From Streptomyces venezuelae (GTDB lineage Bacteria > Actinomycetota > Actinomycetes > Streptomycetales > Streptomycetaceae), in contig NZ_CP029191.1 of NCBI RefSeq assembly GCF_008642335.1, positions 2,480,001-2,544,000 on the forward strand: DNA of 64,000 nucleotides, read 5' to 3'. This document shows, one piece after another, positions 1 through 64,000 of this stretch. Both the position numbers and the translations under genes were made by a program. How positions within the stretch are numbered: the first letter of the stretch is position 1; every line of letters starts with the position of its first letter. Below the pieces are notes generated by a model that had not been told where the DNA came from, searched no databases, and saw only the letters and a program-made list of their open reading frames with translations.

Positions 1-918
1 CAGGCCGCGCTGCAGGACACCAACGACCATTTCCTCGCCAACCTCCAGAAGAACGGCTCCTATTCGGTGGTGCCCCGCATCCCCGGCGGCGAGATCACAC
101 CCGAGAAGCTGATCGTCATCGGTGAGGTGGCACGGGACTTCGGGCTCTACACGAAGATCACCGGCGGCCAGCGCATCGATCTGTTCGGCGCGCGCGTCGA
201 GCAACTGCCCATGATCTGGACGCGCCTGGTGGACGCGGGCTTCGAGTCCGGGCACGCGTACGGCAAGGCGCTGCGCACCGTGAAGTCCTGCGTCGGGCAG
301 ACCTGGTGCCGCTACGGCGTGCAGGACTCCGTGCGCATGGCCATCGACCTGGAGCTGCGCTACCGGGGCCTGCGCGCCCCGCACAAGCTGAAGTCGGCGG
401 TGTCCGGGTGCGCCCGCGAGTGCGCGGAGGCCCAGTCCAAGGACTTCGGCGTCATCGCCACGGCGAGCGGCTGGAACCTGTACGTCGGCGGGAACGGCGG
501 CGCGACCCCGCGCCACGCGGACCTGCTCGCGCAGGACCTCGGCGACGCCGAACTGGTGCGTCTCATCGACCGGTTCCTCATGTTCTACATCCGCACCGCG
601 GACCGCCTCGAGCGCACCGCCGCCTGGCTCGACCGGATCGACGGCGGCCTCGACCACGTCCGCGACGTCGTCGTCCACGACTCGCTGGGCATCTGCGACG
701 AGCTGGAGTCACTGATGGCCGCGCACGTCACGCACTACCGCGACGAGTGGGCCGAGACGCTGGACGACCCGGAGCGGCTCGCGCGCTTCGTCTCCTTCGT
801 GAACGCGCCGGGTGTGCCGGACCCCACGGTCGGCTTCGTCCCGGAGCGCGACCAGATCAAGCCCGACCTCCCCCTTCTGTCCATCGGCACCCGCCCCCTG
901 GAAGGAGCCACGCGATGA
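1..918 (+). CDS. nirB: Nitrite reductase [NAD(P)H] large subunit, C-terminal part (5' end outside window)
   Basis: The frame is open from the first base, so this is the last 305 residues of a larger protein. It carries the siroheme/[4Fe-4S] signature of nitrite/sulfite reductases: KSCVGQTWC followed about 33 residues later by SGCAREC (visible residues 97, 103, 137, 141; spacing C-X5-C...C-X3-C). Family knowledge: NirB is the cytoplasmic FAD/siroheme subunit that reduces nitrite to ammonium with NAD(P)H. The stop codon overlaps the start of nirD (ATGA), indicating translational coupling. The N-terminal FAD/NAD domains cannot be seen here. Confidence 0.95.
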   Translation, partial: QAALQDTNDHFLANLQKNGSYSVVPRIPGGEITPEKLIVIGEVARDFGLYTKITGGQRIDLFGARVEQLPMIWTRLVDAGFESGHAYGKALRTVKSCVGQTWCRYGVQDSVRMAIDLELRYRGLRAPHKLKSAVSGCARECAEAQSKDFGVIATASGWNLYVGGNGGATPRHADLLAQDLGDAELVRLIDRFLMFYIRTADRLERTAAWLDRIDGGLDHVRDVVVHDSLGICDELESLMAAHVTHYRDEWAETLDDPERLARFVSFVNAPGVPDPTVGFVPERDQIKPDLPLLSIGTRPLEGATR

Positions 919-1256
919 GCGGCTCGACCTCCGTCAGCATCCAACTCCGTCACGAAGAAGACTGGTTGGAGATCTGCGACCGTACGCAGCTCGTGCCGGG
1001 CCGGGGCCTCGCGGCCCTGTTGCCCGACGGCCGGCAGGCCGCGCTCTTCCTCGACCGCGAGGGCCGCGCGTACGCGATCGACAACCGCGACCCGTTCACG
1101 GGCGCCGCGGTCCTCTCCCGTGGTCTGCTCGGGACGGAACGGGGGCGGCCGTTCGTCGCCTCGCCGCTCCTGAAGCAGCGGTTCGACCTGGAGACGGGGC
1201 GGTGCCTGGACGACGAGGAGGTGTCGGTGGCGGTGCACCCGGTACGGGTTGCTTGA
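915..1256 (+). CDS. nirD: Nitrite reductase small subunit NirD
   Basis: 113 residues starting at the ATG that overlaps the nirB stop. The sequence has the Rieske-like fold signature of NirD (an IDNRDPF segment, then a GR.FVASPLLKQRFDLETGRC segment). The CXH...CXXH cluster ligands of true Rieske proteins are not present, as is usual for NirD. It pairs with NirB in assimilatory nitrite reduction. The end of the gene lies inside the direct-repeat operator that precedes the next gene. Confidence 0.93.
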   Translation: MSGSTSVSIQLRHEEDWLEICDRTQLVPGRGLAALLPDGRQAALFLDREGRAYAIDNRDPFTGAAVLSRGLLGTERGRPFVASPLLKQRFDLETGRCLDDEEVSVAVHPVRVA

Positions 1257-1296
1257 CCGCTCGTTCCAGAAACTCCTTGACCGGTCGTTCCAGAAA
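1253..1296 (+). promoter_or_regulatory. Tandem operator for the TetR regulator
   Basis: Two 20-bp direct repeats, TTGACCG(C/G)TCGTTCCAGAAA, at 1253-1272 and 1277-1296 with a 24-bp period. They lie 17 bp before the GTG start of the TetR gene. A related element in opposite orientation (GAACCGATCGGTCAAG, 1950-1965) precedes the next SDR gene. Inference: these are the binding sites of the TetR protein encoded at 1314. Confidence 0.6.
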
Positions 1297-1313
1297 GACG
1301 TAGCGTTCCCCTC

Positions 1314-1898
1314 GTGGCCAGGACCAAGGAATTCGATCCGGACGCCGCGCTGCAGTCGGCCCTGGAGCTGTTCTGGCGGCGCGGCTACGAGGCGACGTCG
1401 ATGGCGGACCTCGTGGAGGCGCTCGGCATCGGGCGCGCGAGCATCTACGCGACCTTCGGGAACAAGCACGAGCTGTACCTGAAGGCGCTGGAGCGGTACG
1501 CGACGCACCAGAACCCGCGCCTGCTCGACGAGCTCTCCCAGCCGGGCCCGGCCCTGCCCGCCGTCCGTGCGCTGCTGCGCCGCTTCGGAACCGAGGCGTC
1601 CACCGGCGAAGGGCGCCTGAACGGCTGCTTCATCACGAACACGGCGGCCGAGCTCGGCCCGCACGACGAGTCCGCCGCCCGCCGCGTCGAGCGCAGCTGG
1701 GAGCACCTGGAGACGCTGCTGCACTCCGCGCTGGTCCGGGCGCGGGCACAGGGCGAGCTGCCCGAGGGCCGCGATCCGCTGACGCTCGCCCGCATGCTGC
1801 TCGTCGTCATGCAGGGCCTGCGCGTGGTCGGCAAGGCGTCCAAGGACCCGGCGCGGGTGCGGGACGCGGTGGAGCAGGCGCTGGCCCTGCTCGACTGA
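1314..1898 (+). CDS. TetR/AcrR family transcriptional regulator
   Basis: 194 residues with GTG start. The N-terminal TetR_N helix-turn-helix is clear (about residues 8-55: ALELFWRRGYEATSMADLVEALG, then GRASIYATFGNKHELY). A TetR_C ligand domain with the pattern of the TetR_C subgroup that often controls oxidoreductases follows (GRLNGCFITNTAAELGPHD). It lies between its own tandem operator and an SDR gene with a similar operator, so it probably represses both itself and that SDR. The ligand is unknown. Confidence 0.9.
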   Translation: MARTKEFDPDAALQSALELFWRRGYEATSMADLVEALGIGRASIYATFGNKHELYLKALERYATHQNPRLLDELSQPGPALPAVRALLRRFGTEASTGEGRLNGCFITNTAAELGPHDESAARRVERSWEHLETLLHSALVRARAQGELPEGRDPLTLARMLLVVMQGLRVVGKASKDPARVRDAVEQALALLD

Positions 1899-1949
1899 CG
1901 ACCGCTTTCTTCACCTCCTGCGCAACCCTCTTTCATTTGCCCTCATACT

Positions 1950-1965
1950 GAACCGATCGGTCAAG
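1950..1965 (+). promoter_or_regulatory. TetR operator before the SDR gene
   Basis: GAACCGATCGGTCAAG contains the palindrome ACCGATCGGT. It resembles the reverse complement of the repeats at 1253-1296 (GAACGACCGGTCAAG). It lies 13 bp before the ATG at 1979. Likely a binding site of the upstream TetR protein. Confidence 0.55.
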
Positions 1966-1978
1966 AAAAGAGTCCGTC

Positions 1979-2758
1979 ATGACTGCTCACGCCCCTCGCA
2001 CCCGCTTCGCCGGCCGCACCGCCCTCGTCACCGGCGGCGGTTCGGGCCTCGGCCGTGCCATCGCGCTCGCCTTCGCCGCCGAGGGCGCGAACGTCGTCGT
2101 CGCCGGACGCACCGAAAGCACCCTGAAGGAGACCGTGGACCTCGTCGAGGCCGCGGGCGGCAAGGCGCTCGCCGTCACCGCCGACGTCTCCCGCTCCGCG
2201 GACCTCGCCTCGCTCGTCGCCGCCACCGTCGACCGCTTCGGCTCCCTCGACGTCGCCGTGAACAACGCGGGTGTCCTGCGCGCCGGACAGCCGGTCGCCG
2301 ACCTGCCCGAGGAGGACTGGCGCACGATGCTCGACATCAACGTCACCGGCGTACTCCTCGCGCTCCAGGCCGAGGTGAGGCAGATGCGGACGCAGCCCGC
2401 GGGCGGCGCCGTCGTCAACATCGCCTCGAACCTCGGCGCGCACACCAGCGTGCCGGGCCTGGCCGCCTACGGGGCGACGAAGGCCGCTGTCTCCGCGCTG
2501 AGCCGCGCGGCCGCCGCCGAGCACATCCGGGACGGCGTCCGCATCAACACCGTCAGCCCCGGCTCCTCCGACACCACCATGTCGTTCCGCCCCGGCGAGA
2601 CCGAGGCCGAGCGGGCGGCCCGCATGAAGGAGTCGACGCCGCTGGGCCGCGTGTCGTCGACGGCGGAGGTCGCCGCGGCGGTGCTGTACCTGGCGTCCGA
2701 CGAGTCCGGCTCGGTGGTCGGCGCCGATCTGGTGATCGACGGCGGCGCCGCGGCCTGA
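1979..2758 (+). CDS. SDR family NAD(P)-dependent oxidoreductase
   Basis: 259 residues, the length of a classical short-chain dehydrogenase. Visible motifs are the cofactor-binding TGGGSGLG (residues 18-25), NNAG (95-98), catalytic Ser150 (NIAS) and Tyr164-X3-Lys168 (YGATK), and a C-terminal VVGADLVIDGG. It is a cytoplasmic NAD(P)-dependent alcohol/ketone oxidoreductase. The substrate cannot be assigned. The operator upstream suggests control by the TetR gene just before it. Confidence 0.92.
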   Translation: MTAHAPRTRFAGRTALVTGGGSGLGRAIALAFAAEGANVVVAGRTESTLKETVDLVEAAGGKALAVTADVSRSADLASLVAATVDRFGSLDVAVNNAGVLRAGQPVADLPEEDWRTMLDINVTGVLLALQAEVRQMRTQPAGGAVVNIASNLGAHTSVPGLAAYGATKAAVSALSRAAAAEHIRDGVRINTVSPGSSDTTMSFRPGETEAERAARMKESTPLGRVSSTAEVAAAVLYLASDESGSVVGADLVIDGGAAA

Positions 2759-2787
2759 CCGGCGGCCCTCTGCCGTAGGCTCCCTCA

Positions 2788-2823
2788 CTCGACTTACCGT
2801 TGAGTAAGCAACGGTAAGTCGAG
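2788..2823. promoter_or_regulatory. Perfect 15-bp inverted repeat before an SDR gene
   Basis: CTCGACTTACCGTTG (2788-2802), a 6-nt spacer, then its exact reverse complement (2809-2823). A second nested palindrome, CTTAC-N6-GTAAG, sits inside it. It ends 25 bp before the ATG at 2849 and lacks a T-run, so an operator is more likely than a terminator. No adjacent regulator obviously matches it. Confidence 0.6.
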
Positions 2824-2848
2824 AAGCCGACGACGAGGGAGCACTGCC

Positions 2849-3778
2849 ATGGCGGCGTGGACCGCGCACGACATCCCGGACCAGAGCGGCCGCACCGCCG
2901 TGGTCACCGGCGCCAACAGCGGCATCGGCTACGTCACGGCGCGCGAACTCGCCCGCCGCGGCGCCCGCGTCGTCCTCGCCTGCCGCAGCGAGGAGCGCGG
3001 GGGCGCGGCGGTCGGGCGGCTGCTCAGTGAGGTCCCGGGCGCCCACGCCGAGTTCCGCGCCCTCGACCTCGGGGACCTCGCGTCCGTACGGCGGTTCGTG
3101 GAGGCGTACGACAGCGCGCGTCTCGACCTGCTCGTCAACAACGCGGGCGTGATGGCACTCCCCTACCGCCGCACCACCGACGGCTTCGAGACGCAGTTCG
3201 GCGTCAACCACCTCGGGCACTACGCCCTCACCGGGCTCCTGCTCCCCCGCCTCATGGAGACCCCCGGCGCGCGCGTCGTCACCGTCTCCTCCGGCCTGCA
3301 CGCGCTCGCCAACATCGACATCGGCGACCTCAACAGCGAGCGCACATACCGCCGTTGGGTCGCCTACGGCCGCTCCAAGACGGCCAACCTCCTCTTCACC
3401 CACGAGCTGGCCCGCCGCCTGGCCGCGACCGGCGCCGACACCGTCGCGGCCGCCGCCCACCCGGGCTACGCCTCGACGAACCTGCAGAGCGCGGGCCCGA
3501 AGATGGAGGGCCGCAGGGGCGCGGAACGCTTCGCGGCGCTCGCCAACCGTCTCGTCGCGCAGCCCGCGACGGCCGGTGCGCTGCCCACGCTGTACGCGGC
3601 GACGGCGCCCGGCGTGCGGCCCGACGCGTTCATCGGCCCGGGTCCCCTCGGGTGGCGCGGGTCGCCCACGCGGTCCTGGCGGGCGACGTGGACGCGGAAC
3701 GACGTGGCCGGCGAGCGGTTGTGGGCGGCGTCCGAGGGGCTGACGGGCGTGCGGTACGAAGGGCTGAAGAGCACCTGA
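2849..3778 (+). CDS. SDR family oxidoreductase (retinol dehydrogenase/WW-domain oxidoreductase-like)
   Basis: 309 residues. Cofactor motif TGANSGIG (residues 19-26), NNAGVMALPYRRT, GFETQFGVNHLGHYALTGLLL, a VTVSSG strand with the catalytic Ser, and YGRSKTANLLFTHEL with the Tyr-X3-Lys pair. This pattern is typical of the retinol-dehydrogenase-like SDR group. The substrate in Streptomyces is unknown. It lies behind a perfect palindrome (2788-2823), a likely operator. Confidence 0.9.
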   Translation: MAAWTAHDIPDQSGRTAVVTGANSGIGYVTARELARRGARVVLACRSEERGGAAVGRLLSEVPGAHAEFRALDLGDLASVRRFVEAYDSARLDLLVNNAGVMALPYRRTTDGFETQFGVNHLGHYALTGLLLPRLMETPGARVVTVSSGLHALANIDIGDLNSERTYRRWVAYGRSKTANLLFTHELARRLAATGADTVAAAAHPGYASTNLQSAGPKMEGRRGAERFAALANRLVAQPATAGALPTLYAATAPGVRPDAFIGPGPLGWRGSPTRSWRATWTRNDVAGERLWAASEGLTGVRYEGLKST

Positions 3779-3796
3779 GCCCCCGGGGGGCCTCAG
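3774..3796. terminator. Possible bidirectional terminator between convergent genes
   Basis: CCTGAG followed by a C-run pairs with the G-run and CTCAGG that follow, with one bulged C. It lies exactly at the junction of the convergent SDR and haemoglobin genes. There is no clear T-tract, which is common in Streptomyces. Confidence 0.4.
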
Positions 3797-4287
3797 GCCG
3801 CCCTGCGGAGATCCAGCGCCGCCAGCGGAATGAATCCGGGGCCTTCGCCCGCGGTCGACGCGTCCTTGCCGTGGAGGCGGCGCAGCATCGCGACCGCGAT
3901 CCGCTCGCCCTGCGCCTTCGCGCGGTCCGCGTTCGGCCCCTGGTGCCGCCCGTCGATCGTGGCGTGCCACAGCTGCACCCAGCGGCCGAAGTGCTCGGCG
4001 GTCAGCGGGCGGGCGGAGTGCAGCTCGACGTGCGGCGCGAACGCGTTGCGGCGGTACTCGGCGGAGCGGAGGAGCGCGCGCTCCCAGAAGTCGGTGATGC
4101 GCGGCATGTGCACGTCGAGGTCGGTGCCGGCGATCTCCGTGAAGAAGGGGCCGATCAGCGGGTCGGCGAAGGCCGCGGTGTAGAAGCGGCGGAGGAGCAC
4201 GTTGAGATCGGCGCGGGTCGTGATGTCCACACCTACGACTGTGACACGGGCTGCGCGTGTCGTGTCCACGGACGACAGGTTGTCCAT
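3793..4287 (-). CDS. Group III truncated haemoglobin
   Basis: The core matches trHb group III proteins: DLNVLLRRFYTAAFADPLIGPFF, then DFWERALL, YRRNAFAPHVELH and HFGRWVQLWHATID. Such haem proteins bind oxygen or NO in the cytoplasm. The start is uncertain: the family core starts near VDITTRADL, where a GTG at 4230 would give a protein 19 residues shorter. No respiratory or NO-detoxification partner lies next to it. Confidence 0.85.
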   Translation of the reverse strand: MDNLSSVDTTRAARVTVVGVDITTRADLNVLLRRFYTAAFADPLIGPFFTEIAGTDLDVHMPRITDFWERALLRSAEYRRNAFAPHVELHSARPLTAEHFGRWVQLWHATIDGRHQGPNADRAKAQGERIAVAMLRRLHGKDASTAGEGPGFIPLAALDLRRAA

Positions 4288-4339
4288 GTCTCCACGGTCC
4301 GCCGCCCCACCCGGCCGCTCCCAGGGCCGAAGGTCCCGC

Positions 4340-4915
4340 TCAGTGCAGGTCGGACGCCTCGAAGACGCCGCGCGCCGTCGTGTCGTCGGCGCGCTCGGTG
4401 AGCCTCCGCAGCTCGGTGTGGCCGGTCCGCAGCAGGCCGGACTCCAGCGCGGAGCGGGCCCCCGTGTCGAGGCGGTGCAGGAGCAGCGGGTTGTCTACGA
4501 GGATCTGCGGGTCGAGCTCGACGCGGTTGCCCAGCGAGTCGCAGAGGACGAGCCGCGCGGCGACGCCCTCGCTGTGGCGCACGGCGGTGAGCAGACAGGT
4601 GCAGACGTGCCTGCGGCGGCCGAGGCCCCGCACGGCCAGCCAGCCGGGGCCCGCCGTCACCCGCACCGGGTGCAGCACCACGTACAGGAGTACGGAGAGC
4701 GGCGCCCAGAGGCAGGCGGCGCGGAGGAGGCCGAGCGTGCCGTTGGCCCAGTCGATGAGGAGGACGAGCCCGAAGAGCGCGAACGCGCAGAAGACGCCGG
4801 AGCGTACGTCGTGCGCCCAGCCGCGGTCCGAGACGGTCGCGTACGGCGTCCCGGATCCGTACGGCTCCCCAGGCCCGACCCGTACGACGCCCTGTCTCGT
4901 CCTGTTGTGTCCCAT
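4340..4915 (-). CDS. Conserved actinobacterial membrane protein of unknown function
   Basis: 191 residues from the ATG at 4915 (MGHNRTRQ). An in-frame ATG four codons upstream, at 4927, is possible. Two hydrophobic segments, about residues 40-57 and 65-80 (VFCAFALFGLVLLIDWA; CLWAPLSVLLYVVLH), are followed by a soluble domain. I recognise the type as a Streptomyces hypothetical but no function. The best ribosome-binding sequence nearby (AAAGGAGG on the minus strand, 4984-4991) is spaced for a start in another frame, so the true start deserves checking. Confidence 0.7.
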   Translation of the reverse strand: MGHNRTRQGVVRVGPGEPYGSGTPYATVSDRGWAHDVRSGVFCAFALFGLVLLIDWANGTLGLLRAACLWAPLSVLLYVVLHPVRVTAGPGWLAVRGLGRRRHVCTCLLTAVRHSEGVAARLVLCDSLGNRVELDPQILVDNPLLLHRLDTGARSALESGLLRTGHTELRRLTERADDTTARGVFEASDLH

Positions 4916-5120
4916 GTGCGGCACCATAGAACGTTTGCGCGGTCCCGGGGTCGTCCTTGACGTGGTGCATACACACGATGGGTCCTCCTTTACGGAGTAC
5001 TGACAGATGTGGGAAGCCCCGGCGGGCCGACACTCGGCCGCAACACCCCTGTCGTAATCCCTCTGCATGGTTGATCGTTGGGCCCGGCACACACCTACGT
5101 CACGCAGGGGGACGACCAGC

Positions 5121-6386
5121 ATGGCCATCAGCCGCAGGACACTTCTCGGGACGGGTGCGACGGGCGCCGCCCTCGGGCTGCTCACCGCGTGCGGGTCCAA
5201 CACAGGGCGCGACGGCGGCGGCTCGGGCGGCAAGGGCCCGCGGCTCGCGCAGTGGTACCACCAGTACGGCGAGCCGGGCACCGAGCAGGCCGTGAAGCGG
5301 TACGCGGCCGCGTACAAGAAGGCGGACGTCGCCGTCCAGTGGCGCCCCGGCAACTACGACGAGCAGACCGCGGCCGCGCTCCTCACCGACTCGGGCCCCG
5401 ACGTGTTCGAGGTCAACGGCCCGTCCCTGGACCAGATCCGCGAGGGCCAGGTCGTCGACCTCACCGAGCTGTTCGACGGCGTGAAGGACGACTTCAACCC
5501 GGTGGTCCTCGCCCCCAAGACGTACGACGGGAAGATCTGGGCGATCCCTCAGGTCGTCGACATGCACCTGCTCTACTACCGCAAGAGCCTCCTCGACGAC
5601 GCGGGTGTCCGGCCGCCGGAGAGCCTGGACGAGCTGGTCGACGCGGCGAAGGCGCTGACCACGAAGGACGTGAAGGGCCTCTTCCTCGGCAACGACGGCG
5701 GAGCGGGCGCCCTCGGCGTCACGCCCCTGTACGCGGCGGGGCTCTCCTCCGTCACCGAGGACGGCGAGGTCGGCTTTGACGACCCGGCGGCCGCCCGCAC
5801 CCTCGGCAAGCTGCGTCAACTGTACGCCGACAAGTCGCTGTTGCTCGGCGCGCCCGCCGACTGGTCGGACCCGTCGGCGTTCGTGCAGGAGCTGACCGCC
5901 ATGCAGTGGTGCGGCCTGTGGGCACTGCCCGCCGTGAAGAAGGAGCTGGGCGACGACTTCGGCGTCCTTGCGCTGCCCGCCGACGGCCCCGACGGGAAGC
6001 CGTCGCTGCCCGTGGGGTCGTACGGCGCGGCGGTGAGCGCCCGCAGCGACCACAAGACGGAGGCGAAGGACTTCCTCAAGTGGCTGTGGATCGACAGGAC
6101 CGCGTACCAGGAGGACTTCGCGCTCTCGTACGGCTTCCACATCCCCGCCAGGCTCTCCCTCGCCAAGAAGGCCGACAAGCTGAAGGAGGGCGCTGCGGCG
6201 GACGCGGTGCGCTACTCCACCGAGTACGGCTACTCCGAGCCGCTCCTCTGGACCCCGGCGAGCCGCACCGCCTACCAGGACGCGCTGAGCCGGATCATCA
6301 AGTCCGGCGCGAATCCTGCGAGCGAGCTCAAGTCCGTCGTGCGCAAGGTGCGGGCGGAGCTGGACCGGGTCAAGAAGAAGTCGTGA
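5121..6386 (+). CDS. Extracellular solute-binding protein (sugar ABC transporter, Tat lipoprotein)
   Basis: 421 residues from the ATG at 5121, which follows a GGGGGA ribosome-binding site. The N-terminus has a twin-arginine motif (SRRTLL) and a lipobox (LTAC), so it is exported folded and anchored as a lipoprotein. The remainder resembles family 1 sugar-binding proteins (GPDVFEVNGPSLDQI; NDGGAGALG; AMQWCGLWALPAV). It starts an operon with two permeases. Its stop overlaps the GTG of the first permease. Confidence 0.92.
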   Translation: MAISRRTLLGTGATGAALGLLTACGSNTGRDGGGSGGKGPRLAQWYHQYGEPGTEQAVKRYAAAYKKADVAVQWRPGNYDEQTAAALLTDSGPDVFEVNGPSLDQIREGQVVDLTELFDGVKDDFNPVVLAPKTYDGKIWAIPQVVDMHLLYYRKSLLDDAGVRPPESLDELVDAAKALTTKDVKGLFLGNDGGAGALGVTPLYAAGLSSVTEDGEVGFDDPAAARTLGKLRQLYADKSLLLGAPADWSDPSAFVQELTAMQWCGLWALPAVKKELGDDFGVLALPADGPDGKPSLPVGSYGAAVSARSDHKTEAKDFLKWLWIDRTAYQEDFALSYGFHIPARLSLAKKADKLKEGAAADAVRYSTEYGYSEPLLWTPASRTAYQDALSRIIKSGANPASELKSVVRKVRAELDRVKKKS

Positions 6387-7342
6387 CCCGCGCTCCCCTC
6401 GGCGACCGGCTCCCCGGCACCCGGCCACGCAGCAGCCGTCTCCTCGGCACCCAGAACCGCACCCTCTGGTTCTGGATCTTCGTCGGCCCGTTCGCGCTCG
6501 GCCTGATCCTCTTCACGTACGTACCGCTCGCCTGGAGCGTGTACCTCAGCTTCTTCGACGCCCACAACACCGTCTCGCCCGACGACTTCATCGGCTTCGA
6601 CAACTACGCGTCGATGCTGCGGAACGACGCGTTCACCGACAGCCTCGTCACCTTCGCGGTGTTCTCGGCGTTCATCGTCCCCACGACCTTCGTACTGTCG
6701 CTCGCGCTCGCCCTCATGGTGAACCGCCTGCGCCGCGCCCAGGCGTTCTTCCGCTCGGTCTTCTTCCTCCCGGCGGCGTGCAGTTACGTCGTGGCAGCGA
6801 TGATCTGGAAGCTGTCGATCTTCAACGGGGTGCGGTTCGGGCTCGCCAACACGGTCCTCGGCTGGTTCGGCGTCGACCAGACGGCGTGGCTCTCGACGAC
6901 GGATCCGCCCTGGTACTGGCTGGTCATCGTCACCGTACGGCTCTGGCTCCAGGCCGGCTTCTACATGATCCTGTTCCTCGCGGGCCTGCAGCGCATCTCC
7001 CCCACCCTCTACGAGGCGGCGGCGGTGGACGGCGCCCGGCCCGGCTGGCAGGTCCTGCGCCACATCACGCTCCCCCAGCTGCGCGCGACCTCCGTCGCCG
7101 TCACGCTGCTGCTCGTCATCAACGCCTTCCAGGCCTTCGACGAGTTCTACAACCTGCTCTCGACGTCCAGCGGCTACCCGCCCCACGCCCGCCCGCCGCT
7201 CGTCTACCTCTACTACACGGCGCTCGGCCGCGAACAGAACCTCGGCCTCGGCAGCGCGGGCGCCGTGCTCCTCGCACTGATCATCGCGGTGGTGACGATC
7301 GGCCAGGCGCGCTGGTTCGGCCTGGGCGGGAAGGAGGACTGA
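6383..7342 (+). CDS. Sugar ABC transporter permease 1 (MalF type)
   Basis: 319 residues from the GTG at 6383 that overlaps the upstream stop (GTGA). It is a six-helix inner-membrane permease starting with FWIFVGPFALGLILFTYVPLAWS. The EAA loop is seen as YEAAAVDGARPGWQVLRHITLPQL. It forms a heterodimeric channel with the next gene product. No ATPase gene follows; in Streptomyces such importers commonly share the MsiK ATPase, which is inference here. Confidence 0.92.
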   Translation: MTRAPLGDRLPGTRPRSSRLLGTQNRTLWFWIFVGPFALGLILFTYVPLAWSVYLSFFDAHNTVSPDDFIGFDNYASMLRNDAFTDSLVTFAVFSAFIVPTTFVLSLALALMVNRLRRAQAFFRSVFFLPAACSYVVAAMIWKLSIFNGVRFGLANTVLGWFGVDQTAWLSTTDPPWYWLVIVTVRLWLQAGFYMILFLAGLQRISPTLYEAAAVDGARPGWQVLRHITLPQLRATSVAVTLLLVINAFQAFDEFYNLLSTSSGYPPHARPPLVYLYYTALGREQNLGLGSAGAVLLALIIAVVTIGQARWFGLGGKED

Positions 7343-7347
7343 CCGAC

Positions 7348-8238
7348 ATGACCGCACCCGTGAAACGTCGACGTCCCGCGACGGCACCCCGCACCAGATC
7401 CACGGACGACGCCCTGGTCAGAGCGGGCCGTGCCCTGCGCGTCGTCCTCCTCATCGCCCTGGCGCTCCTCTTCCTGATCCCCTTCTACCTTCTGGTACGC
7501 AACGGCCTGGCGTCCGAGGACGACATCACGTCCCCCGACTGGACGTTCTTCCCGGCCACGCTGCACTGGTCGAACATCTCCGAGCTCTTCGACGACCCGA
7601 CGGTCCCGATGGCGCGGGCCCTGCTCAACTCCTCGCTGATCGCGATCGCGACCACACTCGGCACCCTGCTCCTCGCCTCCCTCGCGGGCTACGGCCTGGC
7701 CCGCATCCCCTACCGCTACGCCGACCACGTCTTCTACGCCATCCTCGGCACGATGATGGTCCCGGCGGCCGTCACCTTCGTCCCGAGCTTCGTCCTGGTC
7801 TCGTCCCTCGGCTGGGTCTCGACCCTGCGCGGCCTGATCGTCCCCACCCTCTTCTCGGCCTTCGCGTGCTTCATCTTCCGCCAGTACTTCCTGGGCTTCC
7901 CGCGGGAGCTGGAGGACGCGGCGCGGGTCGACGGCCTGGGCCACTGGCGTACGTACTGGCGCGTCGTCGTCCCGAACTCCCGCCCCGTCTTCGCCGCGGT
8001 CGGCACGATCGTGTTCATCGGCGCGTGGAACTCCTTCCTGTGGCCCCTGGTCATCGGCCAGGACCGCGAGGCGTGGACGGTCCAGGTCGCCCTGGCCACG
8101 TTCACGACGTCCCAGGTCATCCGCCTGCACGTGCTGTTCATAGCGGCGGCGGTGTCGATCGTGCCGCTGCTGGTGGTCTTCCTGTTCTTCCAGCGGTGGA
8201 TCGTGGCGGGGGTGGAGAGGTCGGGGATCGACGACTGA
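7348..8238 (+). CDS. Sugar ABC transporter permease 2 (MalG type)
   Basis: 296 residues, ATG at 7348 just after an AAGGAGG site inside the end of the previous gene. It is a typical MalG-like permease with six membrane segments and the EAA motif LEDAARVDGLGHWRTYWRVVVP. It is the last gene of the operon. A hairpin (8248-8265) follows the stop. Confidence 0.92.
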   Translation: MTAPVKRRRPATAPRTRSTDDALVRAGRALRVVLLIALALLFLIPFYLLVRNGLASEDDITSPDWTFFPATLHWSNISELFDDPTVPMARALLNSSLIAIATTLGTLLLASLAGYGLARIPYRYADHVFYAILGTMMVPAAVTFVPSFVLVSSLGWVSTLRGLIVPTLFSAFACFIFRQYFLGFPRELEDAARVDGLGHWRTYWRVVVPNSRPVFAAVGTIVFIGAWNSFLWPLVIGQDREAWTVQVALATFTTSQVIRLHVLFIAAAVSIVPLLVVFLFFQRWIVAGVERSGIDD

Positions 8239-8247
8239 GACCGGGGT

Positions 8248-8265
8248 CCGGATGCTGACATCCGG
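8248..8265 (+). terminator. Hairpin after the sugar ABC operon
   Basis: CCGGATG-CTGA-CATCCGG, a perfect 7-bp stem with a tetraloop, 10 bp after the permease stop. Plausible terminator without a T-run. Confidence 0.5.
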
Positions 8266-8625
8266 CCGCCGCGAACAGCGTGATTCTCGCCACCCTTGAT
8301 AGGTCTTGCGCTCAGATGAGCGACTTCCGGGCGGCTGCACTTCTCCAAGGGGTGGCACTCAGTGCCACCGCTCGATCATTCATGAGGTGTACTCACATCT
8401 GAGTTCAGCCCGCTCATCTGAGCGTTTAGTGGGTTCTGAGCGGGGTGCGCGTTCAAAGCTTGAACGGACGATCGGGATCTCGGCTACCGCTCAGTCACTT
8501 TCGATCTAGCGGCGGACGGGTGGTTACGGCCGCATGACGCACAAGTGGACGTACCCAGGTGCCTTCGATCTGGGTATGTTCCTCGCCGTCAGGGCAGCCA
8601 CCGAGCTCTCGAGGAGTCGAGACCC
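8266..8625 (+). promoter_or_regulatory. Palindrome-rich upstream region of ppdK
   Basis: About 360 bp without a gene. It contains GCTCAGATGAGC (8310-8321), GGTGGCACTCAGTGCCACC (8351-8369, 9-bp arms around one base), ACTCA-N4-TGAGT (8391-8404), GCTCATCTGAGC (8412-8423, the reverse complement of the first) and GTTCAA-AGC-TTGAAC (8451-8465). A GAGGAG ribosome-binding site sits at 8611-8616. The density of dyads suggests one or more operators controlling ppdK. The regulators are not identified. Confidence 0.55.
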
Positions 8626-11361
<2,736 letters not shown>

Positions 11362-11380
11362 CCCCACCGGTAACCAGACC

Positions 11381-11434
11381 CCGGGACCGCCGCCGTGTCC
11401 CCGACCCTCAGTACCGATGCGGCGGCGGTCCCGG
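11381..11434 (+). terminator. Strong terminator hairpin after ppdK
   Basis: CCGGGACCGCCGCCG (11381-11395) pairs perfectly with CGGCGGCGGTCCCGG (11420-11434) across a 24-nt loop. It starts 20 bp after the ppdK stop. Confidence 0.7.
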
Positions 11435-11442
11435 TTCGCGAT

Positions 11443-11479
11443 GAAGAGGCGGCGCCCTGTGCGGGGGCGCCGCTTCTTC
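11443..11479 (+). terminator. Second terminator hairpin after ppdK
   Basis: GAAGAGGCGGCGCCC (11443-11457) pairs with GGGCGCCGCTTCTTC (11465-11479) with one G-U pair and a 7-nt loop, followed by CTTTG. It is a better intrinsic terminator than the first. The remaining bases up to 11593 show no gene. Confidence 0.75.
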
Positions 11480-11593
11480 CTTTGGGGGTGCCTCATGTGA
11501 TCGACCACCGCCTGGTGGGACATCAGGTTGGGAAGCTGCGGTCACTCCGGGCGGGTGAGGCTGCTGACCTGGGCGTCCACCTGGCATCGGATC

Positions 11594-11947
11594 TCATGAC
11601 CCTTGGTCGCCTTCACCGTGGTTCCCCGCGGTTCCCCGCTCCCTCTGGTGCGCTTGTGGTGCGTCGGTCGCGTCCCGGCCCGGTGTCGTCGACTCGTCGG
11701 CTCCGCCGTACAGATCAGCGCGGAGACGATCCTTGGCCGCTTCCAGGCGCGGGCTGTAGTCAGGCATGAAAATCTCACTCAGCGTCTTGTCCAGTGTTCC
11801 GGAGATTGCATAGATCGGAGACCAGACGGCTCGGTCGTGCACGATCCCCTCAAGGTCGTCAGACCGGAACAAGACTTGGTAGAGCCAGTCCGACAACACG
11901 AAGGCTTGATCGCGGGTGAGTCTGAGGGTGATCTCTTCATCGTCCAC
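11594..11947 (-). CDS. Small conserved hypothetical protein
   Basis: 117 residues from a GTG start. The N-terminal 80 residues look structured and acidic (MDDEEITLRLTRDQAFVLSDWLYQVL). The C-terminal 30 residues are polar and low in complexity. The first part reads like a Streptomyces conserved hypothetical in which a short amphipathic helix follows a beta strand. No function is recognised. It stands at the edge of an accessory stretch. Confidence 0.65.
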   Translation of the reverse strand: MDDEEITLRLTRDQAFVLSDWLYQVLFRSDDLEGIVHDRAVWSPIYAISGTLDKTLSEIFMPDYSPRLEAAKDRLRADLYGGADESTTPGRDATDAPQAHQRERGTAGNHGEGDQGS

Positions 11948-12188
11948 GGTGTCAACTTACTCGCCTCGACCGGTGGTGCCGCCGTCCCCAGCTTCAGTGG
12001 TGACCAACACGCTGTCTGCGCCTACTGCCGGTGGGGAACCGCCCAGGGCGGCCCGACAGGCTTCCTCCCAGCTCGGCTTTGAGCTAGTTCACCTGCCCGG
12101 CTGCAGCTTTGTGCCGCGTCTCCAGAACAGCCCGCATCGACGGCATCCGCCACCCCACGACATCTCGCCCCGCAACATGCGTCGTAAC
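11948..12188. other. Gene-poor gap
   Basis: 241 bp between two minus-strand genes with no convincing reading frame, hairpin or repeat. It is less G/C-biased than the flanks and may be decayed sequence. Confidence 0.4.
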
Positions 12189-13286
12189 TCAGGCGCCAGG
12201 TGAGATGCGCCAGAGAGGCGCTTCGTACTGGTTCGGTCGGTGGCTGATGAGCAACTTCCGGAGAGTTTGCCGTTGTTTGCCGACGATACCGAGAGCTTCG
12301 GTGATTCTGCGGAAGGTTGTGTGTGTGATGCCGCGGTGGCGGGCTTCTTCCTGGAACTCGTCGAGGCAGTGGAGCGTGCGGGTGGGGTCGGGCTTCCGGT
12401 TCGGCTGGCTGTTGAGCCAGTTCGCCTTGTTGCGTTCGTAGTCGATTTCCGAGTATCCGCAGATCGCTCGGCTGCGCTGCTCCGCCTGGCCGAGGGTTTC
12501 CGTTGGGAGGAGGGCGCGAGCCAACTCGTTCCGTTGCAACGCCTGGTGTAGGTCCGCTTCATGGAGGCCGGGGCTCTGGTCGGTCAGTGGGACCGGTAGG
12601 CCCGCGTCTCTTACTTCACACAGGCCGCGGGCTCCTCGGGCTGTGGCGGCCAGCATGCCCGTGGCCTCGGAGGGGTGCCATTCCAGTACTGCGCTGATCG
12701 GTTCGATGTGGTCCGCCGTGAGCGTCAGGATCGGTGGGCCCATGCGGTCGGCCAGGTCAACGGCCGGGATCTCGCCGTCCAGTCCCGGACCGGCAATCAA
12801 TAGCCTTATAGAGCGGTCGAGTTGGTAACACGACGCCAAGGTGAGGGCATCTGCGAGGGGGCTTCGGAGTGTGGGCTCGTCACCTTTGGCGAGGATGTCG
12901 CCGCCGACGTCCAGGAGGTCGATGGACTTGGGGCGCAGGTGACGGACGAGTGCGTCGAGTTGGTGCGTGATGCCCGCGGCACCGTGCCGCGGGTCGAGCA
13001 GAGCAAAGGTGTGCGGGAGTTCGCTCGCCAACCGGGGGAGCGTGGAACCTGCCGGCGCGATGGGCCTCGCAGACGCCGGGACCGTCCACACGCCTCGCGT
13101 GAGAGGGGCCAACCCCGTGAAGCTGTCCGGCCCTCGCGGCCCTGGTAGTGGGTCGACGAGCAGTCGGTCCCACGCGTACGTGAGGATCACCGCTGGTTCT
13201 CCGCTGCCCCCGTAGAGGGCCGCGTCCAGTACTGCGGCGGCGACGGCGTCGCCCCCTCCTCCGGCTGCCACGATCAGGCGCGTCAT
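12189..13286 (-). CDS. DUF1152 domain-containing protein
   Basis: 365 residues. The N-terminal part has a glycine-rich nucleotide-binding-like loop (VAAGGGGDAVAAAVLDAAL), the motif LLDVGGDILAKGDEPTLRSPLADALTLAS, and LLIAGPGLDGEI, the pattern of DUF1152 proteins. The C-terminal third (QRSRAICGYSEIDYERNKANWL) looks like an added domain. The biochemical role is unknown. The gene is divergent from a GntR regulator and shares its 84-bp promoter region and operator, so it is a likely target of that regulator. Confidence 0.8.
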   Translation of the reverse strand: MTRLIVAAGGGGDAVAAAVLDAALYGGSGEPAVILTYAWDRLLVDPLPGPRGPDSFTGLAPLTRGVWTVPASARPIAPAGSTLPRLASELPHTFALLDPRHGAAGITHQLDALVRHLRPKSIDLLDVGGDILAKGDEPTLRSPLADALTLASCYQLDRSIRLLIAGPGLDGEIPAVDLADRMGPPILTLTADHIEPISAVLEWHPSEATGMLAATARGARGLCEVRDAGLPVPLTDQSPGLHEADLHQALQRNELARALLPTETLGQAEQRSRAICGYSEIDYERNKANWLNSQPNRKPDPTRTLHCLDEFQEEARHRGITHTTFRRITEALGIVGKQRQTLRKLLISHRPNQYEAPLWRISPGA

Positions 13287-13329
13287 CCACGTCAGCGTAG
13301 GGGGTTCCGGTGCCGGCCACTCATCTTAT

Positions 13330-13352
13330 AGTGGCCACTGGCCATAGCCACT
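13330..13352. promoter_or_regulatory. GntR operator in the divergent promoter
   Basis: AGTGGC-N11-GCCACT with TGGCCA repeated twice inside (13332-13337, 13339-13344). It lies 18 bp before the GntR start and about 44 bp before the DUF1152 start. Similar AGTGG/CCACT elements recur at 14150-14190 before the HATPase gene, implying autoregulation and control of neighbours by the GntR protein. Confidence 0.6.
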
Positions 13353-13370
13353 TAGGGAACGGGAGACCCG

Positions 13371-14111
13371 ATGCCGCAGATCGAAGAGGCCCAGCCCAAG
13401 TACCTGCAGATCGCGCACCACATCCGCGATCAGATCCTCCGGGGCGACTTGAAGGCCGGCGACGAGGTTCCGTCCGAACGCCAACTCGCCGTCGACTGGG
13501 CGGTGTCACGTCCGACGGCGGCGCGTTCGCTGGAGGTGTTGAGCCAGCAAGGGCTGGTCGAGAAACGGCAGGGATCGGGGACTTACGTGCGCGGCTTGGC
13601 CGTCAACCGTCGAGCCAGGGAGCTCTACGGGCGCGCGAGGCAGACCGGCAAGATCTACACGCCGGGTGAGTATGCGGTGATCACCTCAGCTGGGCGGCTG
13701 GAGGCGCCTGCCTATGTGGCCGAGGCGCTGAGACTGGCGCCCGGCGCCCATGCCGTTCATCGTCGCCGGGTGACCAAGGATGCGTCCGGTCCGATCGCGA
13801 TCTCCACCTCGTGGTTCAGTGACGACGTGAGCGAGTGCGCACCCAAGCTCCTTGATCCTGAGCGGATCGAGGAAGGCACGCTCATGTACGTCGAGAGCAT
13901 GACGCGCCGTCAAGGGAGCTACGCAGAGGATCGAATGTGCGCTCGGCTGGCGACGGAGGGCGAAGTCAGGGAACTCGAACTCGACTCCGGTTCAGCTGTC
14001 TTGGTTGTCCATCACGTGGTCTATGACGTGCGGGATCGCCCCTTGGAGTTCGCCGAGGCCACCTATCCGCCGGGCCGTTGGGCGTTCGAGCAGGGGTACC
14101 CGATCGGTTAG
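13371..14111 (+). CDS. GntR/HutC family transcriptional regulator (UTRA domain)
   Basis: 246 residues. Winged HTH at about 8-75 (YLQIAHHIRDQILRGDLKAG, then VPSERQLAVDWAVSRPTAARSL and GSGTYV), followed by a UTRA ligand domain (about 95-240; RRRVTKDASGPIAISTSWF ... YDVRDRPLEFAEATYPPGRWAFE). Such regulators respond to small molecules, and actinobacterial versions are frequent in integrated elements. Sites resembling its putative operator lie on both sides of the gene. Confidence 0.93.
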   Translation: MPQIEEAQPKYLQIAHHIRDQILRGDLKAGDEVPSERQLAVDWAVSRPTAARSLEVLSQQGLVEKRQGSGTYVRGLAVNRRARELYGRARQTGKIYTPGEYAVITSAGRLEAPAYVAEALRLAPGAHAVHRRRVTKDASGPIAISTSWFSDDVSECAPKLLDPERIEEGTLMYVESMTRRQGSYAEDRMCARLATEGEVRELELDSGSAVLVVHHVVYDVRDRPLEFAEATYPPGRWAFEQGYPIG

Positions 14112-14149
14112 AGAGTCGCGCCATTCGACGGGAACCGCTTGTGACCGCT

Positions 14150-14190
14150 AGTGGCCAATGCTACTATCCACTAAGTGGCTAAGTCCACTT
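14150..14190. promoter_or_regulatory. Second cluster of GntR-like operator half-sites
   Basis: AGTGGCCA (14150-14157), CCACTAAGTGG (14168-14178) and AAGTGG-N6-CCACTT (14173-14190). These share the AGTGG/CCACT half-sites with 13330-13352 and lie 81-121 bp before the HATPase gene. Confidence 0.5.
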
Positions 14191-14270
14191 CATCGGATGG
14201 CGTCGCAGTGAGGCCGGTGGCAGCGGTTCGTCCGCCGCTGTCTCGGCCGCGGGGGCGCCGATAGGGAGTA

Positions 14271-14714
14271 GTGGTGCTGATGGCAGCGGATCCGCGTGGT
14301 GGACTGGACGAGGGCTCCCTGCTCGGGGGTGTGACTCTCCGGCCCGTGCCTGAGTCCGTGCCCCGGGCGCGGCGGGAGTTCCGGGTGTTCACCGCTTCGT
14401 ACAACCTGGCGTGCTCGATCGACGACTGCGTCCTGATGCTCTCGGAGCTGGTGACGAACGCCGTCCTTCACGGGCGGGCGGAGGAGTCCTGGAGAGTGCG
14501 CGTCGAATGGTGGCGGGCGGGGGAATCCCTGCGGGTCGACGTGCACAACCCGGGGCTTCCGGCCGGCGTTCGGCGACGCGACCCTGACGCGGATGATGCG
14601 CATGGGCGGGGGCTGCTGCTGGTCGATGCGCTGTCCGACGACTGGAGCGCAGGCCCCAGCCGCTTCGGTGGCACGGTTGTTTCCTTCAGGTTCGATGCGG
14701 CCTGGAAGCCGTGA
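14271..14714 (+). CDS. ATP-binding protein, anti-sigma-factor-like (HATPase_c, RsbW type)
   Basis: 147 residues. GHKL ATPase motifs: N-box LSELVTNAVLHG (about 58-69), G1-like VDVHNPG, HGRGLLLVDALSDDW, and a terminal GGTVVSFRF. Small stand-alone HATPase proteins of this type in Streptomyces usually act as serine kinases of anti-sigma antagonists or as regulatory partners. No sigma factor lies next to it. Several starts are possible (GTG 14271 or 14274, ATG 14280). The promoter carries GntR-like half-sites. Confidence 0.82.
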   Translation: MVLMAADPRGGLDEGSLLGGVTLRPVPESVPRARREFRVFTASYNLACSIDDCVLMLSELVTNAVLHGRAEESWRVRVEWWRAGESLRVDVHNPGLPAGVRRRDPDADDAHGRGLLLVDALSDDWSAGPSRFGGTVVSFRFDAAWKP

Positions 14715-14826
14715 CGCGATCGGCACCGACGTGCGACGTACCGCGAACGGGGCAAGGGGGCGCCTGCTGAGTGACGACGGTTCAGCCACGTCCAAGCTGG
14801 TGAGCCGGTCCGGCTTCAGTGAAGGA

Positions 14827-15132
14827 CTAGTAGCGGAAGCTCGCTTGCGCCCCTCTCACGTGGATCAGGAAGTCAACGATCGGCTCGCCGCCCCCGGTCG
14901 GCACCAAGGACAGGTGCAGGCCGTCCACGGCTCTCATGGCCTGTTCAACCCGAGGCGGGTCGGGCTCCTCTGCCTCTATCGACTGTGTCCACTCTTCAAG
15001 GATGGGGCGAACTTCGTCCCACGCTGGCGTTCCAATGAAGTGGCAGCGGAACCACGGCTGGTCAATCTCATCGAGCGTGAGTGTTCCGAGCAGTGTGTCC
15101 GCCTGCTTGAGCTGCCAGGATCGATCGGCCAT
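14827..15132 (-). CDS. Small conserved hypothetical protein
   Basis: 101 residues from the ATG at 15132 with a GGGGGGA ribosome-binding site. Readable core: WQLKQADTLLGTLTLDEIDQPWFRCHFIGTPAW and PRVEQAMRAVDGLHLSLVP. I recognise it as a family repeated in Streptomyces genomes, but no function is known to me. It is convergent with the HATPase gene. Confidence 0.7.
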   Translation of the reverse strand: MADRSWQLKQADTLLGTLTLDEIDQPWFRCHFIGTPAWDEVRPILEEWTQSIEAEEPDPPRVEQAMRAVDGLHLSLVPTGGGEPIVDFLIHVRGAQASFRY

Positions 15133-15288
15133 ATGTCCCCCCACAGGCGCACGTGCGATGCGTCCGAGCACTAGTGTGCCAACACTTCTGGCCGCGTCAC
15201 CTCCTGTTTCTGCGCAGTGACGCGAGCGTCAAGGTCGGCAGTGAGGGGCCAGTAGCGCGCCGGCAACGGTGATGAGGGAGATCAACGC

Positions 15289-15598
15289 GTGAGTGACAAC
15301 CACAAGACCATCACCGAAGAGCATAGGCATCGGGCGAAATCGATCTGGGACCACCACCAGATGCACCACGAGGCCCGCCCCGTCGATGTCGCGATCGGAG
15401 CCTCTGGAATTCGACGACTACCTCAAGAGCATCGGCGACGACAAGCTGGTGGTGGACATGCTTGTCGGCGATCTCCAGCGCGTGATCGAGTATCCGAAGC
15501 TCGGGTTCGCCATCGAGCAGGAGGTCCCGGAGGACGTGCATGCCGCGTACGAATCCCTCATCCGTGATGGCTTCACCAGCCGACTCATCGTGTCCTGA
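15289..15598 (+). pseudogene. Small gene split by a +1 frameshift
   Basis: A GTG at 15289 with a GAGGGAG site starts a G/C3-rich frame (MSDNHKTITEEHRHRAKS...). Its coding character ends near 15400. From about 15403 the next frame takes over (EPLEFDDYLKSIGDDKLV ... GFTSRLIVS) and stops at 15598. Skipping one base near the ATC-GGA-GCC region at about 15394-15402 joins the two into about 102 residues. Either the gene is inactivated, the sequence has an error, or a frameshift is used. No family recognised. Confidence 0.6.
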
Positions 15599-15684
15599 AC
15601 GGGCCACGGCAGCGATCAGCGGTGGGGCCAGCCGCGGCCCGGGAGTGGCCGGGCCGCGGCGAGCAAGTGGTCTGTGGGAGGGGC

Positions 15685-16575
15685 CTAGCTGCCGGTGAGG
15701 GTGATGGCCAGGTCTGTGATGTTTAGGGGGAACCTGGATTTGAGGGCGTCGGAGACGAGTGTGGCCTCGCCGGTGAAGAGGTTGACGCTGTAGAGGGAGG
15801 GCCTGGTGGCGCCGGAGGCGGTGAGCGTGGCGAAGGCGGTGTTGCTGACCGTCTTGCCGCCCGACGGACTGCTGAAGATGTCCAGGCCCGCGTTGGTCTG
15901 CGCGTCGATGCCGAGGCTGCCGGTCGGCGCCAGCGTGCCGTTGTTGGCCGGCGACTGGATGACGACCTGGTCGCCTGCCGTGTTGATGTCGAACAGCGTG
16001 GTCCCGGTGGCACCGTTGAGGTCGTTGTTCGTGTAGGCGGCGGCGGAGACGCCCTTGGTCGTGCCCTCGGTCGGCGGGGTCGTGAGGTTCAGGTCCTGGA
16101 CGGTCGTGTGGTCGTTGAGGTTGTGCCGGAGGTTCTGGCCGGTGTCGCTGATCACGCGCAGCCGGTCTGCGGCGGGGTTGAAGTCGACGCCGAAGTTCGT
16201 CCCGTGCAGCGCGTACTGGAGCTGGGACACCTTGGTGATCTCGACGTCCGGGGTGGCCGGCGGGGTCTTGATCGTGTAGATGCCGCCCTTGTCGCCGACG
16301 CCGTACATCAGGCCGTTCTGCACCCGGAAGTCGATGCCGATCAGAGCGGTGTCGCCATTGAGGCCGACGATGTCCCTGACCCAGTCGAGCACGTTCGGCC
16401 GGTCGGTGGTGAACGTGGCCATCTGGGTGCCGTCACCCGTGATCCCGAACGCGCGGAGGCTGGGAACGGCGGCGGGAGCGGCCGAGCCGCTGCCGGGCGC
16501 ACTCAGCATGAGTGCTGTCGACGTGACCATGACGGCTGCCGCCGCCGCGATTCTCTTTCTCGTTCCTGCTTTCAT
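15685..16575 (-). CDS. Secreted DUF4394 domain-containing protein
   Basis: 296 residues from the ATG at 16575 (GGGAGGG site). A Sec signal peptide is clear: KAGTRKRIAAAAAVMVTSTALMLSAPGSGSAA, with likely cleavage after the AA near residue 34. The mature part carries the DUF4394 pattern: AFGITGDGTQMATFTTDRPNVL, IGIDFRVQNGLMYGVGDKGGIY, GVDFNPAADRLRVISDTGQNLR. These repeats resemble beta-propeller blades. Extracellular; function unknown. Divergent from a PucR-like regulator. Confidence 0.88.
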   Translation of the reverse strand: MKAGTRKRIAAAAAVMVTSTALMLSAPGSGSAAPAAVPSLRAFGITGDGTQMATFTTDRPNVLDWVRDIVGLNGDTALIGIDFRVQNGLMYGVGDKGGIYTIKTPPATPDVEITKVSQLQYALHGTNFGVDFNPAADRLRVISDTGQNLRHNLNDHTTVQDLNLTTPPTEGTTKGVSAAAYTNNDLNGATGTTLFDINTAGDQVVIQSPANNGTLAPTGSLGIDAQTNAGLDIFSSPSGGKTVSNTAFATLTASGATRPSLYSVNLFTGEATLVSDALKSRFPLNITDLAITLTGS

Positions 16576-16816
16576 CGGTGTTTCCCTCCCGATTGAGCAA
16601 TCACCATTGAGTGGCGCGCAGATGCGAGATTTACGGACCGATGCCAATTAAGGCCGGTCCGCAGCGCCCCCCACAAGGAGAACTGGCGATGGGCATGCCT
16701 CGATCAAGGGATTTTGCGCACTGTGACAAAGCGCCCCAGACGTGGTCGTCTCCGATGTGCGCAGAGTGATGAATGCCGTCTGGATTTCCCCTGTGGGCTT
16801 CTCCGACCGGAATGGC

Positions 16817-18106
16817 ATGCTCGCGCCCATGGGCAGCCTTTTCGCCGAGTTGGCCCGGCAGGCTTCGGCCAACGCGCGCCGGGAGGTCGAGGCGTACGCG
16901 CGTGAGATCGCGGAGTTCGGGTTCCTGGACACGAACTCCCGGGCGCGGGGCGAGACGCTGGAGCACGCGCTGTGGTTGCGACGCCGTACGGTCGAACTCT
17001 CCCCTGACAACGCCGAACTGAGCGATGACGGCCTCGGCTACATCGCGGCGATCGGCGAGTCGCGGGCCGCGGCGGGGATGTCGCTGGACGCGCGGCAACG
17101 GGTCCTGCGACTGCACACCTCGCTCATGCTGCGCGAGATCAACGAAGCGACCGAGGCGCAGCGCGGCGCCGGAGTCGGAGTCGGCGAACTCATGCGGATG
17201 ATGCACTGGTTCGCCCCTCAGGGAGAACGCGGTATCCGTGCCTACAGTCAGGGCTTCGCGGCGGCGCTGCGACACCGTCTGCCGTACGTCGAGCAGGCTG
17301 CCCTGCTGGCCAGGTCGCTGCTCAAAGGGGACCCCATAGCGGCGGAACTCGCCTCGGCCCTGGGCATGGAACTGCCCGAACGCTGCGCGGTGGCGGTGAT
17401 CCGGGTGCCGGACCGGCCCGTCGGCGATCGTGACCTGGAGAGCGAGATCGAGGCGCTGGTGAAGACCCACCGGGCGCCGGTCACGTGGTGGCCGGGGAAG
17501 GGCAGCGGGGGCAGCAGGGGCAGCCGGAGTGGCGAGCTGATCGCCGTGATTCCCTTGCGCCCCGCCGCACCCCCGGCGCCCCCGGCGGCTCCAGCGCCCC
17601 CGGCGCCTCCGGCGGCTCCAGCGCCCCCGGGGGCCAGTGACCCGGTATCCGATCTCGTACGCGACTTCGCCCAGGCCCTGGGCCGCCCCTGCGCCGCCGG
17701 CACCGCCACCTCATCGCTGTCCGAGATCGCCGACGCCCTCGACCTGGCCCGGCGGATCAGCAGGGCGGCGCCGCTGCGACCGGCGTCCGCCCGGCTGCGG
17801 CCGTACACCATGTCGGACGTGTTCGTGGAACTCGCCGTGGCCGACACGCCGTCCGTCGACGCGTGGCTCCGCGCCGTGGGCCGGCGTCTGCAGCCCGGTC
17901 CGGACCTCGTCGTCACGCTTGACGCGTACTACCGCCACGACATGCACCGCGGCGCCACGGCGGCAGCTCTCAACGTCCACCCCCGCACCCTGGACTATCG
18001 CCTCCGCCGGGTGCGGGAACTCACCGGCATCAATCCCGGCTCGACGCGCGGCGTGCGCATTTTCAGCTCGGTCATTACGCGGCGCCTGTCGGAAGCGTGG
18101 CACTGA
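16817..18106 (+). CDS. PucR-like helix-turn-helix transcriptional regulator
   Basis: About 429 residues if started at the ATG at 16817 (alternatives 16769, 16829). The C-terminus has the PucR-type HTH: LDAYYRHDMHRGATAAALNVHPRTLDYRLRRVRELTGINP. The N-terminal alpha-helical half precedes a Pro/Ala linker built from a 27-bp DNA repeat (copies at 17582-17603 and 17609-17630). It is divergent from the secreted DUF4394 gene, a possible target. The effector is unknown. Confidence 0.82.
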   Translation: MLAPMGSLFAELARQASANARREVEAYAREIAEFGFLDTNSRARGETLEHALWLRRRTVELSPDNAELSDDGLGYIAAIGESRAAAGMSLDARQRVLRLHTSLMLREINEATEAQRGAGVGVGELMRMMHWFAPQGERGIRAYSQGFAAALRHRLPYVEQAALLARSLLKGDPIAAELASALGMELPERCAVAVIRVPDRPVGDRDLESEIEALVKTHRAPVTWWPGKGSGGSRGSRSGELIAVIPLRPAAPPAPPAAPAPPAPPAAPAPPGASDPVSDLVRDFAQALGRPCAAGTATSSLSEIADALDLARRISRAAPLRPASARLRPYTMSDVFVELAVADTPSVDAWLRAVGRRLQPGPDLVVTLDAYYRHDMHRGATAAALNVHPRTLDYRLRRVRELTGINPGSTRGVRIFSSVITRRLSEAWH

Positions 18107-18195
18107 ACCCTGTTCCAGAGTTCAAGAAGGAAGACTTTCCGCTTCGAAGTCGAATTCGCGATATTCGGTCGACCGATGAATCGGTGGAGGACGTT

Positions 18196-18233
18196 GAAGG
18201 GGCGGCGCCCGTGTGCGGGGATGCCGCCCCTTC
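18196..18233. terminator. Bidirectional terminator between convergent genes
   Basis: GAAGGGGCGGC (18196-18206) pairs with GCCGCCCCTTC (18223-18233) over a 16-nt loop that can itself pair. It separates the PucR-like gene from the ferredoxin reductase gene. Confidence 0.7.
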
Positions 18234-18250
18234 CGCATACCTGTGCCGGG

Positions 18251-19459
18251 TCAGGTCACCGGCTCCGGCAGCGTCATGAGGTGGGGGCGGTGGCGGGCCG
18301 CCGCGGCGGTTGCCGTGGGGCCGCCCAGGGCGGCTACGCCGATGAGGCGGGGGCCCTGGTAGTAGGCGTACAGGAGGTCGCCTTCCGGGGCGGTCGGGTC
18401 GCCCTCCAGGAGTTCGCTGCGGTCCGCCAGCGCGGGCTGGCCGAACGACTGGAGGCGCAGGGTGTACTGGTCGCTCCAGAAGGAGGGAAGGGGTGCGCAG
18501 GGCGCGGGGTCGCGGGGCGTGCCGGTCAGAGTCGCCACCAGCGTGCGGGCCGCGTGGCGGGCCGTGTCGCCGGGGACCGACCAGTGTTCCACCCGGCGCG
18601 GCACGGGGCCGTAGCGCGGGTTCGGGAAGCGGGCCACGTCGCCGACCGCCACCGCGTGCGGGATGCCGCCGATGCGCAGATGGGCGTCGCAGAGGATGCC
18701 GTCGGTCAGGTCGAGGCCCGGCGTCGCCGCCAGCCACTCCGTGTTGGGGAGCGAGCCGATCGCTTCGACCAGCAGGTCCGCCCGTAATTCCGTGCCGTCG
18801 TCCAGGACGCAGCCCTCTGGGGTGAGTTCCGTCGCCAGGCGGCCCATGTGGAAACGTACTCCCCTCGCCTCGTGGCGGCGCCGCAGCGCCCGCGCCAGAT
18901 GCGGACCGAGCGCCAGCACCATCGGTTCCGTCTCCGGCGCCACGACGGTCACCACGCACCCCGCCGTGCGCGCGGTGGCCGCCACCTCGCAGCCGATGAA
19001 ACCCGATCCGATCACTAACACCCGGGCGCCCGCCGCCAGTCCGGCGGCCAGGGCCGCCGAGTCCTCCAGCGTGCGGACGACGTGCCGGGGCGGGCCCCCG
19101 GGCATCGGGAGTCTGCGTGGCCGCACCCCCGTCGCGGCCACCAGACCCTCGTACATGTGGACCGATCCGTCGGTCAGTGTGAGTGTGTGCGTCATGAGGT
19201 CCGCGGCTGATACCGCCGCTCCCAGTCGCCACTCGACGTCCTCGACGCTCGGACGCCTGCGCAGTTCCGTGCCCGCCGCGAGCGCGTGGCCCGCGAGAAC
19301 CGCCTTGGACAGCGGCGGGCGGTTGTAAGGGAGGTGGGGCTCGTCGCCGAAGAGGGTGATCGGGCCGTGCCAGCCCGCGGCACGGAGTTGTTCCGCCGCG
19401 CGCAGGCCGCCGAGCGACGCCCCGACGACGGCGATCCCGGTCCGCCCGGTCCGCTCCAT
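18251..19459 (-). CDS. NAD(P)/FAD-dependent ferredoxin reductase (two TTA codons)
   Basis: 402 residues. FAD motif VVGASLGGLRAAEQLR (about 11-26), PYNRPPLSK, NAD motif VLVIGSGFIGCEVA (about 148-161), and the second FAD motif AVGDVARFPNPRYG: the pattern of putidaredoxin-reductase-like flavoproteins. It starts 6 bp after the [3Fe-4S] ferredoxin gene, so the two should pass electrons from NAD(P)H to a P450, most likely the one at 29095. Leu148 (19016-19018) and Leu225 (18785-18787) are encoded by TTA, predicting dependence on the bldA tRNA. Confidence 0.93.
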   Translation of the reverse strand: MERTGRTGIAVVGASLGGLRAAEQLRAAGWHGPITLFGDEPHLPYNRPPLSKAVLAGHALAAGTELRRRPSVEDVEWRLGAAVSAADLMTHTLTLTDGSVHMYEGLVAATGVRPRRLPMPGGPPRHVVRTLEDSAALAAGLAAGARVLVIGSGFIGCEVAATARTAGCVVTVVAPETEPMVLALGPHLARALRRRHEARGVRFHMGRLATELTPEGCVLDDGTELRADLLVEAIGSLPNTEWLAATPGLDLTDGILCDAHLRIGGIPHAVAVGDVARFPNPRYGPVPRRVEHWSVPGDTARHAARTLVATLTGTPRDPAPCAPLPSFWSDQYTLRLQSFGQPALADRSELLEGDPTAPEGDLLYAYYQGPRLIGVAALGGPTATAAAARHRPHLMTLPEPVT

Positions 19460-19465
19460 GACGCC

Positions 19466-19654
19466 TCAGCCCTCGACCCGGATGGCCTGCAGCGGGCATA
19501 CGTCGGCCGCGTCCTCGGCGTCGGCGCGCAGCGCCGCGTCGGGCGAGTCCACGTACGCGAGGCGGCCCTCCTCGTCGAGCCGGAAGATGTCCGGCGCGGC
19601 GAAGACGCACTGCCCGTGATCCTGGCAGACGTCCAGGTCGACTATCACCCTCAT
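19466..19654 (-). CDS. [3Fe-4S] ferredoxin, P450 partner type
   Basis: 62 residues from the ATG at 19654. Three cysteines, Cys10, Cys16 and Cys53 (VCQDHGQCVFAAPD ... DVCPLQAI), with His13 at the fourth ligand position, as in the small ferredoxins that serve actinobacterial P450s. It lies between the FAH gene and its reductase on the same strand. It probably shuttles electrons to the P450 encoded at the other end of the cluster. Confidence 0.93.
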   Translation of the reverse strand: MRVIVDLDVCQDHGQCVFAAPDIFRLDEEGRLAYVDSPDAALRADAEDAADVCPLQAIRVEG

Positions 19655-19717
19655 GTAGCTGATCAACTCCCCTATGGTGTCGTCATTTTGATGCGGACGT
19701 GCGGACCTGCGGACCGC

Positions 19718-20593
19718 TCAGCGGCGGGGTGGTCTGATGCCTCGGAACTCCCAGTCGCCGCCCAGCGCCGTGGACAGGACCTCCTCGGACTCCGTGGGCT
19801 GGGCGCCGACATCGGGGCGGATCGCCGTCGGGCCGGCGACGATGTGGTTGGTGAGGCGTCCCAGGCCCTCCGCCTCGACCTCGACGATGTCGCCGGGATG
19901 GACCGGGCGGGAGCCCGCGGGTGTGCCGGAGAGCAGGACGTCGCCCGGTTCCAGAGTGATCGTGCGGGCGATGTCGGCGACGAGGTAGTGCATGTCCCAC
20001 TGCATTTCGTCGGTCGAACCGTCCTGTGCGAGTTCGCCGTTGACGTACGTACGGAGGTGTTTTCCGTGGAAGTCCCAGCCCGTGACCAGGCCCGGGCCGA
20101 GCGGGCAGAGCGTGTCGGAGCCCTTGACGCGGAGCATCGAGCCGGCGTCGGTGTCGCGGAAGTCGTGCAGGCCGTAGTCGTTGGCGACGGTGAAGCCCGC
20201 GATGTACGCGCCGGCCTCGTCCGGCGCCACGTTGCGGCAGGTGCGGCCGATGACGATGCCGATCTCGCCCTCGTAGTTGAGGTACTTGCAGCCTTCGGGG
20301 CGTACGACGGCGCCGCCGTGGCTGTTGAGGGCGGAGACCGGCTTGTGGAAGTAGGTGGGGGCCGGGGGGAGCGTGGCTCCGAACTCCTCCACTCGGCTGC
20401 GGTGGTTGAGGTGGACCGCGATCACCTTGGACGGGCGTACGGGCGGAAGGTGGTGGGCCTCCGACGCCTTGACGCGGCGGCCGTCCGCGGCGATCAGTTC
20501 GTCGCCCTCCCGCACGACCTGGACGGCGGACCCGTCGAGCAGGACACGGCGGTACTCGGTCGTGGTCGTCGTCCTCGATCCGCTCCCCCTCAT
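19718..20593 (-). CDS. Fumarylacetoacetate hydrolase family protein (HpaG-like isomerase/decarboxylase)
   Basis: 291 residues. FAH fold motifs: KVIAVHLNHRSRVEEFG, then KYLNYEGEIGIVIGR with the metal-binding Glu pair, FTVANDYGLHDFRD and GDVLLSGTPAGSRPV. In the homoprotocatechuate meta-cleavage pathway, FAH proteins perform decarboxylation and isomerisation after the dehydrogenase step. The start overlaps the dioxygenase stop (ATGA), so the genes are coupled. The exact reaction is inferred from context. Confidence 0.87.
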   Translation of the reverse strand: MRGSGSRTTTTTEYRRVLLDGSAVQVVREGDELIAADGRRVKASEAHHLPPVRPSKVIAVHLNHRSRVEEFGATLPPAPTYFHKPVSALNSHGGAVVRPEGCKYLNYEGEIGIVIGRTCRNVAPDEAGAYIAGFTVANDYGLHDFRDTDAGSMLRVKGSDTLCPLGPGLVTGWDFHGKHLRTYVNGELAQDGSTDEMQWDMHYLVADIARTITLEPGDVLLSGTPAGSRPVHPGDIVEVEAEGLGRLTNHIVAGPTAIRPDVGAQPTESEEVLSTALGGDWEFRGIRPPRR

Positions 20594-21531
20594 GCCGTCG
20601 CCTCCGCTTCAGGGGCCTCGCCGGTCCAGCCGGTGGCCGGGCGGTCGAACCACAGGTGCATCTGGCCCGTGCCGATGGAGTTCTCGTACGCGCTGTAGGC
20701 GCGGCCGGGGGCGGTGCAGCGTTCCTCGCCCAGGGCGCCGATCATCATGAGGTAGTGCCCGAACCGTGCTTCCGGCTTGTGGGTGAGGAACTCCGGCATG
20801 GTGCGCAGGACTTGCGCGTGGTCGCCGCGCTCCAGCCATGCGATCCGTGCGTGGTCGGCCGCGCGCGCCTCGGGTGTACGGATGTGGGCGGGGTCGCTCG
20901 ACTCGTGGGCGCGGAGTTCGCGCAGCGGCCAGAACGTGTGCGAGAGGGCGCCGGACGCGATGAGCAGGACCCTGCGTCCGGGGAGCGCTGCGACGCCGTC
21001 GGCGAGCGCCCGGCCGAGCCGCAGGTGGTCCTCGGCGTCACCGGTCTGGCAGACCCCGATCGAGACCCACTTCTTTGCGGGGAGGCCGTGGCCCAGGTAC
21101 GTCCACAGGTTGATGGTGGCGTAGTACACGGGCAGGAAGGGGTCGTCGATCGGGGTGATCCAGGTGCCGTGTTTCTCGGCGAACCGGGCGACGGAGTGGG
21201 CGAGTTCGGGGTCGCCCGGGTAGTCGTACGGCATGCGGCACATGCCGCGCGGCAGCTCTTCGGAAGTGAAGAGTCCGGCGCGGCGCGGGTGTGCGGAGAT
21301 GACGAACTCGACGGTGGTCGCCCAGTGCGAGTCGAGGACGACGACGGTGTCGTAGTCGAGCGTCTCGAACACGTCGGCGCGCAGTTTGCGCAGGCCGGGG
21401 ACGAGGCTGATCTCGCGGCCCTCGTTGAGCTCTTTGCGAGTGGGCTCGGGCAGCACGATGGTGGGGACGTGGGCGAGGAGGCCCGCTCCGACGATCTCGC
21501 CGCCGGCCGACGCGCGGGGAGTGTCACTCAT
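20590..21531 (-). CDS. hpaD: Class III extradiol dioxygenase, 3,4-dihydroxyphenylacetate 2,3-dioxygenase-like
   Basis: 313 residues of the LigB/HpaD type. Likely Fe(II) ligands His21 (LLAHVPTIVLPEP) and His69 (VLDSHWATTVEF). HpaD-like signposts: GLFTSEELPRGM, YDYPGDPELAHSVA, VLLIASGALSHTFW, MPEFLTHKPEARFGHYLMM, and SIGTGQMHLWFDRP at the end. The family cleaves homoprotocatechuate to 5-carboxymethyl-2-hydroxymuconate semialdehyde, which suits the dehydrogenase encoded just upstream (8-bp overlap). Exact substrate not proven. Confidence 0.88.
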   Translation of the reverse strand: MSDTPRASAGGEIVGAGLLAHVPTIVLPEPTRKELNEGREISLVPGLRKLRADVFETLDYDTVVVLDSHWATTVEFVISAHPRRAGLFTSEELPRGMCRMPYDYPGDPELAHSVARFAEKHGTWITPIDDPFLPVYYATINLWTYLGHGLPAKKWVSIGVCQTGDAEDHLRLGRALADGVAALPGRRVLLIASGALSHTFWPLRELRAHESSDPAHIRTPEARAADHARIAWLERGDHAQVLRTMPEFLTHKPEARFGHYLMMIGALGEERCTAPGRAYSAYENSIGTGQMHLWFDRPATGWTGEAPEAEATA

Positions 21532-23044
21532 GGTCCGACCACCCCTTCGGCGCCGTCACCGTGTTCTTCAGGTCGCAGTAGAAGTCGAAGGACCAGTCGC
21601 CGCCCTCGCGCCCGATGCCGGAGCGGCGTGAGCCGCCGAAGGGCGCGGAGAGGTCGCGTACGTAGAAGCAGTTGACCCAGACCGTGCCCGCGACGAGCCG
21701 CGCGCCGATCCGTGCGGCGCGCTCGCGGTTCCCGGCGACGAGGGTGGCGGCGAGCCCGAAACGGGTGCCGTTGGCGAGGCGGACCGCCTCGTCGTCGTCG
21801 CCGTCGGGGAAGGTCTGGAGGGTGAGGACGGGTCCGAAGACCTCTTCCTGGACGATCTCGGAGTCCTGGTCCACGTCGGTGAGGAGGGTGGGGAGGTAGT
21901 AGTTTCCGCCCGATGCGTCGGACAGCCCGGTGGCGGGGGCGCCGCCGATGAGGGCTGTGGCGCCCGCGGCCAGTGCACGGCGCACGAATCCGTCGACGCG
22001 TTCCACGTGCCGGGGGTGGATGCTGGGCCCGATGTCCGTGGCCTCGTCGCGCGGGTCCCCCTGGACCAGCTTGGCCACGCGGTCGAGGAAGCGTCCGAGG
22101 AAGGCGTCGCGCACGGACTCCTCGACGAGGATGCGGGTGGCGGCGAGGCAGATCTGGCCCGCGTTGTCGTACTGCTCCACGGCGAGGTCGGCGGCCAGGT
22201 CCAGGTCGGCGTCGGCGAGGACGAGCAGCGGCGACTTGCCGCCGAGCTCGAAGCTGCACGGGATCAGGTGTGCCGCGGCGGCCTCGGCGATGCGGTGGGC
22301 GGTGGGCACGGAGCCGGTGAAGCTGATGCGGCGCACGTCGGGGTGGGCGGTGAGGGGTGCGCCGGCCTCGTCGCCGTACCCCTGCACGACGTTGAACACC
22401 CCCGGCGGCAGCCCCGCCTCGTGCGTGATGTCCGCGAGGAGCGATGCGGTGAGCGGGGTCCATTCGGCGGGCTTCAGCACGACGGTGGAGCCCGCGGCGA
22501 GCGCCGGGGCGATCTTCCAGCTGGACAGCATCAGCGGGGCGTTCCACGGCGTGATGAGGACGGCGGGGCCCGTAGGGTCCCAGCTCACGTGGTTGGTGTG
22601 GCCGCGGGTGTCGAAGTCGGCGTGGGAGAGGGCGAGGAGGCGGTCGGCGAAGTAGCGGAAGTTGTGGGCGACGCGGGGCAGGACGCCGCGGCGGTGCGAG
22701 CGGAGGAGGGCGCCGTTGTCGGCGGTCTCGACGGCGGCGAGCTCTTCGGCGCGGGCTTCGACACCGTCGGCGACGGCGTGCAGCAGCGCGGCGCGTTCGG
22801 CCGGGGGCGTGGCGGCCCAGCCGGGGAAGGCGGCAGCGGCGGCGGCGACGGCGGCGCTGGCCTCGGTGGCGGTGCCGCGGGCGATCTCGGCGAGCGGGGC
22901 GCCGTCGATGGGTGAGTGGTCGGTGAAGGTGGCGGGGGAGGTGACTCGGGTGCCGGCTATCCAGTGACGGGTGTCCACGGGCACGGTGGCGATGGTCGCG
23001 GTGTGCGGCGGGGGCCCCGGGGGTGTGGGGGCGGGGGGAGCCAT
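21524..23044 (-). CDS. hpaE: Aldehyde dehydrogenase, 5-carboxymethyl-2-hydroxymuconate semialdehyde dehydrogenase-like
   Basis: 506 residues from the ATG at 23044 (GGAGG site). ALDH motifs: ITPWNAPLMLSSWKIAPALAAGSTVVLKPAEWTP, FTGSVPTAHRIAEAA, general-base Glu266 (FELGGKSPLLV), nucleophile Cys299 (NAGQICLAATRI), and PFGGSRRSGIGREGG. First gene of the minus-strand operon ALDH-dioxygenase-FAH-ferredoxin-reductase. The HpaE assignment rests on the adjacent dioxygenase. The promoter carries CGTTTGAACCCAAACAA, a proposed MarR site. Confidence 0.88.
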   Translation of the reverse strand: MAPPAPTPPGPPPHTATIATVPVDTRHWIAGTRVTSPATFTDHSPIDGAPLAEIARGTATEASAAVAAAAAAFPGWAATPPAERAALLHAVADGVEARAEELAAVETADNGALLRSHRRGVLPRVAHNFRYFADRLLALSHADFDTRGHTNHVSWDPTGPAVLITPWNAPLMLSSWKIAPALAAGSTVVLKPAEWTPLTASLLADITHEAGLPPGVFNVVQGYGDEAGAPLTAHPDVRRISFTGSVPTAHRIAEAAAAHLIPCSFELGGKSPLLVLADADLDLAADLAVEQYDNAGQICLAATRILVEESVRDAFLGRFLDRVAKLVQGDPRDEATDIGPSIHPRHVERVDGFVRRALAAGATALIGGAPATGLSDASGGNYYLPTLLTDVDQDSEIVQEEVFGPVLTLQTFPDGDDDEAVRLANGTRFGLAATLVAGNRERAARIGARLVAGTVWVNCFYVRDLSAPFGGSRRSGIGREGGDWSFDFYCDLKNTVTAPKGWSDHE

Positions 23045-23066
23045 CTCTACCTCCGATCCTCCAGTT

Positions 23067-23083
23067 CGTTTGAACCCAAACAA
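23067..23083. promoter_or_regulatory. MarR operator O1 (ALDH operon promoter)
   Basis: CGTTTGAACCCAAACAA, with inverted GTTTG/CAAAC, matches 14 of 17 positions of sites O2 and O5. It lies 23 bp before the aldehyde dehydrogenase start. Confidence 0.6.
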
Positions 23084-23140
23084 CATTAGGGAGGGCCCGG
23101 GGTGGGGTCAACCCCTCGTGGGCGGTGCGGTGTTGAGATA

Positions 23141-23157
23141 TTGTTTGACCTCAAACG
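23141..23157. promoter_or_regulatory. MarR operator O2 (before the PuuD-like gene)
   Basis: TTGTTTGACCTCAAACG has perfect GTTTGA/TCAAAC arms. Its reverse complement is identical over 17 bp to O5 before the glutamine-synthetase-like gene. It lies 29 bp before the ATG at 23186. Confidence 0.7.
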
Positions 23158-23185
23158 ATAGGCCTGCTTCCGGAAGTCAGCTGCC

Positions 23186-23986
23186 ATGCCGATGCCCCGG
23201 CCCGCGCACGTCCGCCCCCTCATCGCCCTCCCCCAGCGGTACGCCGCCACGACCTCCGCTCTGCGCTACGCCGCCGTCGTCACGGCACGCGCCCTCGCCG
23301 ACGCGGTGTTCCGCGCGGGCGGCGAGCCGTTCATGATGCATCCCGGCCCGCCGGACGAGGCGGCCGAACGGCTCGCGCGCTGCGCCGGGCTGCTGCTCCC
23401 GGGCGGCGGGGACGTCGCACCGTGGCGGTACGCGGCCGAAGCTGATGCGGAGACCGGGGGCGGGGCCGGGTCCGGGGGCGGGGGCGGGGTGCACTCCTCC
23501 GTGTACGACGTCGACGACGCACAGGACGAGTTCGACCTCGCGCTCGCCCGCTGCGCACTGTCGCGCGGACTTCCGACGCTGGCGGTCTGCCGGGGCATGC
23601 AGGTGGTCAACGTCGCGCTCGGCGGCACGCTCCGGCAGGACATGGGCGGCCCGACGACGGAGCACCGACACAAGGTGCACGGGGTGCGGGTGGCGGCGGG
23701 GTCGGTGGTGGCGGGGGCGCTGGGTGCCACGCGGGCGGACGTGTCCTGCTACCACCACCAGTGCGTGGAACTCCCGGGCCGGGGACTCACCCCCTCCGCA
23801 TGGGCGTCCGACGGAACGATCGAGGCCCTCGAACTGCGGGGCGCCAGGGGGTGGTTCGCGGCCGTGCAGTGGCACCCGGAGGACACGGCGGCGACGGACG
23901 CGGGGCAGCAGGGGTTGTTCGGGGGGCTGGTCGGGGCGGCGGGGGTTTGGGGGGAGCGGGGTGCGCGGGGGGCGCGGGTCGGTTGA
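23186..23986 (+). CDS. Gamma-glutamyl-gamma-aminobutyrate hydrolase family protein (PuuD-like, class I amidotransferase fold)
   Basis: 266 residues. Nucleophile elbow AVCRGMQVVNVALGG with Cys135, and the His-Glu pair in VQWHPED (His230, Glu232). LLLPGGGDVAPWRY is typical of peptidase C26/PuuD. A Gly/Ala-rich insert (about residues 85-103) follows. PuuD-type enzymes hydrolyse gamma-glutamyl amides made by a glutamine-synthetase-like ligase, and such a ligase is encoded at 27586 with the same operator. The last part of the gene is unusually rich in G-runs. Confidence 0.87.
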   Translation: MPMPRPAHVRPLIALPQRYAATTSALRYAAVVTARALADAVFRAGGEPFMMHPGPPDEAAERLARCAGLLLPGGGDVAPWRYAAEADAETGGGAGSGGGGGVHSSVYDVDDAQDEFDLALARCALSRGLPTLAVCRGMQVVNVALGGTLRQDMGGPTTEHRHKVHGVRVAAGSVVAGALGATRADVSCYHHQCVELPGRGLTPSAWASDGTIEALELRGARGWFAAVQWHPEDTAATDAGQQGLFGGLVGAAGVWGERGARGARVG

Positions 23987-24024
23987 GGGGGTGGGGGGCG
24001 CGGTCTGGGCTGCGTCGCGCGCGC

Positions 24025-24055
24025 GGCGGGGGCGGCGGGGGCGGCGGGGGCGGCG
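24025..24055 (+). repeat. G-rich tandem repeat between convergent genes
   Basis: Three copies of GGCGGGGGC followed by GGCG. This lies in a 252-bp non-coding gap (23987-24238) between the PuuD-like and MarR genes and could form a G-quadruplex on the plus strand. The gap also holds two similar GCTGACGGGTGGCG-type segments (near 24072 and 24138). Confidence 0.6.
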
Positions 24056-24238
24056 AGACGACAGCGCGTCGACTGACGGGTGGCGGCGGTCTGGACTGCC
24101 GCGGTTTTGTGTTTTCTTGGGGGGCGCGCGCGGGGCGGCTGACGGGTGGCGACGGTTTGCGGCCGCCACCGGGGGCGGAACGCGCGGGTCAGTTGGCCGG
24201 GGGGGGCGGCAGTCCGGGCCGGCGTAGGGGCGTGGCTG

Positions 24239-24817
24239 TCAGGCGGCTGGTCTGGGTTTGCGGCCGCTTCGGCGGGGGGTCGGGGGCGCGCCGTTCAGGA
24301 GGGTTTGCCTGCGGTCGTCGCCCTTTTCCTCCGTCCGTACGACGATCTTGCGGAGGAGGTCCGCGAGCGTCTCGCACTCCTCGTCCGTCAGCCCCTCCGT
24401 GACGAACGCCTCCTCCGCGTTGAAGGCGGGGAAGACCTCACCCATCAGGCGCTCGCCCTCGTCCGTGAGGCTGAGCAGGACGAGCCTGCCGTCCTCGGGG
24501 TGCCCGCGGCGTTCGAGCAGGCCCCGGCCCATGAGCGTGCGGGCCACGCCCGTCAGCGTGCCCTTGGAGATGCCGGCCTCCTCGGCGACGTACCGCGTCT
24601 CCATCTCGCCCCAGATCCAGACCACATAGAGCACGACGAACGACGTCCACGTCAGTTCCGCGCCGCGCAGCACGGAGTTCTCGAAGTGCTGCCGGACCGC
24701 CGCGGCCGCCCGGTAGATGTTCGAGACCGCGGCCATCTGCTCGTACGCGACGGGGGTGCCGCCGAGCTTGGCCCTGACCGCCTTCTCGGTCTCGTGGATG
24801 GTGCGATCGCCCGTCAC
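24239..24817 (-). CDS. MarR family transcriptional regulator of the catabolic cluster
   Basis: 192 residues from the GTG at 24817, preceded by AGGAGG with 8-bp spacing. The wHTH is visible as LTWTSFVVLYVVWIWGEMETRYVAEEAGISKGTLTGVARTLMGRGLLERRGHPEDGR, with the DGR wing. The C-terminal tail (PPTPRRSGRKPRPAA) is basic and disordered. It is encoded centrally in the cluster and divergent from the APC permease. Inference: it binds the GTTTGA-NN-TCAAAC sites and is released by a pathway metabolite. Confidence 0.9.
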   Translation of the reverse strand: MTGDRTIHETEKAVRAKLGGTPVAYEQMAAVSNIYRAAAAVRQHFENSVLRGAELTWTSFVVLYVVWIWGEMETRYVAEEAGISKGTLTGVARTLMGRGLLERRGHPEDGRLVLLSLTDEGERLMGEVFPAFNAEEAFVTEGLTDEECETLADLLRKIVVRTEEKGDDRRQTLLNGAPPTPRRSGRKPRPAA

Positions 24818-24889
24818 GTCCGTGCCCTCCTCTTGCCGTACTTCTTGCCGTGGTGCATACGCCTCCGTACCATCGGCGCCACTCGAATT

Positions 24890-24907
24890 TCGTACGGGCT
24901 CAAACGA
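24890..24907. promoter_or_regulatory. MarR operator O3 (MarR/permease divergent promoter)
   Basis: TCGTACGGGCTCAAACGA is the exact reverse complement of the 18-bp site O4 before the decarboxylase-family gene. One half (TCAAAC) matches the consensus of O1, O2 and O5. The other half (GTACGG) is altered in the same way in both copies. Confidence 0.65.
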
Positions 24908-24952
24908 TAACGCGTCCCGAGTAAACGCGCCCTCCTCCCCCCGGAGTTCGGC

Positions 24953-26401
24953 ATGGCCGCCCTCGACTCCCCCACCACGCCCGTCTCCACCACCGTCCCC
25001 GAACGCCGCATCGGCGTCGCGGGCATCGTCTTCGTCGTGATCGCCGCGTCCGCGCCGCTCACCGTGGCCGCCGGAGGTGTCCCGCAGTCCCTCGGCATCA
25101 CCGGCATCCTCGGGATACCACTTCTCTACCTCCTCGTGGCCGTCGTACTCGCGCTCTTCAGCTCCGGGTACGCGGCCATGAGCCGCCACATCACGGGCGC
25201 CGGTGCGTTCTACGCGTACACCGCGCGCGGCCTCGGCCGCATACCGGGAGTCGGCGCGGCCTTCGTCGCGCTGCTCTCGTACAACGCCATGCAGATCGGC
25301 ATCGCCGGCCTCTTCGGCGCCACCACCGCCGAGTTCATCGACGCCCGGACGGGGGTGGAGATTCGCTGGTGGGTTCTCGTACTCGCGTGTACGGCGGTCG
25401 TCGGGGCGCTCGGCTACCGCCGTGTCGACGTGGGTGTGCGCGTCCTCGCCGTCCTGCTCGTCCTGGAGTTCGGCGCGGTGCTCGTCTTCGACATCGGCCA
25501 GTTCGCCCACGCCCCCGAAGGCGTCTCGACCGCGCCGCTCACCTGGGGCGCCGCCACGGACGGCGCGCTCGGTGTCGCGCTGTGCTGCGTGTTCGCGGCG
25601 TACATGGGCTTCGAGTCCGGCGCGCTGTACAGCGAGGAGTGCCGGGATCCGCGCCGGACCGTGGCGCGCGCCACGTACATCGCCGTCGGGCTCATCGGCG
25701 TCTTCTACGCCGCCACGGCCTGGGCGATGGTGACGGGCGCGGGGACGGGGCGGGCGACGCGGGTCGCGGCCGAGCAGGGGCCGGGGATGATGTTCTCGCT
25801 CAGCGACGCGAGCCTGGGTGCGGCGTTCTCGGACTTCGCCCAGTTCTTCCTGATCACCAGCCTGCTCGCGGCGCTGCTCTCCTTCCACAACGCGGTCGCG
25901 CGGTACGTGCGTTCGCTCGGGCGGGAAGGTGTGCTGCCCCGCGGGCTCGGGGTCCTGCACCGGCGGCACGCCTCGCCGCACCGGGGTTCGTTGCTGCAGA
26001 CCGGGGTCACCGCCGTCGTCATCGGCGTCTTCGCCCTGGCCGGGCGTGACCCCGTCGCCGACGTCTTCACCTGGCTCACCAACCTCGGCGCGCTCGGCGT
26101 GATCCTGCTCCTGTTCGCCACGTCGGTGTCGGTCGTCGCGTACTTCGCGCGCCGGCCCGAGCTGGGCGAACCCCTCTGGCACCGGCTGATCGCGCCCGTC
26201 CTCTCGGGCGCCGCCCTCGCCGTCATCTTCTGGCTCGCCCTCACCAACTTCAGCGTCCAGCTGGGGGTTTCACCGGGCAATCCGCTGCGGTGGGTCCTGC
26301 CGGGGCTCATCCTGGTCGCGGCGGGGGCGGGGGTCGGGTGGGGGGTTTGGCTACGGGTGGGGCGGCCGGGGGTTTATGCGGGGGTGGGGGGCAGCAGTTG
26401 A
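24953..26401 (+). CDS. APC family amino acid/amine permease
   Basis: 482 residues with about twelve membrane segments. The start is VAGIVFVVIAASAPLTVAAGGVPQ, then AMSRHITGAGAFYAYTARGLGR, FAAYMGFESGALYSEECRDPRRTVARATY and LLAALLSFHNAVARYVRSLGREGVLP, all typical of APC transporters for amino acids or amines. Its location beside the MarR gene, with operator O3 between, suggests it imports the substrate of the cluster. Confidence 0.9.
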   Translation: MAALDSPTTPVSTTVPERRIGVAGIVFVVIAASAPLTVAAGGVPQSLGITGILGIPLLYLLVAVVLALFSSGYAAMSRHITGAGAFYAYTARGLGRIPGVGAAFVALLSYNAMQIGIAGLFGATTAEFIDARTGVEIRWWVLVLACTAVVGALGYRRVDVGVRVLAVLLVLEFGAVLVFDIGQFAHAPEGVSTAPLTWGAATDGALGVALCCVFAAYMGFESGALYSEECRDPRRTVARATYIAVGLIGVFYAATAWAMVTGAGTGRATRVAAEQGPGMMFSLSDASLGAAFSDFAQFFLITSLLAALLSFHNAVARYVRSLGREGVLPRGLGVLHRRHASPHRGSLLQTGVTAVVIGVFALAGRDPVADVFTWLTNLGALGVILLLFATSVSVVAYFARRPELGEPLWHRLIAPVLSGAALAVIFWLALTNFSVQLGVSPGNPLRWVLPGLILVAAGAGVGWGVWLRVGRPGVYAGVGGSS

Positions 26402-26410
26402 TCGGGTCCC

Positions 26411-26442
26411 GGGGGGAGGGGCAGGGGACAGGGGACAGGGGG
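26411..26442 (+). repeat. G-quadruplex-prone tract between convergent genes
   Basis: Five G-runs of 4-6 bases separated by 1-3 nt (GGGGGG-A-GGGG-CA-GGGG-ACA-GGGG-ACA-GGGGG). It lies between the APC permease and the decarboxylase-family gene and may act as a transcription-stopping structure. Confidence 0.6.
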
Positions 26443-26463
26443 CAAGTTACGGCAACGTTGGGG

Positions 26464-27255
26464 TTACAAGCCCCGCTCCAGCAGCGTGCCGCCCGTCCAC
26501 GTGACGCCCACCTGGCGGTAGTACGCGCCGATCGGCTCGTCGACCGTGAGCTTCGCCAGTTCCTCCGTGGGCGCGTCGAAGAGGGTCAGGTCCGCGTCGC
26601 CCGACCACGCCTGGCCGCCCTCGAACGCGGCGGCGCCCGACGCGATCAGCTCGTCGAGGGCGAGGCCCTTGCCGTCGATGGCGGGGAGCTGGCGGTGGTG
26701 AGCCATGGGGTGCGCGTTGACGAACCCGTTGGTCTCGGAGGGTTCACGCAGGGTGACCACGGCCTCGGCGAGGCGGCGGTCGGCGGCGGCGAGCGTGGCG
26801 CCGAAGACGGCGCCGGGCTCGATGCGGGGGGCGGGGCCGTAGGGGTGGGGGCGGGTGAGGTGGATGGAGCCGAGCTTCTTCGGGTAGCCCTGGTGGTTGC
26901 CGCGGGCGATGGCGAAGTCCTTGTCGACCCAGATGTAGACGCAGCGGGAGTAGGTGCGGGCGCGGTAGGCGCAGCGGACGACCGCGAAGCACTCCTTGTA
27001 CTGGGCGCGGACGGGGTCGAGCAGCTCGGCCCTCTCGGCGCCGCACGACTGCCAGTCGGCCCAGATGAGGGCGACGGCGCCGGGGTCTTCGGGGGCCATG
27101 TCCAGGGGCTCGGGGAGGAGTTCGCGGACGCGGGCGGGGTTGGTGCGGTACTCGATGGTGAGGAGGTCGCCGGAGTAGTGCCAGGGGGGTGCGGGGATGA
27201 GGGAGGAACGGCCGGTGGCGCTCTTGGGCGGATGGAACCCGCGGACTCCGACCAT
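26464..27255 (-). CDS. Acetoacetate decarboxylase family protein
   Basis: 263 residues with the ADC family pattern: PPWHYSGDLLTIEYRTNPARVRELLPEPL, the YKECFAVVRCAYRARTYSRCVYIWVDKDFAIARGNHQGYPKKLGSI segment containing the conserved GYPKK lysines, then FGATLAAADRRLAEAVVTL. Family members decarboxylate beta-keto acids or act as hydratases/aldolases using a lysine. In this cluster it may handle a ring-cleavage product. The reaction is not established. Its promoter contains operator O4. Confidence 0.85.
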   Translation of the reverse strand: MVGVRGFHPPKSATGRSSLIPAPPWHYSGDLLTIEYRTNPARVRELLPEPLDMAPEDPGAVALIWADWQSCGAERAELLDPVRAQYKECFAVVRCAYRARTYSRCVYIWVDKDFAIARGNHQGYPKKLGSIHLTRPHPYGPAPRIEPGAVFGATLAAADRRLAEAVVTLREPSETNGFVNAHPMAHHRQLPAIDGKGLALDELIASGAAAFEGGQAWSGDADLTLFDAPTEELAKLTVDEPIGAYYRQVGVTWTGGTLLERGL

Positions 27256-27585
27256 GCTCGGCGCACCTCTCCTCGGTCGGGTTCGTTTGAGCCCGTACGA
27301 TACGCCGGGCGGTACCGCCTGTCACGACTCCTGGCGGGGGCGCCTTGGGTGCGGTTCGCCGGTTGCCCGCCCGGGCGGTGCGGGGTGAACGGGTAGGTGG
27401 GTGGGTGTGGTTCGCCGCGGGGCGGCGGGCGCGGGGCGTCGCCGCGGGGATCAGGTTCAGGCCCCCGCAGGGGACCCCACCCGTAAACCCCCCGCGTACG
27501 GGGCCTTGCGGAGGGGCGCTCGCCGTCCCTAACGTTTGAGGTCAAACAAATCGCGCGTCGCGCCCCCAGAAAGGCTGGGCCACGG
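27256..27585. promoter_or_regulatory. Divergent promoter region with operators O4 and O5
   Basis: 330 bp between the decarboxylase-family gene and the GS-like gene. It holds O4 (TCGTTTGAGCCCGTACGA, 27283-27300) close to the minus-strand start and O5 (CGTTTGAGGTCAAACAA, 27533-27549) 36 bp before the plus-strand GTG. The middle is G/C-rich with no gene. Confidence 0.65.
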
Positions 27586-29013
27586 GTGAGTGAAGCGAGC
27601 GCACCACCACAGGGCAGGGCGACCACCGCCCGGACCACGGCTACGGCCACGGCCACCGTGGAGAACCTCCGAGCCACCGGCACCGACGTCGTCCGCGTCG
27701 TCTACCCCGACCTCCTGGGCGCCGACCGGGGCAGAGACATCCTCCTGGGCCGGCTGCCGAGCGCCTGCACGCACGGCCTGACCTTCTGCAGGGCCGTGTA
27801 CCACACCACCCCCCGCGGCGACGTCGTCCCCGTCGCGGGCGGACTCGACGCGGGGCTCCCCGACATCTGCGTACAACCGGACCTCGCCACCGTGAAGCCA
27901 CTGCCGTGGGAGCCCGGCGTCGCCTGGTGTCTGGGCGACAGCCTGGACCCGCTCACGGAGGGGCCCGTACCCGAGTCCCCACGCGCCCTGCTGAAGCGCG
28001 TACTTGCGCGCGTGGACGATTACGCCGCCCCGGACCACCAGGGCGCCGACCGGCGCGGGCCCCTCGCCGCCGTCGTCGGGCCCGAACTGGAGTACTTCCT
28101 CTGCGACTCCTCCCCCACCACCCCCTCCGGCTGGACCCCCTACGGCGCCGCCACCGGCAACGTCTACAGCGCCGGGCGGCGCGGCGACCCCGATGGCCAT
28201 CTCCTGCGCACGTTGCGCCAGTTGGAGGCCCTCGGCATTGGCGTCATCGCCGGGAACCATGAATTCGACGGTGGACAGTTCGAGATCAATCTCGATCACT
28301 CCGGCGCCCTGGACGCCGCCGACCGCGCCTTCTTCTTCAAGGCCGCCGTCAAGGAGACCGCCCGCCACGAAGGGCGCCTCGCGACCTTCATGGCCAAGCC
28401 CTTCAACGGGCTCGGCGGGTCCGGGTTCCATGTGCATCTGTCGCTCGTCGACGGGGAGGGGCGGAACGTCTTCGACGATCCGGGGGCGGAGTACGGGCTC
28501 TCCGCCGCCGCCCGGCACGCCGTCGGCGGCGTCCTGCGGCACGCCCCCGCCCTCGCCGCCCTCCTCAACCCCACCGTCAACTCCTACAAACGCTTCGGGC
28601 CCGACACCCTCGCCCCCTGGCTGATCGACTGGGGGCTCGACAACCGCAGTGCCATGGTCCGCATCCCGCCCGAGCGCGGCGTCGGCACCCGCCTTGAGCT
28701 GCGCCTCGGTGACGCGTCCGCCAACCCCTACCTCCTCGTCGCCGGCACCGTCGCCGCCGTCCTGCTCGGCCTCCGCGACCGGCCCGAACCGCCCGCCCCG
28801 CTGGAGGGGTACGGATACGACGAGTCCTCCGCACCCCGCCTCCCCGCCACGCTCCCCGAGGCCCTCGACGCGCTGGAGGCCGACGAGGCGCTCACCGGGC
28901 TCCTCGGCGAGGACTTCACCCGCGCGTTCCTGACGTACAAGCGCAACGAGGTCGAGCGGTACCAACAGAGCGTCACTGATTGGGAGTTCGGGGAGTACGC
29001 CTTTCTCATTTGA
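27586..29013 (+). CDS. Glutamine synthetase family protein (probable gamma-glutamyl-amine ligase)
   Basis: 475 residues from the GTG at 27586 (AGAAAGG site). GS-fold motifs: VGPELEYFLCD, GNHEFDGGQFEINLDHS, TFMAKPFNGLGGSGFHVHLSL, NSYKRFG, and RIPPERGVGTRLELRLGDASANPYLL. Family knowledge: many actinobacterial GS-like paralogues join glutamate to amines (polyamines, ethanolamide, anilines) instead of ammonia. The presence of a PuuD-like hydrolase and an amine-type permease under the same operators favours such a ligase. It is followed by the P450. Confidence 0.88.
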   Translation: MSEASAPPQGRATTARTTATATATVENLRATGTDVVRVVYPDLLGADRGRDILLGRLPSACTHGLTFCRAVYHTTPRGDVVPVAGGLDAGLPDICVQPDLATVKPLPWEPGVAWCLGDSLDPLTEGPVPESPRALLKRVLARVDDYAAPDHQGADRRGPLAAVVGPELEYFLCDSSPTTPSGWTPYGAATGNVYSAGRRGDPDGHLLRTLRQLEALGIGVIAGNHEFDGGQFEINLDHSGALDAADRAFFFKAAVKETARHEGRLATFMAKPFNGLGGSGFHVHLSLVDGEGRNVFDDPGAEYGLSAAARHAVGGVLRHAPALAALLNPTVNSYKRFGPDTLAPWLIDWGLDNRSAMVRIPPERGVGTRLELRLGDASANPYLLVAGTVAAVLLGLRDRPEPPAPLEGYGYDESSAPRLPATLPEALDALEADEALTGLLGEDFTRAFLTYKRNEVERYQQSVTDWEFGEYAFLI

Positions 29014-29094
29014 GCGCCGGATCAGTCCGCCCCTCCCCCGCCGAGACCGGAAAGGCCGCGTAAGGAAGGCCAAGCCCTGAAAGGGAGCACCCCT

Positions 29095-30363
29095 ATGCGC
29101 ACGGACACCCCTCCCCTCCCTCTCGCCGACGTCGACCTCGCCGACAACGACCGGTTCACCGACCGCGAGCTGCCCTGGCGGATGTTCGACGTGCTGCGCC
29201 GCGAGGATCCCGTCCACTGGCAGCCCGAGCCGCCGCCCAACTCCGGTTTCTGGGCGGTCACCCGGCACGCCGACATCGTGCGCGTCGACCGCGACCCCGA
29301 GACCTTCACCTCCGAGATGTTCACCAACCTGGAGGAGGTGGACGACGACTACATCACGTTGCGCCGGTCGCTTCTCGAGACCGACGGGCTGCGGCACCGG
29401 GCCATGCGGCTCATCCTGCAGAAGCGGTTCACGCCGCGCGCCGTCGCGACGTACGAGACGTTCCTGCGGGGCCTGACCGCGCGTACGCTCGACGCCGCTC
29501 TCCCCAAAGGCACGTTCGATTTCGTACGGGAAGTGTCCGCCGACTTTCCCATCAACGTGCTCGCCCGCATGCTCGACGTCCCGGAAGGCGACACGCAGCA
29601 GCTCATCGACTGGGGCAACCGCATCATCGGCAACACCGACCCCGACTACGCCGACGTGCTCCTGGAGAGCGCGGAGAGCGGGCAGTACCGGAATTTACCC
29701 TTCAGGTCGCCCGCTTCCCTCGAAGTCTTCGCGTACGGGCGGGAGTTGGCCGCCCGGCGGCGGGGTGGCAGCGGGGAAGATCTCGTGACGGCCCTCGTCA
29801 ACAGCTCGCCCAAGGACGGCGTACCGCTCTCCGCCACCGACTTCGACAACTACTTCCTGCTGCTCGTCGTCGCGGGGAACGAGACCACCCGGCACGCCAT
29901 CTCGCACTCCATGCTCGCGCTCATCGAGCATCCGGAGGAACGGGCACGGCTCGTCCGCGATCCCTCGCTCATTCCGAACGCCGTCGAGGAGTGCCTGCGT
30001 TGGGCCTCGCCCGTCTACCACTTCCGGCGTACGGCCACGTGTGACGTCGAGCTCGGCGGGAAGCTCATCAGGGCGGGCGACAAGGTCGTCATGTGGTTCG
30101 CCTCCGGCAACCGCGACGAGGACGTCTTCCCCGATCCGTACCGCTTCGACGTCACCCGCGAGAACAACGACCACGTCACCTTCGGCAAGGGCAGCCCGCA
30201 CTTCTGCCTCGGCAACTCCCTGGCCCGTCTGGAGATGCGGATCATGTTCGAGGAGCTGCTGCCGCGGCTCGCGGACATCCGCGTCGCGGGCGAGGTGCGG
30301 CGCGTACGGTCAAACTTCGTCAACGGGATCAAGGAGCTGCCCGTGACGGTGACCCTGGCCTAG
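29095..30363 (+). CDS. Cytochrome P450 (contains a TTA codon)
   Basis: 422 residues with a GGGAG site. I-helix oxygen-activation motif VVAGNETTRHAISH (about 262-275), ExxR motif EECLRW, and haem loop FGKGSPHFCLGN with Cys371. The type resembles soluble class I bacterial P450s of the CYP124/125/126-like group. Leu201 (29695-29697) is encoded by TTA. It is 81 bp downstream of the GS-like gene. P450, ferredoxin and GS-like genes also occur together in mycobacterial morpholine/piperidine degradation clusters (established knowledge). Electron partners are encoded at the other end of this cluster. Confidence 0.95.
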   Translation: MRTDTPPLPLADVDLADNDRFTDRELPWRMFDVLRREDPVHWQPEPPPNSGFWAVTRHADIVRVDRDPETFTSEMFTNLEEVDDDYITLRRSLLETDGLRHRAMRLILQKRFTPRAVATYETFLRGLTARTLDAALPKGTFDFVREVSADFPINVLARMLDVPEGDTQQLIDWGNRIIGNTDPDYADVLLESAESGQYRNLPFRSPASLEVFAYGRELAARRRGGSGEDLVTALVNSSPKDGVPLSATDFDNYFLLLVVAGNETTRHAISHSMLALIEHPEERARLVRDPSLIPNAVEECLRWASPVYHFRRTATCDVELGGKLIRAGDKVVMWFASGNRDEDVFPDPYRFDVTRENNDHVTFGKGSPHFCLGNSLARLEMRIMFEELLPRLADIRVAGEVRRVRSNFVNGIKELPVTVTLA

Positions 30364-30404
30364 GGCCCCTCGTCCGGGACCCGTCGTCCGTCCAGGACCC
30401 GGCG

Positions 30405-31544
30405 TCAGCCGCCCGACGTGTCCAGTTCCGCTTCCTCGCTCACGCCCGCGCAGTCGTACGGGTCCTTCAGCCAGCCGTCCGGCAGGACCACGCGGTTGTT
30501 GCCGGAGGTGCGGCCGCGCGGGCCGCCCGCGCCGGCCGGCCACGGCTGATCGAGGTCCAACTCGCCGAGCCCGTCCTCCAGTTCGGCGAGCGAGGAGGTG
30601 ATCGCGAGGCGCTTGCGCATCTCGGAGCCGACCGCGAAGCCCTTCAGGTACCAGGCCACGTGCTTGCGGAAGTCGATGACACCCCGCGCCTCGTCGCCGA
30701 TCCACTCGCCGAGGAGCGTGGCGTGGCGGAGCATGACCTTCGAGACCTCGCGCAGGGTCGGCGCCTGGGGTGCGCCCGTGCCCTCGAAGGCGGCGACCAG
30801 GTCGCCGAAGAGCCAGGGGCGGCCGAGGCAGCCGCGGCCCACGACGACGCCGTCGCAGCCGGTCTCGTTCATCATGCGGACCGCGTCCGCAGCCGACCAG
30901 ATGTCGCCGTTGCCGAGGACGGGGATCTCGGGGACGTGCTCCTTGAGGCGGGCGATGGCGTCCCAGTCGGCGGTGCCTCCGTAGTGCTGGGCGGCGGTGC
31001 GGCCGTGCAGGGCGATGGCCGTGACGCCCTCCTCGACGGCGATGCGGCCCGCGTCCAGGAAGGTGATGTGCTCGTCGTTGATGCCCTTGCGCATCTTCAT
31101 CGTGACGGGCAGGTCCCCGGCGCCGCTGACGGCCTCGCGGAGGATCGCGCGCAGCAGCGGGCGCTTGTACGGGAGCGCGGAGCCGCCGCCCTTGCGGGTG
31201 ACCTTGGGGACGGGGCAGCCGAAGTTCAGGTCGATGTGGTCGGCGAGGTCCTCCTCCGCGATCATGCGGACGGCCTTGCCGACGGTCGCGGGGTCGACGC
31301 CGTACAGCTGGATCGAGCGGGGCTTCTCCGTCTCGTCGAAGTGGATCAGCTGCATGGTCTTCTCGTTGCGCTCGACCAGGGCGCGCGTGGTGATCATCTC
31401 GCTGACGAAGAGGCCCTTGCCGCCGCTGAACTCCCGGCACAGCGTCCGGAACGGCGCGTTCGTGATCCCCGCCATGGGGGCGAGCACGACGGGCGGCTGC
31501 ACGGTGTGCGGGCCGATCGACAGGGGCTGCGGCAGGGACGGCAT
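30405..31544 (-). CDS. dusB: tRNA dihydrouridine synthase
   Basis: 379 residues from the ATG at 31544 (GGAG site). An FMN-binding TIM barrel starts with VLAPMAGITNAPFR, followed by DLNFGCPVPKVTRKGGGSAL with the catalytic Cys110, ALHGRTAAQHYGG, PVLGNGDIWSAADA and VVVGRGCLGRPWLF: the DusB pattern. It reduces specific uridines in tRNA. It is convergent with the P450 gene, so the catabolic cluster ends here. Confidence 0.95.
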   Translation of the reverse strand: MPSLPQPLSIGPHTVQPPVVLAPMAGITNAPFRTLCREFSGGKGLFVSEMITTRALVERNEKTMQLIHFDETEKPRSIQLYGVDPATVGKAVRMIAEEDLADHIDLNFGCPVPKVTRKGGGSALPYKRPLLRAILREAVSGAGDLPVTMKMRKGINDEHITFLDAGRIAVEEGVTAIALHGRTAAQHYGGTADWDAIARLKEHVPEIPVLGNGDIWSAADAVRMMNETGCDGVVVGRGCLGRPWLFGDLVAAFEGTGAPQAPTLREVSKVMLRHATLLGEWIGDEARGVIDFRKHVAWYLKGFAVGSEMRKRLAITSSLAELEDGLGELDLDQPWPAGAGGPRGRTSGNNRVVLPDGWLKDPYDCAGVSEEAELDTSGG

Positions 31545-31630
31545 CGATGATCTCCGGGACGGACGACGGGACCCTCCATTGTCCCTCACTCTCCGAGCGG
31601 CCGTCCCACCCTCCTGTGACAGGTGACAAG

Positions 31631-31652
31631 TGACAGATATTGAAATCTGTCA
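31631..31652. promoter_or_regulatory. Perfect inverted repeat before the aldo/keto reductase
   Basis: TGACAGAT-ATTGAA-ATCTGTCA with 8-bp arms, preceded by further GTGACA copies (near 31615-31630). It lies 23 bp before the ATG at 31675. A TetR gene follows the reductase and is the likely binder. Confidence 0.6.
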
Positions 31653-31674
31653 GCTGTCATGCCAGGGTGGAGGC

Positions 31675-32691
31675 ATGCGCACTCTCACTCTCGGAAACAC
31701 CGGACCCCAGACCTCCGCCCTCGGCCTCGGCTGCATGGGCATGTCCGCGCTCTACGGAGAAGCGGACCGCACGGAGTCGATCGCGACGATCCACGCCGCC
31801 CTGGAGGCGGGCGTCACGCTCCTCGACACCGGCGACTTCTACGCGATGGGCCACAACGAAATGCTGATCGGCGAAGCCCTGCGCTCCGCCCCCGCGGCCC
31901 GCCGCGAACAGGCGCTGACCAGCGTGAAGTTCGGCGCGCTCCGCGACCCGGACGGCGGCTGGTCGGGGTACGACGGCCGCCCGTCCGCGGTGAAGAACTT
32001 CGCCGCGTACTCGCTCCAGCGCCTCGGCGTCGACCACATCGACGTCTACCGCATCGCCCGCATCGACCCGGACGTACCGGTCGAGGAGACGGTGGGCGCC
32101 ATCGCCGAGCTGGTCGAGAAGGGGTACGTACGGCACATCGGTCTCTCCGAGGTCGGCGCGGGCACGATCCGCCGGGCGGCGGCCACGGCGCCGATCTCCG
32201 ACCTTCAGATCGAGTACTCCCTGATCTCGCGCGGCATCGAGGCGGAGATCCTGCCGACGGTCGCGGAGCTGGGCATCGGCGTGACGGCGTACGGGGTGCT
32301 GTCCCGCGGTCTGATCTCCGGCCACTTCACCCGCGACCGCGAGCTGGCCGCGAACGACTTCCGGTCGATGAGCCCCCGCTTCCAGGGCGAGAACCTCGAC
32401 CGCAACCTCGACCTGGTCGAGGCGCTGCGGAAGATCGCCGACCAGAAGGGCGTGAGCGTCGCGCAGACCGCGATCGCCTGGGTGCTGGCGCAGGGCCCGC
32501 GGCACGGCGCGTCGATCGTGCCGCTGGTGGGCGCTCGTACGCGCGCCCGCCTGGACGAGGCGCTCGGCGCCCTGGACGTGACGCTCGACGCCGCGGACCT
32601 GGCCGCGATCGAGGAGGCCGTCCCCGCGGGCGCGGCGGCCGGGGCCCGCTACCCGGACTCCCAGATGGCACACCTCGACAGCGAGCGCTGA
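31675..32691 (+). CDS. Aldo/keto reductase
   Basis: 338 residues from the ATG at 31675 (GGTGGAGG site). AKR motifs: LGLGCMGMSALYGEAD, LLDTGDFYAMGHNE with catalytic Asp and Tyr, VKNFAAYSLQRLGVDHIDVYRIARID, and GYVRHIGLSEVGAGTIRRA. It uses NADPH to reduce carbonyls. The substrate is unknown. The downstream TetR gene and upstream palindrome suggest an inducible detoxification unit. Confidence 0.92.
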   Translation: MRTLTLGNTGPQTSALGLGCMGMSALYGEADRTESIATIHAALEAGVTLLDTGDFYAMGHNEMLIGEALRSAPAARREQALTSVKFGALRDPDGGWSGYDGRPSAVKNFAAYSLQRLGVDHIDVYRIARIDPDVPVEETVGAIAELVEKGYVRHIGLSEVGAGTIRRAAATAPISDLQIEYSLISRGIEAEILPTVAELGIGVTAYGVLSRGLISGHFTRDRELAANDFRSMSPRFQGENLDRNLDLVEALRKIADQKGVSVAQTAIAWVLAQGPRHGASIVPLVGARTRARLDEALGALDVTLDAADLAAIEEAVPAGAAAGARYPDSQMAHLDSER

Positions 32692-32714
32692 GCGCCCCCG
32701 GGTACGGTCTAGCC

Positions 32715-33302
32715 ATGGCAGCAACCGCGGCTCCCCTGACCCCCGAGCGCATCCTCGAAGCGACCGAGGAGGTGCTGCGCAGGCACGGCGCGGCCAAGGC
32801 CACGGTGGTCGACGTGGCCCGCGCCCTCGGGGTGAGCCACGGCACGGTGTACCGCCACTTCCGCACGAAGGCGGAGCTGCGCGGCGCGGTGACGCGGCGC
32901 TGGCTGGACCGTACGTCGCAGGCCCTCTCCGCGATCGTCACGGGCGCGGAGCCCCCCGAGGCGAAGCTCCGCCTCTGGTTGGCGGGCCTCTTCGACGCCA
33001 AGCAGCACAAGGCGGGCGACGACCCGGAGCTCTTCGCCACGTACTCGGTCCTGGTCGACGAGAACAGCGACGTCGTCGACGCGCACATCGCGGACCTCAC
33101 GTCACAACTGACGGCGATCATCCAAGAGGGCACGGACGCGGGCGACTTCACGTCCCTCGACCCGGCCCTGTCGGCCCGAGCGGTCTTCGACGCCACGTCC
33201 CGCTTCCACGACCCGTGCTACGCGTCCCACTGGTCCCGTCCCGGCATCGAGGACGCGTTCACGGCGGTCCTGGACCTGGCCTTGCGCGGCCTGCGGGCCT
33301 GA
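32715..33302 (+). CDS. TetR family transcriptional regulator
   Basis: 195 residues. HTH at about 10-55: PERILEATEEVLRRHGAAKATVVDVARALGVSHGTVYRHFRTKAELRGAV. The C-terminal domain resembles TetR_C proteins with an aromatic-rich end (RFHDPCYASHWSRPGIEDAF). It lies 23 bp after the aldo/keto reductase gene and is probably co-transcribed with it. Confidence 0.9.
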   Translation: MAATAAPLTPERILEATEEVLRRHGAAKATVVDVARALGVSHGTVYRHFRTKAELRGAVTRRWLDRTSQALSAIVTGAEPPEAKLRLWLAGLFDAKQHKAGDDPELFATYSVLVDENSDVVDAHIADLTSQLTAIIQEGTDAGDFTSLDPALSARAVFDATSRFHDPCYASHWSRPGIEDAFTAVLDLALRGLRA

Positions 33303-33333
33303 CCGGCCGGACGCCCCCTCAGAGCGGAGACTC

Positions 33334-33915
33334 TCACTCCGCCGCCGCGCGCTCGCGCGCCGCGCGGATCGCCAGCACGTTGTCGACCAGCCGCTCCGTC
33401 TCGGTCGCCGGGTCCATCGGCAGGGTCAGCAGCGCCCGCACATAGGCCGGCGCCAGCACGAGTTCGAAGATGTCCATCCAGGTCAGCACGGTGGCGCCGG
33501 CGGCGTCCAGGGTGGCCTGGATCTGCTGGATGCGGGGCTCGGCGAAGACCCGCGTGTCCTGGCCCTCGCCGCCGGCCCGGAGCAGGGCCCGGAAGAAGGC
33601 CAGGTGGCCGGGGTCCGTCAGGTCGCCGAGCAGGTTGGTGATCCAGGCGTGCAGGTCGGCCCGCAGGTCGCCGGTGGCGGGCAGCGGCGAACGGCTGTCC
33701 AGCTCGTCCACCACCGCGTCGATGATCAGGCCGTCCGCGCTGCGCCAGCGGCGGTAGATCGTGGCGAGGTGGACGCCCGAGCGGGCCGACACCTTCGCGA
33801 TGTCGACGGTGCCGTCGGCCGATTCGGCCAGCAGTTCGCGGGTGGCCGCACGCACGGCCTCTCGGGTGCGGGCGGTACGGCCGCCGGGGCGGGCTGTCCC
33901 TGATGCTTGCGTCAC
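33334..33915 (-). CDS. TetR family transcriptional regulator
   Basis: 193 residues. HTH at about 14-60: RTREAVRAATRELLAESADGTVDIAKVSARSGVHLATIYRRWRSADGLIIDAV. The C-terminal domain contains DLHAWITNLLGDLTDPGHLAFFRALLRAGG. It is divergent from an FAD monooxygenase gene. The shared promoter holds a palindrome (33971-33987) and TATCGCGAAACTATTGCATTAG-type sequence, so the monooxygenase is its probable target. Confidence 0.9.
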   Translation of the reverse strand: MTQASGTARPGGRTARTREAVRAATRELLAESADGTVDIAKVSARSGVHLATIYRRWRSADGLIIDAVVDELDSRSPLPATGDLRADLHAWITNLLGDLTDPGHLAFFRALLRAGGEGQDTRVFAEPRIQQIQATLDAAGATVLTWMDIFELVLAPAYVRALLTLPMDPATETERLVDNVLAIRAARERAAAE

Positions 33916-33970
33916 GACATCACTCTATCGCGAAACTATTGCATTAGGGCGTTCACGGGGGCTACGTTAA

Positions 33971-33987
33971 ATGCGAAAGATTCGCAT
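33971..33987. promoter_or_regulatory. Palindrome in the TetR/monooxygenase promoter
   Basis: ATGCGAA-AGA-TTCGCAT, perfect 7-bp arms. An in-frame ATG of the downstream gene falls in this palindrome, which argues for the later GTG start at 34058. Confidence 0.55.
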
Positions 33988-34057
33988 GAGGGTCGTACGA
34001 GGGTCGCTGGGACGCCCCGCGATCGACACCGCAGCAGAAGCGGAACCGGAGGATGTC

Positions 34058-35293
34058 GTGGCTCACGTACTCGTCGTCGGCGCTGGAATCGCGGGGGACA
34101 CACTCGCGCTGCTCATGGAGAGGGACGGCTGGACGGTCACCGTCGCGGAGATCGCGCCCGCCCTGCGCGCCGGCGGCCAGACCGTCGACCTGCGCGGCGA
34201 CAGCCGGGAAGTCCTGGACCGCGCCGGGCTGCTCGGGCAGGCGCTGGAGTGCCTGGTGCCGCAGCGCGGCGCGGCCTGGATCGACGCGCGGGGGCGGCGG
34301 CTCGCCGAGATGCCGGTGGAGGCGTTCGACGGGCGCGGATACGTGTCGCGTGAGGAGCTGCTGCGCACGGACCTCGCCCGGATCATCCACGAGGCGACCG
34401 GGCCGGGCGTGACGCACCGGTTCGGCGAGACCGTGGAGGCGCTGGAGGACACCGGGACCGGAGTGCTCGCCCGTTTCCGCAGCGGCGCCGAGGAGACGTT
34501 CGACCTGGTGGTCGGCGCCGACGGAGCGCACTCACGGGTCCGAGCGCTGCGGTTCGGCCCCGAGGAGGACTACCGCAGGCCCCTCGGCCTGGCCCACGCC
34601 TGGTTCACCCTCGTCGAAGGGCCCGGGACGCCGCACCTCGACGGCTGGTTCCTGACGCACAACGCACCCGGCCGCCGAGGCGTCGAGGCCCGCCCCGGCC
34701 ACCCCGGGCAGCAGGAGGTGGGCCTGACCTTCGCCGCCGACACGCTGCCCCCGCGGCACGACCGCGAGGCCCAGTTCGCCCTGCTTGAGCGGACGTTCGC
34801 CGGTGTCGGCTGGCGCGCCGCCGAATTCCTGGCCGCGGCCCGGCAGGCCGACGACTTCGCCCTGGACACCTTCGACCAGGTGCACGTGGAGTGCTGGAGC
34901 ACCGGCCGGGTCGTCCTGCTCGGCGACAGCGCCTGGTGCGCGAGCCCGCTCAGTGGCCTCGGCACCGCACTCGCCCTGCGCGGCGCCGCCGAGCTGGCGG
35001 CCGCGCTGCGCGCCGCGGGCGCCCCCGGCGACACCTCGCGGACGCCCGCCGCGCTGACCGCCTTCGAGCGGACGATGCGGCCCCGCACCGCGTCGGCGCA
35101 GCAGCTCCCGCCCGGCCGGGTCGCGTCCATGGCGCCCAAGTCGGCGCTGGGCATCCGGGTCAACGCGCTGGCGATGCGCGCGCTCCAGTCGAGGGCCGCG
35201 CGCCCACTCGTCCGCAAGGCCCTCGCCGGCTCCGAGCACGGCCGCACCGGCACCCCCGCGGGAGAGCCCCGGACGAGCCCGGCTCGCATCTGA
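34058..35293 (+). CDS. FAD-dependent monooxygenase/oxidoreductase
   Basis: 411 residues from the GTG at 34058 preceded by GGAGGA. FAD motif HVLVVGAGIAGDTLALLMERDG, central VGADGAHSRVRALRFG (DG motif), and VVLLGDSAWCASPLSGLGTALALRGAAELAAAL (GD motif): the signature of the PHBH/TetX-like flavoprotein group. Such enzymes hydroxylate aromatic or polycyclic compounds. Substrate unknown. Likely controlled by the divergent TetR gene. Confidence 0.9.
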   Translation: MAHVLVVGAGIAGDTLALLMERDGWTVTVAEIAPALRAGGQTVDLRGDSREVLDRAGLLGQALECLVPQRGAAWIDARGRRLAEMPVEAFDGRGYVSREELLRTDLARIIHEATGPGVTHRFGETVEALEDTGTGVLARFRSGAEETFDLVVGADGAHSRVRALRFGPEEDYRRPLGLAHAWFTLVEGPGTPHLDGWFLTHNAPGRRGVEARPGHPGQQEVGLTFAADTLPPRHDREAQFALLERTFAGVGWRAAEFLAAARQADDFALDTFDQVHVECWSTGRVVLLGDSAWCASPLSGLGTALALRGAAELAAALRAAGAPGDTSRTPAALTAFERTMRPRTASAQQLPPGRVASMAPKSALGIRVNALAMRALQSRAARPLVRKALAGSEHGRTGTPAGEPRTSPARI

Positions 35294-35342
35294 GGCCGGC
35301 GCGGGCACGCCCCTCGCGCCCGCTCGCCCTCATGCCCTCATG

Positions 35343-35981
35343 TCAGTCCCTGCGCATCAGCAGATGCCCCCGCCGGAACCGCTCGCCCTCCCCCGGCTCC
35401 CGCAGCATGCGGCCCAGTTCCGTGAACCCTGCCCGGCGCGCGAGTGCCGCGAGTTCGTCGGTCGGCCAGCGGTACGCCGTCGTCACCTTGTGGTCGAACG
35501 GGGTGACCGGAGCACCTTCCGCCTCGAAGAAGGCCAGCAGGAGGTGGCCGCCGGGGCTCAGGGCGCGGTGGAACTCCGCGAAGTACGGCGGTAGTTCCGG
35601 GGGCGGGGTGTGGATCAGGGAGTACCAGGACACGATGCCCCGCAGCTCTTCGCCGGGCAGGTCCAGGGCCTGCGCCGAGCCGACCTCGAAGCGGATGTCC
35701 GGGTACGCCTCGCGCGCCAGGTCGATCATCGCCGGGGAGACGTCGACGCCGAACGCGTCCAGGCCCAGGTCCCGGAGGAGCGCCGTCACGGGGCCGGGGC
35801 CGCAGCCGAACTCCGCGACGGCTCCCCCGCCTTCGGCCCGCACCTTTCCGGCGAACGCGGCGATCCACGCGTGGTCCAGCGAGGGGGCCCGCAGGTCGTC
35901 GCGGGGCAGGTCCGCGTACACGGTGGCGATGGCGTCGTAGGCGTCCGCGGTCTCACTGAGATAGCTGGAAGTTTCAGTCAC
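35343..35981 (-). CDS. Class I SAM-dependent methyltransferase
   Basis: 212 residues. SAM-binding motif I VAEFGCGPGPVTALLRDLG, then GVDVSPAMIDLAREAYPDIRFEVGSAQALDLP and SWYSLIHTPPPELPPYFAEFHRALSPGGHLLLAFF. Resembles methyltransferase_25/11 proteins. The acceptor is unknown. It appears to be a single gene. Confidence 0.88.
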   Translation of the reverse strand: MTETSSYLSETADAYDAIATVYADLPRDDLRAPSLDHAWIAAFAGKVRAEGGGAVAEFGCGPGPVTALLRDLGLDAFGVDVSPAMIDLAREAYPDIRFEVGSAQALDLPGEELRGIVSWYSLIHTPPPELPPYFAEFHRALSPGGHLLLAFFEAEGAPVTPFDHKVTTAYRWPTDELAALARRAGFTELGRMLREPGEGERFRRGHLLMRRD

Positions 35982-36016
35982 AGGCGGACCCTAGGGCCCG
36001 CCTGTGACAACCATGC

Positions 36017-36454
36017 CTACAGGCCCTCCTCCGTCGGCCTGTGCTCCACGTACTCGATCACCGTGCCGTCCCGGTGGCGCGCCGTGAAGCCCGAGCCCGT
36101 CGGGACTTTGATCAAGGGGTCAGTGATCTCCGCGCCCTCAGCCGCCAGGCGCGTCAGGTACGCCTGCGCCGAGTCCACCAGCAGCGTGCCGTGCGTCGCG
36201 CGGAACGGCGCCAGTGTCTCCTCCGTGCCCTCGATCAGGAGGAACGCGCCGACCACCGCCAGGTTCAGCCCCTTCTCCGGGTACGCGAACCACATGTCCC
36301 GTTCCGTGCCGAGCAAGCGCTCGTAGGACGACGCCAGCGAGTCCAGCGTGCCGGGCGGTGTGTAGACGCGGATGAAGGGGCGGGGTTCGGACAGGTTCGC
36401 GGAGTCGTTGCGGCGGCGCCACATCGTCGGGGTCTCAGTCGGAGTCTCAGTCAT
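36017..36454 (-). CDS. VOC (glyoxalase/bleomycin resistance-like) family protein
   Basis: 145 residues from the ATG at 36454. The fold is seen in RPFIRVYTPPGTLDSLASSYERLLG, WFAYPEKGLNLAVVGAFLLIEG and FTARHRDGTVIEYVEH. The N-terminal 20 residues are Thr/Pro/Arg-rich and may be a tail. It may bind or modify a small molecule. It is divergent from an XRE-type regulator. Confidence 0.78.
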   Translation of the reverse strand: MTETPTETPTMWRRRNDSANLSEPRPFIRVYTPPGTLDSLASSYERLLGTERDMWFAYPEKGLNLAVVGAFLLIEGTEETLAPFRATHGTLLVDSAQAYLTRLAAEGAEITDPLIKVPTGSGFTARHRDGTVIEYVEHRPTEEGL

Positions 36455-36532
36455 GGCTTCAGCCTCGCCGTCCCCCAGGGGCCTGCCCAGCCAGGCGTTC
36501 ATGGGGGTGACTCCAGGTCATACGCTGGGGTC

Positions 36533-37354
36533 ATGGCGTCCACTACGGCAACCTCCGCGCTGCGGTCCGGACTCGGCGGGTTCCTGCGCGCCCATCGCGA
36601 GCGCCTCTCCCCCGCCGACGTGGGGCTGCCCGGCACGACCCGGCGGCGCACGTCGGGGCTGCGCCGCGAAGAGGTCGCCGCGCTCTCGGGCGTCTCCGTG
36701 GCCTGGTACACGTGGCTGGAGCAAGGGCGCGTGGACACCTCCCGCCAGGTGCTCGACGCCGTCGCCCGCGCCCTGCGTCTCGACGACGCCTCCCATCGGC
36801 ATGCCCTCGCCCTGGCCGGGTTCGCCCCCGGCGCGACGGCGGCTCCTGTTCCGGCAGCAGTCGAGCCCGGCCTCCGCTCCATGATCGACAATTGGGCCGA
36901 CAGTCCGGCGGCGGTGCTCGGGCCCGCCCTCGACCTGCTCGCCTGGAACCGTGCCTACGTCGACGTATGGCCCGATCCCGCCGACGTCGCCGAAGAGCGG
37001 CGCAATCTGCTGCTCCTGCTGGTCGAGGACGACCGGCACCGGCGCGTGCTGCCCGACTGGGAGCCCGTCGCCGTCGACCTGTACCGGCACCTGCGCACCC
37101 GCGCCGACCGCCGCCCCGAGGACGGGGGCTTCCGTCGCCTCACCGGCCGACTGCGGTCCACCCGGACCGACTTGGACGCCTGGTGGGCCTGCCGTTCGAT
37201 CGGGGACTTCACCTCGCGGACGGTGGAGATCGCGTCACGGAGGGACGGCACGCTCCACCCGTACGGCATGACCCTGCTGCTCACCCCGCAGCCGCAGGAC
37301 ACCGCGATCCTCGTGATGACCCCTCAGGACGCACGGAAGCCCCCGGTTCCGTGA
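36533..37354 (+). CDS. XRE-type helix-turn-helix regulator with MmyB-like ligand domain
   Basis: 273 residues. N-terminal HTH: LGGFLRAHRERLSPADVGLPGTTRRRTSGLRREEVAALSGVSVAWYTWLEQGRVDTSRQVLDAVARALRL, the pattern of the large MmyB group. The C-terminal domain (LAWNRAYVDVWPD ... DAWWACRSIGDFTSRTVEI) fits the MmyB ligand-binding domain. Its end lies within a terminator hairpin. Confidence 0.92.
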   Translation: MASTTATSALRSGLGGFLRAHRERLSPADVGLPGTTRRRTSGLRREEVAALSGVSVAWYTWLEQGRVDTSRQVLDAVARALRLDDASHRHALALAGFAPGATAAPVPAAVEPGLRSMIDNWADSPAAVLGPALDLLAWNRAYVDVWPDPADVAEERRNLLLLLVEDDRHRRVLPDWEPVAVDLYRHLRTRADRRPEDGGFRRLTGRLRSTRTDLDAWWACRSIGDFTSRTVEIASRRDGTLHPYGMTLLLTPQPQDTAILVMTPQDARKPPVP

Positions 37355-37373
37355 TCCGGCACCGGGGGCTTCC
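37335..37373. terminator. Terminator overlapping the end of the XRE gene
   Basis: GGAAGCCCCCGGTTCCG pairs with CGGCACCGGGGGCTTCC with one mismatch and a 5-nt loop. The stop codon (37352-37354) lies in the loop. It probably serves both this gene and convergent glyS. Confidence 0.7.
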
Positions 37374-37397
37374 CGCACAGTCACTCGGGCCGAGGCG

Positions 37398-38780
<1,383 letters not shown>

Positions 38781-38929
38781 GGTGCTCTCTTCATTACGAC
38801 GGCGGACGAAGCAAGTGCTGCGGGAGCAACGGCTTCGGGAGCGAATGCTTCAGGTTACCGGCGGCCTTACCCCCCTAATCAAATCGGTTCCCCGTACCCG
38901 TCCCCGCGCACTCCCCCGCAGGGGCCTTG

Positions 38930-38967
38930 TTGACAATCGTTTCCACATTTGTTGAAAATGAGTGTCA
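38930..38967 (+). promoter_or_regulatory. znuA promoter with Zur box
   Basis: -35 TTGACA (38930-38935) and a weak -10 GAAAAT (38954-38959) 18 bp apart. A TGAAAATGAGTGTCA dyad (38953-38967) matches 13 of 15 bases of the actinobacterial Zur box TGAAAATGATTTTCA. The box covers the -10 region and touches the ATG at 38967, so zinc-loaded Zur would block transcription. The predicted start point nearly coincides with that ATG. Confidence 0.7.
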
Positions 38968-39938
38968 TGAACGTACGACGCCTGATACCCACCGCCGCCC
39001 TTGCCTCCGCCACGGTCCTCGGCCTCACCGCCCTGACCGCCTGCTCCACCTCCGCCGCGGACGACAAGGACGGCAAGCTGGACGTCGTGGCGTCGTTCTA
39101 CCCCATGCAGTACCTGGCGGAGCAGATCGGCGGCGACCACGTCTCCGTCACCACGCTCACCGAGCCGGGCCAGGAGCCGCACGACCTCGACGTCTCCGCC
39201 CGGCAGCGCGGTGAGCTGGAGGATTCCGACGTCGCCCTCTACCTCAAGGGCCTGCAGCCCGCCGTCGACGACGCCATCGACCAGTCCGGCATCAAGACCA
39301 AGGTCGACGCCGCATCGCTGACCAGCATGGAGAAGCACGGCAACGAGGTCGGCGGGCACGCCGATGAGCACGAGGAAGAGGGCCACGAGGGCCACGGCCA
39401 CGGGCACTCCCACGAAGGCGCCGACCCCCACATCTGGCTCGACCCCGTGAAGTACGCCGAGGTCGCCGAGGGCGTCGGCAAGGCCCTGGAGAAGGCCGAC
39501 CCGGACCACGCGAAGACGTACGAGAAGAACACCGCGGCCCTGGTGAAGAAGCTCGGTGGCCTGAACAAGTCGTTCGAGGACGGCCTGAAGAACACCGACT
39601 CCAAGGTCTTCATCACCACCCACGCCGCCTTCGGCTACCTCGCCGAGCGCTACGGCCTCACCGAGGAGGCCATCAGCGGGCTCGACCCCGAGGGCGAGCC
39701 GAGCGCGAAGCGCGTCAAGGACCTCCAGAAGATGGCGAAGGCCGACGGCGTCACCACCGTCTTCTACGAGACCCTCGTCAGCGACAGGACGGCGAAGACC
39801 CTCGCCGAGGACACGGGCCTGAAGACGGACGTGCTCGACCCCATCGAGGGCATCACCGACGACTCCAAGGGCAAGGACTACGTCCAGGTCATGGAGTCCA
39901 ACCTCAAGGCCCTGCGGAAGGCCCTGGGCGCCAAGTGA
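38967..39938 (+). CDS. znuA: Zinc ABC transporter substrate-binding lipoprotein
   Basis: 323 residues from the ATG at 38967, with an alternative ATG at 38958. A lipoprotein signal peptide ends in LTAC. Cluster A-I binding-protein motifs: SFYPMQYLAEQIGGDHVSV, EPHDLDVSARQ, and a His/Glu-rich metal loop (about residues 125-145) before ADPHIWLDPVKYAEV. FITTHAAFGYLAERYGL and FYETLVSDRTAKTLAEDTG complete the fold. It captures Zn(II) at the cell surface. It starts the znuACB-zur unit and carries a Zur box at its promoter. Confidence 0.94.
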   Translation: MNVRRLIPTAALASATVLGLTALTACSTSAADDKDGKLDVVASFYPMQYLAEQIGGDHVSVTTLTEPGQEPHDLDVSARQRGELEDSDVALYLKGLQPAVDDAIDQSGIKTKVDAASLTSMEKHGNEVGGHADEHEEEGHEGHGHGHSHEGADPHIWLDPVKYAEVAEGVGKALEKADPDHAKTYEKNTAALVKKLGGLNKSFEDGLKNTDSKVFITTHAAFGYLAERYGLTEEAISGLDPEGEPSAKRVKDLQKMAKADGVTTVFYETLVSDRTAKTLAEDTGLKTDVLDPIEGITDDSKGKDYVQVMESNLKALRKALGAK

Positions 39939-39970
39939 CCACCACCCCCGGGGCTACGGAGGCACGAGCC

Positions 39971-40753
39971 ATGAGCAACCACGACGACACCCGCGAAGCC
40001 GTCATATCCCTGCGCAAGGTGACGGCCGAGCTCGGCTCGCGCCCCGTGCTGCGCGGCATCGACCTCACCGTCGGCCGCGGCGAGGTCGTCGCCCTCCTCG
40101 GCGCCAACGGCTCCGGCAAGTCCACGGCCGTCCGCACGGTCATAGGGCAGGTCCCCGTCACCGGCGGCGACGTCGAGATCTTCGGCACCCCGCGCCGGCG
40201 CTTCCGCGACTGGGCCCGCGTCGGGTACGTACCGCAGCGCACCACCGCCGCGGGCGGCGTCCCCGCCACGATCAACGAGGTCGTCACCTCCGGGCGGCTC
40301 TCCCGTGCCCGCCTCGGGATCCTGCGCAAGGCCGACCGCGAGGCCGTCGCCCGCGCCATCGACCTCGTGGGGCTCTCCGACCGCACCAAGGACTCCGTCA
40401 ACGCCCTCTCCGGCGGCCAGCACCAGCGGGTCCTCATCGCCCGCGCGCTGGCCTCCGAGCCGGAGCTGCTGATCATGGACGAGCCGATGGCGGGCGTCGA
40501 CCTGGCCAGCCAGGAGGTCCTCGCCTCCACCCTGCGCCGGCAGGTCGCGGGCGGCGCCTCCGTCCTGCTCGTCCTGCACGAGCTCGGCCCCCTGGAACCC
40601 CTCATCGACCGTGCCGTGGTCCTGCGCGACGGCTGCGTCCTGCACGACGGCCCGCCGCCGCGCGCGGTCGGCCAGCACGCGCTGCCCGGCCACGACCACG
40701 TCCACCCGCACACCGCCGACGCGGAGCCGGTCCGTACCGGCCTGCTCACCTGA
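39971..40753 (+). CDS. znuC: Zinc ABC transporter ATP-binding protein
   Basis: 260 residues from the ATG at 39971, which has a GGAGG site 8 bp upstream. A GTG at 39935 overlapping the znuA stop is possible. Walker A GANGSGKST, signature LSGGQHQRV, Walker B LLIMDEPMAGVD and the switch His in LVLHELG are all seen. It energises zinc uptake with ZnuB. Confidence 0.94.
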   Translation: MSNHDDTREAVISLRKVTAELGSRPVLRGIDLTVGRGEVVALLGANGSGKSTAVRTVIGQVPVTGGDVEIFGTPRRRFRDWARVGYVPQRTTAAGGVPATINEVVTSGRLSRARLGILRKADREAVARAIDLVGLSDRTKDSVNALSGGQHQRVLIARALASEPELLIMDEPMAGVDLASQEVLASTLRRQVAGGASVLLVLHELGPLEPLIDRAVVLRDGCVLHDGPPPRAVGQHALPGHDHVHPHTADAEPVRTGLLT

Positions 40754-40774
40754 GCCCGGACGCGAGAGTCAGTC

Positions 40775-41665
40775 ATGGAACTCCTCAACTACGCCTTCAT
40801 GCAGCGGGCGCTGCTCGCCGCCGTCCTGGTCGGCATCACCGCGCCCGCCGTCGGCATCTACCTCGTCCAGCGCCGCCAGGCCCTCATGGGCGACGGCATC
40901 GGCCATGTCGCGATGACCGGCGTCGGCCTCGGCTTCCTCCTCTCGACCTCCCCCGTGTGGATGGCGACGGCGGTCGCGATCGTCGGCGCCGTCGTGATGG
41001 AGCTGATCCGCTGGTACGGCAAGACGCGCGGCGACATCGCCCTCGCGATGCTGTTCTACGGCGGCATGGCGGGCGGCGTCATGTTCATCAACCTCGCCCC
41101 CGGCGGCTCGAACGCGAACCTCCAGTCGTATCTCTTCGGCTCGCTCTCGACGGTCTCCGAGGAGGACGTCTCGGCGATCTGCCTGCTCGCCGCGTTTGTG
41201 GTCCTCGTCACGGTCGGGCTGCGCCGCCAGCTGTTCGCGGTCAGCCAGGACGAGGAGTTCGCGCGCGTCACCGGCCTGCCGGTCCGCGCCCTCAACCTCC
41301 TCACCGCCGTCACGGCCGCGGTCACGGTCACCGTCGCCATGCGCGTCGTCGGCCTGCTCCTCGTCTCCGCGCTCATGGTGGTGCCGGTGGCGGCCGCCCA
41401 GCAGCTCACCCGCAGCTTCGCGGCGACGTTCGCGGTCTCGGTGGCGATCGGCATCGCCGTGACGCTGGGCGGAACGGTGACGTCCTACTACCAGGACGTG
41501 CCGCCCGGCGCGACGATCGTGCTCCTGACCATCGGCGTCTTCATCGCCCTCACGGTCCTCGCGACGCCGCTGGCCAGGCGCAGGGCGCGGGCGGCCGCCG
41601 CCGCGGCGGCGGCCGGTGATCCCGCGGAGTGCTCGGTACCGGCCCAGCCGGTGGCCAAGACCTGA
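40775..41665 (+). CDS. znuB: Zinc ABC transporter permease
   Basis: 296 residues with about eight membrane segments. ABC-3 family motifs: YAFMQRALLAAVLVGITAPAVGIYLVQRRQALMGDGIGHVAMTGVGLGF, NLQSYLFGSLSTVSEEDV, and AMRVVGLLLVSALMVVPVAAAQQLTRSF. It starts 21 bp after znuC and forms the membrane channel of the importer. Confidence 0.94.
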   Translation: MELLNYAFMQRALLAAVLVGITAPAVGIYLVQRRQALMGDGIGHVAMTGVGLGFLLSTSPVWMATAVAIVGAVVMELIRWYGKTRGDIALAMLFYGGMAGGVMFINLAPGGSNANLQSYLFGSLSTVSEEDVSAICLLAAFVVLVTVGLRRQLFAVSQDEEFARVTGLPVRALNLLTAVTAAVTVTVAMRVVGLLLVSALMVVPVAAAQQLTRSFAATFAVSVAIGIAVTLGGTVTSYYQDVPPGATIVLLTIGVFIALTVLATPLARRRARAAAAAAAAGDPAECSVPAQPVAKT

Positions 41666-41736
41666 CCCGCGTCCGGGCCGACCTGGCACAATGGCCCGGC
41701 AGGCCCAGACCAGAGCGCAGACGCGAGGAGGCAACC

Positions 41737-42138
41737 GTGGGAGCCCCGGTTCGAGGCAGGTCGACCCGCCAGCGTGCGGCGGTGGCCGCGGCACTCGACG
41801 ACGTGGACGAGTTCCGCAGTGCGCAGGAGCTGCACGACATGCTCAAGCACAAGGGCGACTCGGTCGGTCTGACCACGGTCTACCGCACCCTCCAGTCCCT
41901 GGCCGACGCCGGCGAGGTCGACGCCCTGCGCACGAGCGAGGGCGAGACGGTCTACCGCCGCTGCTCGACCGGCGATCACCACCACCACCTGGTCTGCCGC
42001 GTCTGCGGCAAGGCCGTCGAGGTGGAGGGCCCCGCGGTCGAGAAGTGGGCCGAGGCGATCGCGTCGGAGCACGGCTTCGTGAACGTGGCGCACACGGTGG
42101 AGATCTTCGGGACGTGCCAGGAGTGCGCGAACAAGTAG
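41737..42138 (+). CDS. zur: Zinc uptake regulator, Fur family
   Basis: 133 residues from the GTG at 41737 (GAGGAG site). Fur-type wHTH: STRQRAAVAAALDDVDEFRSAQELHDMLKHKGDSVGLTTVYRTLQSLADAGEVD. Metal sites: DHHHHLVCRVCGKAVEVEG (Cys-X2-Cys) and GTCQECANK (second Cys pair). It represses zinc uptake when zinc is bound. The Zur box at 38953-38967 is its likely site. Last gene of the zinc unit. Confidence 0.95.
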   Translation: MGAPVRGRSTRQRAAVAAALDDVDEFRSAQELHDMLKHKGDSVGLTTVYRTLQSLADAGEVDALRTSEGETVYRRCSTGDHHHHLVCRVCGKAVEVEGPAVEKWAEAIASEHGFVNVAHTVEIFGTCQECANK

Positions 42139-42149
42139 ACGTACGGACG

Positions 42150-42193
42150 AGAAGGGCCCGCGCCATCGGTCAGACGATGGCGCGGGCCCTTCT
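42150..42193. terminator. Strong bidirectional terminator between zur and uppS
   Basis: AGAAGGGCCCGCGCCATCG (42150-42168) is perfectly complementary to 42175-42193 with loop GTCAGA. The 19-bp stem, flanked by A and T on each side, can stop transcription from both directions. Confidence 0.85.
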
Positions 42194-42209
42194 TCGTGTC
42201 CGGTGGGTG

Positions 42210-43031
42210 CTAACTGTTGGCGATCTGCTCCTCGTTGGGGATCGCCCCGCCGAAGCGGCGGTCGCGCGAGGCGTATTCGAGGCAGGCGCGCCACAGGTCA
42301 CGGCGGTCGAAGTCCGGCCACAGGACGTCCTGGAAGACCATCTCGGCGTAGGCGCTCTGCCAGAGGAGGTAGTTGGAGGTGCGCTGCTCGCCGCTCGGGC
42401 GGAGGAAGAGGTCGACGTCCGGCATGTCCGGGTAGTACAGGTACTTCGCGAACGTCTTCTCGTTGATCTTGGACGGGTTGAGCCGGCCCGCCTTCACGTC
42501 CTCGGCGATGGCCAGGGCCGCGTCCGCGATCTCGGCGCGGCCGCCGTAGTTCATGCAGAAGTACAGGGTCAGCTTGTCGTTGTCCTTGGTCTGCTCCTGG
42601 GAGATCTCCAGCTCCCGGGCGACCGACTTCCACAGCTTGGGCATGCGGCCCACCCAGCGCACGCGTACGCCGAGGTCGTCGAGCTGGTCGCGGGTCTTGC
42701 GGATGAAGTCGCGGTTGAAGTTCATCAGGAACTTCACCTCGTCCGGGGACCGCTTCCAGTTCTCGGTGGAGAAGGCGTACAGCGAGATCGCGCCGACGCC
42801 CATCTCGATGCTGCCCTGCAGGACGTCGAGGACGCGCTCGGCGCCGACCTTGTGCCCCTCGGTGCGCGGCAGACCGCGGTCCTTCGCCCACCGTCCGTTG
42901 CCGTCCATGACGATCGCCACGTGCTGCGGGACCAGCTCGCCGGGGATCTTCGGCGGTCGCGCGCCCGAGGGGTGGGGCTCGGGCAGCTGGTACTCGCGGC
43001 GGGACCGTCCGAGGATTCCGCGTCGTGCCAT
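42210..43031 (-). CDS. uppS: Isoprenyl transferase (undecaprenyl pyrophosphate synthase type)
   Basis: 273 residues. [27 protein letters not shown] with catalytic Asp43, [21 protein letters not shown], and [29 protein letters not shown]: the cis-prenyltransferase signature. It builds the polyprenyl carrier for the cell wall. It is 26 bp downstream of recO on the same strand, a common order in Streptomyces. Confidence 0.96.
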
Positions 43032-43057
43032 GGGGGGTCTCTCTCCTACCTAGCTGT

Positions 43058-43810
43058 TCACGTGCTTTTCTCTACGTAACGCAATGAGCGCAGTCCGCGC
43101 TCCAGGTGCCAGTGCAGATAGGCGGAAACGAGCCCGCTGCCCTCCCTGGCGTGCCGCGCCTCGCACGCGTCCGCCGTCTCCCAGTCGCCGGTGAGCAGCG
43201 CGCCGAGCAGCGCGAGCGTCTCCGCCGACGGGACGACGCTGCCGGGCACCCGGCAGTCGACGCAAATCGATCCGCCGGCGGCGACCGAAAAGAAGCGGTT
43301 GGGGCCCGGCATGCCGCACTTCGCGCAGTCGGTGAAGCTGGGCGCGTAGCCGTTGACGGCGAGGGAACGCAGCAGGAACGCGTCCAGCACGAGGTGGGGC
43401 TCATGCTCCCCCCGCGACAGGACGCGCAGCGCGCCCACCAGCAGCAGATACTGCTGCACGGCGGGCTCTCCCTCATGATCCGTGAACCGCTCGGCGGTCT
43501 CCAGCATGGCCGTTCCGGCGGTGTACCGCGCGTAATCGGTCACGATGCCGCCACCGTAGGGAGCGATGGTCTCACTCTGCGTGCAGAGCGGAAGCCCGCG
43601 CCCGACGAGCTCGCTCCCCCGCGCGAAGAACTGCACGTCGACGTGCGAGAACGGCTCAAGGCGCGCCCCGAACTTCGACTTGGTCCGCCGCACACCGCGC
43701 GCGACGGCGCGTACACGTCCGTGACCGCGGGTGAGCAGGGTGATGATGCGGTCCGCTTCACCGAGCTTCTGGGTGCGCAGCACGATGCCGTCGTCGCGGA
43801 ACAGACTCAT
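43058..43810 (-). CDS. recO: DNA repair protein RecO
   Basis: 250 residues from the ATG at 43810; a start at 43819 is also possible. N-terminal OB fold LFRDDGIVLRTQKLGEADRIITLLTRGHGRVRAVARGVRRTKSKFGARLEPFSHVDV. The C-terminal zinc module has Cys-X2-Cys pairs (CAKCGMPG ... CVDCRVPG). Works with RecF/RecR in loading RecA. Confidence 0.95.
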   Translation of the reverse strand: MSLFRDDGIVLRTQKLGEADRIITLLTRGHGRVRAVARGVRRTKSKFGARLEPFSHVDVQFFARGSELVGRGLPLCTQSETIAPYGGGIVTDYARYTAGTAMLETAERFTDHEGEPAVQQYLLLVGALRVLSRGEHEPHLVLDAFLLRSLAVNGYAPSFTDCAKCGMPGPNRFFSVAAGGSICVDCRVPGSVVPSAETLALLGALLTGDWETADACEARHAREGSGLVSAYLHWHLERGLRSLRYVEKST

Positions 43811-43926
43811 GGGGTCCATTCTCGCGTATGCCGACGGGTCGCCGGGCCCGGGTGCTCATCCGGGGCCGGTTCACCACGTACGCCCGCTCCCCTCACGGGG
43901 GCCCGGAGTCCTGGTACAGCTGACCG

Positions 43927-44157
43927 TCAGGTCACCTCGCCCCTGCTCCTCGCGTTCGCGTACGCCGTCGCCGCGCGCAGGCGTTCCGCGGTCGTCGCGG
44001 TGCGGACCGCCTCCGGGGCGCAGTCCCACTCACGGCCGCCCCCATAGGGGCGCAGCTGGACGTACGGGCCCTCGTGGCCCATCACCCGGCCCACCTGGCC
44101 GCTCCGGGTGTCCACGACGTACGCCCCTACGGGCAGCTCCAGCGGCAGGTCATTCAT
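43927..44157 (-). CDS. Small conserved hypothetical protein
   Basis: 76 residues from the ATG at 44157, overlapping the upstream stop (ATGA). Core: LELPVGAYVVDTRSGQVGRVMGHEGPYVQLRPYGGGREWDCAPEAVRTA, which looks like an SH3-like beta barrel of a Streptomyces family found next to XRE/DUF397 genes. Function unknown. Confidence 0.72.
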   Translation of the reverse strand: MNDLPLELPVGAYVVDTRSGQVGRVMGHEGPYVQLRPYGGGREWDCAPEAVRTATTAERLRAATAYANARSRGEVT

Positions 44158-44378
44158 GGCGCACTCCTCAGCACGGCGGCGAGTCGTGCCGCCGCGTCGA
44201 CCGAACAACCCCCCAATTCGATCCTCGGACACGGGGTTTCCCTCGCGATCGACGAGGGATCCATCCTCAGTGACGGCACGGTAATTCCCACTCGTGCGAG
44301 TGCGGTGCGCAATTCCCTCACGGTATCCTCCGCCTGTTCGATACATGCCACTGCGTGCTGCTTTCCGTCCGCCTTCAC
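44154..44378 (-). CDS. Small conserved hypothetical protein
   Basis: 74 residues from a GTG with an AAGGGGAG site. The first 30 residues form an amphipathic helix (IEQAEDTVRELRTALARVG). The latter half (RIELGGCSVDAAARLAAVL) is also helical. It is coupled to the next small gene by ATGA and divergent from the XRE regulator. Family knowledge: such small genes accompany Streptomyces XRE/DUF397 loci. No function recognised. Confidence 0.68.
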   Translation of the reverse strand: MKADGKQHAVACIEQAEDTVRELRTALARVGITVPSLRMDPSSIARETPCPRIELGGCSVDAAARLAAVLRSAP

Positions 44379-44493
44379 GTGGCTCCCCTTTGCCTTCGGA
44401 TTTCACTCTTCTCGCCCCTACGGTGGCGCACGCGGCCTACACTCGGCAGGAGTCTGACCTCTACAACTGCGAGGCAGCGAAAGGCGGTTGGCC

Positions 44494-45327
44494 ATGGCCA
44501 ATGGTTCGAGGCAGGCGGCGTGGGAGTTCTTCGGCGCGGAGCTGAAACGGAGACGTGAGGACGCGGGGCTCAGCCAGTCGGCGCTGGGGATCCGCGTATT
44601 CGTTTCCGGGGGCTACATCGGCCAGTTCGAGCAGGCGATTCGAAAACCTCAGCTGGATGTGGCGCAACGTATTGATGAGGTGCTACAAACCGATGGCTTT
44701 TTCGAACGGTTGTGGCGAAAGCTGATCAAGGACCAGCCCTTTTCCGAGTACTTTGCGCATGCGGCGGAGTTGGAACGGCTGGCGACGAAGATCTGCGAGT
44801 TCGAACCGGCGCTGATCCCCGGCTTGCTGCAGACCCCGGAGTACGCCCGAGGGCTCTTCGCCGCGAGCAACCCGTTCGCGACGGACGAGTACATCGAGGA
44901 CCTGCTCAGGATCCGCATGGACCGCGCGGCCATCCTCAGGGACGCCACGCGCCCGGTGTACTGGGTGATCGTGCACGAGACCGCAGTACTCATCCCCGTC
45001 GGCGGCTCCGCCACCATGGCCGACCAGCTCGCCTACCTCAGCACCATGGCACGCGAGCACAGAGTGGTGCTGCAGGTGATTCCGTTCGCGGCCGGGGCCC
45101 ACCCGAGGATGGGCAAGATGATGAAGCTCATGGAGTTCGAGGACGCGCCGCCAACTGTCTATACAGAAGGCGTGCATTCATCCAGCCTGCTCGATGAACC
45201 GACAGTGGTGAAGCGAGTACAGGCGTCCTACGATCTGCTCAGGGCCGTCGCGCTGTCACCGGGGGCGTCCCTGGACCTGATCGACTCTGCGGCGGAGGAC
45301 TTCCGACAATGCGCAAGTACGACCTGA
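44494..45327 (+). CDS. XRE-type regulator with DUF5753 domain (Scr1/WhiJ-like)
   Basis: 277 residues from the ATG at 44494. HTH: FFGAELKRRREDAGLSQSALGIRVFVSGGYIGQFEQAIRKPQLDVAQRIDEVLQTDGFFERLWRKL. DUF5753: ELERLATKICEFEPALIPGLLQTPEYARGLFAA, RPVYWVIVHETAVLIPVGG and EHRVVLQVIPFAAGAHPRMG. In Streptomyces these regulators pair with DUF397 proteins and some influence differentiation (WhiJ family). It overlaps the DUF397 gene by 19 bp. Confidence 0.92.
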   Translation: MANGSRQAAWEFFGAELKRRREDAGLSQSALGIRVFVSGGYIGQFEQAIRKPQLDVAQRIDEVLQTDGFFERLWRKLIKDQPFSEYFAHAAELERLATKICEFEPALIPGLLQTPEYARGLFAASNPFATDEYIEDLLRIRMDRAAILRDATRPVYWVIVHETAVLIPVGGSATMADQLAYLSTMAREHRVVLQVIPFAAGAHPRMGKMMKLMEFEDAPPTVYTEGVHSSSLLDEPTVVKRVQASYDLLRAVALSPGASLDLIDSAAEDFRQCASTT

Positions 45328-45506
45328 GCGGCGCCCGCTGGCGCAAGAGCAGTTACAGCAGCGGCGATGAGAGTGACAACTGCGTCGAGGTCGCCGACGG
45401 AGTCCCCCACGTCGTCCCCGTACGGGACAGCAAGGTCCCCCAGGGTCCCGCCCTGATCATCGGCGCCGGCGCCTGGACCGCGTTCGTGGCGATGGTCGCC
45501 GGGTAA
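45309..45506 (+). CDS. DUF397 domain-containing protein
   Basis: 65 residues. The DUF397 signature WRKSSYSSGDESDNCVEVAD is followed by VPVRDSKVPQGPALIIGAGAWTAFV. It is translationally coupled to the XRE gene. Family knowledge: DUF397 proteins act as partners, possibly antagonists, of the cognate XRE protein. Confidence 0.92.
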   Translation: MRKYDLSGARWRKSSYSSGDESDNCVEVADGVPHVVPVRDSKVPQGPALIIGAGAWTAFVAMVAG

Positions 45507-45519
45507 GGGGCGCGCGGCT

Positions 45520-46320
45520 CTAAGCGAACCCGTCCGCCAGCGTCTGCGTCTCCGCGTACGAAGGAATGCCCTCCGCCTGCGGCAGGCCGTCGGCCACGGA
45601 ACGTACCGCCGTCACCGCCGCCCCCAGCGCCGCCCGGAACAGGAGCGAGCCGCAGCTGACCCGGGCCACTCCCGCCTTGGACAGCTCCTGCATCGACGGG
45701 CCGTCCGGGGCGTGGAGGATGTTGAGCGGGGTGTCGCCCAACGCCGAGGTCAGGTCGGCGATCGTCCGCAGGTCGCGCAGGCCCGGCACGAACACCCCGT
45801 CCGCACCCGCCCCCCGGTACGCCTCCAGCCGCTCCCCCGTCTCGCCGGACCTCCCCGCGCCCCGCAACCAGTACGTGTCCGTGCGGGCGTTGATGAACAC
45901 GCGGCCCCCCACCGTCTCCCGCACCGCCGTCAGGATCTCGGCCTGATGCCCGGCATCCCGCAGCGTGCCGTCCGCGCGGCCGTCCTCGATGTTGATGCCG
46001 ACGGCGCCCGCCTCCGCCAGTTCCGCCGCCAGCGCCGCCACGTCCTCCGGCTCGTCGCTGAAGCCGCCCTCGACGTCGACGCTGATCAGCGCGTCCAGGC
46101 GGGTCAGGCCCCGGGCCAGCCGCACCGTCTCCGCCCGGGTCGCCCCCGTACCGTCGGGCAGGCCCGCCGCGGCCGCCACGCCCAGGCTGGTCGTCCCGAC
46201 CGCGCGGAATCCGGCGGCGGCCAGTGCCGCGGCGGACGCGTGGTCCCAGGCGTTCGGCAGGAGGAGGGGCGCACCGGCGCGGTGCAGGGCGCGGAATTCG
46301 TCGTACGCATGCTTCGTCAT
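45520..46320 (-). CDS. Isocitrate lyase/phosphoenolpyruvate mutase family protein
   Basis: 266 residues from the ATG at 46320. PEP mutase/ICL barrel motifs: LLPNAWDHASAAALAAAGFRAVGTTSLGVAA, LISVDVEGGFSDEPEDVAAL, AVGINIEDGRADGTLRDAGHQAEIL and VFINARTDTYWLRG. Members act on 2-methylisocitrate, oxaloacetate or PEP-like molecules. The specific substrate cannot be read here. Confidence 0.87.
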   Translation of the reverse strand: MTKHAYDEFRALHRAGAPLLLPNAWDHASAAALAAAGFRAVGTTSLGVAAAAGLPDGTGATRAETVRLARGLTRLDALISVDVEGGFSDEPEDVAALAAELAEAGAVGINIEDGRADGTLRDAGHQAEILTAVRETVGGRVFINARTDTYWLRGAGRSGETGERLEAYRGAGADGVFVPGLRDLRTIADLTSALGDTPLNILHAPDGPSMQELSKAGVARVSCGSLLFRAALGAAVTAVRSVADGLPQAEGIPSYAETQTLADGFA

Positions 46321-46392
46321 GGCATGACCGTACGGGTGCGGGGGCGTGTGCTGCGCTTCCCCCGTACGCAACACGTGGCTCAAGATGTGGGC

Positions 46393-47070
46393 ATGAAGAG
46401 TGACTTGTTCTCCAGTGACCACATGGCCCAGCCGGCTCACGCGCCCGGCATGACCCTTCAGAACGCCAAGTCCATCAAGTACGCGGTCAACGGCGAGATG
46501 CACGCCCGGCAGGGCGCGATGATCGCCTACCGCGGCGAGCTCCAGTTCGAGCGGAAGAGCCAGGGCGTCGGCGGCATGCTCAAGCGGGCGGTGACCGGCG
46601 AGGGGCTGCCGCTGATGGCCGTGCGCGGACAGGGCGAGGCGTGGTTCGCGCACGAGGCGCAGAACTGCTTCATCGTCGACGTCGAGCCCGGCGACGTCCT
46701 CACCGTCAACGGCCGCAACGTCCTCTGTTTCGACGCGACCCTCTCGTACGAGATCAAGACGGTGAAGGGCGCGGGCATGACCGGCGGCGGTCTGTTCAAC
46801 AGCGTCTTCACCGGCGCGGGCCGCCTCGGTCTCGTGTGTGAGGGCACGCCGTTGGTGATTCCCGTGTCGCCGCAGCAGCCCGTGTACGTCGACACGGACG
46901 CGGTGGTCGGCTGGACCGCCCACCTCTCCACCTCCCTGCACCGCTCGCAGTCCATCGGGTCGATGATCCGCGGCGGCTCCGGCGAGGCGGTGCAGCTGAA
47001 GCTGGAGGGCGAGGGGTACGTCATCGTGCGGCCGAGCGAGGCGACTCCGCAGAAGGCTCAGCAGCACTGA
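46393..47070 (+). CDS. AIM24 family protein
   Basis: 225 residues. The pattern SIKYAVNGEMHARQGAMIAYRGELQFERK, EAWFAHEAQNCFIVDVEPGDVLTVNGRNVLCFDATLSYEI, GGLFNSVFTGAGRLGLVCEGTPLVIPV and VYVDTDAVVGWT fits the AIM24/TIM24-like beta-helix family. Role in bacteria unknown. It lies just upstream of two PH-domain membrane proteins. Confidence 0.85.
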   Translation: MKSDLFSSDHMAQPAHAPGMTLQNAKSIKYAVNGEMHARQGAMIAYRGELQFERKSQGVGGMLKRAVTGEGLPLMAVRGQGEAWFAHEAQNCFIVDVEPGDVLTVNGRNVLCFDATLSYEIKTVKGAGMTGGGLFNSVFTGAGRLGLVCEGTPLVIPVSPQQPVYVDTDAVVGWTAHLSTSLHRSQSIGSMIRGGSGEAVQLKLEGEGYVIVRPSEATPQKAQQH

Positions 47071-47086
47071 GGCCCCGGGGAAGGCG

Positions 47087-47118
47087 GCGCGGCGCTGCCG
47101 GTGCGCGGCGCTGCCGGT
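47087..47118 (+). repeat. 16-bp perfect tandem duplication
   Basis: Two copies of GCGCGGCGCTGCCGGT in the gap between the AIM24 gene and the first PH-domain gene, followed by a partial third copy (GCGCGG). Probably a small slippage duplication. Confidence 0.7.
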
Positions 47119-47155
47119 GCGCGGGTCGCGATCTGCGGCAAGTACCTTTCGTCTC

Positions 47156-47671
47156 ATGGTTCTTGACCAAGGCAACCGGAAGCAGGAGCTGCGGCTGCGT
47201 CCGCCGCGCAACCCCCTGGACCGCCGCGCCGTCGCCTGGTGGCGTACGCAGCTGCTGCTCACGGTGGCCACGCCCGTGGCCGTCCTCGGTCTGCTCGGCG
47301 CGCTCATCGCGCCGGCCCGCTTCTGGCTGCTGCTGCCCGCCGCGGTCATCGCGGTGCCGGGGCTGCTCGTCGGCGTGCTGCTGCCGCTGTGGTGGTACAA
47401 GGTGCACCGCTGGGAGGTCACCGACGACGCCGTGTACGTGCGGACCGGGTTCTTCTGGATGGAGGGGCGGATCGCGCCGATGTCGCGGCTGCAGACCGTC
47501 GACACGATGCGCGGGCCCGTCCAGCGGATCTTCGGGCTGACCACGGTGACCGTGACGACGGCGTCCGCGCGGGGCGCGCTGAAGGTCAAGGGGCTCGACC
47601 ACGCGACGGCCGCCGAACTCGCCGAGCGGCTGGCGCTCGTCACCCAGGCGACGCCGGGGGACGCGACGTGA
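47156..47671 (+). CDS. Bacterial PH domain membrane protein (YdbS-like)
   Basis: 171 residues from the ATG at 47156. Two hydrophobic segments (about 32-53 and 57-82) are followed by a bPH_2 domain: WWYKVHRWEVTDDAVYVRTGFFWMEGRIAPMSRLQTVDTMRGPVQRIFGLTTVTVTTASARG. It overlaps the next gene by GTGA. Small proteins of this kind pair with larger multi-PH proteins. Confidence 0.88.
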   Translation: MVLDQGNRKQELRLRPPRNPLDRRAVAWWRTQLLLTVATPVAVLGLLGALIAPARFWLLLPAAVIAVPGLLVGVLLPLWWYKVHRWEVTDDAVYVRTGFFWMEGRIAPMSRLQTVDTMRGPVQRIFGLTTVTVTTASARGALKVKGLDHATAAELAERLALVTQATPGDAT

Positions 47672-49215
47672 GCGGGCTCGCGGCCACGAAAACGGCGGCG
47701 GGCACGGAGGCCGAGGAGGACGCGGGCTGGCGGCGGCTCGACCGGCGTTCGCTGCTCGTCACCGTCCAGATGACGGGCGGCGTCGTGACCGCCGTCGGCG
47801 TGCCGATCACCCTCAGCTTCCAGGGGTGGGTCGCCATGGGGCCCGTGATCGCCTGGGCGGTGGCGCTCAGCCTGCTCCTGGTCGGGAGCGGCGTCGGCAT
47901 CGACGCGCTGCGGCTGCGCCACAGCCGGTACCGCGTCGGGCCCGAGCGGGCCGAGCTGCGCAGCGGCATCCTCTTCGTCAAGCACCGCTCCCTGAGCCGG
48001 GAGCGCATACGCTCCGTCGACCTCGTCGCCCACCCCCTGCTGCGCCTCCTCGGACTGGTGGAGGTCCGCATCGGCACCGGCGAGCAGAGCGCGGGCCAGG
48101 AGGCCACGCTCGAACTGCGGCCCGTGCGCAGGGCGGAGGGCGAGCGACTGCGGCGCGAGCTGCTCAGCCGGGCGGCGCCGGACGGAGCGTCCGACGTGGA
48201 GGGCACGATCGCCTCCCTCGACCCGCGCTGGATCCGGTATGCCCCGCTGTCCTTCGTGACCTCCGCGCTCGCCGCCGCGGCGGGCGGCGCGGTGATGCAG
48301 GTCAGCGAGTGGTTCGGGGTGCAGGAGGACGTCATCGAGTGGGTGGGTGACGTGTTCCGCGGGATGTCCGTGACGGGGATGGTGCTCGCGCTGATCGCGA
48401 TCGGGCTCGCCGCCGGGTCGGTGGGCGCGCTCGGGCTGTGGATCGAGATGTGGTGGAACTACCGCCTGGAGCGGGAGCCGGGCGGGACGCTGCGGGTGCG
48501 GCGCGGGCTGTTGACGACCCGCTCGATCTCCCTGGAGGAGGCGCGGCTGCGCGGTGTCGACGTGGTGGAGCCGCTGGGCCTGCGCCTGTCGGGCGCGGCG
48601 CGGGTGGACGCGGTCGCCACGGGTCTGTCGCGCCGCGACGAGGAGGACCAGGCGGGGCCGAGCACGCTGCTGCCCGCCGCGCCCCGACGGCTCGCCGATG
48701 AGGTCGCGGCGCAGGTCCTGCGGGAGCCGGTGACGCCCACGGCGGCGCCTCTCGCGCCGCATCCGCGGGCGGCGCGGGCCCGCCGGATCCGGTGGGCGGT
48801 GTCGGCCGCGCTCGCGCCCGCGCTGGTCCTGCTGCTGCTCGGGGCGCTGCTCGACGTGCGGGTGCTCATGTATCTGGGGGTGGGCACGGCCGTGGTGCTC
48901 GTGCCGGTCGCGGTGGCGCTTGCCTGCGACGCGTACCGCAGCCTGGGGCACGCGCTCGACGCCGACTACCTCGTCGTACGGTCCGGGACCCTGCGCCGCT
49001 CCACGGTGGCGCTGCGGCGCGGCGGGGTCATCGGGTGGACCGTCAAGCAGTCCGTGCTGCAGCGCCGCGCCGGTCTGGTGACGCTGAGCGCGACGACGGC
49101 AGCGGGCGCCCAGGCGTACGCGGCGTACGACGTGGGGGAAGCGGAGGGCCTCGCCTTCGCGGAGCGAGCGGTACCGGGACTGCTCGCTCCGTTCCTGGAG
49201 AGCCGCAAGCCCTAG
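47668..49215 (+). CDS. Multi-PH-domain membrane protein (YdbT-like)
   Basis: 515 residues from the GTG at 47668. Several hydrophobic segments separate three bPH_2 domains: YRVGPERAELRSGILFVKHRSLSRERIRSVDL; LRVRRGLLTTRSISLEEARLRGVDVVEP; and YLVVRSGTLRRSTVALRRGGVIGWTVKQSVLQRRAGLVTL. It is coupled to the small PH protein. Family knowledge: linked in some bacteria to envelope stress; role here unknown. Confidence 0.88.
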   Translation: MSGLAATKTAAGTEAEEDAGWRRLDRRSLLVTVQMTGGVVTAVGVPITLSFQGWVAMGPVIAWAVALSLLLVGSGVGIDALRLRHSRYRVGPERAELRSGILFVKHRSLSRERIRSVDLVAHPLLRLLGLVEVRIGTGEQSAGQEATLELRPVRRAEGERLRRELLSRAAPDGASDVEGTIASLDPRWIRYAPLSFVTSALAAAAGGAVMQVSEWFGVQEDVIEWVGDVFRGMSVTGMVLALIAIGLAAGSVGALGLWIEMWWNYRLEREPGGTLRVRRGLLTTRSISLEEARLRGVDVVEPLGLRLSGAARVDAVATGLSRRDEEDQAGPSTLLPAAPRRLADEVAAQVLREPVTPTAAPLAPHPRAARARRIRWAVSAALAPALVLLLLGALLDVRVLMYLGVGTAVVLVPVAVALACDAYRSLGHALDADYLVVRSGTLRRSTVALRRGGVIGWTVKQSVLQRRAGLVTLSATTAAGAQAYAAYDVGEAEGLAFAERAVPGLLAPFLESRKP

Positions 49216-50492
49216 TTCGCGGCGGCCTGCTTCTCGTACCCGACGAGACGCACGCACACGGTGAGCCCCTTGATCGCCTGATCGAGCTCCGGGAGGCCGG
49301 GGTAGCTCGGCGCCACGCGGATGACCGCGTCGCGCGGGTCGTCGCCGTGCGGGTGCGTCGCGCCGGCCGGGGTGAGCACGATGCCCGCTTCGGCGGCGCG
49401 GCGCACGACCTCCTTGGCGCAGCCGTCCGGGACGGTGAGCGTCACGAAGTACCCGCCCTTGGGGGACGTCCAGGTCGCGAGGCCGGTCCCGCCGAGCTCG
49501 GACTCCAGGATCCGCGCGACCGTCTCGAACTTGGGCTGCAGCAGGGCGCGCTGGCGCTCCATGTGGGCGCGTACGCCGTCCGCGTCCTTCAGGAACATGA
49601 CGTGCCGCAGCTGGTTGACCTTGTCGGGGCCGATCGACCGCTTCTGGTTGTTGGCGAGGAGCCACTTCACGTTGGCGGGCGACGAGCCGAAGAAGGCGAC
49701 GCCCGCGCCCGCTGCGGTGATCTTCGAGGTGGAGCCGAAGACGAACGCGCGGTCCTCGTGCCCGGCGGCGGCACACGCGGCGAGCAGGTCCGCGATCTCG
49801 GCGGGCTCGTCGGTGAGGTGGTGGGCCGCGTACGCGTTGTCCCAGAAGATGCGGAAGTCGGGGGCGGCGGTGGGCATCGCGGCGAGGCGCGCCACGGTCT
49901 CGTCGCTGTAGACGACGCCGTCGGGGTTGCTGTACTTCGGCACGCACCAGATGCCCTTGACCGCCGGGTCCTCGGCGACGAGCCGCTCGACCTCGTCCAT
50001 GTCGGGTCCGTCGGCCGTCATCGGCACGGGGATCATCTCGATGCCGAACCGCTCGCAGAGGCCGAAGTGCCGGTCGTAGCCGGGCACGGGGCACAGGAAC
50101 GCGATGCGCTCCTGGTCCACCCAGCGCGACTCGGCGCCGGGCAGCACGCCGAGGAGGGCGTGCACGATGCAGTCGTGCATCAGCTCCAGGCTGGAGTTGC
50201 CGAGGGCGAGCAGCCGGTCCGCGGGCACCTGCAGCAGCTCGGCGAATATCTCGCGGAGCTCGGGCAGGCCCTGGAGGCCGCCGTAGTTGCGGACGTCGGT
50301 GCCGTTGGCCGCGGTGTGGTGGGCGCCGGGCAGGCTGAGCAGGGGCGCGGCGAGGTCGAGCTGCTCGGGGGCGGGCTTGCCCCGGGTCAGGTCGAGGGAG
50401 AGCCCGCGTGCGGCGAGGGCGTCGTAGTCCTTCCGGGCCTGCTCCAGCAGGCCGTCGAGGGCCGGGGCGTCGGGGCTCAGCTCGGTGGTCAT
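49212..50492 (-). CDS. Class I aminotransferase (aspartate aminotransferase, subgroup Ic)
   Basis: 426 residues. N-terminal LDLTRGKPAPEQLDLAAPLL, then NYGGLQGLPELREIFAELL, FLCPVPGYDRHFGLCERFGIEMIPVPM, FWDNAYAAHH, FGSTSKITAAGAGVAFFGSS with the PLP-binding lysine, and C-terminal VIRVAPSYP. The pattern resembles the corynebacterial AspT/PF12897 group rather than classical AspC. It likely makes aspartate from oxaloacetate. Confidence 0.85.
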   Translation of the reverse strand: MTTELSPDAPALDGLLEQARKDYDALAARGLSLDLTRGKPAPEQLDLAAPLLSLPGAHHTAANGTDVRNYGGLQGLPELREIFAELLQVPADRLLALGNSSLELMHDCIVHALLGVLPGAESRWVDQERIAFLCPVPGYDRHFGLCERFGIEMIPVPMTADGPDMDEVERLVAEDPAVKGIWCVPKYSNPDGVVYSDETVARLAAMPTAAPDFRIFWDNAYAAHHLTDEPAEIADLLAACAAAGHEDRAFVFGSTSKITAAGAGVAFFGSSPANVKWLLANNQKRSIGPDKVNQLRHVMFLKDADGVRAHMERQRALLQPKFETVARILESELGGTGLATWTSPKGGYFVTLTVPDGCAKEVVRRAAEAGIVLTPAGATHPHGDDPRDAVIRVAPSYPGLPELDQAIKGLTVCVRLVGYEKQAAAN

Positions 50493-50640
50493 GGTGGTGC
50501 CTCTCGCAAGGTGCCGCTTCGGCGGACGTCGTGGACTTCGGGCGTCGTGGATTCGATCGGTGGAGCGTGCCGAGGATACGTACCGGTGCGGGAACGCGCC
50601 GCACCCGACCGCACCGCGAGACCGCGGCTCCGCTGCGCTG

Positions 50641-51876
50641 CTACCCCAGCGCCGGGTCCGGACGCCGTGCGTGGAGCGTGATCAGGAGCACACAGGACAG
50701 GGCCGCGAGGGCGGCCGCCGCGCCGAGGAGGGCGGGGGGCGGCACCGCGCCGGACAGGAGCGTCATCGCGTAGGGCGCGAGCATCCCGACGTACGCGGCC
50801 GTCCAGAAGTACGCGGTGAGGCGGGCGAGCCGGTGCGGCGGGGCGAGGGCGGTGACCTCGGTGAGGCCGTACGTCAGGACGAAGCCGTAGCCCGCGCCGA
50901 GCACCGCGGCGGCGGCGAGGGCGGTCGGCGGGTCCTCCGTCGCCGCGGCGAGGGCGGCGGCGCCGAACCCGACGGTGATGACGAGCAGGCCCGCGACGGC
51001 GGTCGCGAGGCGGTGCCGCTTCGCGACGCGGCGGGCGAGGGGCTGCACGAGCAGGCCGGTGCCTGGGACGAGGGCGGTGGCGGCGCCGGTGTGGACGAGG
51101 CCGCCGTGCACGAGGCCGGGGAGCGTCACGAAGCCGACGCTGGGGGCGGCGAAGACCCAGGGGGCGACGGGGAGGACGGCGCGCCGGAAGAGGCGTCCGA
51201 CGCCGGGGGGCTGCTCCGTGTGCGGTCCCCGGTGCCGGGTGCCCGTCTCGGGGGCGGTCAGCGCGGCGAGGCCCGCGCCGGCCGCGAGCAGCAGGTGCGG
51301 TACGTACGCCGTGACCATCGGTGCTCCGGCCCACCGGGCGATCAGCGCCGCCACGAGCCCCCCGGAGGCGAACCCGGCCGAGACGAAGAGCCCGGCGCGG
51401 CGCGAGGCGGTCGAAGCGGTCCTCGGATCGAGGGGGACGTACGGCTCCGAGGACAGCTCCTTGATCCACGCGCTGCCCGCCGCGAGCAGCGCACCCGCGC
51501 TCACCCCGGTGACGAACCGGCCGGGCCACAGCCACCCCGTGGCTCCCGCGCCCAGCATCAGCGCGCCGGTGGAGAGCAGGTTCAGCGCGAGTGCCGTCAG
51601 CGCGACCGGGCGCCGCCCGACGCGGTCGGCCAGCGGCCCGCACACCAGGAGGCCCGGGACGAGCCCGACGACGTACAGGGCGAAGAGGCCGGTGACGGCG
51701 GACTCGGAGAGGCCGAGCTCGGAGCGGTAGGCGCCGAGCAGCGCGGAGAACTGGTTGGCGCTCCACCCGGAGGCCATCATGATCCAGGCCGCCCGTAGCC
51801 CGTACCGGCGGCGGGGCGGGACGGAGGGGGTCCCTTCTGCGAGGGGCGTGGGCGGAGTGGTGGTGATGCTGCTCAT
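50641..51876 (-). CDS. MFS transporter
   Basis: 411 residues with about twelve membrane segments. Cytoplasmic loop motif CGPLADRVGRRPVALTALALNL and membrane segments such as FVTGVSAGALLAAGSAWI. Probably a drug or metabolite exporter. It is divergent from a LysR regulator gene that probably controls it. Confidence 0.88.
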   Translation of the reverse strand: MSSITTTPPTPLAEGTPSVPPRRRYGLRAAWIMMASGWSANQFSALLGAYRSELGLSESAVTGLFALYVVGLVPGLLVCGPLADRVGRRPVALTALALNLLSTGALMLGAGATGWLWPGRFVTGVSAGALLAAGSAWIKELSSEPYVPLDPRTASTASRRAGLFVSAGFASGGLVAALIARWAGAPMVTAYVPHLLLAAGAGLAALTAPETGTRHRGPHTEQPPGVGRLFRRAVLPVAPWVFAAPSVGFVTLPGLVHGGLVHTGAATALVPGTGLLVQPLARRVAKRHRLATAVAGLLVITVGFGAAALAAATEDPPTALAAAAVLGAGYGFVLTYGLTEVTALAPPHRLARLTAYFWTAAYVGMLAPYAMTLLSGAVPPPALLGAAAALAALSCVLLITLHARRPDPALG

Positions 51877-51920
51877 GGCACCCAGTAGTAGGCGCGCCGT
51901 GCCCGCGCCCGCCTCCCCCG

Positions 51921-51935
51921 TTCACGATTCGTGAA
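51921..51935. promoter_or_regulatory. LysR-type operator between MFS and LysR genes
   Basis: TTCACGA-T-TCGTGAA, perfect 7-bp arms around one base, fitting the T-N11-A rule for LysR sites. It lies about midway between the two divergent starts (44 bp from each). Confidence 0.65.
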
Positions 51936-51978
51936 GACGGCGCGCACGCCGCTGACCTCCGGGTCTACGCTGGTACGC

Positions 51979-52923
51979 ATGTCCTCCGCACCGCTCGATC
52001 TGCGACTTCTGTCGTCGTTCCTCGCGGTGGTGGAGGAGGGTCACTTCGGGAGGGCGGCGGCCCGTCTCTTCCTCTCCCCGCCCGCCGTGACGCAGCATGT
52101 CCGCCGCCTGGAGACGGAGCTGGGCACCCTTCTGGTCGACCGGCGCACGAATCCGGTGTCGCCCACCCCGGCGGGCGTGCGTCTGGCGGGGCACGCGCGG
52201 GTCCTGCTCGCCGCTTCGAACGCCGCGCTGGACGACATGGCGGAGGCGGTGCGGCCCGGCGCGGGCACGGCGGGGCGGCCGCTGCGGGTCGGCATCATGG
52301 GGCACGGCTCGGCGGAGCTGACCCCGGCGGCGATCAACGCGTACCGGCGGGCCCGCCCCGAAGTCCGGGTCGAGATAAGCCAGTTGGACTTCACCGAGCA
52401 CGTGACGGCGCTGACGGAGGACCGCGTGGACGTGGCGTTCGTCCGTCCGGGCCCGGACGACGAGCGGGTGGTGGCCGACGTCCTGACGACCGAGCAGCGC
52501 ATCGTGGTCGTCCCGGAGCGCTCCCCGCTCGCGGCGGCCGGGCAGACCGGCGCGACGCTCGCGGACGTCGCCGCCCTCCCGTTCTTCCGCGTCCCCGGCC
52601 ACACCCCGCGCCCCTTCACGGACTACCTGTACTTCGGCGAGGAGGGCCGGCGCCGCAGCACGGACTACGCGGTGACGCCGCAGGAAGTGCTGACCGGTGT
52701 GATCACGGGCCGCGCGGCGGGGTCGGGCCTGAGGTCCTTCGCGCGCTACTACGCCTGGCCGGGCGCCACGTTCGTACCGATCATCGACGCGCCGTGGGAG
52801 AGCAGCTACCTCGCGGTGCGCGCGGACGAGGACAACCCCGAGGTGCACATCTTCCGCGCGCTCGCGGTGGCGCTCGCGCGCGAGCTGGGGGCCGCCATCA
52901 GCGGCGACACGCGGCCGCTGTAG
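51979..52923 (+). CDS. LysR family transcriptional regulator
   Basis: 314 residues from the ATG at 51979. N-terminal HTH: LDLRLLSSFLAVVEEGHFGRAAARLFLSPPAVTQHVRRLETELGTLLVDRRTNPVSPTPAG. The substrate-binding domain follows (LRVGIMGHGSAELTPAAINAYRRARPEVRVEISQLDFTEHVTALTEDRVDVAFVRPG). Divergent from the MFS exporter gene; likely its activator. The inducer is unknown. Confidence 0.93.
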   Translation: MSSAPLDLRLLSSFLAVVEEGHFGRAAARLFLSPPAVTQHVRRLETELGTLLVDRRTNPVSPTPAGVRLAGHARVLLAASNAALDDMAEAVRPGAGTAGRPLRVGIMGHGSAELTPAAINAYRRARPEVRVEISQLDFTEHVTALTEDRVDVAFVRPGPDDERVVADVLTTEQRIVVVPERSPLAAAGQTGATLADVAALPFFRVPGHTPRPFTDYLYFGEEGRRRSTDYAVTPQEVLTGVITGRAAGSGLRSFARYYAWPGATFVPIIDAPWESSYLAVRADEDNPEVHIFRALAVALARELGAAISGDTRPL

Positions 52924-53173
52924 TCGACGATCCGCACACCTCACGGTCGGTCACATCATCCGACCTTTGCTCGGCGTAAGCCCCTTTCCCGGCCGCCACG
53001 ACACCTCGTGCGCCCGCACCCGTCGACCGAGTCGGTCTCCTCACACCCCATCCGGCCCAGTACTGCTGGGACGCCGTGCCGGAGACCTTGACCGGCCCTC
53101 CCGCCCCTCTTATCGTCGCCTCGCCACCCATGACGTAGGACGTGGGACCTCTTAGGTAGGCAAGGGAGAAACA
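52924..53173. other. Gene-free upstream region of the peptide-type ABC operon
   Basis: 250 bp without a convincing gene. The last part reads GACGTAGGACGTGGGACCT (53132-53150) before the GGGAGAA ribosome-binding site, a possible half-site repeat of GGACGT/GGGACCT type. No certain promoter was seen. Confidence 0.4.
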
Positions 53174-54817
53174 GTGACCGATCTGACCTCTCCGACCATG
53201 CGCCGTGCCGTCCTGCCGGGACGCCGGTCCTTCCTCAAGTACACGGGTGCGCTGGGCGCCGCCGCCGCTGTCACCGCCTCGCTGTCCGCCTGCTCGTCGG
53301 GGCCCGAGTCCACCAACGAGACCGGGGGCGGCGGGCAGGGCGGGAGCGCGACGCTCACCGCCGTCATCGGGTACGGGAACGACGGGAGCTGGGATCCGAC
53401 CCAGACCGCGTCCGCCTTCGCGATGGCCGGGAACGAGCACATCTACGAGGGGCTCCTCGGGACCGATCCGATCAGCCGTGAGCCGTACGCCGCGCTCGCC
53501 ACCGAGCTCCCGAACGACCCGAAGGCGACGACGTGGAAGTTCACGCTGCGCCCGGGGGCGAAGTGGCACGACGGCAAGCCCGTCACCGCCGACGACGTCG
53601 TGTTCGTCTTCGAACGGATCCTCGACCCCAAGACCCAGACCCTCGCCAAGGGGTTCTTCGCCGGGTGGCTCAAGGAGGTCAGGAAGGTCGACGCCACCTC
53701 CGTCGCGCTGATCCTGAAGTTCCCGTTCCCCGACGGCGTCGCCCGGCTCTCCCTCGCCAAGATCATGCCGAAGCACGTCTTCTCGGAGCCGGGCGCCTGG
53801 GACGACGCGACCAAGGGGAAGGCCGTCGGCTCCGGGCCGTACAAGATGGCCTCGCACCACCCGAAGTCGAACACGACCTTCGAGGCCTTCGGCGACTACA
53901 ACGGACCCCGCAAGGCCGCGTTCAAGAAGATGAACTGGCTGACCATCGTGGACGCCGCGCCCCGCGTCGCGAAGATCTCCGGCTCCAGCGCCGAGGCGGA
54001 GATCTCCGACAACATCCCGTACGCCAACATCGGGCAGCTGAAGAAGGGCGGGATGACCGTCGAGGGCGGGGCCGGGATGAACAATCTGTTCCTCCTGTTC
54101 AACACCGCGCACGAACCCTTCGACGACGTCCGCGTACGGCAGGCCCTGCACTACGCCATAGACCGCGACAAGATGATCCAGGCCGCCCTCAAGGGGCACG
54201 GCAGAGCGGCGACCTCGTTCCTCAACGAGTCCAACCCCACTTACCGGCCGGCCAAAACCGTGTACGGGTACGACCTGGAGAAGGCCAAGAAGCTGCTCAA
54301 GGCGGCCGGTGTCGACAAGCTCAGCGTCAACCTCATGGCCGTCAACGTGAGCTGGATCGTCGACTGCCTGCCCACCATCCAGGACGGCTGGGAGAAGCTC
54401 GGCGTCGACGTCACCCTCGACCCGCAGGAAACCACCGCCGTCTTCACGAAACTCGACCAGAAGAAGGACTTCCAGGTCGTCGCGGCGGCCTCCAACCCCA
54501 ACCAGTTCGGGCTCGACGCCGACCTGATCATGCACTACAACTACGGCCCCGAGAACATCTGGATGGGCTACGCGCGCTGGGCCGACAACGCTGTCGCGAA
54601 GAAGCTCTTCAGGGACATGGACCAGGCCACCCGCGAACCCGAGGCGTCGAAGAAGCGGGCGATGATCCAGGACTACATCGACACCGTCGCCCAGCAGGCC
54701 GTGCTCTATCCGGTCGTGCACAACGAGCTCATGACGGCGTGGGACCCGAAGAGGATCACCGGCGTCAAGGCCCAGCCCTATCCGGGGATCAACCTGCTGC
54801 AGGCCAAGTGGGTATGA
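53174..54817 (+). CDS. ABC transporter substrate-binding protein, family 5 (peptide/nickel type)
   Basis: 547 residues from the GTG at 53174. Twin-arginine motif GRRSFLKY and lipobox LSAC indicate a Tat lipoprotein. Family 5 features: NEHIYEGLLGTDPISREPYAALATELPNDPKATTWKFTLRPGAKWHDGKPVTADDVVFVFERI, and FDDVRVRQALHYAIDRDKMIQAAL. It binds a peptide-like or other solute. It starts a five-gene unit that ends with a DapA-family gene. Confidence 0.93.
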   Translation: MTDLTSPTMRRAVLPGRRSFLKYTGALGAAAAVTASLSACSSGPESTNETGGGGQGGSATLTAVIGYGNDGSWDPTQTASAFAMAGNEHIYEGLLGTDPISREPYAALATELPNDPKATTWKFTLRPGAKWHDGKPVTADDVVFVFERILDPKTQTLAKGFFAGWLKEVRKVDATSVALILKFPFPDGVARLSLAKIMPKHVFSEPGAWDDATKGKAVGSGPYKMASHHPKSNTTFEAFGDYNGPRKAAFKKMNWLTIVDAAPRVAKISGSSAEAEISDNIPYANIGQLKKGGMTVEGGAGMNNLFLLFNTAHEPFDDVRVRQALHYAIDRDKMIQAALKGHGRAATSFLNESNPTYRPAKTVYGYDLEKAKKLLKAAGVDKLSVNLMAVNVSWIVDCLPTIQDGWEKLGVDVTLDPQETTAVFTKLDQKKDFQVVAAASNPNQFGLDADLIMHYNYGPENIWMGYARWADNAVAKKLFRDMDQATREPEASKKRAMIQDYIDTVAQQAVLYPVVHNELMTAWDPKRITGVKAQPYPGINLLQAKWV

Positions 54818-54845
54818 CGGGAGCCGAGTCCAGGAGTCGTACGCC

Positions 54846-55805
54846 GTGACAGCTGTCCTCAGAATCCTGGCCCGCCGCGTCGCCCTGCTCGTGCCGCTGC
54901 TGCTCGGCATCGTGCTCTTCGTCTTCCTCGTGATGCGCTTCTCCGACGTCGACCCGGCGTCCGCGTTCTTCCAGGGCGCCAACCCGACCCCCGAGCAGCT
55001 CCATCGGTTCCGGGAGGAGAACGGGCTCCTCGACCCGCTGCCCGTCCGCTACCTCGCATTCGTCGGCGACCTGGTCCAGGGCGACCTGGGCATCAGCGTC
55101 CTCAACCGCTCCCCCGTCGTCGACCAGATCGCCACCGCCCTGCCGCTCACCATGCAGCTCACGTTCCTGGGCCTCGGCATCGCCGTGGTCCTCTCCCTCT
55201 CCCTCGGCATCACGGCCGCCATCTACCGCGACCGGCTGCCGGACCAACTGATCCGCGTCGTCTCCCTGACCGGCGTCGCCGCGCCCGGCTTCTGGCTGGC
55301 GCTGCTGATGATCCAGTACCTGGCCGTCGACCTCGGCTGGTTCCCGACCGGCGGTTACATCAACCCCGCCGACTCCTTCACCGGCTGGCTCAAGACCATG
55401 ACGCTGCCCGCCCTCGCGCTCTCGCTGCCCGTCGCCGCGGGCCTCACCCGCATCATCCGCACCGCCGTGGTCGAGGAGCTCGACAAGGACTACGTCCGCA
55501 CAGCCATCGGCAACGGCCTGCCCCCGGTGGTCGTCGTCGGCCGCAACGTCCTGCGCAACGCCCTCATCAACCCGCTCACCGTGCTCGGCCTGCGCGTCGG
55601 CTACCTGCTCGGCGGCGCGGTCGTCATCGAGACGATCTTCTCGCTGCCCGGCATGGGGAAGCTGATGATCGACGCCGTGAAGAACGGCGACCCAGCCGTC
55701 GTGCAGGGCGTCGTCATCACCACCGCCGTCGGCTTCGTGGTCGTCAACCTCGTCATCGACGTCCTCTACCTGCTGGTCAACCCACGCCTGAGGGGGACGA
55801 GTTGA
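54846..55805 (+). CDS. ABC transporter permease (DppB/OppB type)
   Basis: 319 residues with six membrane segments. The start LARRVALLVPLLLGIVLFVFLVMRFSDVDPA is typical of DppB. DYVRTAIGNGLPPVVVVGRNVLRNALINPLTVLGLRVGYLLGGAVVIETIFSLPGMGKLMIDAV contains the EAA-like loop. Its stop overlaps the TTG start of the next gene. Confidence 0.93.
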   Translation: MTAVLRILARRVALLVPLLLGIVLFVFLVMRFSDVDPASAFFQGANPTPEQLHRFREENGLLDPLPVRYLAFVGDLVQGDLGISVLNRSPVVDQIATALPLTMQLTFLGLGIAVVLSLSLGITAAIYRDRLPDQLIRVVSLTGVAAPGFWLALLMIQYLAVDLGWFPTGGYINPADSFTGWLKTMTLPALALSLPVAAGLTRIIRTAVVEELDKDYVRTAIGNGLPPVVVVGRNVLRNALINPLTVLGLRVGYLLGGAVVIETIFSLPGMGKLMIDAVKNGDPAVVQGVVITTAVGFVVVNLVIDVLYLLVNPRLRGTS

Positions 55806-57829
55806 CGCACACCTCACCGAGGTCCCGCAAGGCCCTCGCCGAACGGCTCTCCGTGCCCGGCATCCGGCTCCGCTCCCTGCGCAAGCTCCCCGTCCTCTCC
55901 CGCGTCGCGGTCGGCGTCGTCGCCCTCGTCGTCCTCGTGGCACTCTTCGCGCCACTCCTCGCCCCGCACGACCCGCTCGACCAGCAGCCGCAGGTCGGCG
56001 GCACCGGCGCGCCCTCCGCCGACCACTGGATGGGCCAGGACAGCCTGGGCCGCGACATCCTCAGCCGGCTGATGTACGGGGCACGCTGGTCGCTCGCCAT
56101 CGGGCTCGGCGCGACCCTGCTCGCGCTCGTCGCGGGCGCCGTCATCGGCGCGGTCGCCGCGACCTCCCGCAAGGCCGTCGACGAGACGCTGATGCGCTGC
56201 CTGGACGTCGTCATGGCATTCCCGGGGATCGCGCTGGCCGCCGTGCTCGTCGCGGTGTTCGGCGGCGGCATCACCGTCCTGATCTGCGCCATCGCCTTCC
56301 TGTTCACGCCGCCTATCGCACGGGTCGTACGCGCCAACGTCCTCGACCAGTACGGGGAGGACTACGTCGTCGCCGAACGCGTCGTCGGCGCCCGCACCCC
56401 GCACATCCTCGTCCGCCACGTCGCCGTCAACTGCGCCGCGCCCATCCTGGTCTTCTGCACCGTGCAGGTCGCCGAGGCCATCGTCTTCGAGGCGTCGCTC
56501 TCCTTCATCGGCGCGGGAGTGCGGCCGCCCGACCCGTCCTGGGGCAGCGTCATCGCGGACGGCAAGAACATGGTCCTGATCGGCGGCTGGTGGGCGACGG
56601 TCTTCCCGGGCCTGCTCATGCTGATCACCGTCCTCGCCCTGAACGTCCTGTCCGAAGGCGTCTCGGACGCGTGGGCGGCGCCCTCCACCCGCGACGTCAC
56701 CGGCACGGACCGCGCCCAGGACCGCCTTGAGGCCCCCGAACCCGGCAGCGGCCGCGTCCTCGAACTCCCGGGCCTGCCCCGGGCGGCCCACCGCCTCCGC
56801 TCCCGCGCCCGCCCCCTCCCCACGGGCACCCCGGTCCTCGCCGTCACCGACCTCACCATCTCCTTCCCGCAGCGCCACGGGGGCGTCGACATCGTCGACG
56901 GGATCAGTTTCGACGTACGGCCCGGCGAAGTCCTCGGCCTGGTCGGCGAGTCGGGCTGCGGCAAATCACTGACCGCGCTCACCGTGATGGGCCTGGAGCC
57001 GAAGGGCGCCCGGATCGGCGGCCGCGTCACCTTCGACGGACAGGACCTGACCGCCCTGCCGACGCGCGCCCGCCGCAAGCTGCTCGGCCACGACATGGCG
57101 ATGATCTACCAGGACGCCCTGTCCTCCCTGAACCCGGCGATGACGGTCCGCTCCCAACTCAAACAGGTCGTACGCCGAGGAGGCCGCCGCACGGCCCCGG
57201 AACTCCTCGAACTCGTCGGCCTGGACCCCGACCGCACCCTGCGCAGCTACCCGCACGAACTCTCCGGCGGCCAGCGCCAGCGCGTCCTGATCGCCATGGC
57301 CCTCTCCCGCGACCCGAAACTGATCGTCGCCGACGAGCCGACGACCGCGCTCGACGTCACCGTGCAGGCGCAGATCATCCAGCTCCTGCTGCGCCTGCGC
57401 GAGGAGCTGGGCTTCGCGCTGATCCTCGTCTCGCACGACCTCGCACTCGTCGCCGACGTCACCGACCGGGTGGTGGTGATGTACGGCGGACAGATCGTCG
57501 AGACGGGCGTGACGGCGGACCTGGTGGAGCACCCCGCCCACCACTACACGCGGGGCCTGCTCGGTTCGGTGCTGTCCCTGGAGTCGGCGGCGCAACGCCT
57601 CACGCAGATCAAGGGCGTGGTCCCGTCCCCGGCGGACTTCCCCCCGGGCTGCCGATTCACGGACCGCTGCCCCTTGGCGAGCGAGCTGTGCCGCGAAACG
57701 CCTCCAAGGCTGGCAGGCCCACCCTCCCACGCCACGGCCTGCCACCACCCGGCGGACAAGGCGGCATGGACTGCCTTAGGGGCGCGGGGAACTGCGCGAC
57801 AAGCCACAACGGACCGAGAGCCGAAATGA
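55802..57829 (+). CDS. Fused ABC permease-ATPase (DppC-DppD type), TTA codon near the end
   Basis: 675 residues from the TTG at 55802. The first 300 form a DppC-like permease (HWMGQDSLGRDILSRLMYGARWSLAIGLG; EASLSFIGAGVRPPDPSWGSVIADG). A linker of about 40 residues leads to an ATPase: Walker A GESGCGKSL, signature LSGGQRQRV, Walker B LIVADEPTTALD, plus the OppD/F C-terminal CRFTDRCPLAS. The last 17 residues are encoded by a dispersed Streptomyces repeat that supplies a TTA codon (Leu659, 57776-57778). Overlaps the next ATPase gene by ATGA. Confidence 0.93.
   Translation: MTHTSPRSRKALAERLSVPGIRLRSLRKLPVLSRVAVGVVALVVLVALFAPLLAPHDPLDQQPQVGGTGAPSADHWMGQDSLGRDILSRLMYGARWSLAIGLGATLLALVAGAVIGAVAATSRKAVDETLMRCLDVVMAFPGIALAAVLVAVFGGGITVLICAIAFLFTPPIARVVRANVLDQYGEDYVVAERVVGARTPHILVRHVAVNCAAPILVFCTVQVAEAIVFEASLSFIGAGVRPPDPSWGSVIADGKNMVLIGGWWATVFPGLLMLITVLALNVLSEGVSDAWAAPSTRDVTGTDRAQDRLEAPEPGSGRVLELPGLPRAAHRLRSRARPLPTGTPVLAVTDLTISFPQRHGGVDIVDGISFDVRPGEVLGLVGESGCGKSLTALTVMGLEPKGARIGGRVTFDGQDLTALPTRARRKLLGHDMAMIYQDALSSLNPAMTVRSQLKQVVRRGGRRTAPELLELVGLDPDRTLRSYPHELSGGQRQRVLIAMALSRDPKLIVADEPTTALDVTVQAQIIQLLLRLREELGFALILVSHDLALVADVTDRVVVMYGGQIVETGVTADLVEHPAHHYTRGLLGSVLSLESAAQRLTQIKGVVPSPADFPPGCRFTDRCPLASELCRETPPRLAGPPSHATACHHPADKAAWTALGARGTARQATTDREPK
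57776..57814 (+). repeat. Dispersed Streptomyces intergenic repeat inside a coding end
   Basis: The segment beginning TTAGGGGCGCGGGGAACTGC and continuing GCGACAAGCCACAACGG is recognisable as the common intergenic repeat of Streptomyces genomes (from memory of many genomes; a genome search is needed to confirm). Here it forms the last codons of the fused permease-ATPase gene. Confidence 0.65.
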
Positions 57830-58914
57830 CCCCCTCAAAGCCCCCCATCGTCCAGTTGGACAACGTGCACGTAGTCCACAAGGCCCGCTCGGGAGGCCTC
57901 CTCTCCCGAGACCACGTCCACGCCCTCACAGAAGCAACCATGACCCTCGCCCCCGGCGAGACCACAGGCATCGTGGGCGAGTCCGGCTGCGGCAAGTCCA
58001 CCTTGGCAAAGGTCCTGGTCGGCGCCCAACGCCCCACCAGCGGCACCGTGTCGTTCCGCGGCCGCGACCTCTGGACGATGCCGCCGGCGGAACGCCGGAC
58101 CTCCATCGGAACCCGCACCGGAATGATCTTCCAGGACCCGTCCACCGCCCTGAACCGCCGCCTGCCGGTGAGCCGCATCCTGCGGGACCCCCTCGACGTA
58201 CACAAACGGGGAACCCCGAAGGAACGGGACGAGCGCGTACGCGAGCTGATGTCACTGGTCGGCCTGCCGAAGAGCCTCGCCGATGGGCTGCCGGGACAAC
58301 TGTCCGGCGGACAACGCCAACGCGTCGCCATCGCCCGCGCCCTCGCCCTCGAACCGGACCTGGTGGTCGCAGACGAGCCGACGAGCGCCCTCGACGTCTC
58401 CGTGCGCGCCCAGATCCTCAACCTGCTCCTCGACCTGAAGGAGCGCCTGGGGCTCGCTCTCGTCTTCGTGTCCCACGACATCCAGACGGTACGCAGGATG
58501 AGCGATCGCGTCGTCACGATGTACCTGGGCCGGATCGTCGAGGAGTCGCCGGCCGGGGAGAGCCTGACCCGCGCCCGGCACCCGTACACGCGCGCCCTGT
58601 TCTCCGCCACGCCCGGGCTGCTCGACCCCATCGACCCGATCCCGCTCGTGGGCCCCGTGCCGTCGGCGACCCGGCCGCCGAGCGGCTGCCCGTTCCGCAC
58701 CCGCTGCTGGAAGGCGGACGAGGAGTGCGCCACCGCCATGCCGGAGAACCGGCGGGCGGGCGAAGGACATTGGTTCCGCTGTTTCCATCCCGTGGCCGAG
58801 GGGGAATCGACCCACGACCTCGTCGCCCAGGCCGCCGCCACGGCCGGGGCGACGGACAGCACCACCGACGGCGCCACCGTCCTCGACGGGGCGTCCCCCA
58901 GGGAGCATCCATGA
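57826..58914 (+). CDS. ABC transporter ATP-binding protein (DppF/OppF type)
   Basis: 362 residues from the ATG at 57826 overlapping the upstream stop. Walker A GESGCGKSTL, signature LSGGQRQRV, Walker B LVVADEPTSALD, switch His in FVSHDIQ, and C-terminal CPFRTRCWKADEEC. With the fused ATPase it forms the heterodimeric motor of the importer. Its tail is rich in Ala/Thr/Gly and overlaps the DapA-family start (ATGA). Confidence 0.94.
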   Translation: MTPSKPPIVQLDNVHVVHKARSGGLLSRDHVHALTEATMTLAPGETTGIVGESGCGKSTLAKVLVGAQRPTSGTVSFRGRDLWTMPPAERRTSIGTRTGMIFQDPSTALNRRLPVSRILRDPLDVHKRGTPKERDERVRELMSLVGLPKSLADGLPGQLSGGQRQRVAIARALALEPDLVVADEPTSALDVSVRAQILNLLLDLKERLGLALVFVSHDIQTVRRMSDRVVTMYLGRIVEESPAGESLTRARHPYTRALFSATPGLLDPIDPIPLVGPVPSATRPPSGCPFRTRCWKADEECATAMPENRRAGEGHWFRCFHPVAEGESTHDLVAQAAATAGATDSTTDGATVLDGASPREHP

Positions 58915-59846
58915 CCATGCCCGCCCCGCTGACCGGTGTCGTCCCGCCCGTCTGCACGCCCCTGACACCGGACCGCGAGGTGGACGTGCCCTCTCTCGTC
59001 CGGCTCGTCGACCACTTGGTCGCGGCCGGCGTCGACGGCCTCTTCGTGCTCGGCTCGACCTCCGAGGTCGCGTATCTGACGGACCGGCAGCGCGCCCTCG
59101 TCGTGGAGGCCGTCGTCCGCCGCGCGGGCGGGCGGCTCCCGGTCCTGGCCGGGGCCATCGACATGACCACGCCGCGCGTCCTCGACCGCGCGCGGGCCGC
59201 CGCCGAGGCGGGCGCGGACGCGGTCGTCGTCACCGCGCCCTTCTACACACGCACCCATCCGGCCGAGATCGCCCGGCACTTCCGGCTGGTCGCGCAGGGC
59301 TGCGGGGCGCCCGTCGTCGCGTACGACATTCCGATGGCGGTGCACACGAAGCTGCCCGCGGAACTGGTCCTGGAGCTGGCCGGGGAGGGTGTGCTCGCGG
59401 GCCTGAAGGACTCCAGCGGCGACGAGGGCGCGTTCCGGCGCGTGGTCCTCGGCAAGCGGGCGGAGCCGGGCCTCGCGGGGTTCGGTGTCCTGACGGGGTC
59501 GGAGCTCACGGTCGACTCGGCGCTCGCGATGGGCGCGGACGGCGTCGTGCCGGGGCTCGGGAACGTCGACCCGGAGGGGTACGTACGGCTGTACCGCGCC
59601 TGCCGGGAGGGCGACTGGGAGCGGGCGCGCGCCGAACAGGAGCGGCTTTGCGGGCTCTTCGGGATGGTGACGGCGGGCGATCCGGCGCGGATGGGCGGCA
59701 GTTCCGCGGCGCTCGGCGCGTTCAAGGCGGCGTTGCACCTGCGCGGGGTCATCGACTGTCCGGCCACGGCGGAACCGCAGATCCCGCTGTCGGCGGCGGA
59801 GACGGAGCGGGTCGGCAAGCACCTGGCTACAGCCGGGCTGCTGTGA
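58911..59846 (+). CDS. Dihydrodipicolinate synthase (DapA) family aldolase/lyase
   Basis: 311 residues. TIM barrel with GVDGLFVLGSTSEVAYLTDRQRALV, catalytic Tyr in VVAYDIPMAVHTKLP and Schiff-base Lys in GLKDSSGDEGAFRR. The usual GTTGE triad is replaced by GSTSE, arguing for a DapA relative (N-acetylneuraminate lyase-, KDG aldolase- or related-type) rather than lysine biosynthesis. It is co-transcribed with a peptide-type importer, so it probably acts on the imported compound. Confidence 0.87.
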   Translation: MTMPAPLTGVVPPVCTPLTPDREVDVPSLVRLVDHLVAAGVDGLFVLGSTSEVAYLTDRQRALVVEAVVRRAGGRLPVLAGAIDMTTPRVLDRARAAAEAGADAVVVTAPFYTRTHPAEIARHFRLVAQGCGAPVVAYDIPMAVHTKLPAELVLELAGEGVLAGLKDSSGDEGAFRRVVLGKRAEPGLAGFGVLTGSELTVDSALAMGADGVVPGLGNVDPEGYVRLYRACREGDWERARAEQERLCGLFGMVTAGDPARMGGSSAALGAFKAALHLRGVIDCPATAEPQIPLSAAETERVGKHLATAGLL

Positions 59847-59874
59847 GCCACGGGCCCACCCACCCCCCTGAGGC

Positions 59875-60381
59875 CTACTTGAGCGACGTGTCGCCGAGCG
59901 CTTCCAGCACCCGGCGAAGGCCCTGCGCACCCCCGTCGACCACCTCGCGGTCCACCTCGCCGAGCACGCGCGCGTAGTTCGCGAGGTGGTCGGCGAAGGC
60001 GGCGCGGGTGACCTCGTGGCCGCGCTCGGTGAGGCGGATCTTGACGGTGCGCCGGTCCTGGCCGTCGCGCACCCGCACGACCAGGCCCTTGGCCTCCATC
60101 TTGTCGATGCGGTTGGTGATGGTGCCCGAGGACACCATGGAGGCCTTGAGGAAGGTGCCTGCGGTGAGGGCGTAGGGCGGGCCCGAGCGCTGCAGCGTGG
60201 TCAGGACGTCGAACTCGCCGACGTCAAGCCCGTGTTGGGCGGCCGTGGCCTTGACCGTCCTGTCGACCAGCAGGCCCAGGCGCTGGATGCGCCCGAAGAG
60301 TTCGACCGGCCAGAGGGCTTCCGCCAGATCGGGGCGCTCCGCGACCCACTGGTCGATGACCGCGTCCACGACGTCACTCAT
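59875..60381 (-). CDS. MarR family transcriptional regulator
   Basis: 168 residues from the ATG at 60381 (GGAG site). wHTH: GLDVGEFDVLTTLQRSGPPYALTAGTFLKASMVSSGTITNRIDKMEAKGLVVRVRDGQDRRTVKIRLTERG. Divergent from an MFS transporter gene, which it probably represses through the dyads at 60451-60513. Confidence 0.92.
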   Translation of the reverse strand: MSDVVDAVIDQWVAERPDLAEALWPVELFGRIQRLGLLVDRTVKATAAQHGLDVGEFDVLTTLQRSGPPYALTAGTFLKASMVSSGTITNRIDKMEAKGLVVRVRDGQDRRTVKIRLTERGHEVTRAAFADHLANYARVLGEVDREVVDGGAQGLRRVLEALGDTSLK

Positions 60382-60450
60382 GACCGCCACTCCTCTCGGT
60401 ACGGACTATCCCGTCGGTAACCCTATCAGCGCTGGCTCTCTCAATTTTAG

Positions 60451-60513
60451 ATCTCTTAGTTTCGAGATACTTGTTTCTAAGAGTGCCATCTGCTTCTATC
60501 TCACTATCGAGAT
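60451..60513. promoter_or_regulatory. MarR operator region
   Basis: AT-rich stretch with two dyads: ATCTC-N8-GAGAT (60451-60468) and ATCTC-N6-GAGAT (60498-60513). It sits between the divergent MarR and MFS genes, covering the likely promoters of both. Confidence 0.6.
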
Positions 60514-60554
60514 TGTCGAGGTTGCCAAGACCTCGCCCCGACAGGAGCGCCACC

Positions 60555-61775
60555 ATGTCGATCACCACGTCCACTGCGACCGCCCGAACCCACCCTCACC
60601 CCGCCACCCGCCAAGTTCCCGCCCTATGGCTCGCGTTGCTCGCCGCGCCGGTCGCCGCCGGGGCCAACAGTGCCGTGCTGATCCTTCCCGACATGGCGGG
60701 GGCGCTCGGTGTGGGGACTGCCGACGCGACGTGGCTCGTCACCGTCTTCGCCTGGGCCATGGCCGTCGGTACGCCGCTGATGGCGGGCCTGCTGCGCCGC
60801 AGGGGGCTCGGCGCCGCCCTCAAGCTGAGCGCCGCGCTGATCGTGGCCGGTACTGCCGTGCTCGCCGTGGCGCCCTGGCTGCCGCTGGCCATGGCGGGGC
60901 GGGCGGCGCAGGCCGCGGGCGGTGCGGGGCTGGTCACCGCGGCGATGAGCCTGGCGGGCTCGGTCCGCAGGATGGGCGTGATCACCGCGGGGTTCGGCAC
61001 GGTCGGCGCGGTCGGACCGCTGCTCGGCTCGACGGTCGCGGGCGCGCTGTCCTGGCGGGTGGCCCTGTCCGCGGGCGCGGTCGCCCTGCTCGCGCTGCCC
61101 GCGGTCATGCGCCGCGCCGACCTGTCGGCACCGCCCCGCACCACCCCGTTCGACGGCCGGGGCGCCGTCCTGCTCGTCCTGACGGCGACGTCCCTGGTGC
61201 TCGTCCCGCGCCACCCGCTGCCCGCGGTGGCCGCCGCGCTGGTGTCGGCCGTGCTCCTCGCCCTGCACGTCCGCGCACGTCCCACCGGCTTCGTGCCCGC
61301 CGCGCTCCTGCGCTCCCGCGTGTTCGTCCTGTCGGCCGCGCTGGCCTGCACCCTCGCGACCTCGTACTTCGCGCTGCTCTTCACCGTCCCGCAGCTGCTC
61401 CGCGACCGCACCGGCTGGTCGTCGTCCACGATCGGCACCTACCAGCTGGTCGCCCTCCTCGTGGGTTCGGCGCTGTCCATGGCGCTGGCCGCGGCCGCCG
61501 CCCGGATGACCCGCCCGCGGGTCCTGACGGTCCTGCTCACGTTCGGCGCGGCCGCGCCGCTCACCGCCGTGTTCACCCCGTGGGCGCCGCTGCTCCTGCT
61601 CGTCGCGACGCTGGCCGTCTTCACGACCAGCGCGGGCCAGGCGACGCTCGCGGTCTACGCGACAGCGGCCACGCCCACCGCGCAACGCCCCACCGCGATC
61701 GGCCTGTTCAGCCTCTGCTACCAGCTGGGCGGCGCCTTCGGCCCCGCCGTCGCCGCCGCGATCGCCCTGAGCTGA
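60555..61775 (+). CDS. MFS transporter (probable drug efflux)
   Basis: 406 residues from the ATG at 60555 (ACAGGAG site). It has about twelve membrane segments, beginning LWLALLAAPVAAGANSAVLILPDMAGALG, then VTVFAWAMAVGTPLMAGLLRRRGLGAAL and IGLFSLCYQLGGAFGPAVAAAIALS near the end. Export of a toxic compound is likely given the divergent MarR regulator. Confidence 0.9.
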   Translation: MSITTSTATARTHPHPATRQVPALWLALLAAPVAAGANSAVLILPDMAGALGVGTADATWLVTVFAWAMAVGTPLMAGLLRRRGLGAALKLSAALIVAGTAVLAVAPWLPLAMAGRAAQAAGGAGLVTAAMSLAGSVRRMGVITAGFGTVGAVGPLLGSTVAGALSWRVALSAGAVALLALPAVMRRADLSAPPRTTPFDGRGAVLLVLTATSLVLVPRHPLPAVAAALVSAVLLALHVRARPTGFVPAALLRSRVFVLSAALACTLATSYFALLFTVPQLLRDRTGWSSSTIGTYQLVALLVGSALSMALAAAAARMTRPRVLTVLLTFGAAAPLTAVFTPWAPLLLLVATLAVFTTSAGQATLAVYATAATPTAQRPTAIGLFSLCYQLGGAFGPAVAAAIALS

Positions 61776-61797
61776 CGACCATGGCCGCCGCCGGTTG

Positions 61798-62481
61798 TCA
61801 GGGCGTGGCCACCGATCCCGGCGCGACCAGGCCCGACTCGTACGCGATGATGACGAGTTGGGCCCTGTCGCGTGCGCCGAGCTTCCCCATAATGCGGCTG
61901 ACGTGCGTCTTCGCGGTCAGCGGGCTGAGGCCGAGCGTGTCGGCGATCTCCTGATTGTTCAGGCCGCGCGCGACGAGCCGCAGCACCTGCCGCTCCCGCT
62001 CCGAGAGCCCGTCGGGCCCGCCCGCGGCCGGCACCCCGGCGTCCGGCGCCCGCAGCACCCGCGCGATCAGGCGGGCCGTGGGGCCCGGCGACAGGAGGGA
62101 GTCGCCCGCCGCGACCGTGCGGATGGCGTCGAGGAGCTCGGCGGGCCGGGTGTCCTTGACCAGGAAGCCGGACGCGCCCGCGCGCAGCGCGTCGACGACG
62201 TGCTCGTCCGTGTCGTACGTGGTCAGCATCAGGACCTTCACACCCGCCAGGTCCTCGTCCGCGGCGAGCAGCCGCGTCGCCTCGATGCCGTCGAGGTCGG
62301 GCATGCGGATGTCCATGACGACGAGGTCGGCGCGTGCGGAGCGGGCCAGGTCGACCGCAGCGCGCCCCGTGCCCGCCTGCCCCACCACCTCCATGTCGGG
62401 CGCCGAGTCGACGAGCATCGCGAACGCGGCCCGCACCAGCGTCTGGTCGTCGGCGAGCAGCACGCGGACGGGCACCGTCAC
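61798..62481 (-). CDS. NarL/FixJ family response regulator
   Basis: 227 residues from the GTG at 62481 overlapping the kinase stop (GTGA). Receiver domain: LLADDQTLVRAAFAML, phospho-acceptor Asp57 (VVMDIRMPDLDG), Lys109 (FLVKD). LuxR HTH: LSERERQVLRLVARGLNNQEIADTLGLSPLTAKTHVSRIMGKLGARDRAQLVIIAYESGLV. It is paired with the sensor kinase upstream. Confidence 0.96.
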   Translation of the reverse strand: MTVPVRVLLADDQTLVRAAFAMLVDSAPDMEVVGQAGTGRAAVDLARSARADLVVMDIRMPDLDGIEATRLLAADEDLAGVKVLMLTTYDTDEHVVDALRAGASGFLVKDTRPAELLDAIRTVAAGDSLLSPGPTARLIARVLRAPDAGVPAAGGPDGLSERERQVLRLVARGLNNQEIADTLGLSPLTAKTHVSRIMGKLGARDRAQLVIIAYESGLVAPGSVATP

Positions 62482-63815
62482 GACAGACCTCCCAGGGACA
62501 CGGGTGCGAGGGGCAGCACCGCGGACACCAGGAAGCCCCCTTCGGGCCGCGGGCCCGCGTCCAGGGTGCCACCGACCGTACGGGCCCGCTCCCGCATTCC
62601 GAGAAGCCCGAACCCCGGCGCGTGACCGCCCCCTTGGCCGTGCCCGTCGCGGCCGTTGTGCCCGCCGTGCCCGCCGTGCCCGTCGCGGCCGTTGTGCCCA
62701 CCGCGCCCGTCGTCCGCGACCCGCACGCACAGCGCCGCGTCCTCGGCACGCACCGACACCCGCACGGTGCTGCCGGGTCCCGCGTGCCGTACGACGTTGG
62801 TGAGCGCCTCCTGCACGATGCGGTAGGCCGCGGCGCCGACGGCGGCCGGTGCCCGGCAGTCCGCCACCGCGAGTTCGACACGGGCGCCCGCGGTGCGGGC
62901 CGCGTCGGCGAGGTCGGGCAGGCCGTCGAGGCCGGGCAGCGGCCCGCGCGCCTCGTCCGCGCCCGCCCCCTCCTCGTCGTCGTCGGAGCCGGACCGCAAC
63001 ACCTGCAGCGTGGCGCGGAGTTCACCGCGGGCCGTGCGGCAGGTCTCCGCGACGTCGTCCAGCGCCTTCGCCACCGCGGCCCGGTCGAGCCGGTCCGGGT
63101 CGGCGGCGAGGACGTGCGCGGCGACGGACGTCTGGACGCCGACGAGCGTGATGCTGTGCGCGAGCAGGTCGTGCAGGTCGCGGGCGACCCGCAGGCGCTC
63201 CTCTGCGACCCTGCGGCGCGCCTCCTCCTCGCGGGTGCGTTCGGCGCGCTCGGCCCGCTCCACCACGGAGGCGACGTACTGCCGGTGAATGCGCACGTAC
63301 ACGCCCAGCAGCAGGAACGCGACGATCCAGCCGGAGATCCGCAGCGACTCGGCGCCCTCGGCCATGCCTTCGCTGAACTTCACGGCCAGCATGATCCCCA
63401 TGACACCGACGCCGAGGACGAGGGTGTTGCGGGGGCGGGTGCGGGAGGCCACGGTGAACAGCGCGACCATCGACACGGCCATGGGCGCGGTGTGGTTGTT
63501 GTCGAGCGAGTGGTAGACCAGCAGGATTCCCATCAGGGTGACCATGACGCGGACCGGGGCGCGGCGCCGCCACACGACGACGACGTGGGCGACGAGCAGC
63601 AGCGCCCAGCCGAGCACGTCCGGCACGTGCCCGTTGTCCCGCACGGACCGCACGACCACGACGGCGCTGACGGCCATCGCGAGGGCGAACAGGACGTCCG
63701 TGCGCAGCCGTTCGCCGGGGGCGGCCGGGCCGAGTACGCGCTCGACGAGGCTGCCGGGGCCGTGCCCCGCGCGAGGGCCGGTCTCGATGGATTCCACCGC
63801 CCCATCTTCGGGCAC
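62478..63815 (-). CDS. Sensor histidine kinase with His/Gly-rich insertion in the ATP lid
   Basis: 445 residues from the GTG at 63815, with a GGAGGGG site. Several membrane segments (about 36-175) lead to a HisKA_3 domain with phospho-acceptor His215 (VARDLHDLLAHSITLV) and a HATPase (EALTNVVRHAGPGSTVRV; VADDGRGG; GFGLLGMRERARTVGG). Between the DGRG and GFGLLGM boxes lies an insert of about 24 residues (about 370-393) made of the repeat HNGRDGHGG. The DNA repeat is 26 bp with a 36-bp period (62638-62663, 62674-62699). Confidence 0.93.
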   Translation of the reverse strand: MPEDGAVESIETGPRAGHGPGSLVERVLGPAAPGERLRTDVLFALAMAVSAVVVVRSVRDNGHVPDVLGWALLLVAHVVVVWRRRAPVRVMVTLMGILLVYHSLDNNHTAPMAVSMVALFTVASRTRPRNTLVLGVGVMGIMLAVKFSEGMAEGAESLRISGWIVAFLLLGVYVRIHRQYVASVVERAERAERTREEEARRRVAEERLRVARDLHDLLAHSITLVGVQTSVAAHVLAADPDRLDRAAVAKALDDVAETCRTARGELRATLQVLRSGSDDDEEGAGADEARGPLPGLDGLPDLADAARTAGARVELAVADCRAPAAVGAAAYRIVQEALTNVVRHAGPGSTVRVSVRAEDAALCVRVADDGRGGHNGRDGHGGHGGHNGRDGHGQGGGHAPGFGLLGMRERARTVGGTLDAGPRPEGGFLVSAVLPLAPVSLGGLS

Positions 63816-63859
63816 GCGGGCGCCCCTCCGGGAGGGGAAGGGCGCCCGGAACAACCGGC

Positions 63860-64000
63860 TCAAGAGGTCGGGACCCGGACGGGCTCGGCCTCGTGGGCCG
63901 GCGGCGGGACGGCCGCGGCGGGCCGGGAGAGCGGCCCAGGCCACCACACCTTCCTGCCGAGCGCCACGCTCGCGCTGGTCACCAGGTACGTGCGGACCAG
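63860..64000 (-). CDS. C-terminal end of a probable MMPL family transporter (5' end outside window)
   Basis: The minus frame from the window edge gives 46 residues to a TGA at 63860. It begins LVRTYLVTSASVALGRKVWWPGPLSR and ends with a Pro/Ala/Glu-rich tail. The LVRTYLV...LGRKVWWP pattern resembles the cytoplasmic end of MMPL lipid/drug transporters. Only the tail is visible, so this remains tentative. It lies just upstream of the sensor kinase gene on the same strand. Confidence 0.5.
   Translation of the reverse strand: MVRTYLVTSASVALGRKVWWPGPLSRPAAAVPPPAHEAEPVRVPTS

Follow-up and report, generated by a model that had tools for sequence, protein, structure and literature searches.

A candidate gamma-glutamyl-protected route for tyramine or dopamine catabolism in Streptomyces venezuelae and other Actinobacteria

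Gene content and operators of the locus

The window (the whole 64,000-nucleotide stretch of Streptomyces venezuelae contig NZ_CP029191.1 that was analysed) carries a cluster of eleven genes, flanked by a hairpin (18196-18233) on one side and by a dihydrouridine synthase gene on the other. The eleven genes listed in an earlier note on this DNA are real: all have intact frames, and their families were assigned by profile search. The features are as follows.

18196..18233, no strand: GC-rich, terminator-like hairpin without a T-run (from the fold), 3' edge of the cluster
18251..19459, minus strand: FAD/NAD(P)H ferredoxin reductase (PF07992 and PF14759), presumably serving the P450
19466..19654, minus strand: single-cluster ferredoxin, 62 aa (PF13370)
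19718..20593, minus strand: FAH-family enzyme resembling the HpaG C-terminal part (PF01557; HpaG-C-term 209 bits, cut-off 276), proposed meta-cleavage decarboxylase/isomerase
20590..21531, minus strand: LigB-class extradiol dioxygenase, HpaD-like (116 bits, cut-off 316), proposed gamma-glutamyl-dopamine 2,3-dioxygenase
21524..23044, minus strand: aldehyde dehydrogenase (Aldedh), HpaE-like (HpaE 517 bits, cut-off 638), proposed ring-fission semialdehyde dehydrogenase
23064..23085, no strand: operator, HpaE side, GTTTGAACCCAAAC
23139..23160, no strand: operator, PuuD side, GTTTGACCTCAAAC
23186..23986, plus strand: PuuD-like gamma-glutamyl hydrolase (Peptidase_C26, PF07722; CRGMQ and WHPE motifs; NF008471 49 bits, cut-off 266)
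24239..24817, minus strand: MarR/HpaR-like regulator (PF01047; best NCBIfam HpaR, 51 bits, cut-off 121)
24888..24909, no strand: degenerate operator between the marR and permease genes (2 to 3 mismatches, by scan)
24953..26401, plus strand: APC-superfamily permease (AA permease, PF13520)
26464..27255, minus strand: ADC-superfamily protein (PF06314; related to 4jm3 (MppR), 4zbo and 5upb), proposed pyruvate-forming hydratase-aldolase with its lysine in GYPKK
27285..27302, no strand: degenerate operator upstream of the ADC gene (2 mismatches)
27530..27551, no strand: operator upstream of the GS gene, GTTTGAGGTCAAAC
27586..29013, plus strand: GS-like (Gln-synt_C, PF00120) predicted gamma-glutamyl amide synthetase; Leu replaces the Glu-flap glutamate of true GS
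29095..30363, plus strand: cytochrome P450, CYP124/125-like, proposed ring hydroxylase (or demethylase)
30405-31544: dihydrouridine synthase gene, dusB flank (PF01207)

Three coordinates are corrections: the MarR gene at 24239-24817 and the ferredoxin gene at 19466-19654, both on the minus strand, and 23044 as the probable start of the HpaE-like gene. The fold of 18185-18245 has an energy of -36 kcal/mol (z -3.9), and none of 200 shuffles was as stable; a consensus terminator scan did not list the hairpin at 18196-18233.

The operator GTTTGRNNYCAAAC, or a degenerate copy of it, lies in front of the divergent units of the cluster. A search of the 8.05 Mb genome places every match with at most two mismatches inside the cluster, from which the pattern was derived. 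Among 33 Streptomyces cluster loci, sites with at most one mismatch are exclusively intergenic (89 intergenic, 0 intragenic), and a reversed-pattern control gave 0 sites. On this evidence the eleven genes are a predicted single regulon with a shared operator found nowhere else in the genome, and the MarR protein is the putative controller of all units via this site.

Conservation of the neighbourhood

Across 394 genomes, the ADC-family gene occurs in 29 of the 30 with an HpaD-like gene versus 5 of the 364 without one (p ~1e-37). Genes for GS-, P450-, ferredoxin reductase-, HpaD-, HpaE- and FAH-like proteins are present in all 35 loci of at least 20 kb from the genome scan, and the ADC gene in 34 of them; presence counts are lower bounds because several loci stop at contig edges. 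Cluster-type HpaD was found in 34 of 150 Streptomyces genomes, that of the window included. Its 35 places comprise the window, 28 for which up to 20 kb was read, and six for which only about 4 kb was read (G001, G073, G097, G099, G139 and G147), in which the ALDH, HpaD and FAH genes again lie together. The window permease is about 40% identical to that of most Streptomyces relatives.

The 80 genome-scan loci retained were the closest ones to a query headed by a sequence from a low-GC genome, and so lean to Microbacteriaceae. The 539 relatives are tblastn matches, counted by match alone and not by cluster content. The genome-scan loci and a separately collected locus set are not independent because they come partly from the same genomes (L092/L169, L080/L135). 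Genes in relatives were called with a home-made caller, which missed the window MarR gene and the PuuD gene of L032.

The earlier note had named a neighbourhood that is not conserved as the finding that would speak against it; the genes instead travel together in many species. Judged by these gene sets, the conservation spans families of Actinomycetes and takes in, besides Streptomyces, small planktonic actinobacteria of lakes and the sea. Together with the shared operators, it lifts the gene grouping beyond chance and supports the single catabolic unit that had been proposed. A biosynthetic or detoxification cluster, in which an amine is modified without feeding central metabolism, is very improbable. 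HpaD paralogues (about 60% identity) do occur in natural-product-like clusters (L050-L052, L098 and partly L049), but the conserved set consists of small-product enzymes (ADC, PuuC, PuuD), usually with a permease, and HpaD/ADC genes are found in genomes of 1.3-1.9 Mb. The paralogues of L049-L052 and L098 were rejected as cluster members, those of L050-L052 and L098 because they belong to a set with HpaB, asparagine synthase, PvcA and SARP-type genes, a context examined directly in L050 and through family clustering in the others.

Glutamyl tag, ring cleavage and fate of the amine

The cluster is rather probably a regulon for the breakdown of an arylethylamine, with tyramine and/or dopamine as the likeliest substrate and a gamma-glutamyl tag that would be kept through ring fission. 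Against this tagged route, the NCBIfam matches of the ten window proteins scanned all lie below their cut-offs, and one genome (G269) has the ADC, GS, P450 and FAH genes without an HpaD-like gene.

The GS-like protein is the candidate tagging enzyme (GGputSyn: 244 bits, cut-off 650). The Glu-flap glutamate is missing from all 41 readable copies, a point in favour of the tagged route; 54 GS-family sequences were considered, and the 13 without a match to the motif pattern were left out. The Asp50-like residue is retained, unlike in NpaA1, which lost it, and this counts against the tagged route. The GS numbering behind both residue names is presumed.

For ring oxidation and cleavage, three proteins have HpaD, HpaE and HpaR as their top NCBIfam matches, and the FAH protein has HpaG-C in second place; the HpaD, HpaE and HpaG-C scores listed above are below equivalog level. 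Residues H21, H69, H198 and E254 of the HpaD-like protein align with identical residues of 8iq8. The cluster has no HpaF, HpaH or HpaI gene, and HpaI (TIGR02311) has no match in the genome. A weak HpaF (CHMI) homologue encoded elsewhere counts against the tagged route; it was not used as a pathway member, and its neighbours are open frames that may be inositol-catabolism genes. The PKK lysine motif of the ADC-family protein is retained in 54 of 54 copies and aligns with PKK of 4zbo and 5upb (presumably Sbi00515 and Swit_4259), where MppR (4jm3) has PKQ. The ADC-family protein is proposed to be a Schiff-base hydratase-aldolase forming pyruvate.

The relatives supply a second aldehyde dehydrogenase, whose best NCBIfam match is PuuC (552 bits, cut-off 850; 479 for the next). 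In 25 of 33 Streptomyces loci its gene adjoins that of PuuD in the same orientation, in 22 of them with an identical 4-base overlap as called; start codons and overlaps depend on the home-made caller. Because of this coupling, the glutamyl group is predicted to be released last, at gamma-Glu-GABA. A GABA transaminase is encoded elsewhere in the genome (above cut-off). Two findings count against the tagged route: the PuuC-like gene is not in the window cluster itself (the genome has 20 other ALDH-family matches, excluding the HpaE-like one), and PuuD and PuuC were seen in only 19 and 9 of the 35 genome-scan loci. Another GATase, present in 34 of these 35, would have to take over hydrolysis. Of the recurrent families run against Pfam, none was recognisable as a PuuB counterpart.

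In the earlier note, the amine is set free first and the ring cleaved afterwards. Such an order leads to an unlikely alternative, in which hydroxylation is followed by hydrolysis of the amide, deamination of the free amine yields homoprotocatechuate, the HpaD-, HpaE-, FAH- and ADC-type proteins follow the homoprotocatechuate route, and the PuuC-like protein is an arylacetaldehyde dehydrogenase. The Hpa names above agree with this, as do the StyD-type phenylacetaldehyde dehydrogenase match of the second ALDH (464 bits) and the class III aminotransferase genes near a few cluster loci. So do one copper amine oxidase and 16 flavin amine oxidase family matches elsewhere in the genome, which also weigh against the tagged route. 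However, when amine-oxidase-family proteins of this genome (ten flavin, one copper) were used as queries against 92 cluster loci plus 32 kb of the window, no relatives turned up (best score 32 bits; 967 hits in the positive control with cluster proteins); PuuB-type DAO oxidases lie outside this query set. Moreover, the Hpa matches are all below cut-off, the genome lacks an HpaI match, the PuuC-PuuD pair is left without explanation and, on chemical reasoning, cleavage of an untagged catecholamine should be followed by cyclisation. Release before cleavage is thus disfavoured by the lack of amine-oxidase relatives in the 92 loci, the few aminotransferases and the coupling of PuuC to PuuD. Other parts of the earlier interpretation are supported, namely gamma-glutamylation of an arylalkylamine, its oxidation by the P450, ring cleavage of the HpaD type, and replacement of a late step by an ADC-family protein.

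The substrate class is suggested by decarboxylase genes. Of 22 genomes from other families, 11 have one close to the cluster, as do 15 of the 35 genome-scan loci; in L173 and L171 it adjoins the P450 gene. These amino-acid decarboxylases belong to two subfamilies, both probably aromatic (4obu is taken to be a tryptophan decarboxylase). A TyrDC-like gene lies within the cluster in L037, L047 and L048; the genomes of L037 and L047 have no P450 ortholog (best 42-46%), which speaks for the tagged route. Two scores count against the tagged route: the TyrDC-like protein reaches 122 bits, far below its cut-off of 905, and the best NCBIfam match of four AADC-like proteins is diaminobutyrate decarboxylase, also far below cut-off. 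An arylamine (aniline-type) substrate was rejected, since an ethylamine side chain is indicated both by the decarboxylases that recur and by the PuuC/PuuD end module; the aniline and cyclic-amine comparisons drawn earlier fit less well than a Puu/Hpa hybrid.

Tagged cleavage of a methoxylated or N-methylated arylethylamine is a minor possibility. The P450 might then be a demethylase instead of a hydroxylase, a point that also counts against the tyramine/dopamine reading. The CYP124/125-like assignment gives no clue to substrate; five loci hold VanA/VanB-like Rieske pairs, and four a formyl-THF-deformylase-like gene. These extra genes are absent from the other annotated loci, however, and the decarboxylases and GABA-type end module suit tyramine or dopamine directly.

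Proposed pathway and comparison with known systems

The proposed model, with every step assigned from gene families and context, is as follows. The amine would be imported by the APC permease or, in some relatives, made from tyrosine or DOPA by the linked decarboxylase. Tyramine would be converted to gamma-Glu-tyramine by the GS-like ligase and hydroxylated on the ring to gamma-Glu-dopamine by the P450 with its ferredoxin and reductase. The HpaD-like enzyme would then cleave C2-C3, the HpaE-like dehydrogenase oxidise the aldehyde, and the FAH enzyme carry out decarboxylation/isomerisation. Hydration and retro-aldol cleavage by the ADC-family Schiff-base enzyme would give pyruvate and gamma-glutamyl-gamma-aminobutyraldehyde, the PuuC substrate. 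A PuuC-like dehydrogenase would oxidise this to gamma-Glu-GABA; since its gene is missing from the window, another genomic ALDH or the HpaE-like enzyme perhaps acts here. PuuD (another GATase in other families) would finally yield GABA and glutamate. Because of the tag, the amine would not condense with the ring-fission aldehyde, nor would aminobutanal cyclise. The scheme fits carbon by carbon and requires no amine oxidase.

The case for a new aromatic-amine catabolism across Actinobacteria is evenly balanced: gamma-glutamyl protection would last through hydroxylation, ring fission and chain shortening, with tyramine or dopamine converted to pyruvate, CO2 and GABA by way of an ADC-superfamily hydratase-aldolase and without an amine oxidase. 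Among the matches listed in a literature search, judged by title and start of abstract, no paper described this combination. If true, the model merges the putrescine gamma-glutamyl route and homoprotocatechuate meta-cleavage into a third pathway and predicts a bacterial route from dopamine or tyramine to GABA. It would also give a function to many ADC-, GS-, P450- and HpaD-like genes annotated by family alone and hint at how actinobacteria of soils, lakes and the sea make use of biogenic phenolic amines.

The Puu pathway comprises amine glutamylation by a GS-like enzyme, a PuuC-type dehydrogenase and PuuD-type release of GABA (PMC9397018). The cluster has a GS-like candidate tagging enzyme, the PuuD type and, in relatives, the PuuC type in common with the Puu pathway of E. 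coli and the GlnA2/GlnA3 branch in Streptomyces. It differs in having no recognised PuuB; the aminobutyraldehyde is instead proposed to come from an aromatic ring (P450, extradiol cleavage, decarboxylation, retro-aldol). The homoprotocatechuate (Hpa) pathway proceeds by meta-cleavage, and the cluster resembles it in its HpaD-, HpaE-, HpaG-C- and HpaR-like proteins, with an identical proposed order of ring fission. The side chain is acetate in Hpa, whereas it would be aminoethyl-gamma-Glu here, and the ADC protein is proposed for the HpaH/HpaI steps. Cluster and structures 4jm3 (MppR), 4zbo and 5upb share the ADC superfamily, 4zbo and 5upb also the PKK motif; those proteins belong to other contexts, while the cluster protein is placed as the last carbon-cleaving step. 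In 1-naphthylamine (Npa) and aniline degradation, GS-like glutamylation likewise precedes ring oxidation and a GATase-like gene is present, and the Npa dioxygenase system gives a free diol, 1,2-dihydroxynaphthalene (PMC11335346). The cluster would use a P450 instead, and its tag is proposed to outlast ring fission.

Gene content and operator sites

The cluster comprises eleven intact genes (18251-30363), with a strong hairpin on one side and a dihydrouridine synthase gene on the other, which bears out the layout described in the earlier note. In order, these genes encode the following:

Gene 1, minus strand: ferredoxin reductase
Gene 2, minus strand: ferredoxin
Gene 3, minus strand: FAH-family enzyme (HpaG C-terminal-like)
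Gene 4, minus strand: HpaD-like protein
Gene 5, minus strand: HpaE-like protein
Gene 6, plus strand: PuuD-like protein
Gene 7, minus strand: MarR regulator
Gene 8, plus strand: APC permease
Gene 9, minus strand: ADC (acetoacetate-decarboxylase family) protein
Gene 10, plus strand: glutamine-synthetase-like (GS-like) ligase
Gene 11, plus strand: P450

A DUF4394 protein and a PucR-type regulator are encoded immediately upstream of the hairpin (15685-18106). The first five genes look like a single operon, given the overlaps of a few bases between FAH and HpaD and between HpaD and HpaE. The catalytic motif of the HpaD-like protein is intact (H21, H69, H198 and E254 align with identical residues in the solved structure 8iq8). 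The motifs CRGMQ and WHPE are retained in the PuuD-like protein, as is the GYPKK lysine in the ADC protein. All NCBIfam scores for the ten window proteins scanned are under cut-off, which is compatible with shifted substrates and proof of none.

The near-palindrome GTTTGRNNYCAAAC is found at 23064-23085 and 23139-23160 (HpaE-like/PuuD gap) and at 27530-27551 (upstream of GS). Degenerate copies occur in the marR/permease gap (24888-24909) and upstream of the ADC gene (27285-27302). The window has 13 operator matches (palindromes counted on both strands) versus 2.5 expected (0/100 shuffles). In the 8.05 Mb genome, an 18-base operator with up to two mismatches has six matches, all inside the cluster, although this pattern was derived from the cluster sites themselves and so is not independent; at three mismatches, matches are scattered outside the cluster and reversed control totals are similar. 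The independent test is provided by relatives: 33 Streptomyces cluster loci contain, at one mismatch or fewer, 89 sites in 102 kb of non-coding DNA versus 0 in 538 kb of coding DNA, and the reversed pattern has none in either. Cluster genes in several other families are preceded by sites with one or two mismatches. Judged from these sites, the cluster is one regulon, and we infer that its MarR protein binds the operator copies.

Conservation across Actinomycetes

The HpaD-like protein was matched in 39 of 150 Streptomyces genomes (own genome included): 34 matches have ALDH-HpaD-FAH neighbours, four are a paralogue (~60% identity, other context) and one is at noise level. This paralogue lies in an apparent biosynthetic cluster in L050, L051, L052, L098 and partly L049 (loci from relatives). 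Pfam domains in L050 are flavin reductase, HpaB hydroxylase, asparagine synthase, TauD oxygenase, DIT1/PvcA and a BTAD/NB-ARC regulator, and the product is possibly a DOPA-derived isonitrile.

Among 394 genomes of the class, the HpaD-like gene occurs in 30 (one, G497, has the paralogue) and the ADC gene in 34. The latter is present in 29/30 HpaD-like genomes versus 5/364 without HpaD (Fisher p about 1e-37). Of the 29 genomes carrying both genes, 27 have them no more than about 11 kb apart on a single contig; G268 and G466 have them on separate contigs. A GTDB species-genome scan gave 539 tblastn-confirmed relatives out of 557 stretches, of which the 80 nearest to a low-GC query were retained; thirty-five of the 80 span 20 kb or more.

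Genes found in the 35 loci of at least 20 kb
GS, HpaD, FAH, P450, ALDH, ferredoxin reductase: 35/35 each
ADC, GATase, ferredoxin: 34/35 each
MarR: 32/35
Permease: 31/35
PuuD: 19/35
AADC-like decarboxylase: 15/35
PuuC-like: 9/35

The long loci include records of Microcella, Salinibacterium, Aurantimicrobium and Rhodoluna, and shorter loci among the 80 include records named Nanopelagicales and Planktophila. Given this spread, the cluster is an old or often transferred unit and no local accident. The ADC protein of the window places it close to Streptomyces venezuelae (94%).

Proposed catabolic route

Building on the established gene content, regulation sites, conservation and linkage, the proposed model is as follows. 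Gamma-glutamyl-tyramine would be hydroxylated to gamma-glutamyl-dopamine. C2-C3 ring cleavage would be followed by oxidation of the C2 aldehyde to a carboxylate, which the FAH enzyme would remove as CO2. Hydration and retro-aldol cleavage would then yield pyruvate from ring carbons 3, 4 and 5, with the ADC protein acting in place of HpaH/HpaI; its solved relatives are Schiff-base enzymes of pyruvate-type substrates. The residue, comprising ring C6 (aldehyde), ring C1, two side-chain carbons and the tagged nitrogen, would be gamma-glutamyl-gamma-aminobutyraldehyde. This compound and the next intermediate, gamma-glutamyl-GABA, would be substrates of PuuC and PuuD, respectively, as in the gamma-glutamylated putrescine (Puu) pathway (excerpt of PMC9397018). 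We infer every reaction, and tyramine run through the conserved enzymes fits exactly. This carbon-by-carbon fit would turn the mixed Puu-like and Hpa-like genes into one linear route that dispenses with an amine oxidase.

At an E-value threshold of 1e-3, no relative turned up in the cluster loci (33 + 24 + 35) or in 32 kb of the window for eleven amine-oxidase-family proteins of the own genome (ten flavin, one copper), a query set reaching neither more distant nor PuuB-type oxidases. HpaI has no match in the own genome. Several observations count against the route, among them the NCBIfam scores under cut-off, the Microbacteriaceae clusters described below and the chance that the P450 is a demethylase. 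In addition, the GS-like protein retains one residue typical of ammonia-using GS; a weak homologue of HpaF and amine oxidases are encoded outside the cluster in the own genome; and much of the cluster is present in G269, where neither the genome search nor the stretch read shows the HpaD-like gene. The HpaF/CHMI homologue (G000:C1:2762524-2762808, L101) is beside a permease gene, and nearby frames read like inositol catabolism. The G269 loci (L075/L182) have GS, P450, ADC, FAH and PuuD; the frames of their ADC and decarboxylase genes are split, which may reflect decay or an assembly error.

The second ALDH of relatives has the PuuC model as its top hit (552 bits; next 479; cut-off 850). It is present in 27/33 Streptomyces loci and adjoins PuuD on the same strand in 25/33, with an identical 4-base overlap (as called) in 22 of these 25. 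The window lacks this gene (23045-23185): PuuD directly follows the operator pair, where PuuC begins in L032. The closest ALDH elsewhere in the own genome is 48% identical to the relatives' protein, and a GABA transaminase above cut-off is also encoded. Many Microbacteriaceae clusters have another GATase and no PuuC or PuuD within the 20 kb examined, which means that these clusters must complete the final two steps in another way. Behind the same operator, L033 (3443-6223) has luciferase-like monooxygenase and Amidohydro_3 genes, through which N-acyl amines may enter. In L061 (1939-3639), PuuD is adjoined by a gene related to the Amidohydro_3 gene.

Decarboxylases, alternative substrates and known systems

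A TyrDC-like pyridoxal-phosphate decarboxylase is encoded in L037, L047 and L048 (closest solved structures 6ebn, named a non-canonical aromatic amino acid decarboxylase, and 5hsi), and an AADC-like type occurs in other families. For the L086 protein, 7xin (DOPA decarboxylase) ranks first in a near tie with a desferrioxamine enzyme and 4obu; for L173, 4obu is the sole structure below 1e-40. Because diaminobutyrate decarboxylase, far under cut-off, is the top NCBIfam rank for all four AADC-like proteins scanned, an aromatic substrate is only likely. In L173 and L171 the decarboxylase gene either overlaps the P450 gene or comes immediately after it. P450, ferredoxin and reductase genes are absent from L037 and L047, and no P450 ortholog was found in their genomes (best 42-46% identity), one of which encodes a tyrosinase. 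Starting from DOPA would make the ring hydroxylase dispensable, and these two related cases hint at such a start.

Alternatively, the P450 could be a demethylase instead of a hydroxylase, given that some clusters carry genes resembling Rieske demethylases and PurU. In L069, L072, L073 (the one locus given Pfam analysis), L074 and L087, a VanA/VanB-like pair encoding a Rieske oxygenase and a reductase adjoins the cluster, and L075 has the reductase only; these suggest demethylation of related amines. A formyl-THF-deformylase-like (PurU) gene adjoins GS in L081 (Pfam: Formyl_trans_N), L082, L083 and L090, which suggests a one-carbon by-product. A ~510-aa family is encoded beside or near the cluster in L083, L084 (no Pfam match at 1e-5), L087, L090 and L182 (8084-9604).

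Among the literature matches listed, with most subscription papers outside their scope, no description of this combination was recognised. Glutamylation of an aromatic amine ahead of its oxidation has its closest precedents in the degradation of aniline and 1-naphthylamine, in which a dioxygenase system gives the free diol (excerpt of PMC11335346). The cluster resembles a hybrid of the Puu and homoprotocatechuate meta-cleavage (Hpa) pathways in its working and, as tested, is a member of neither.
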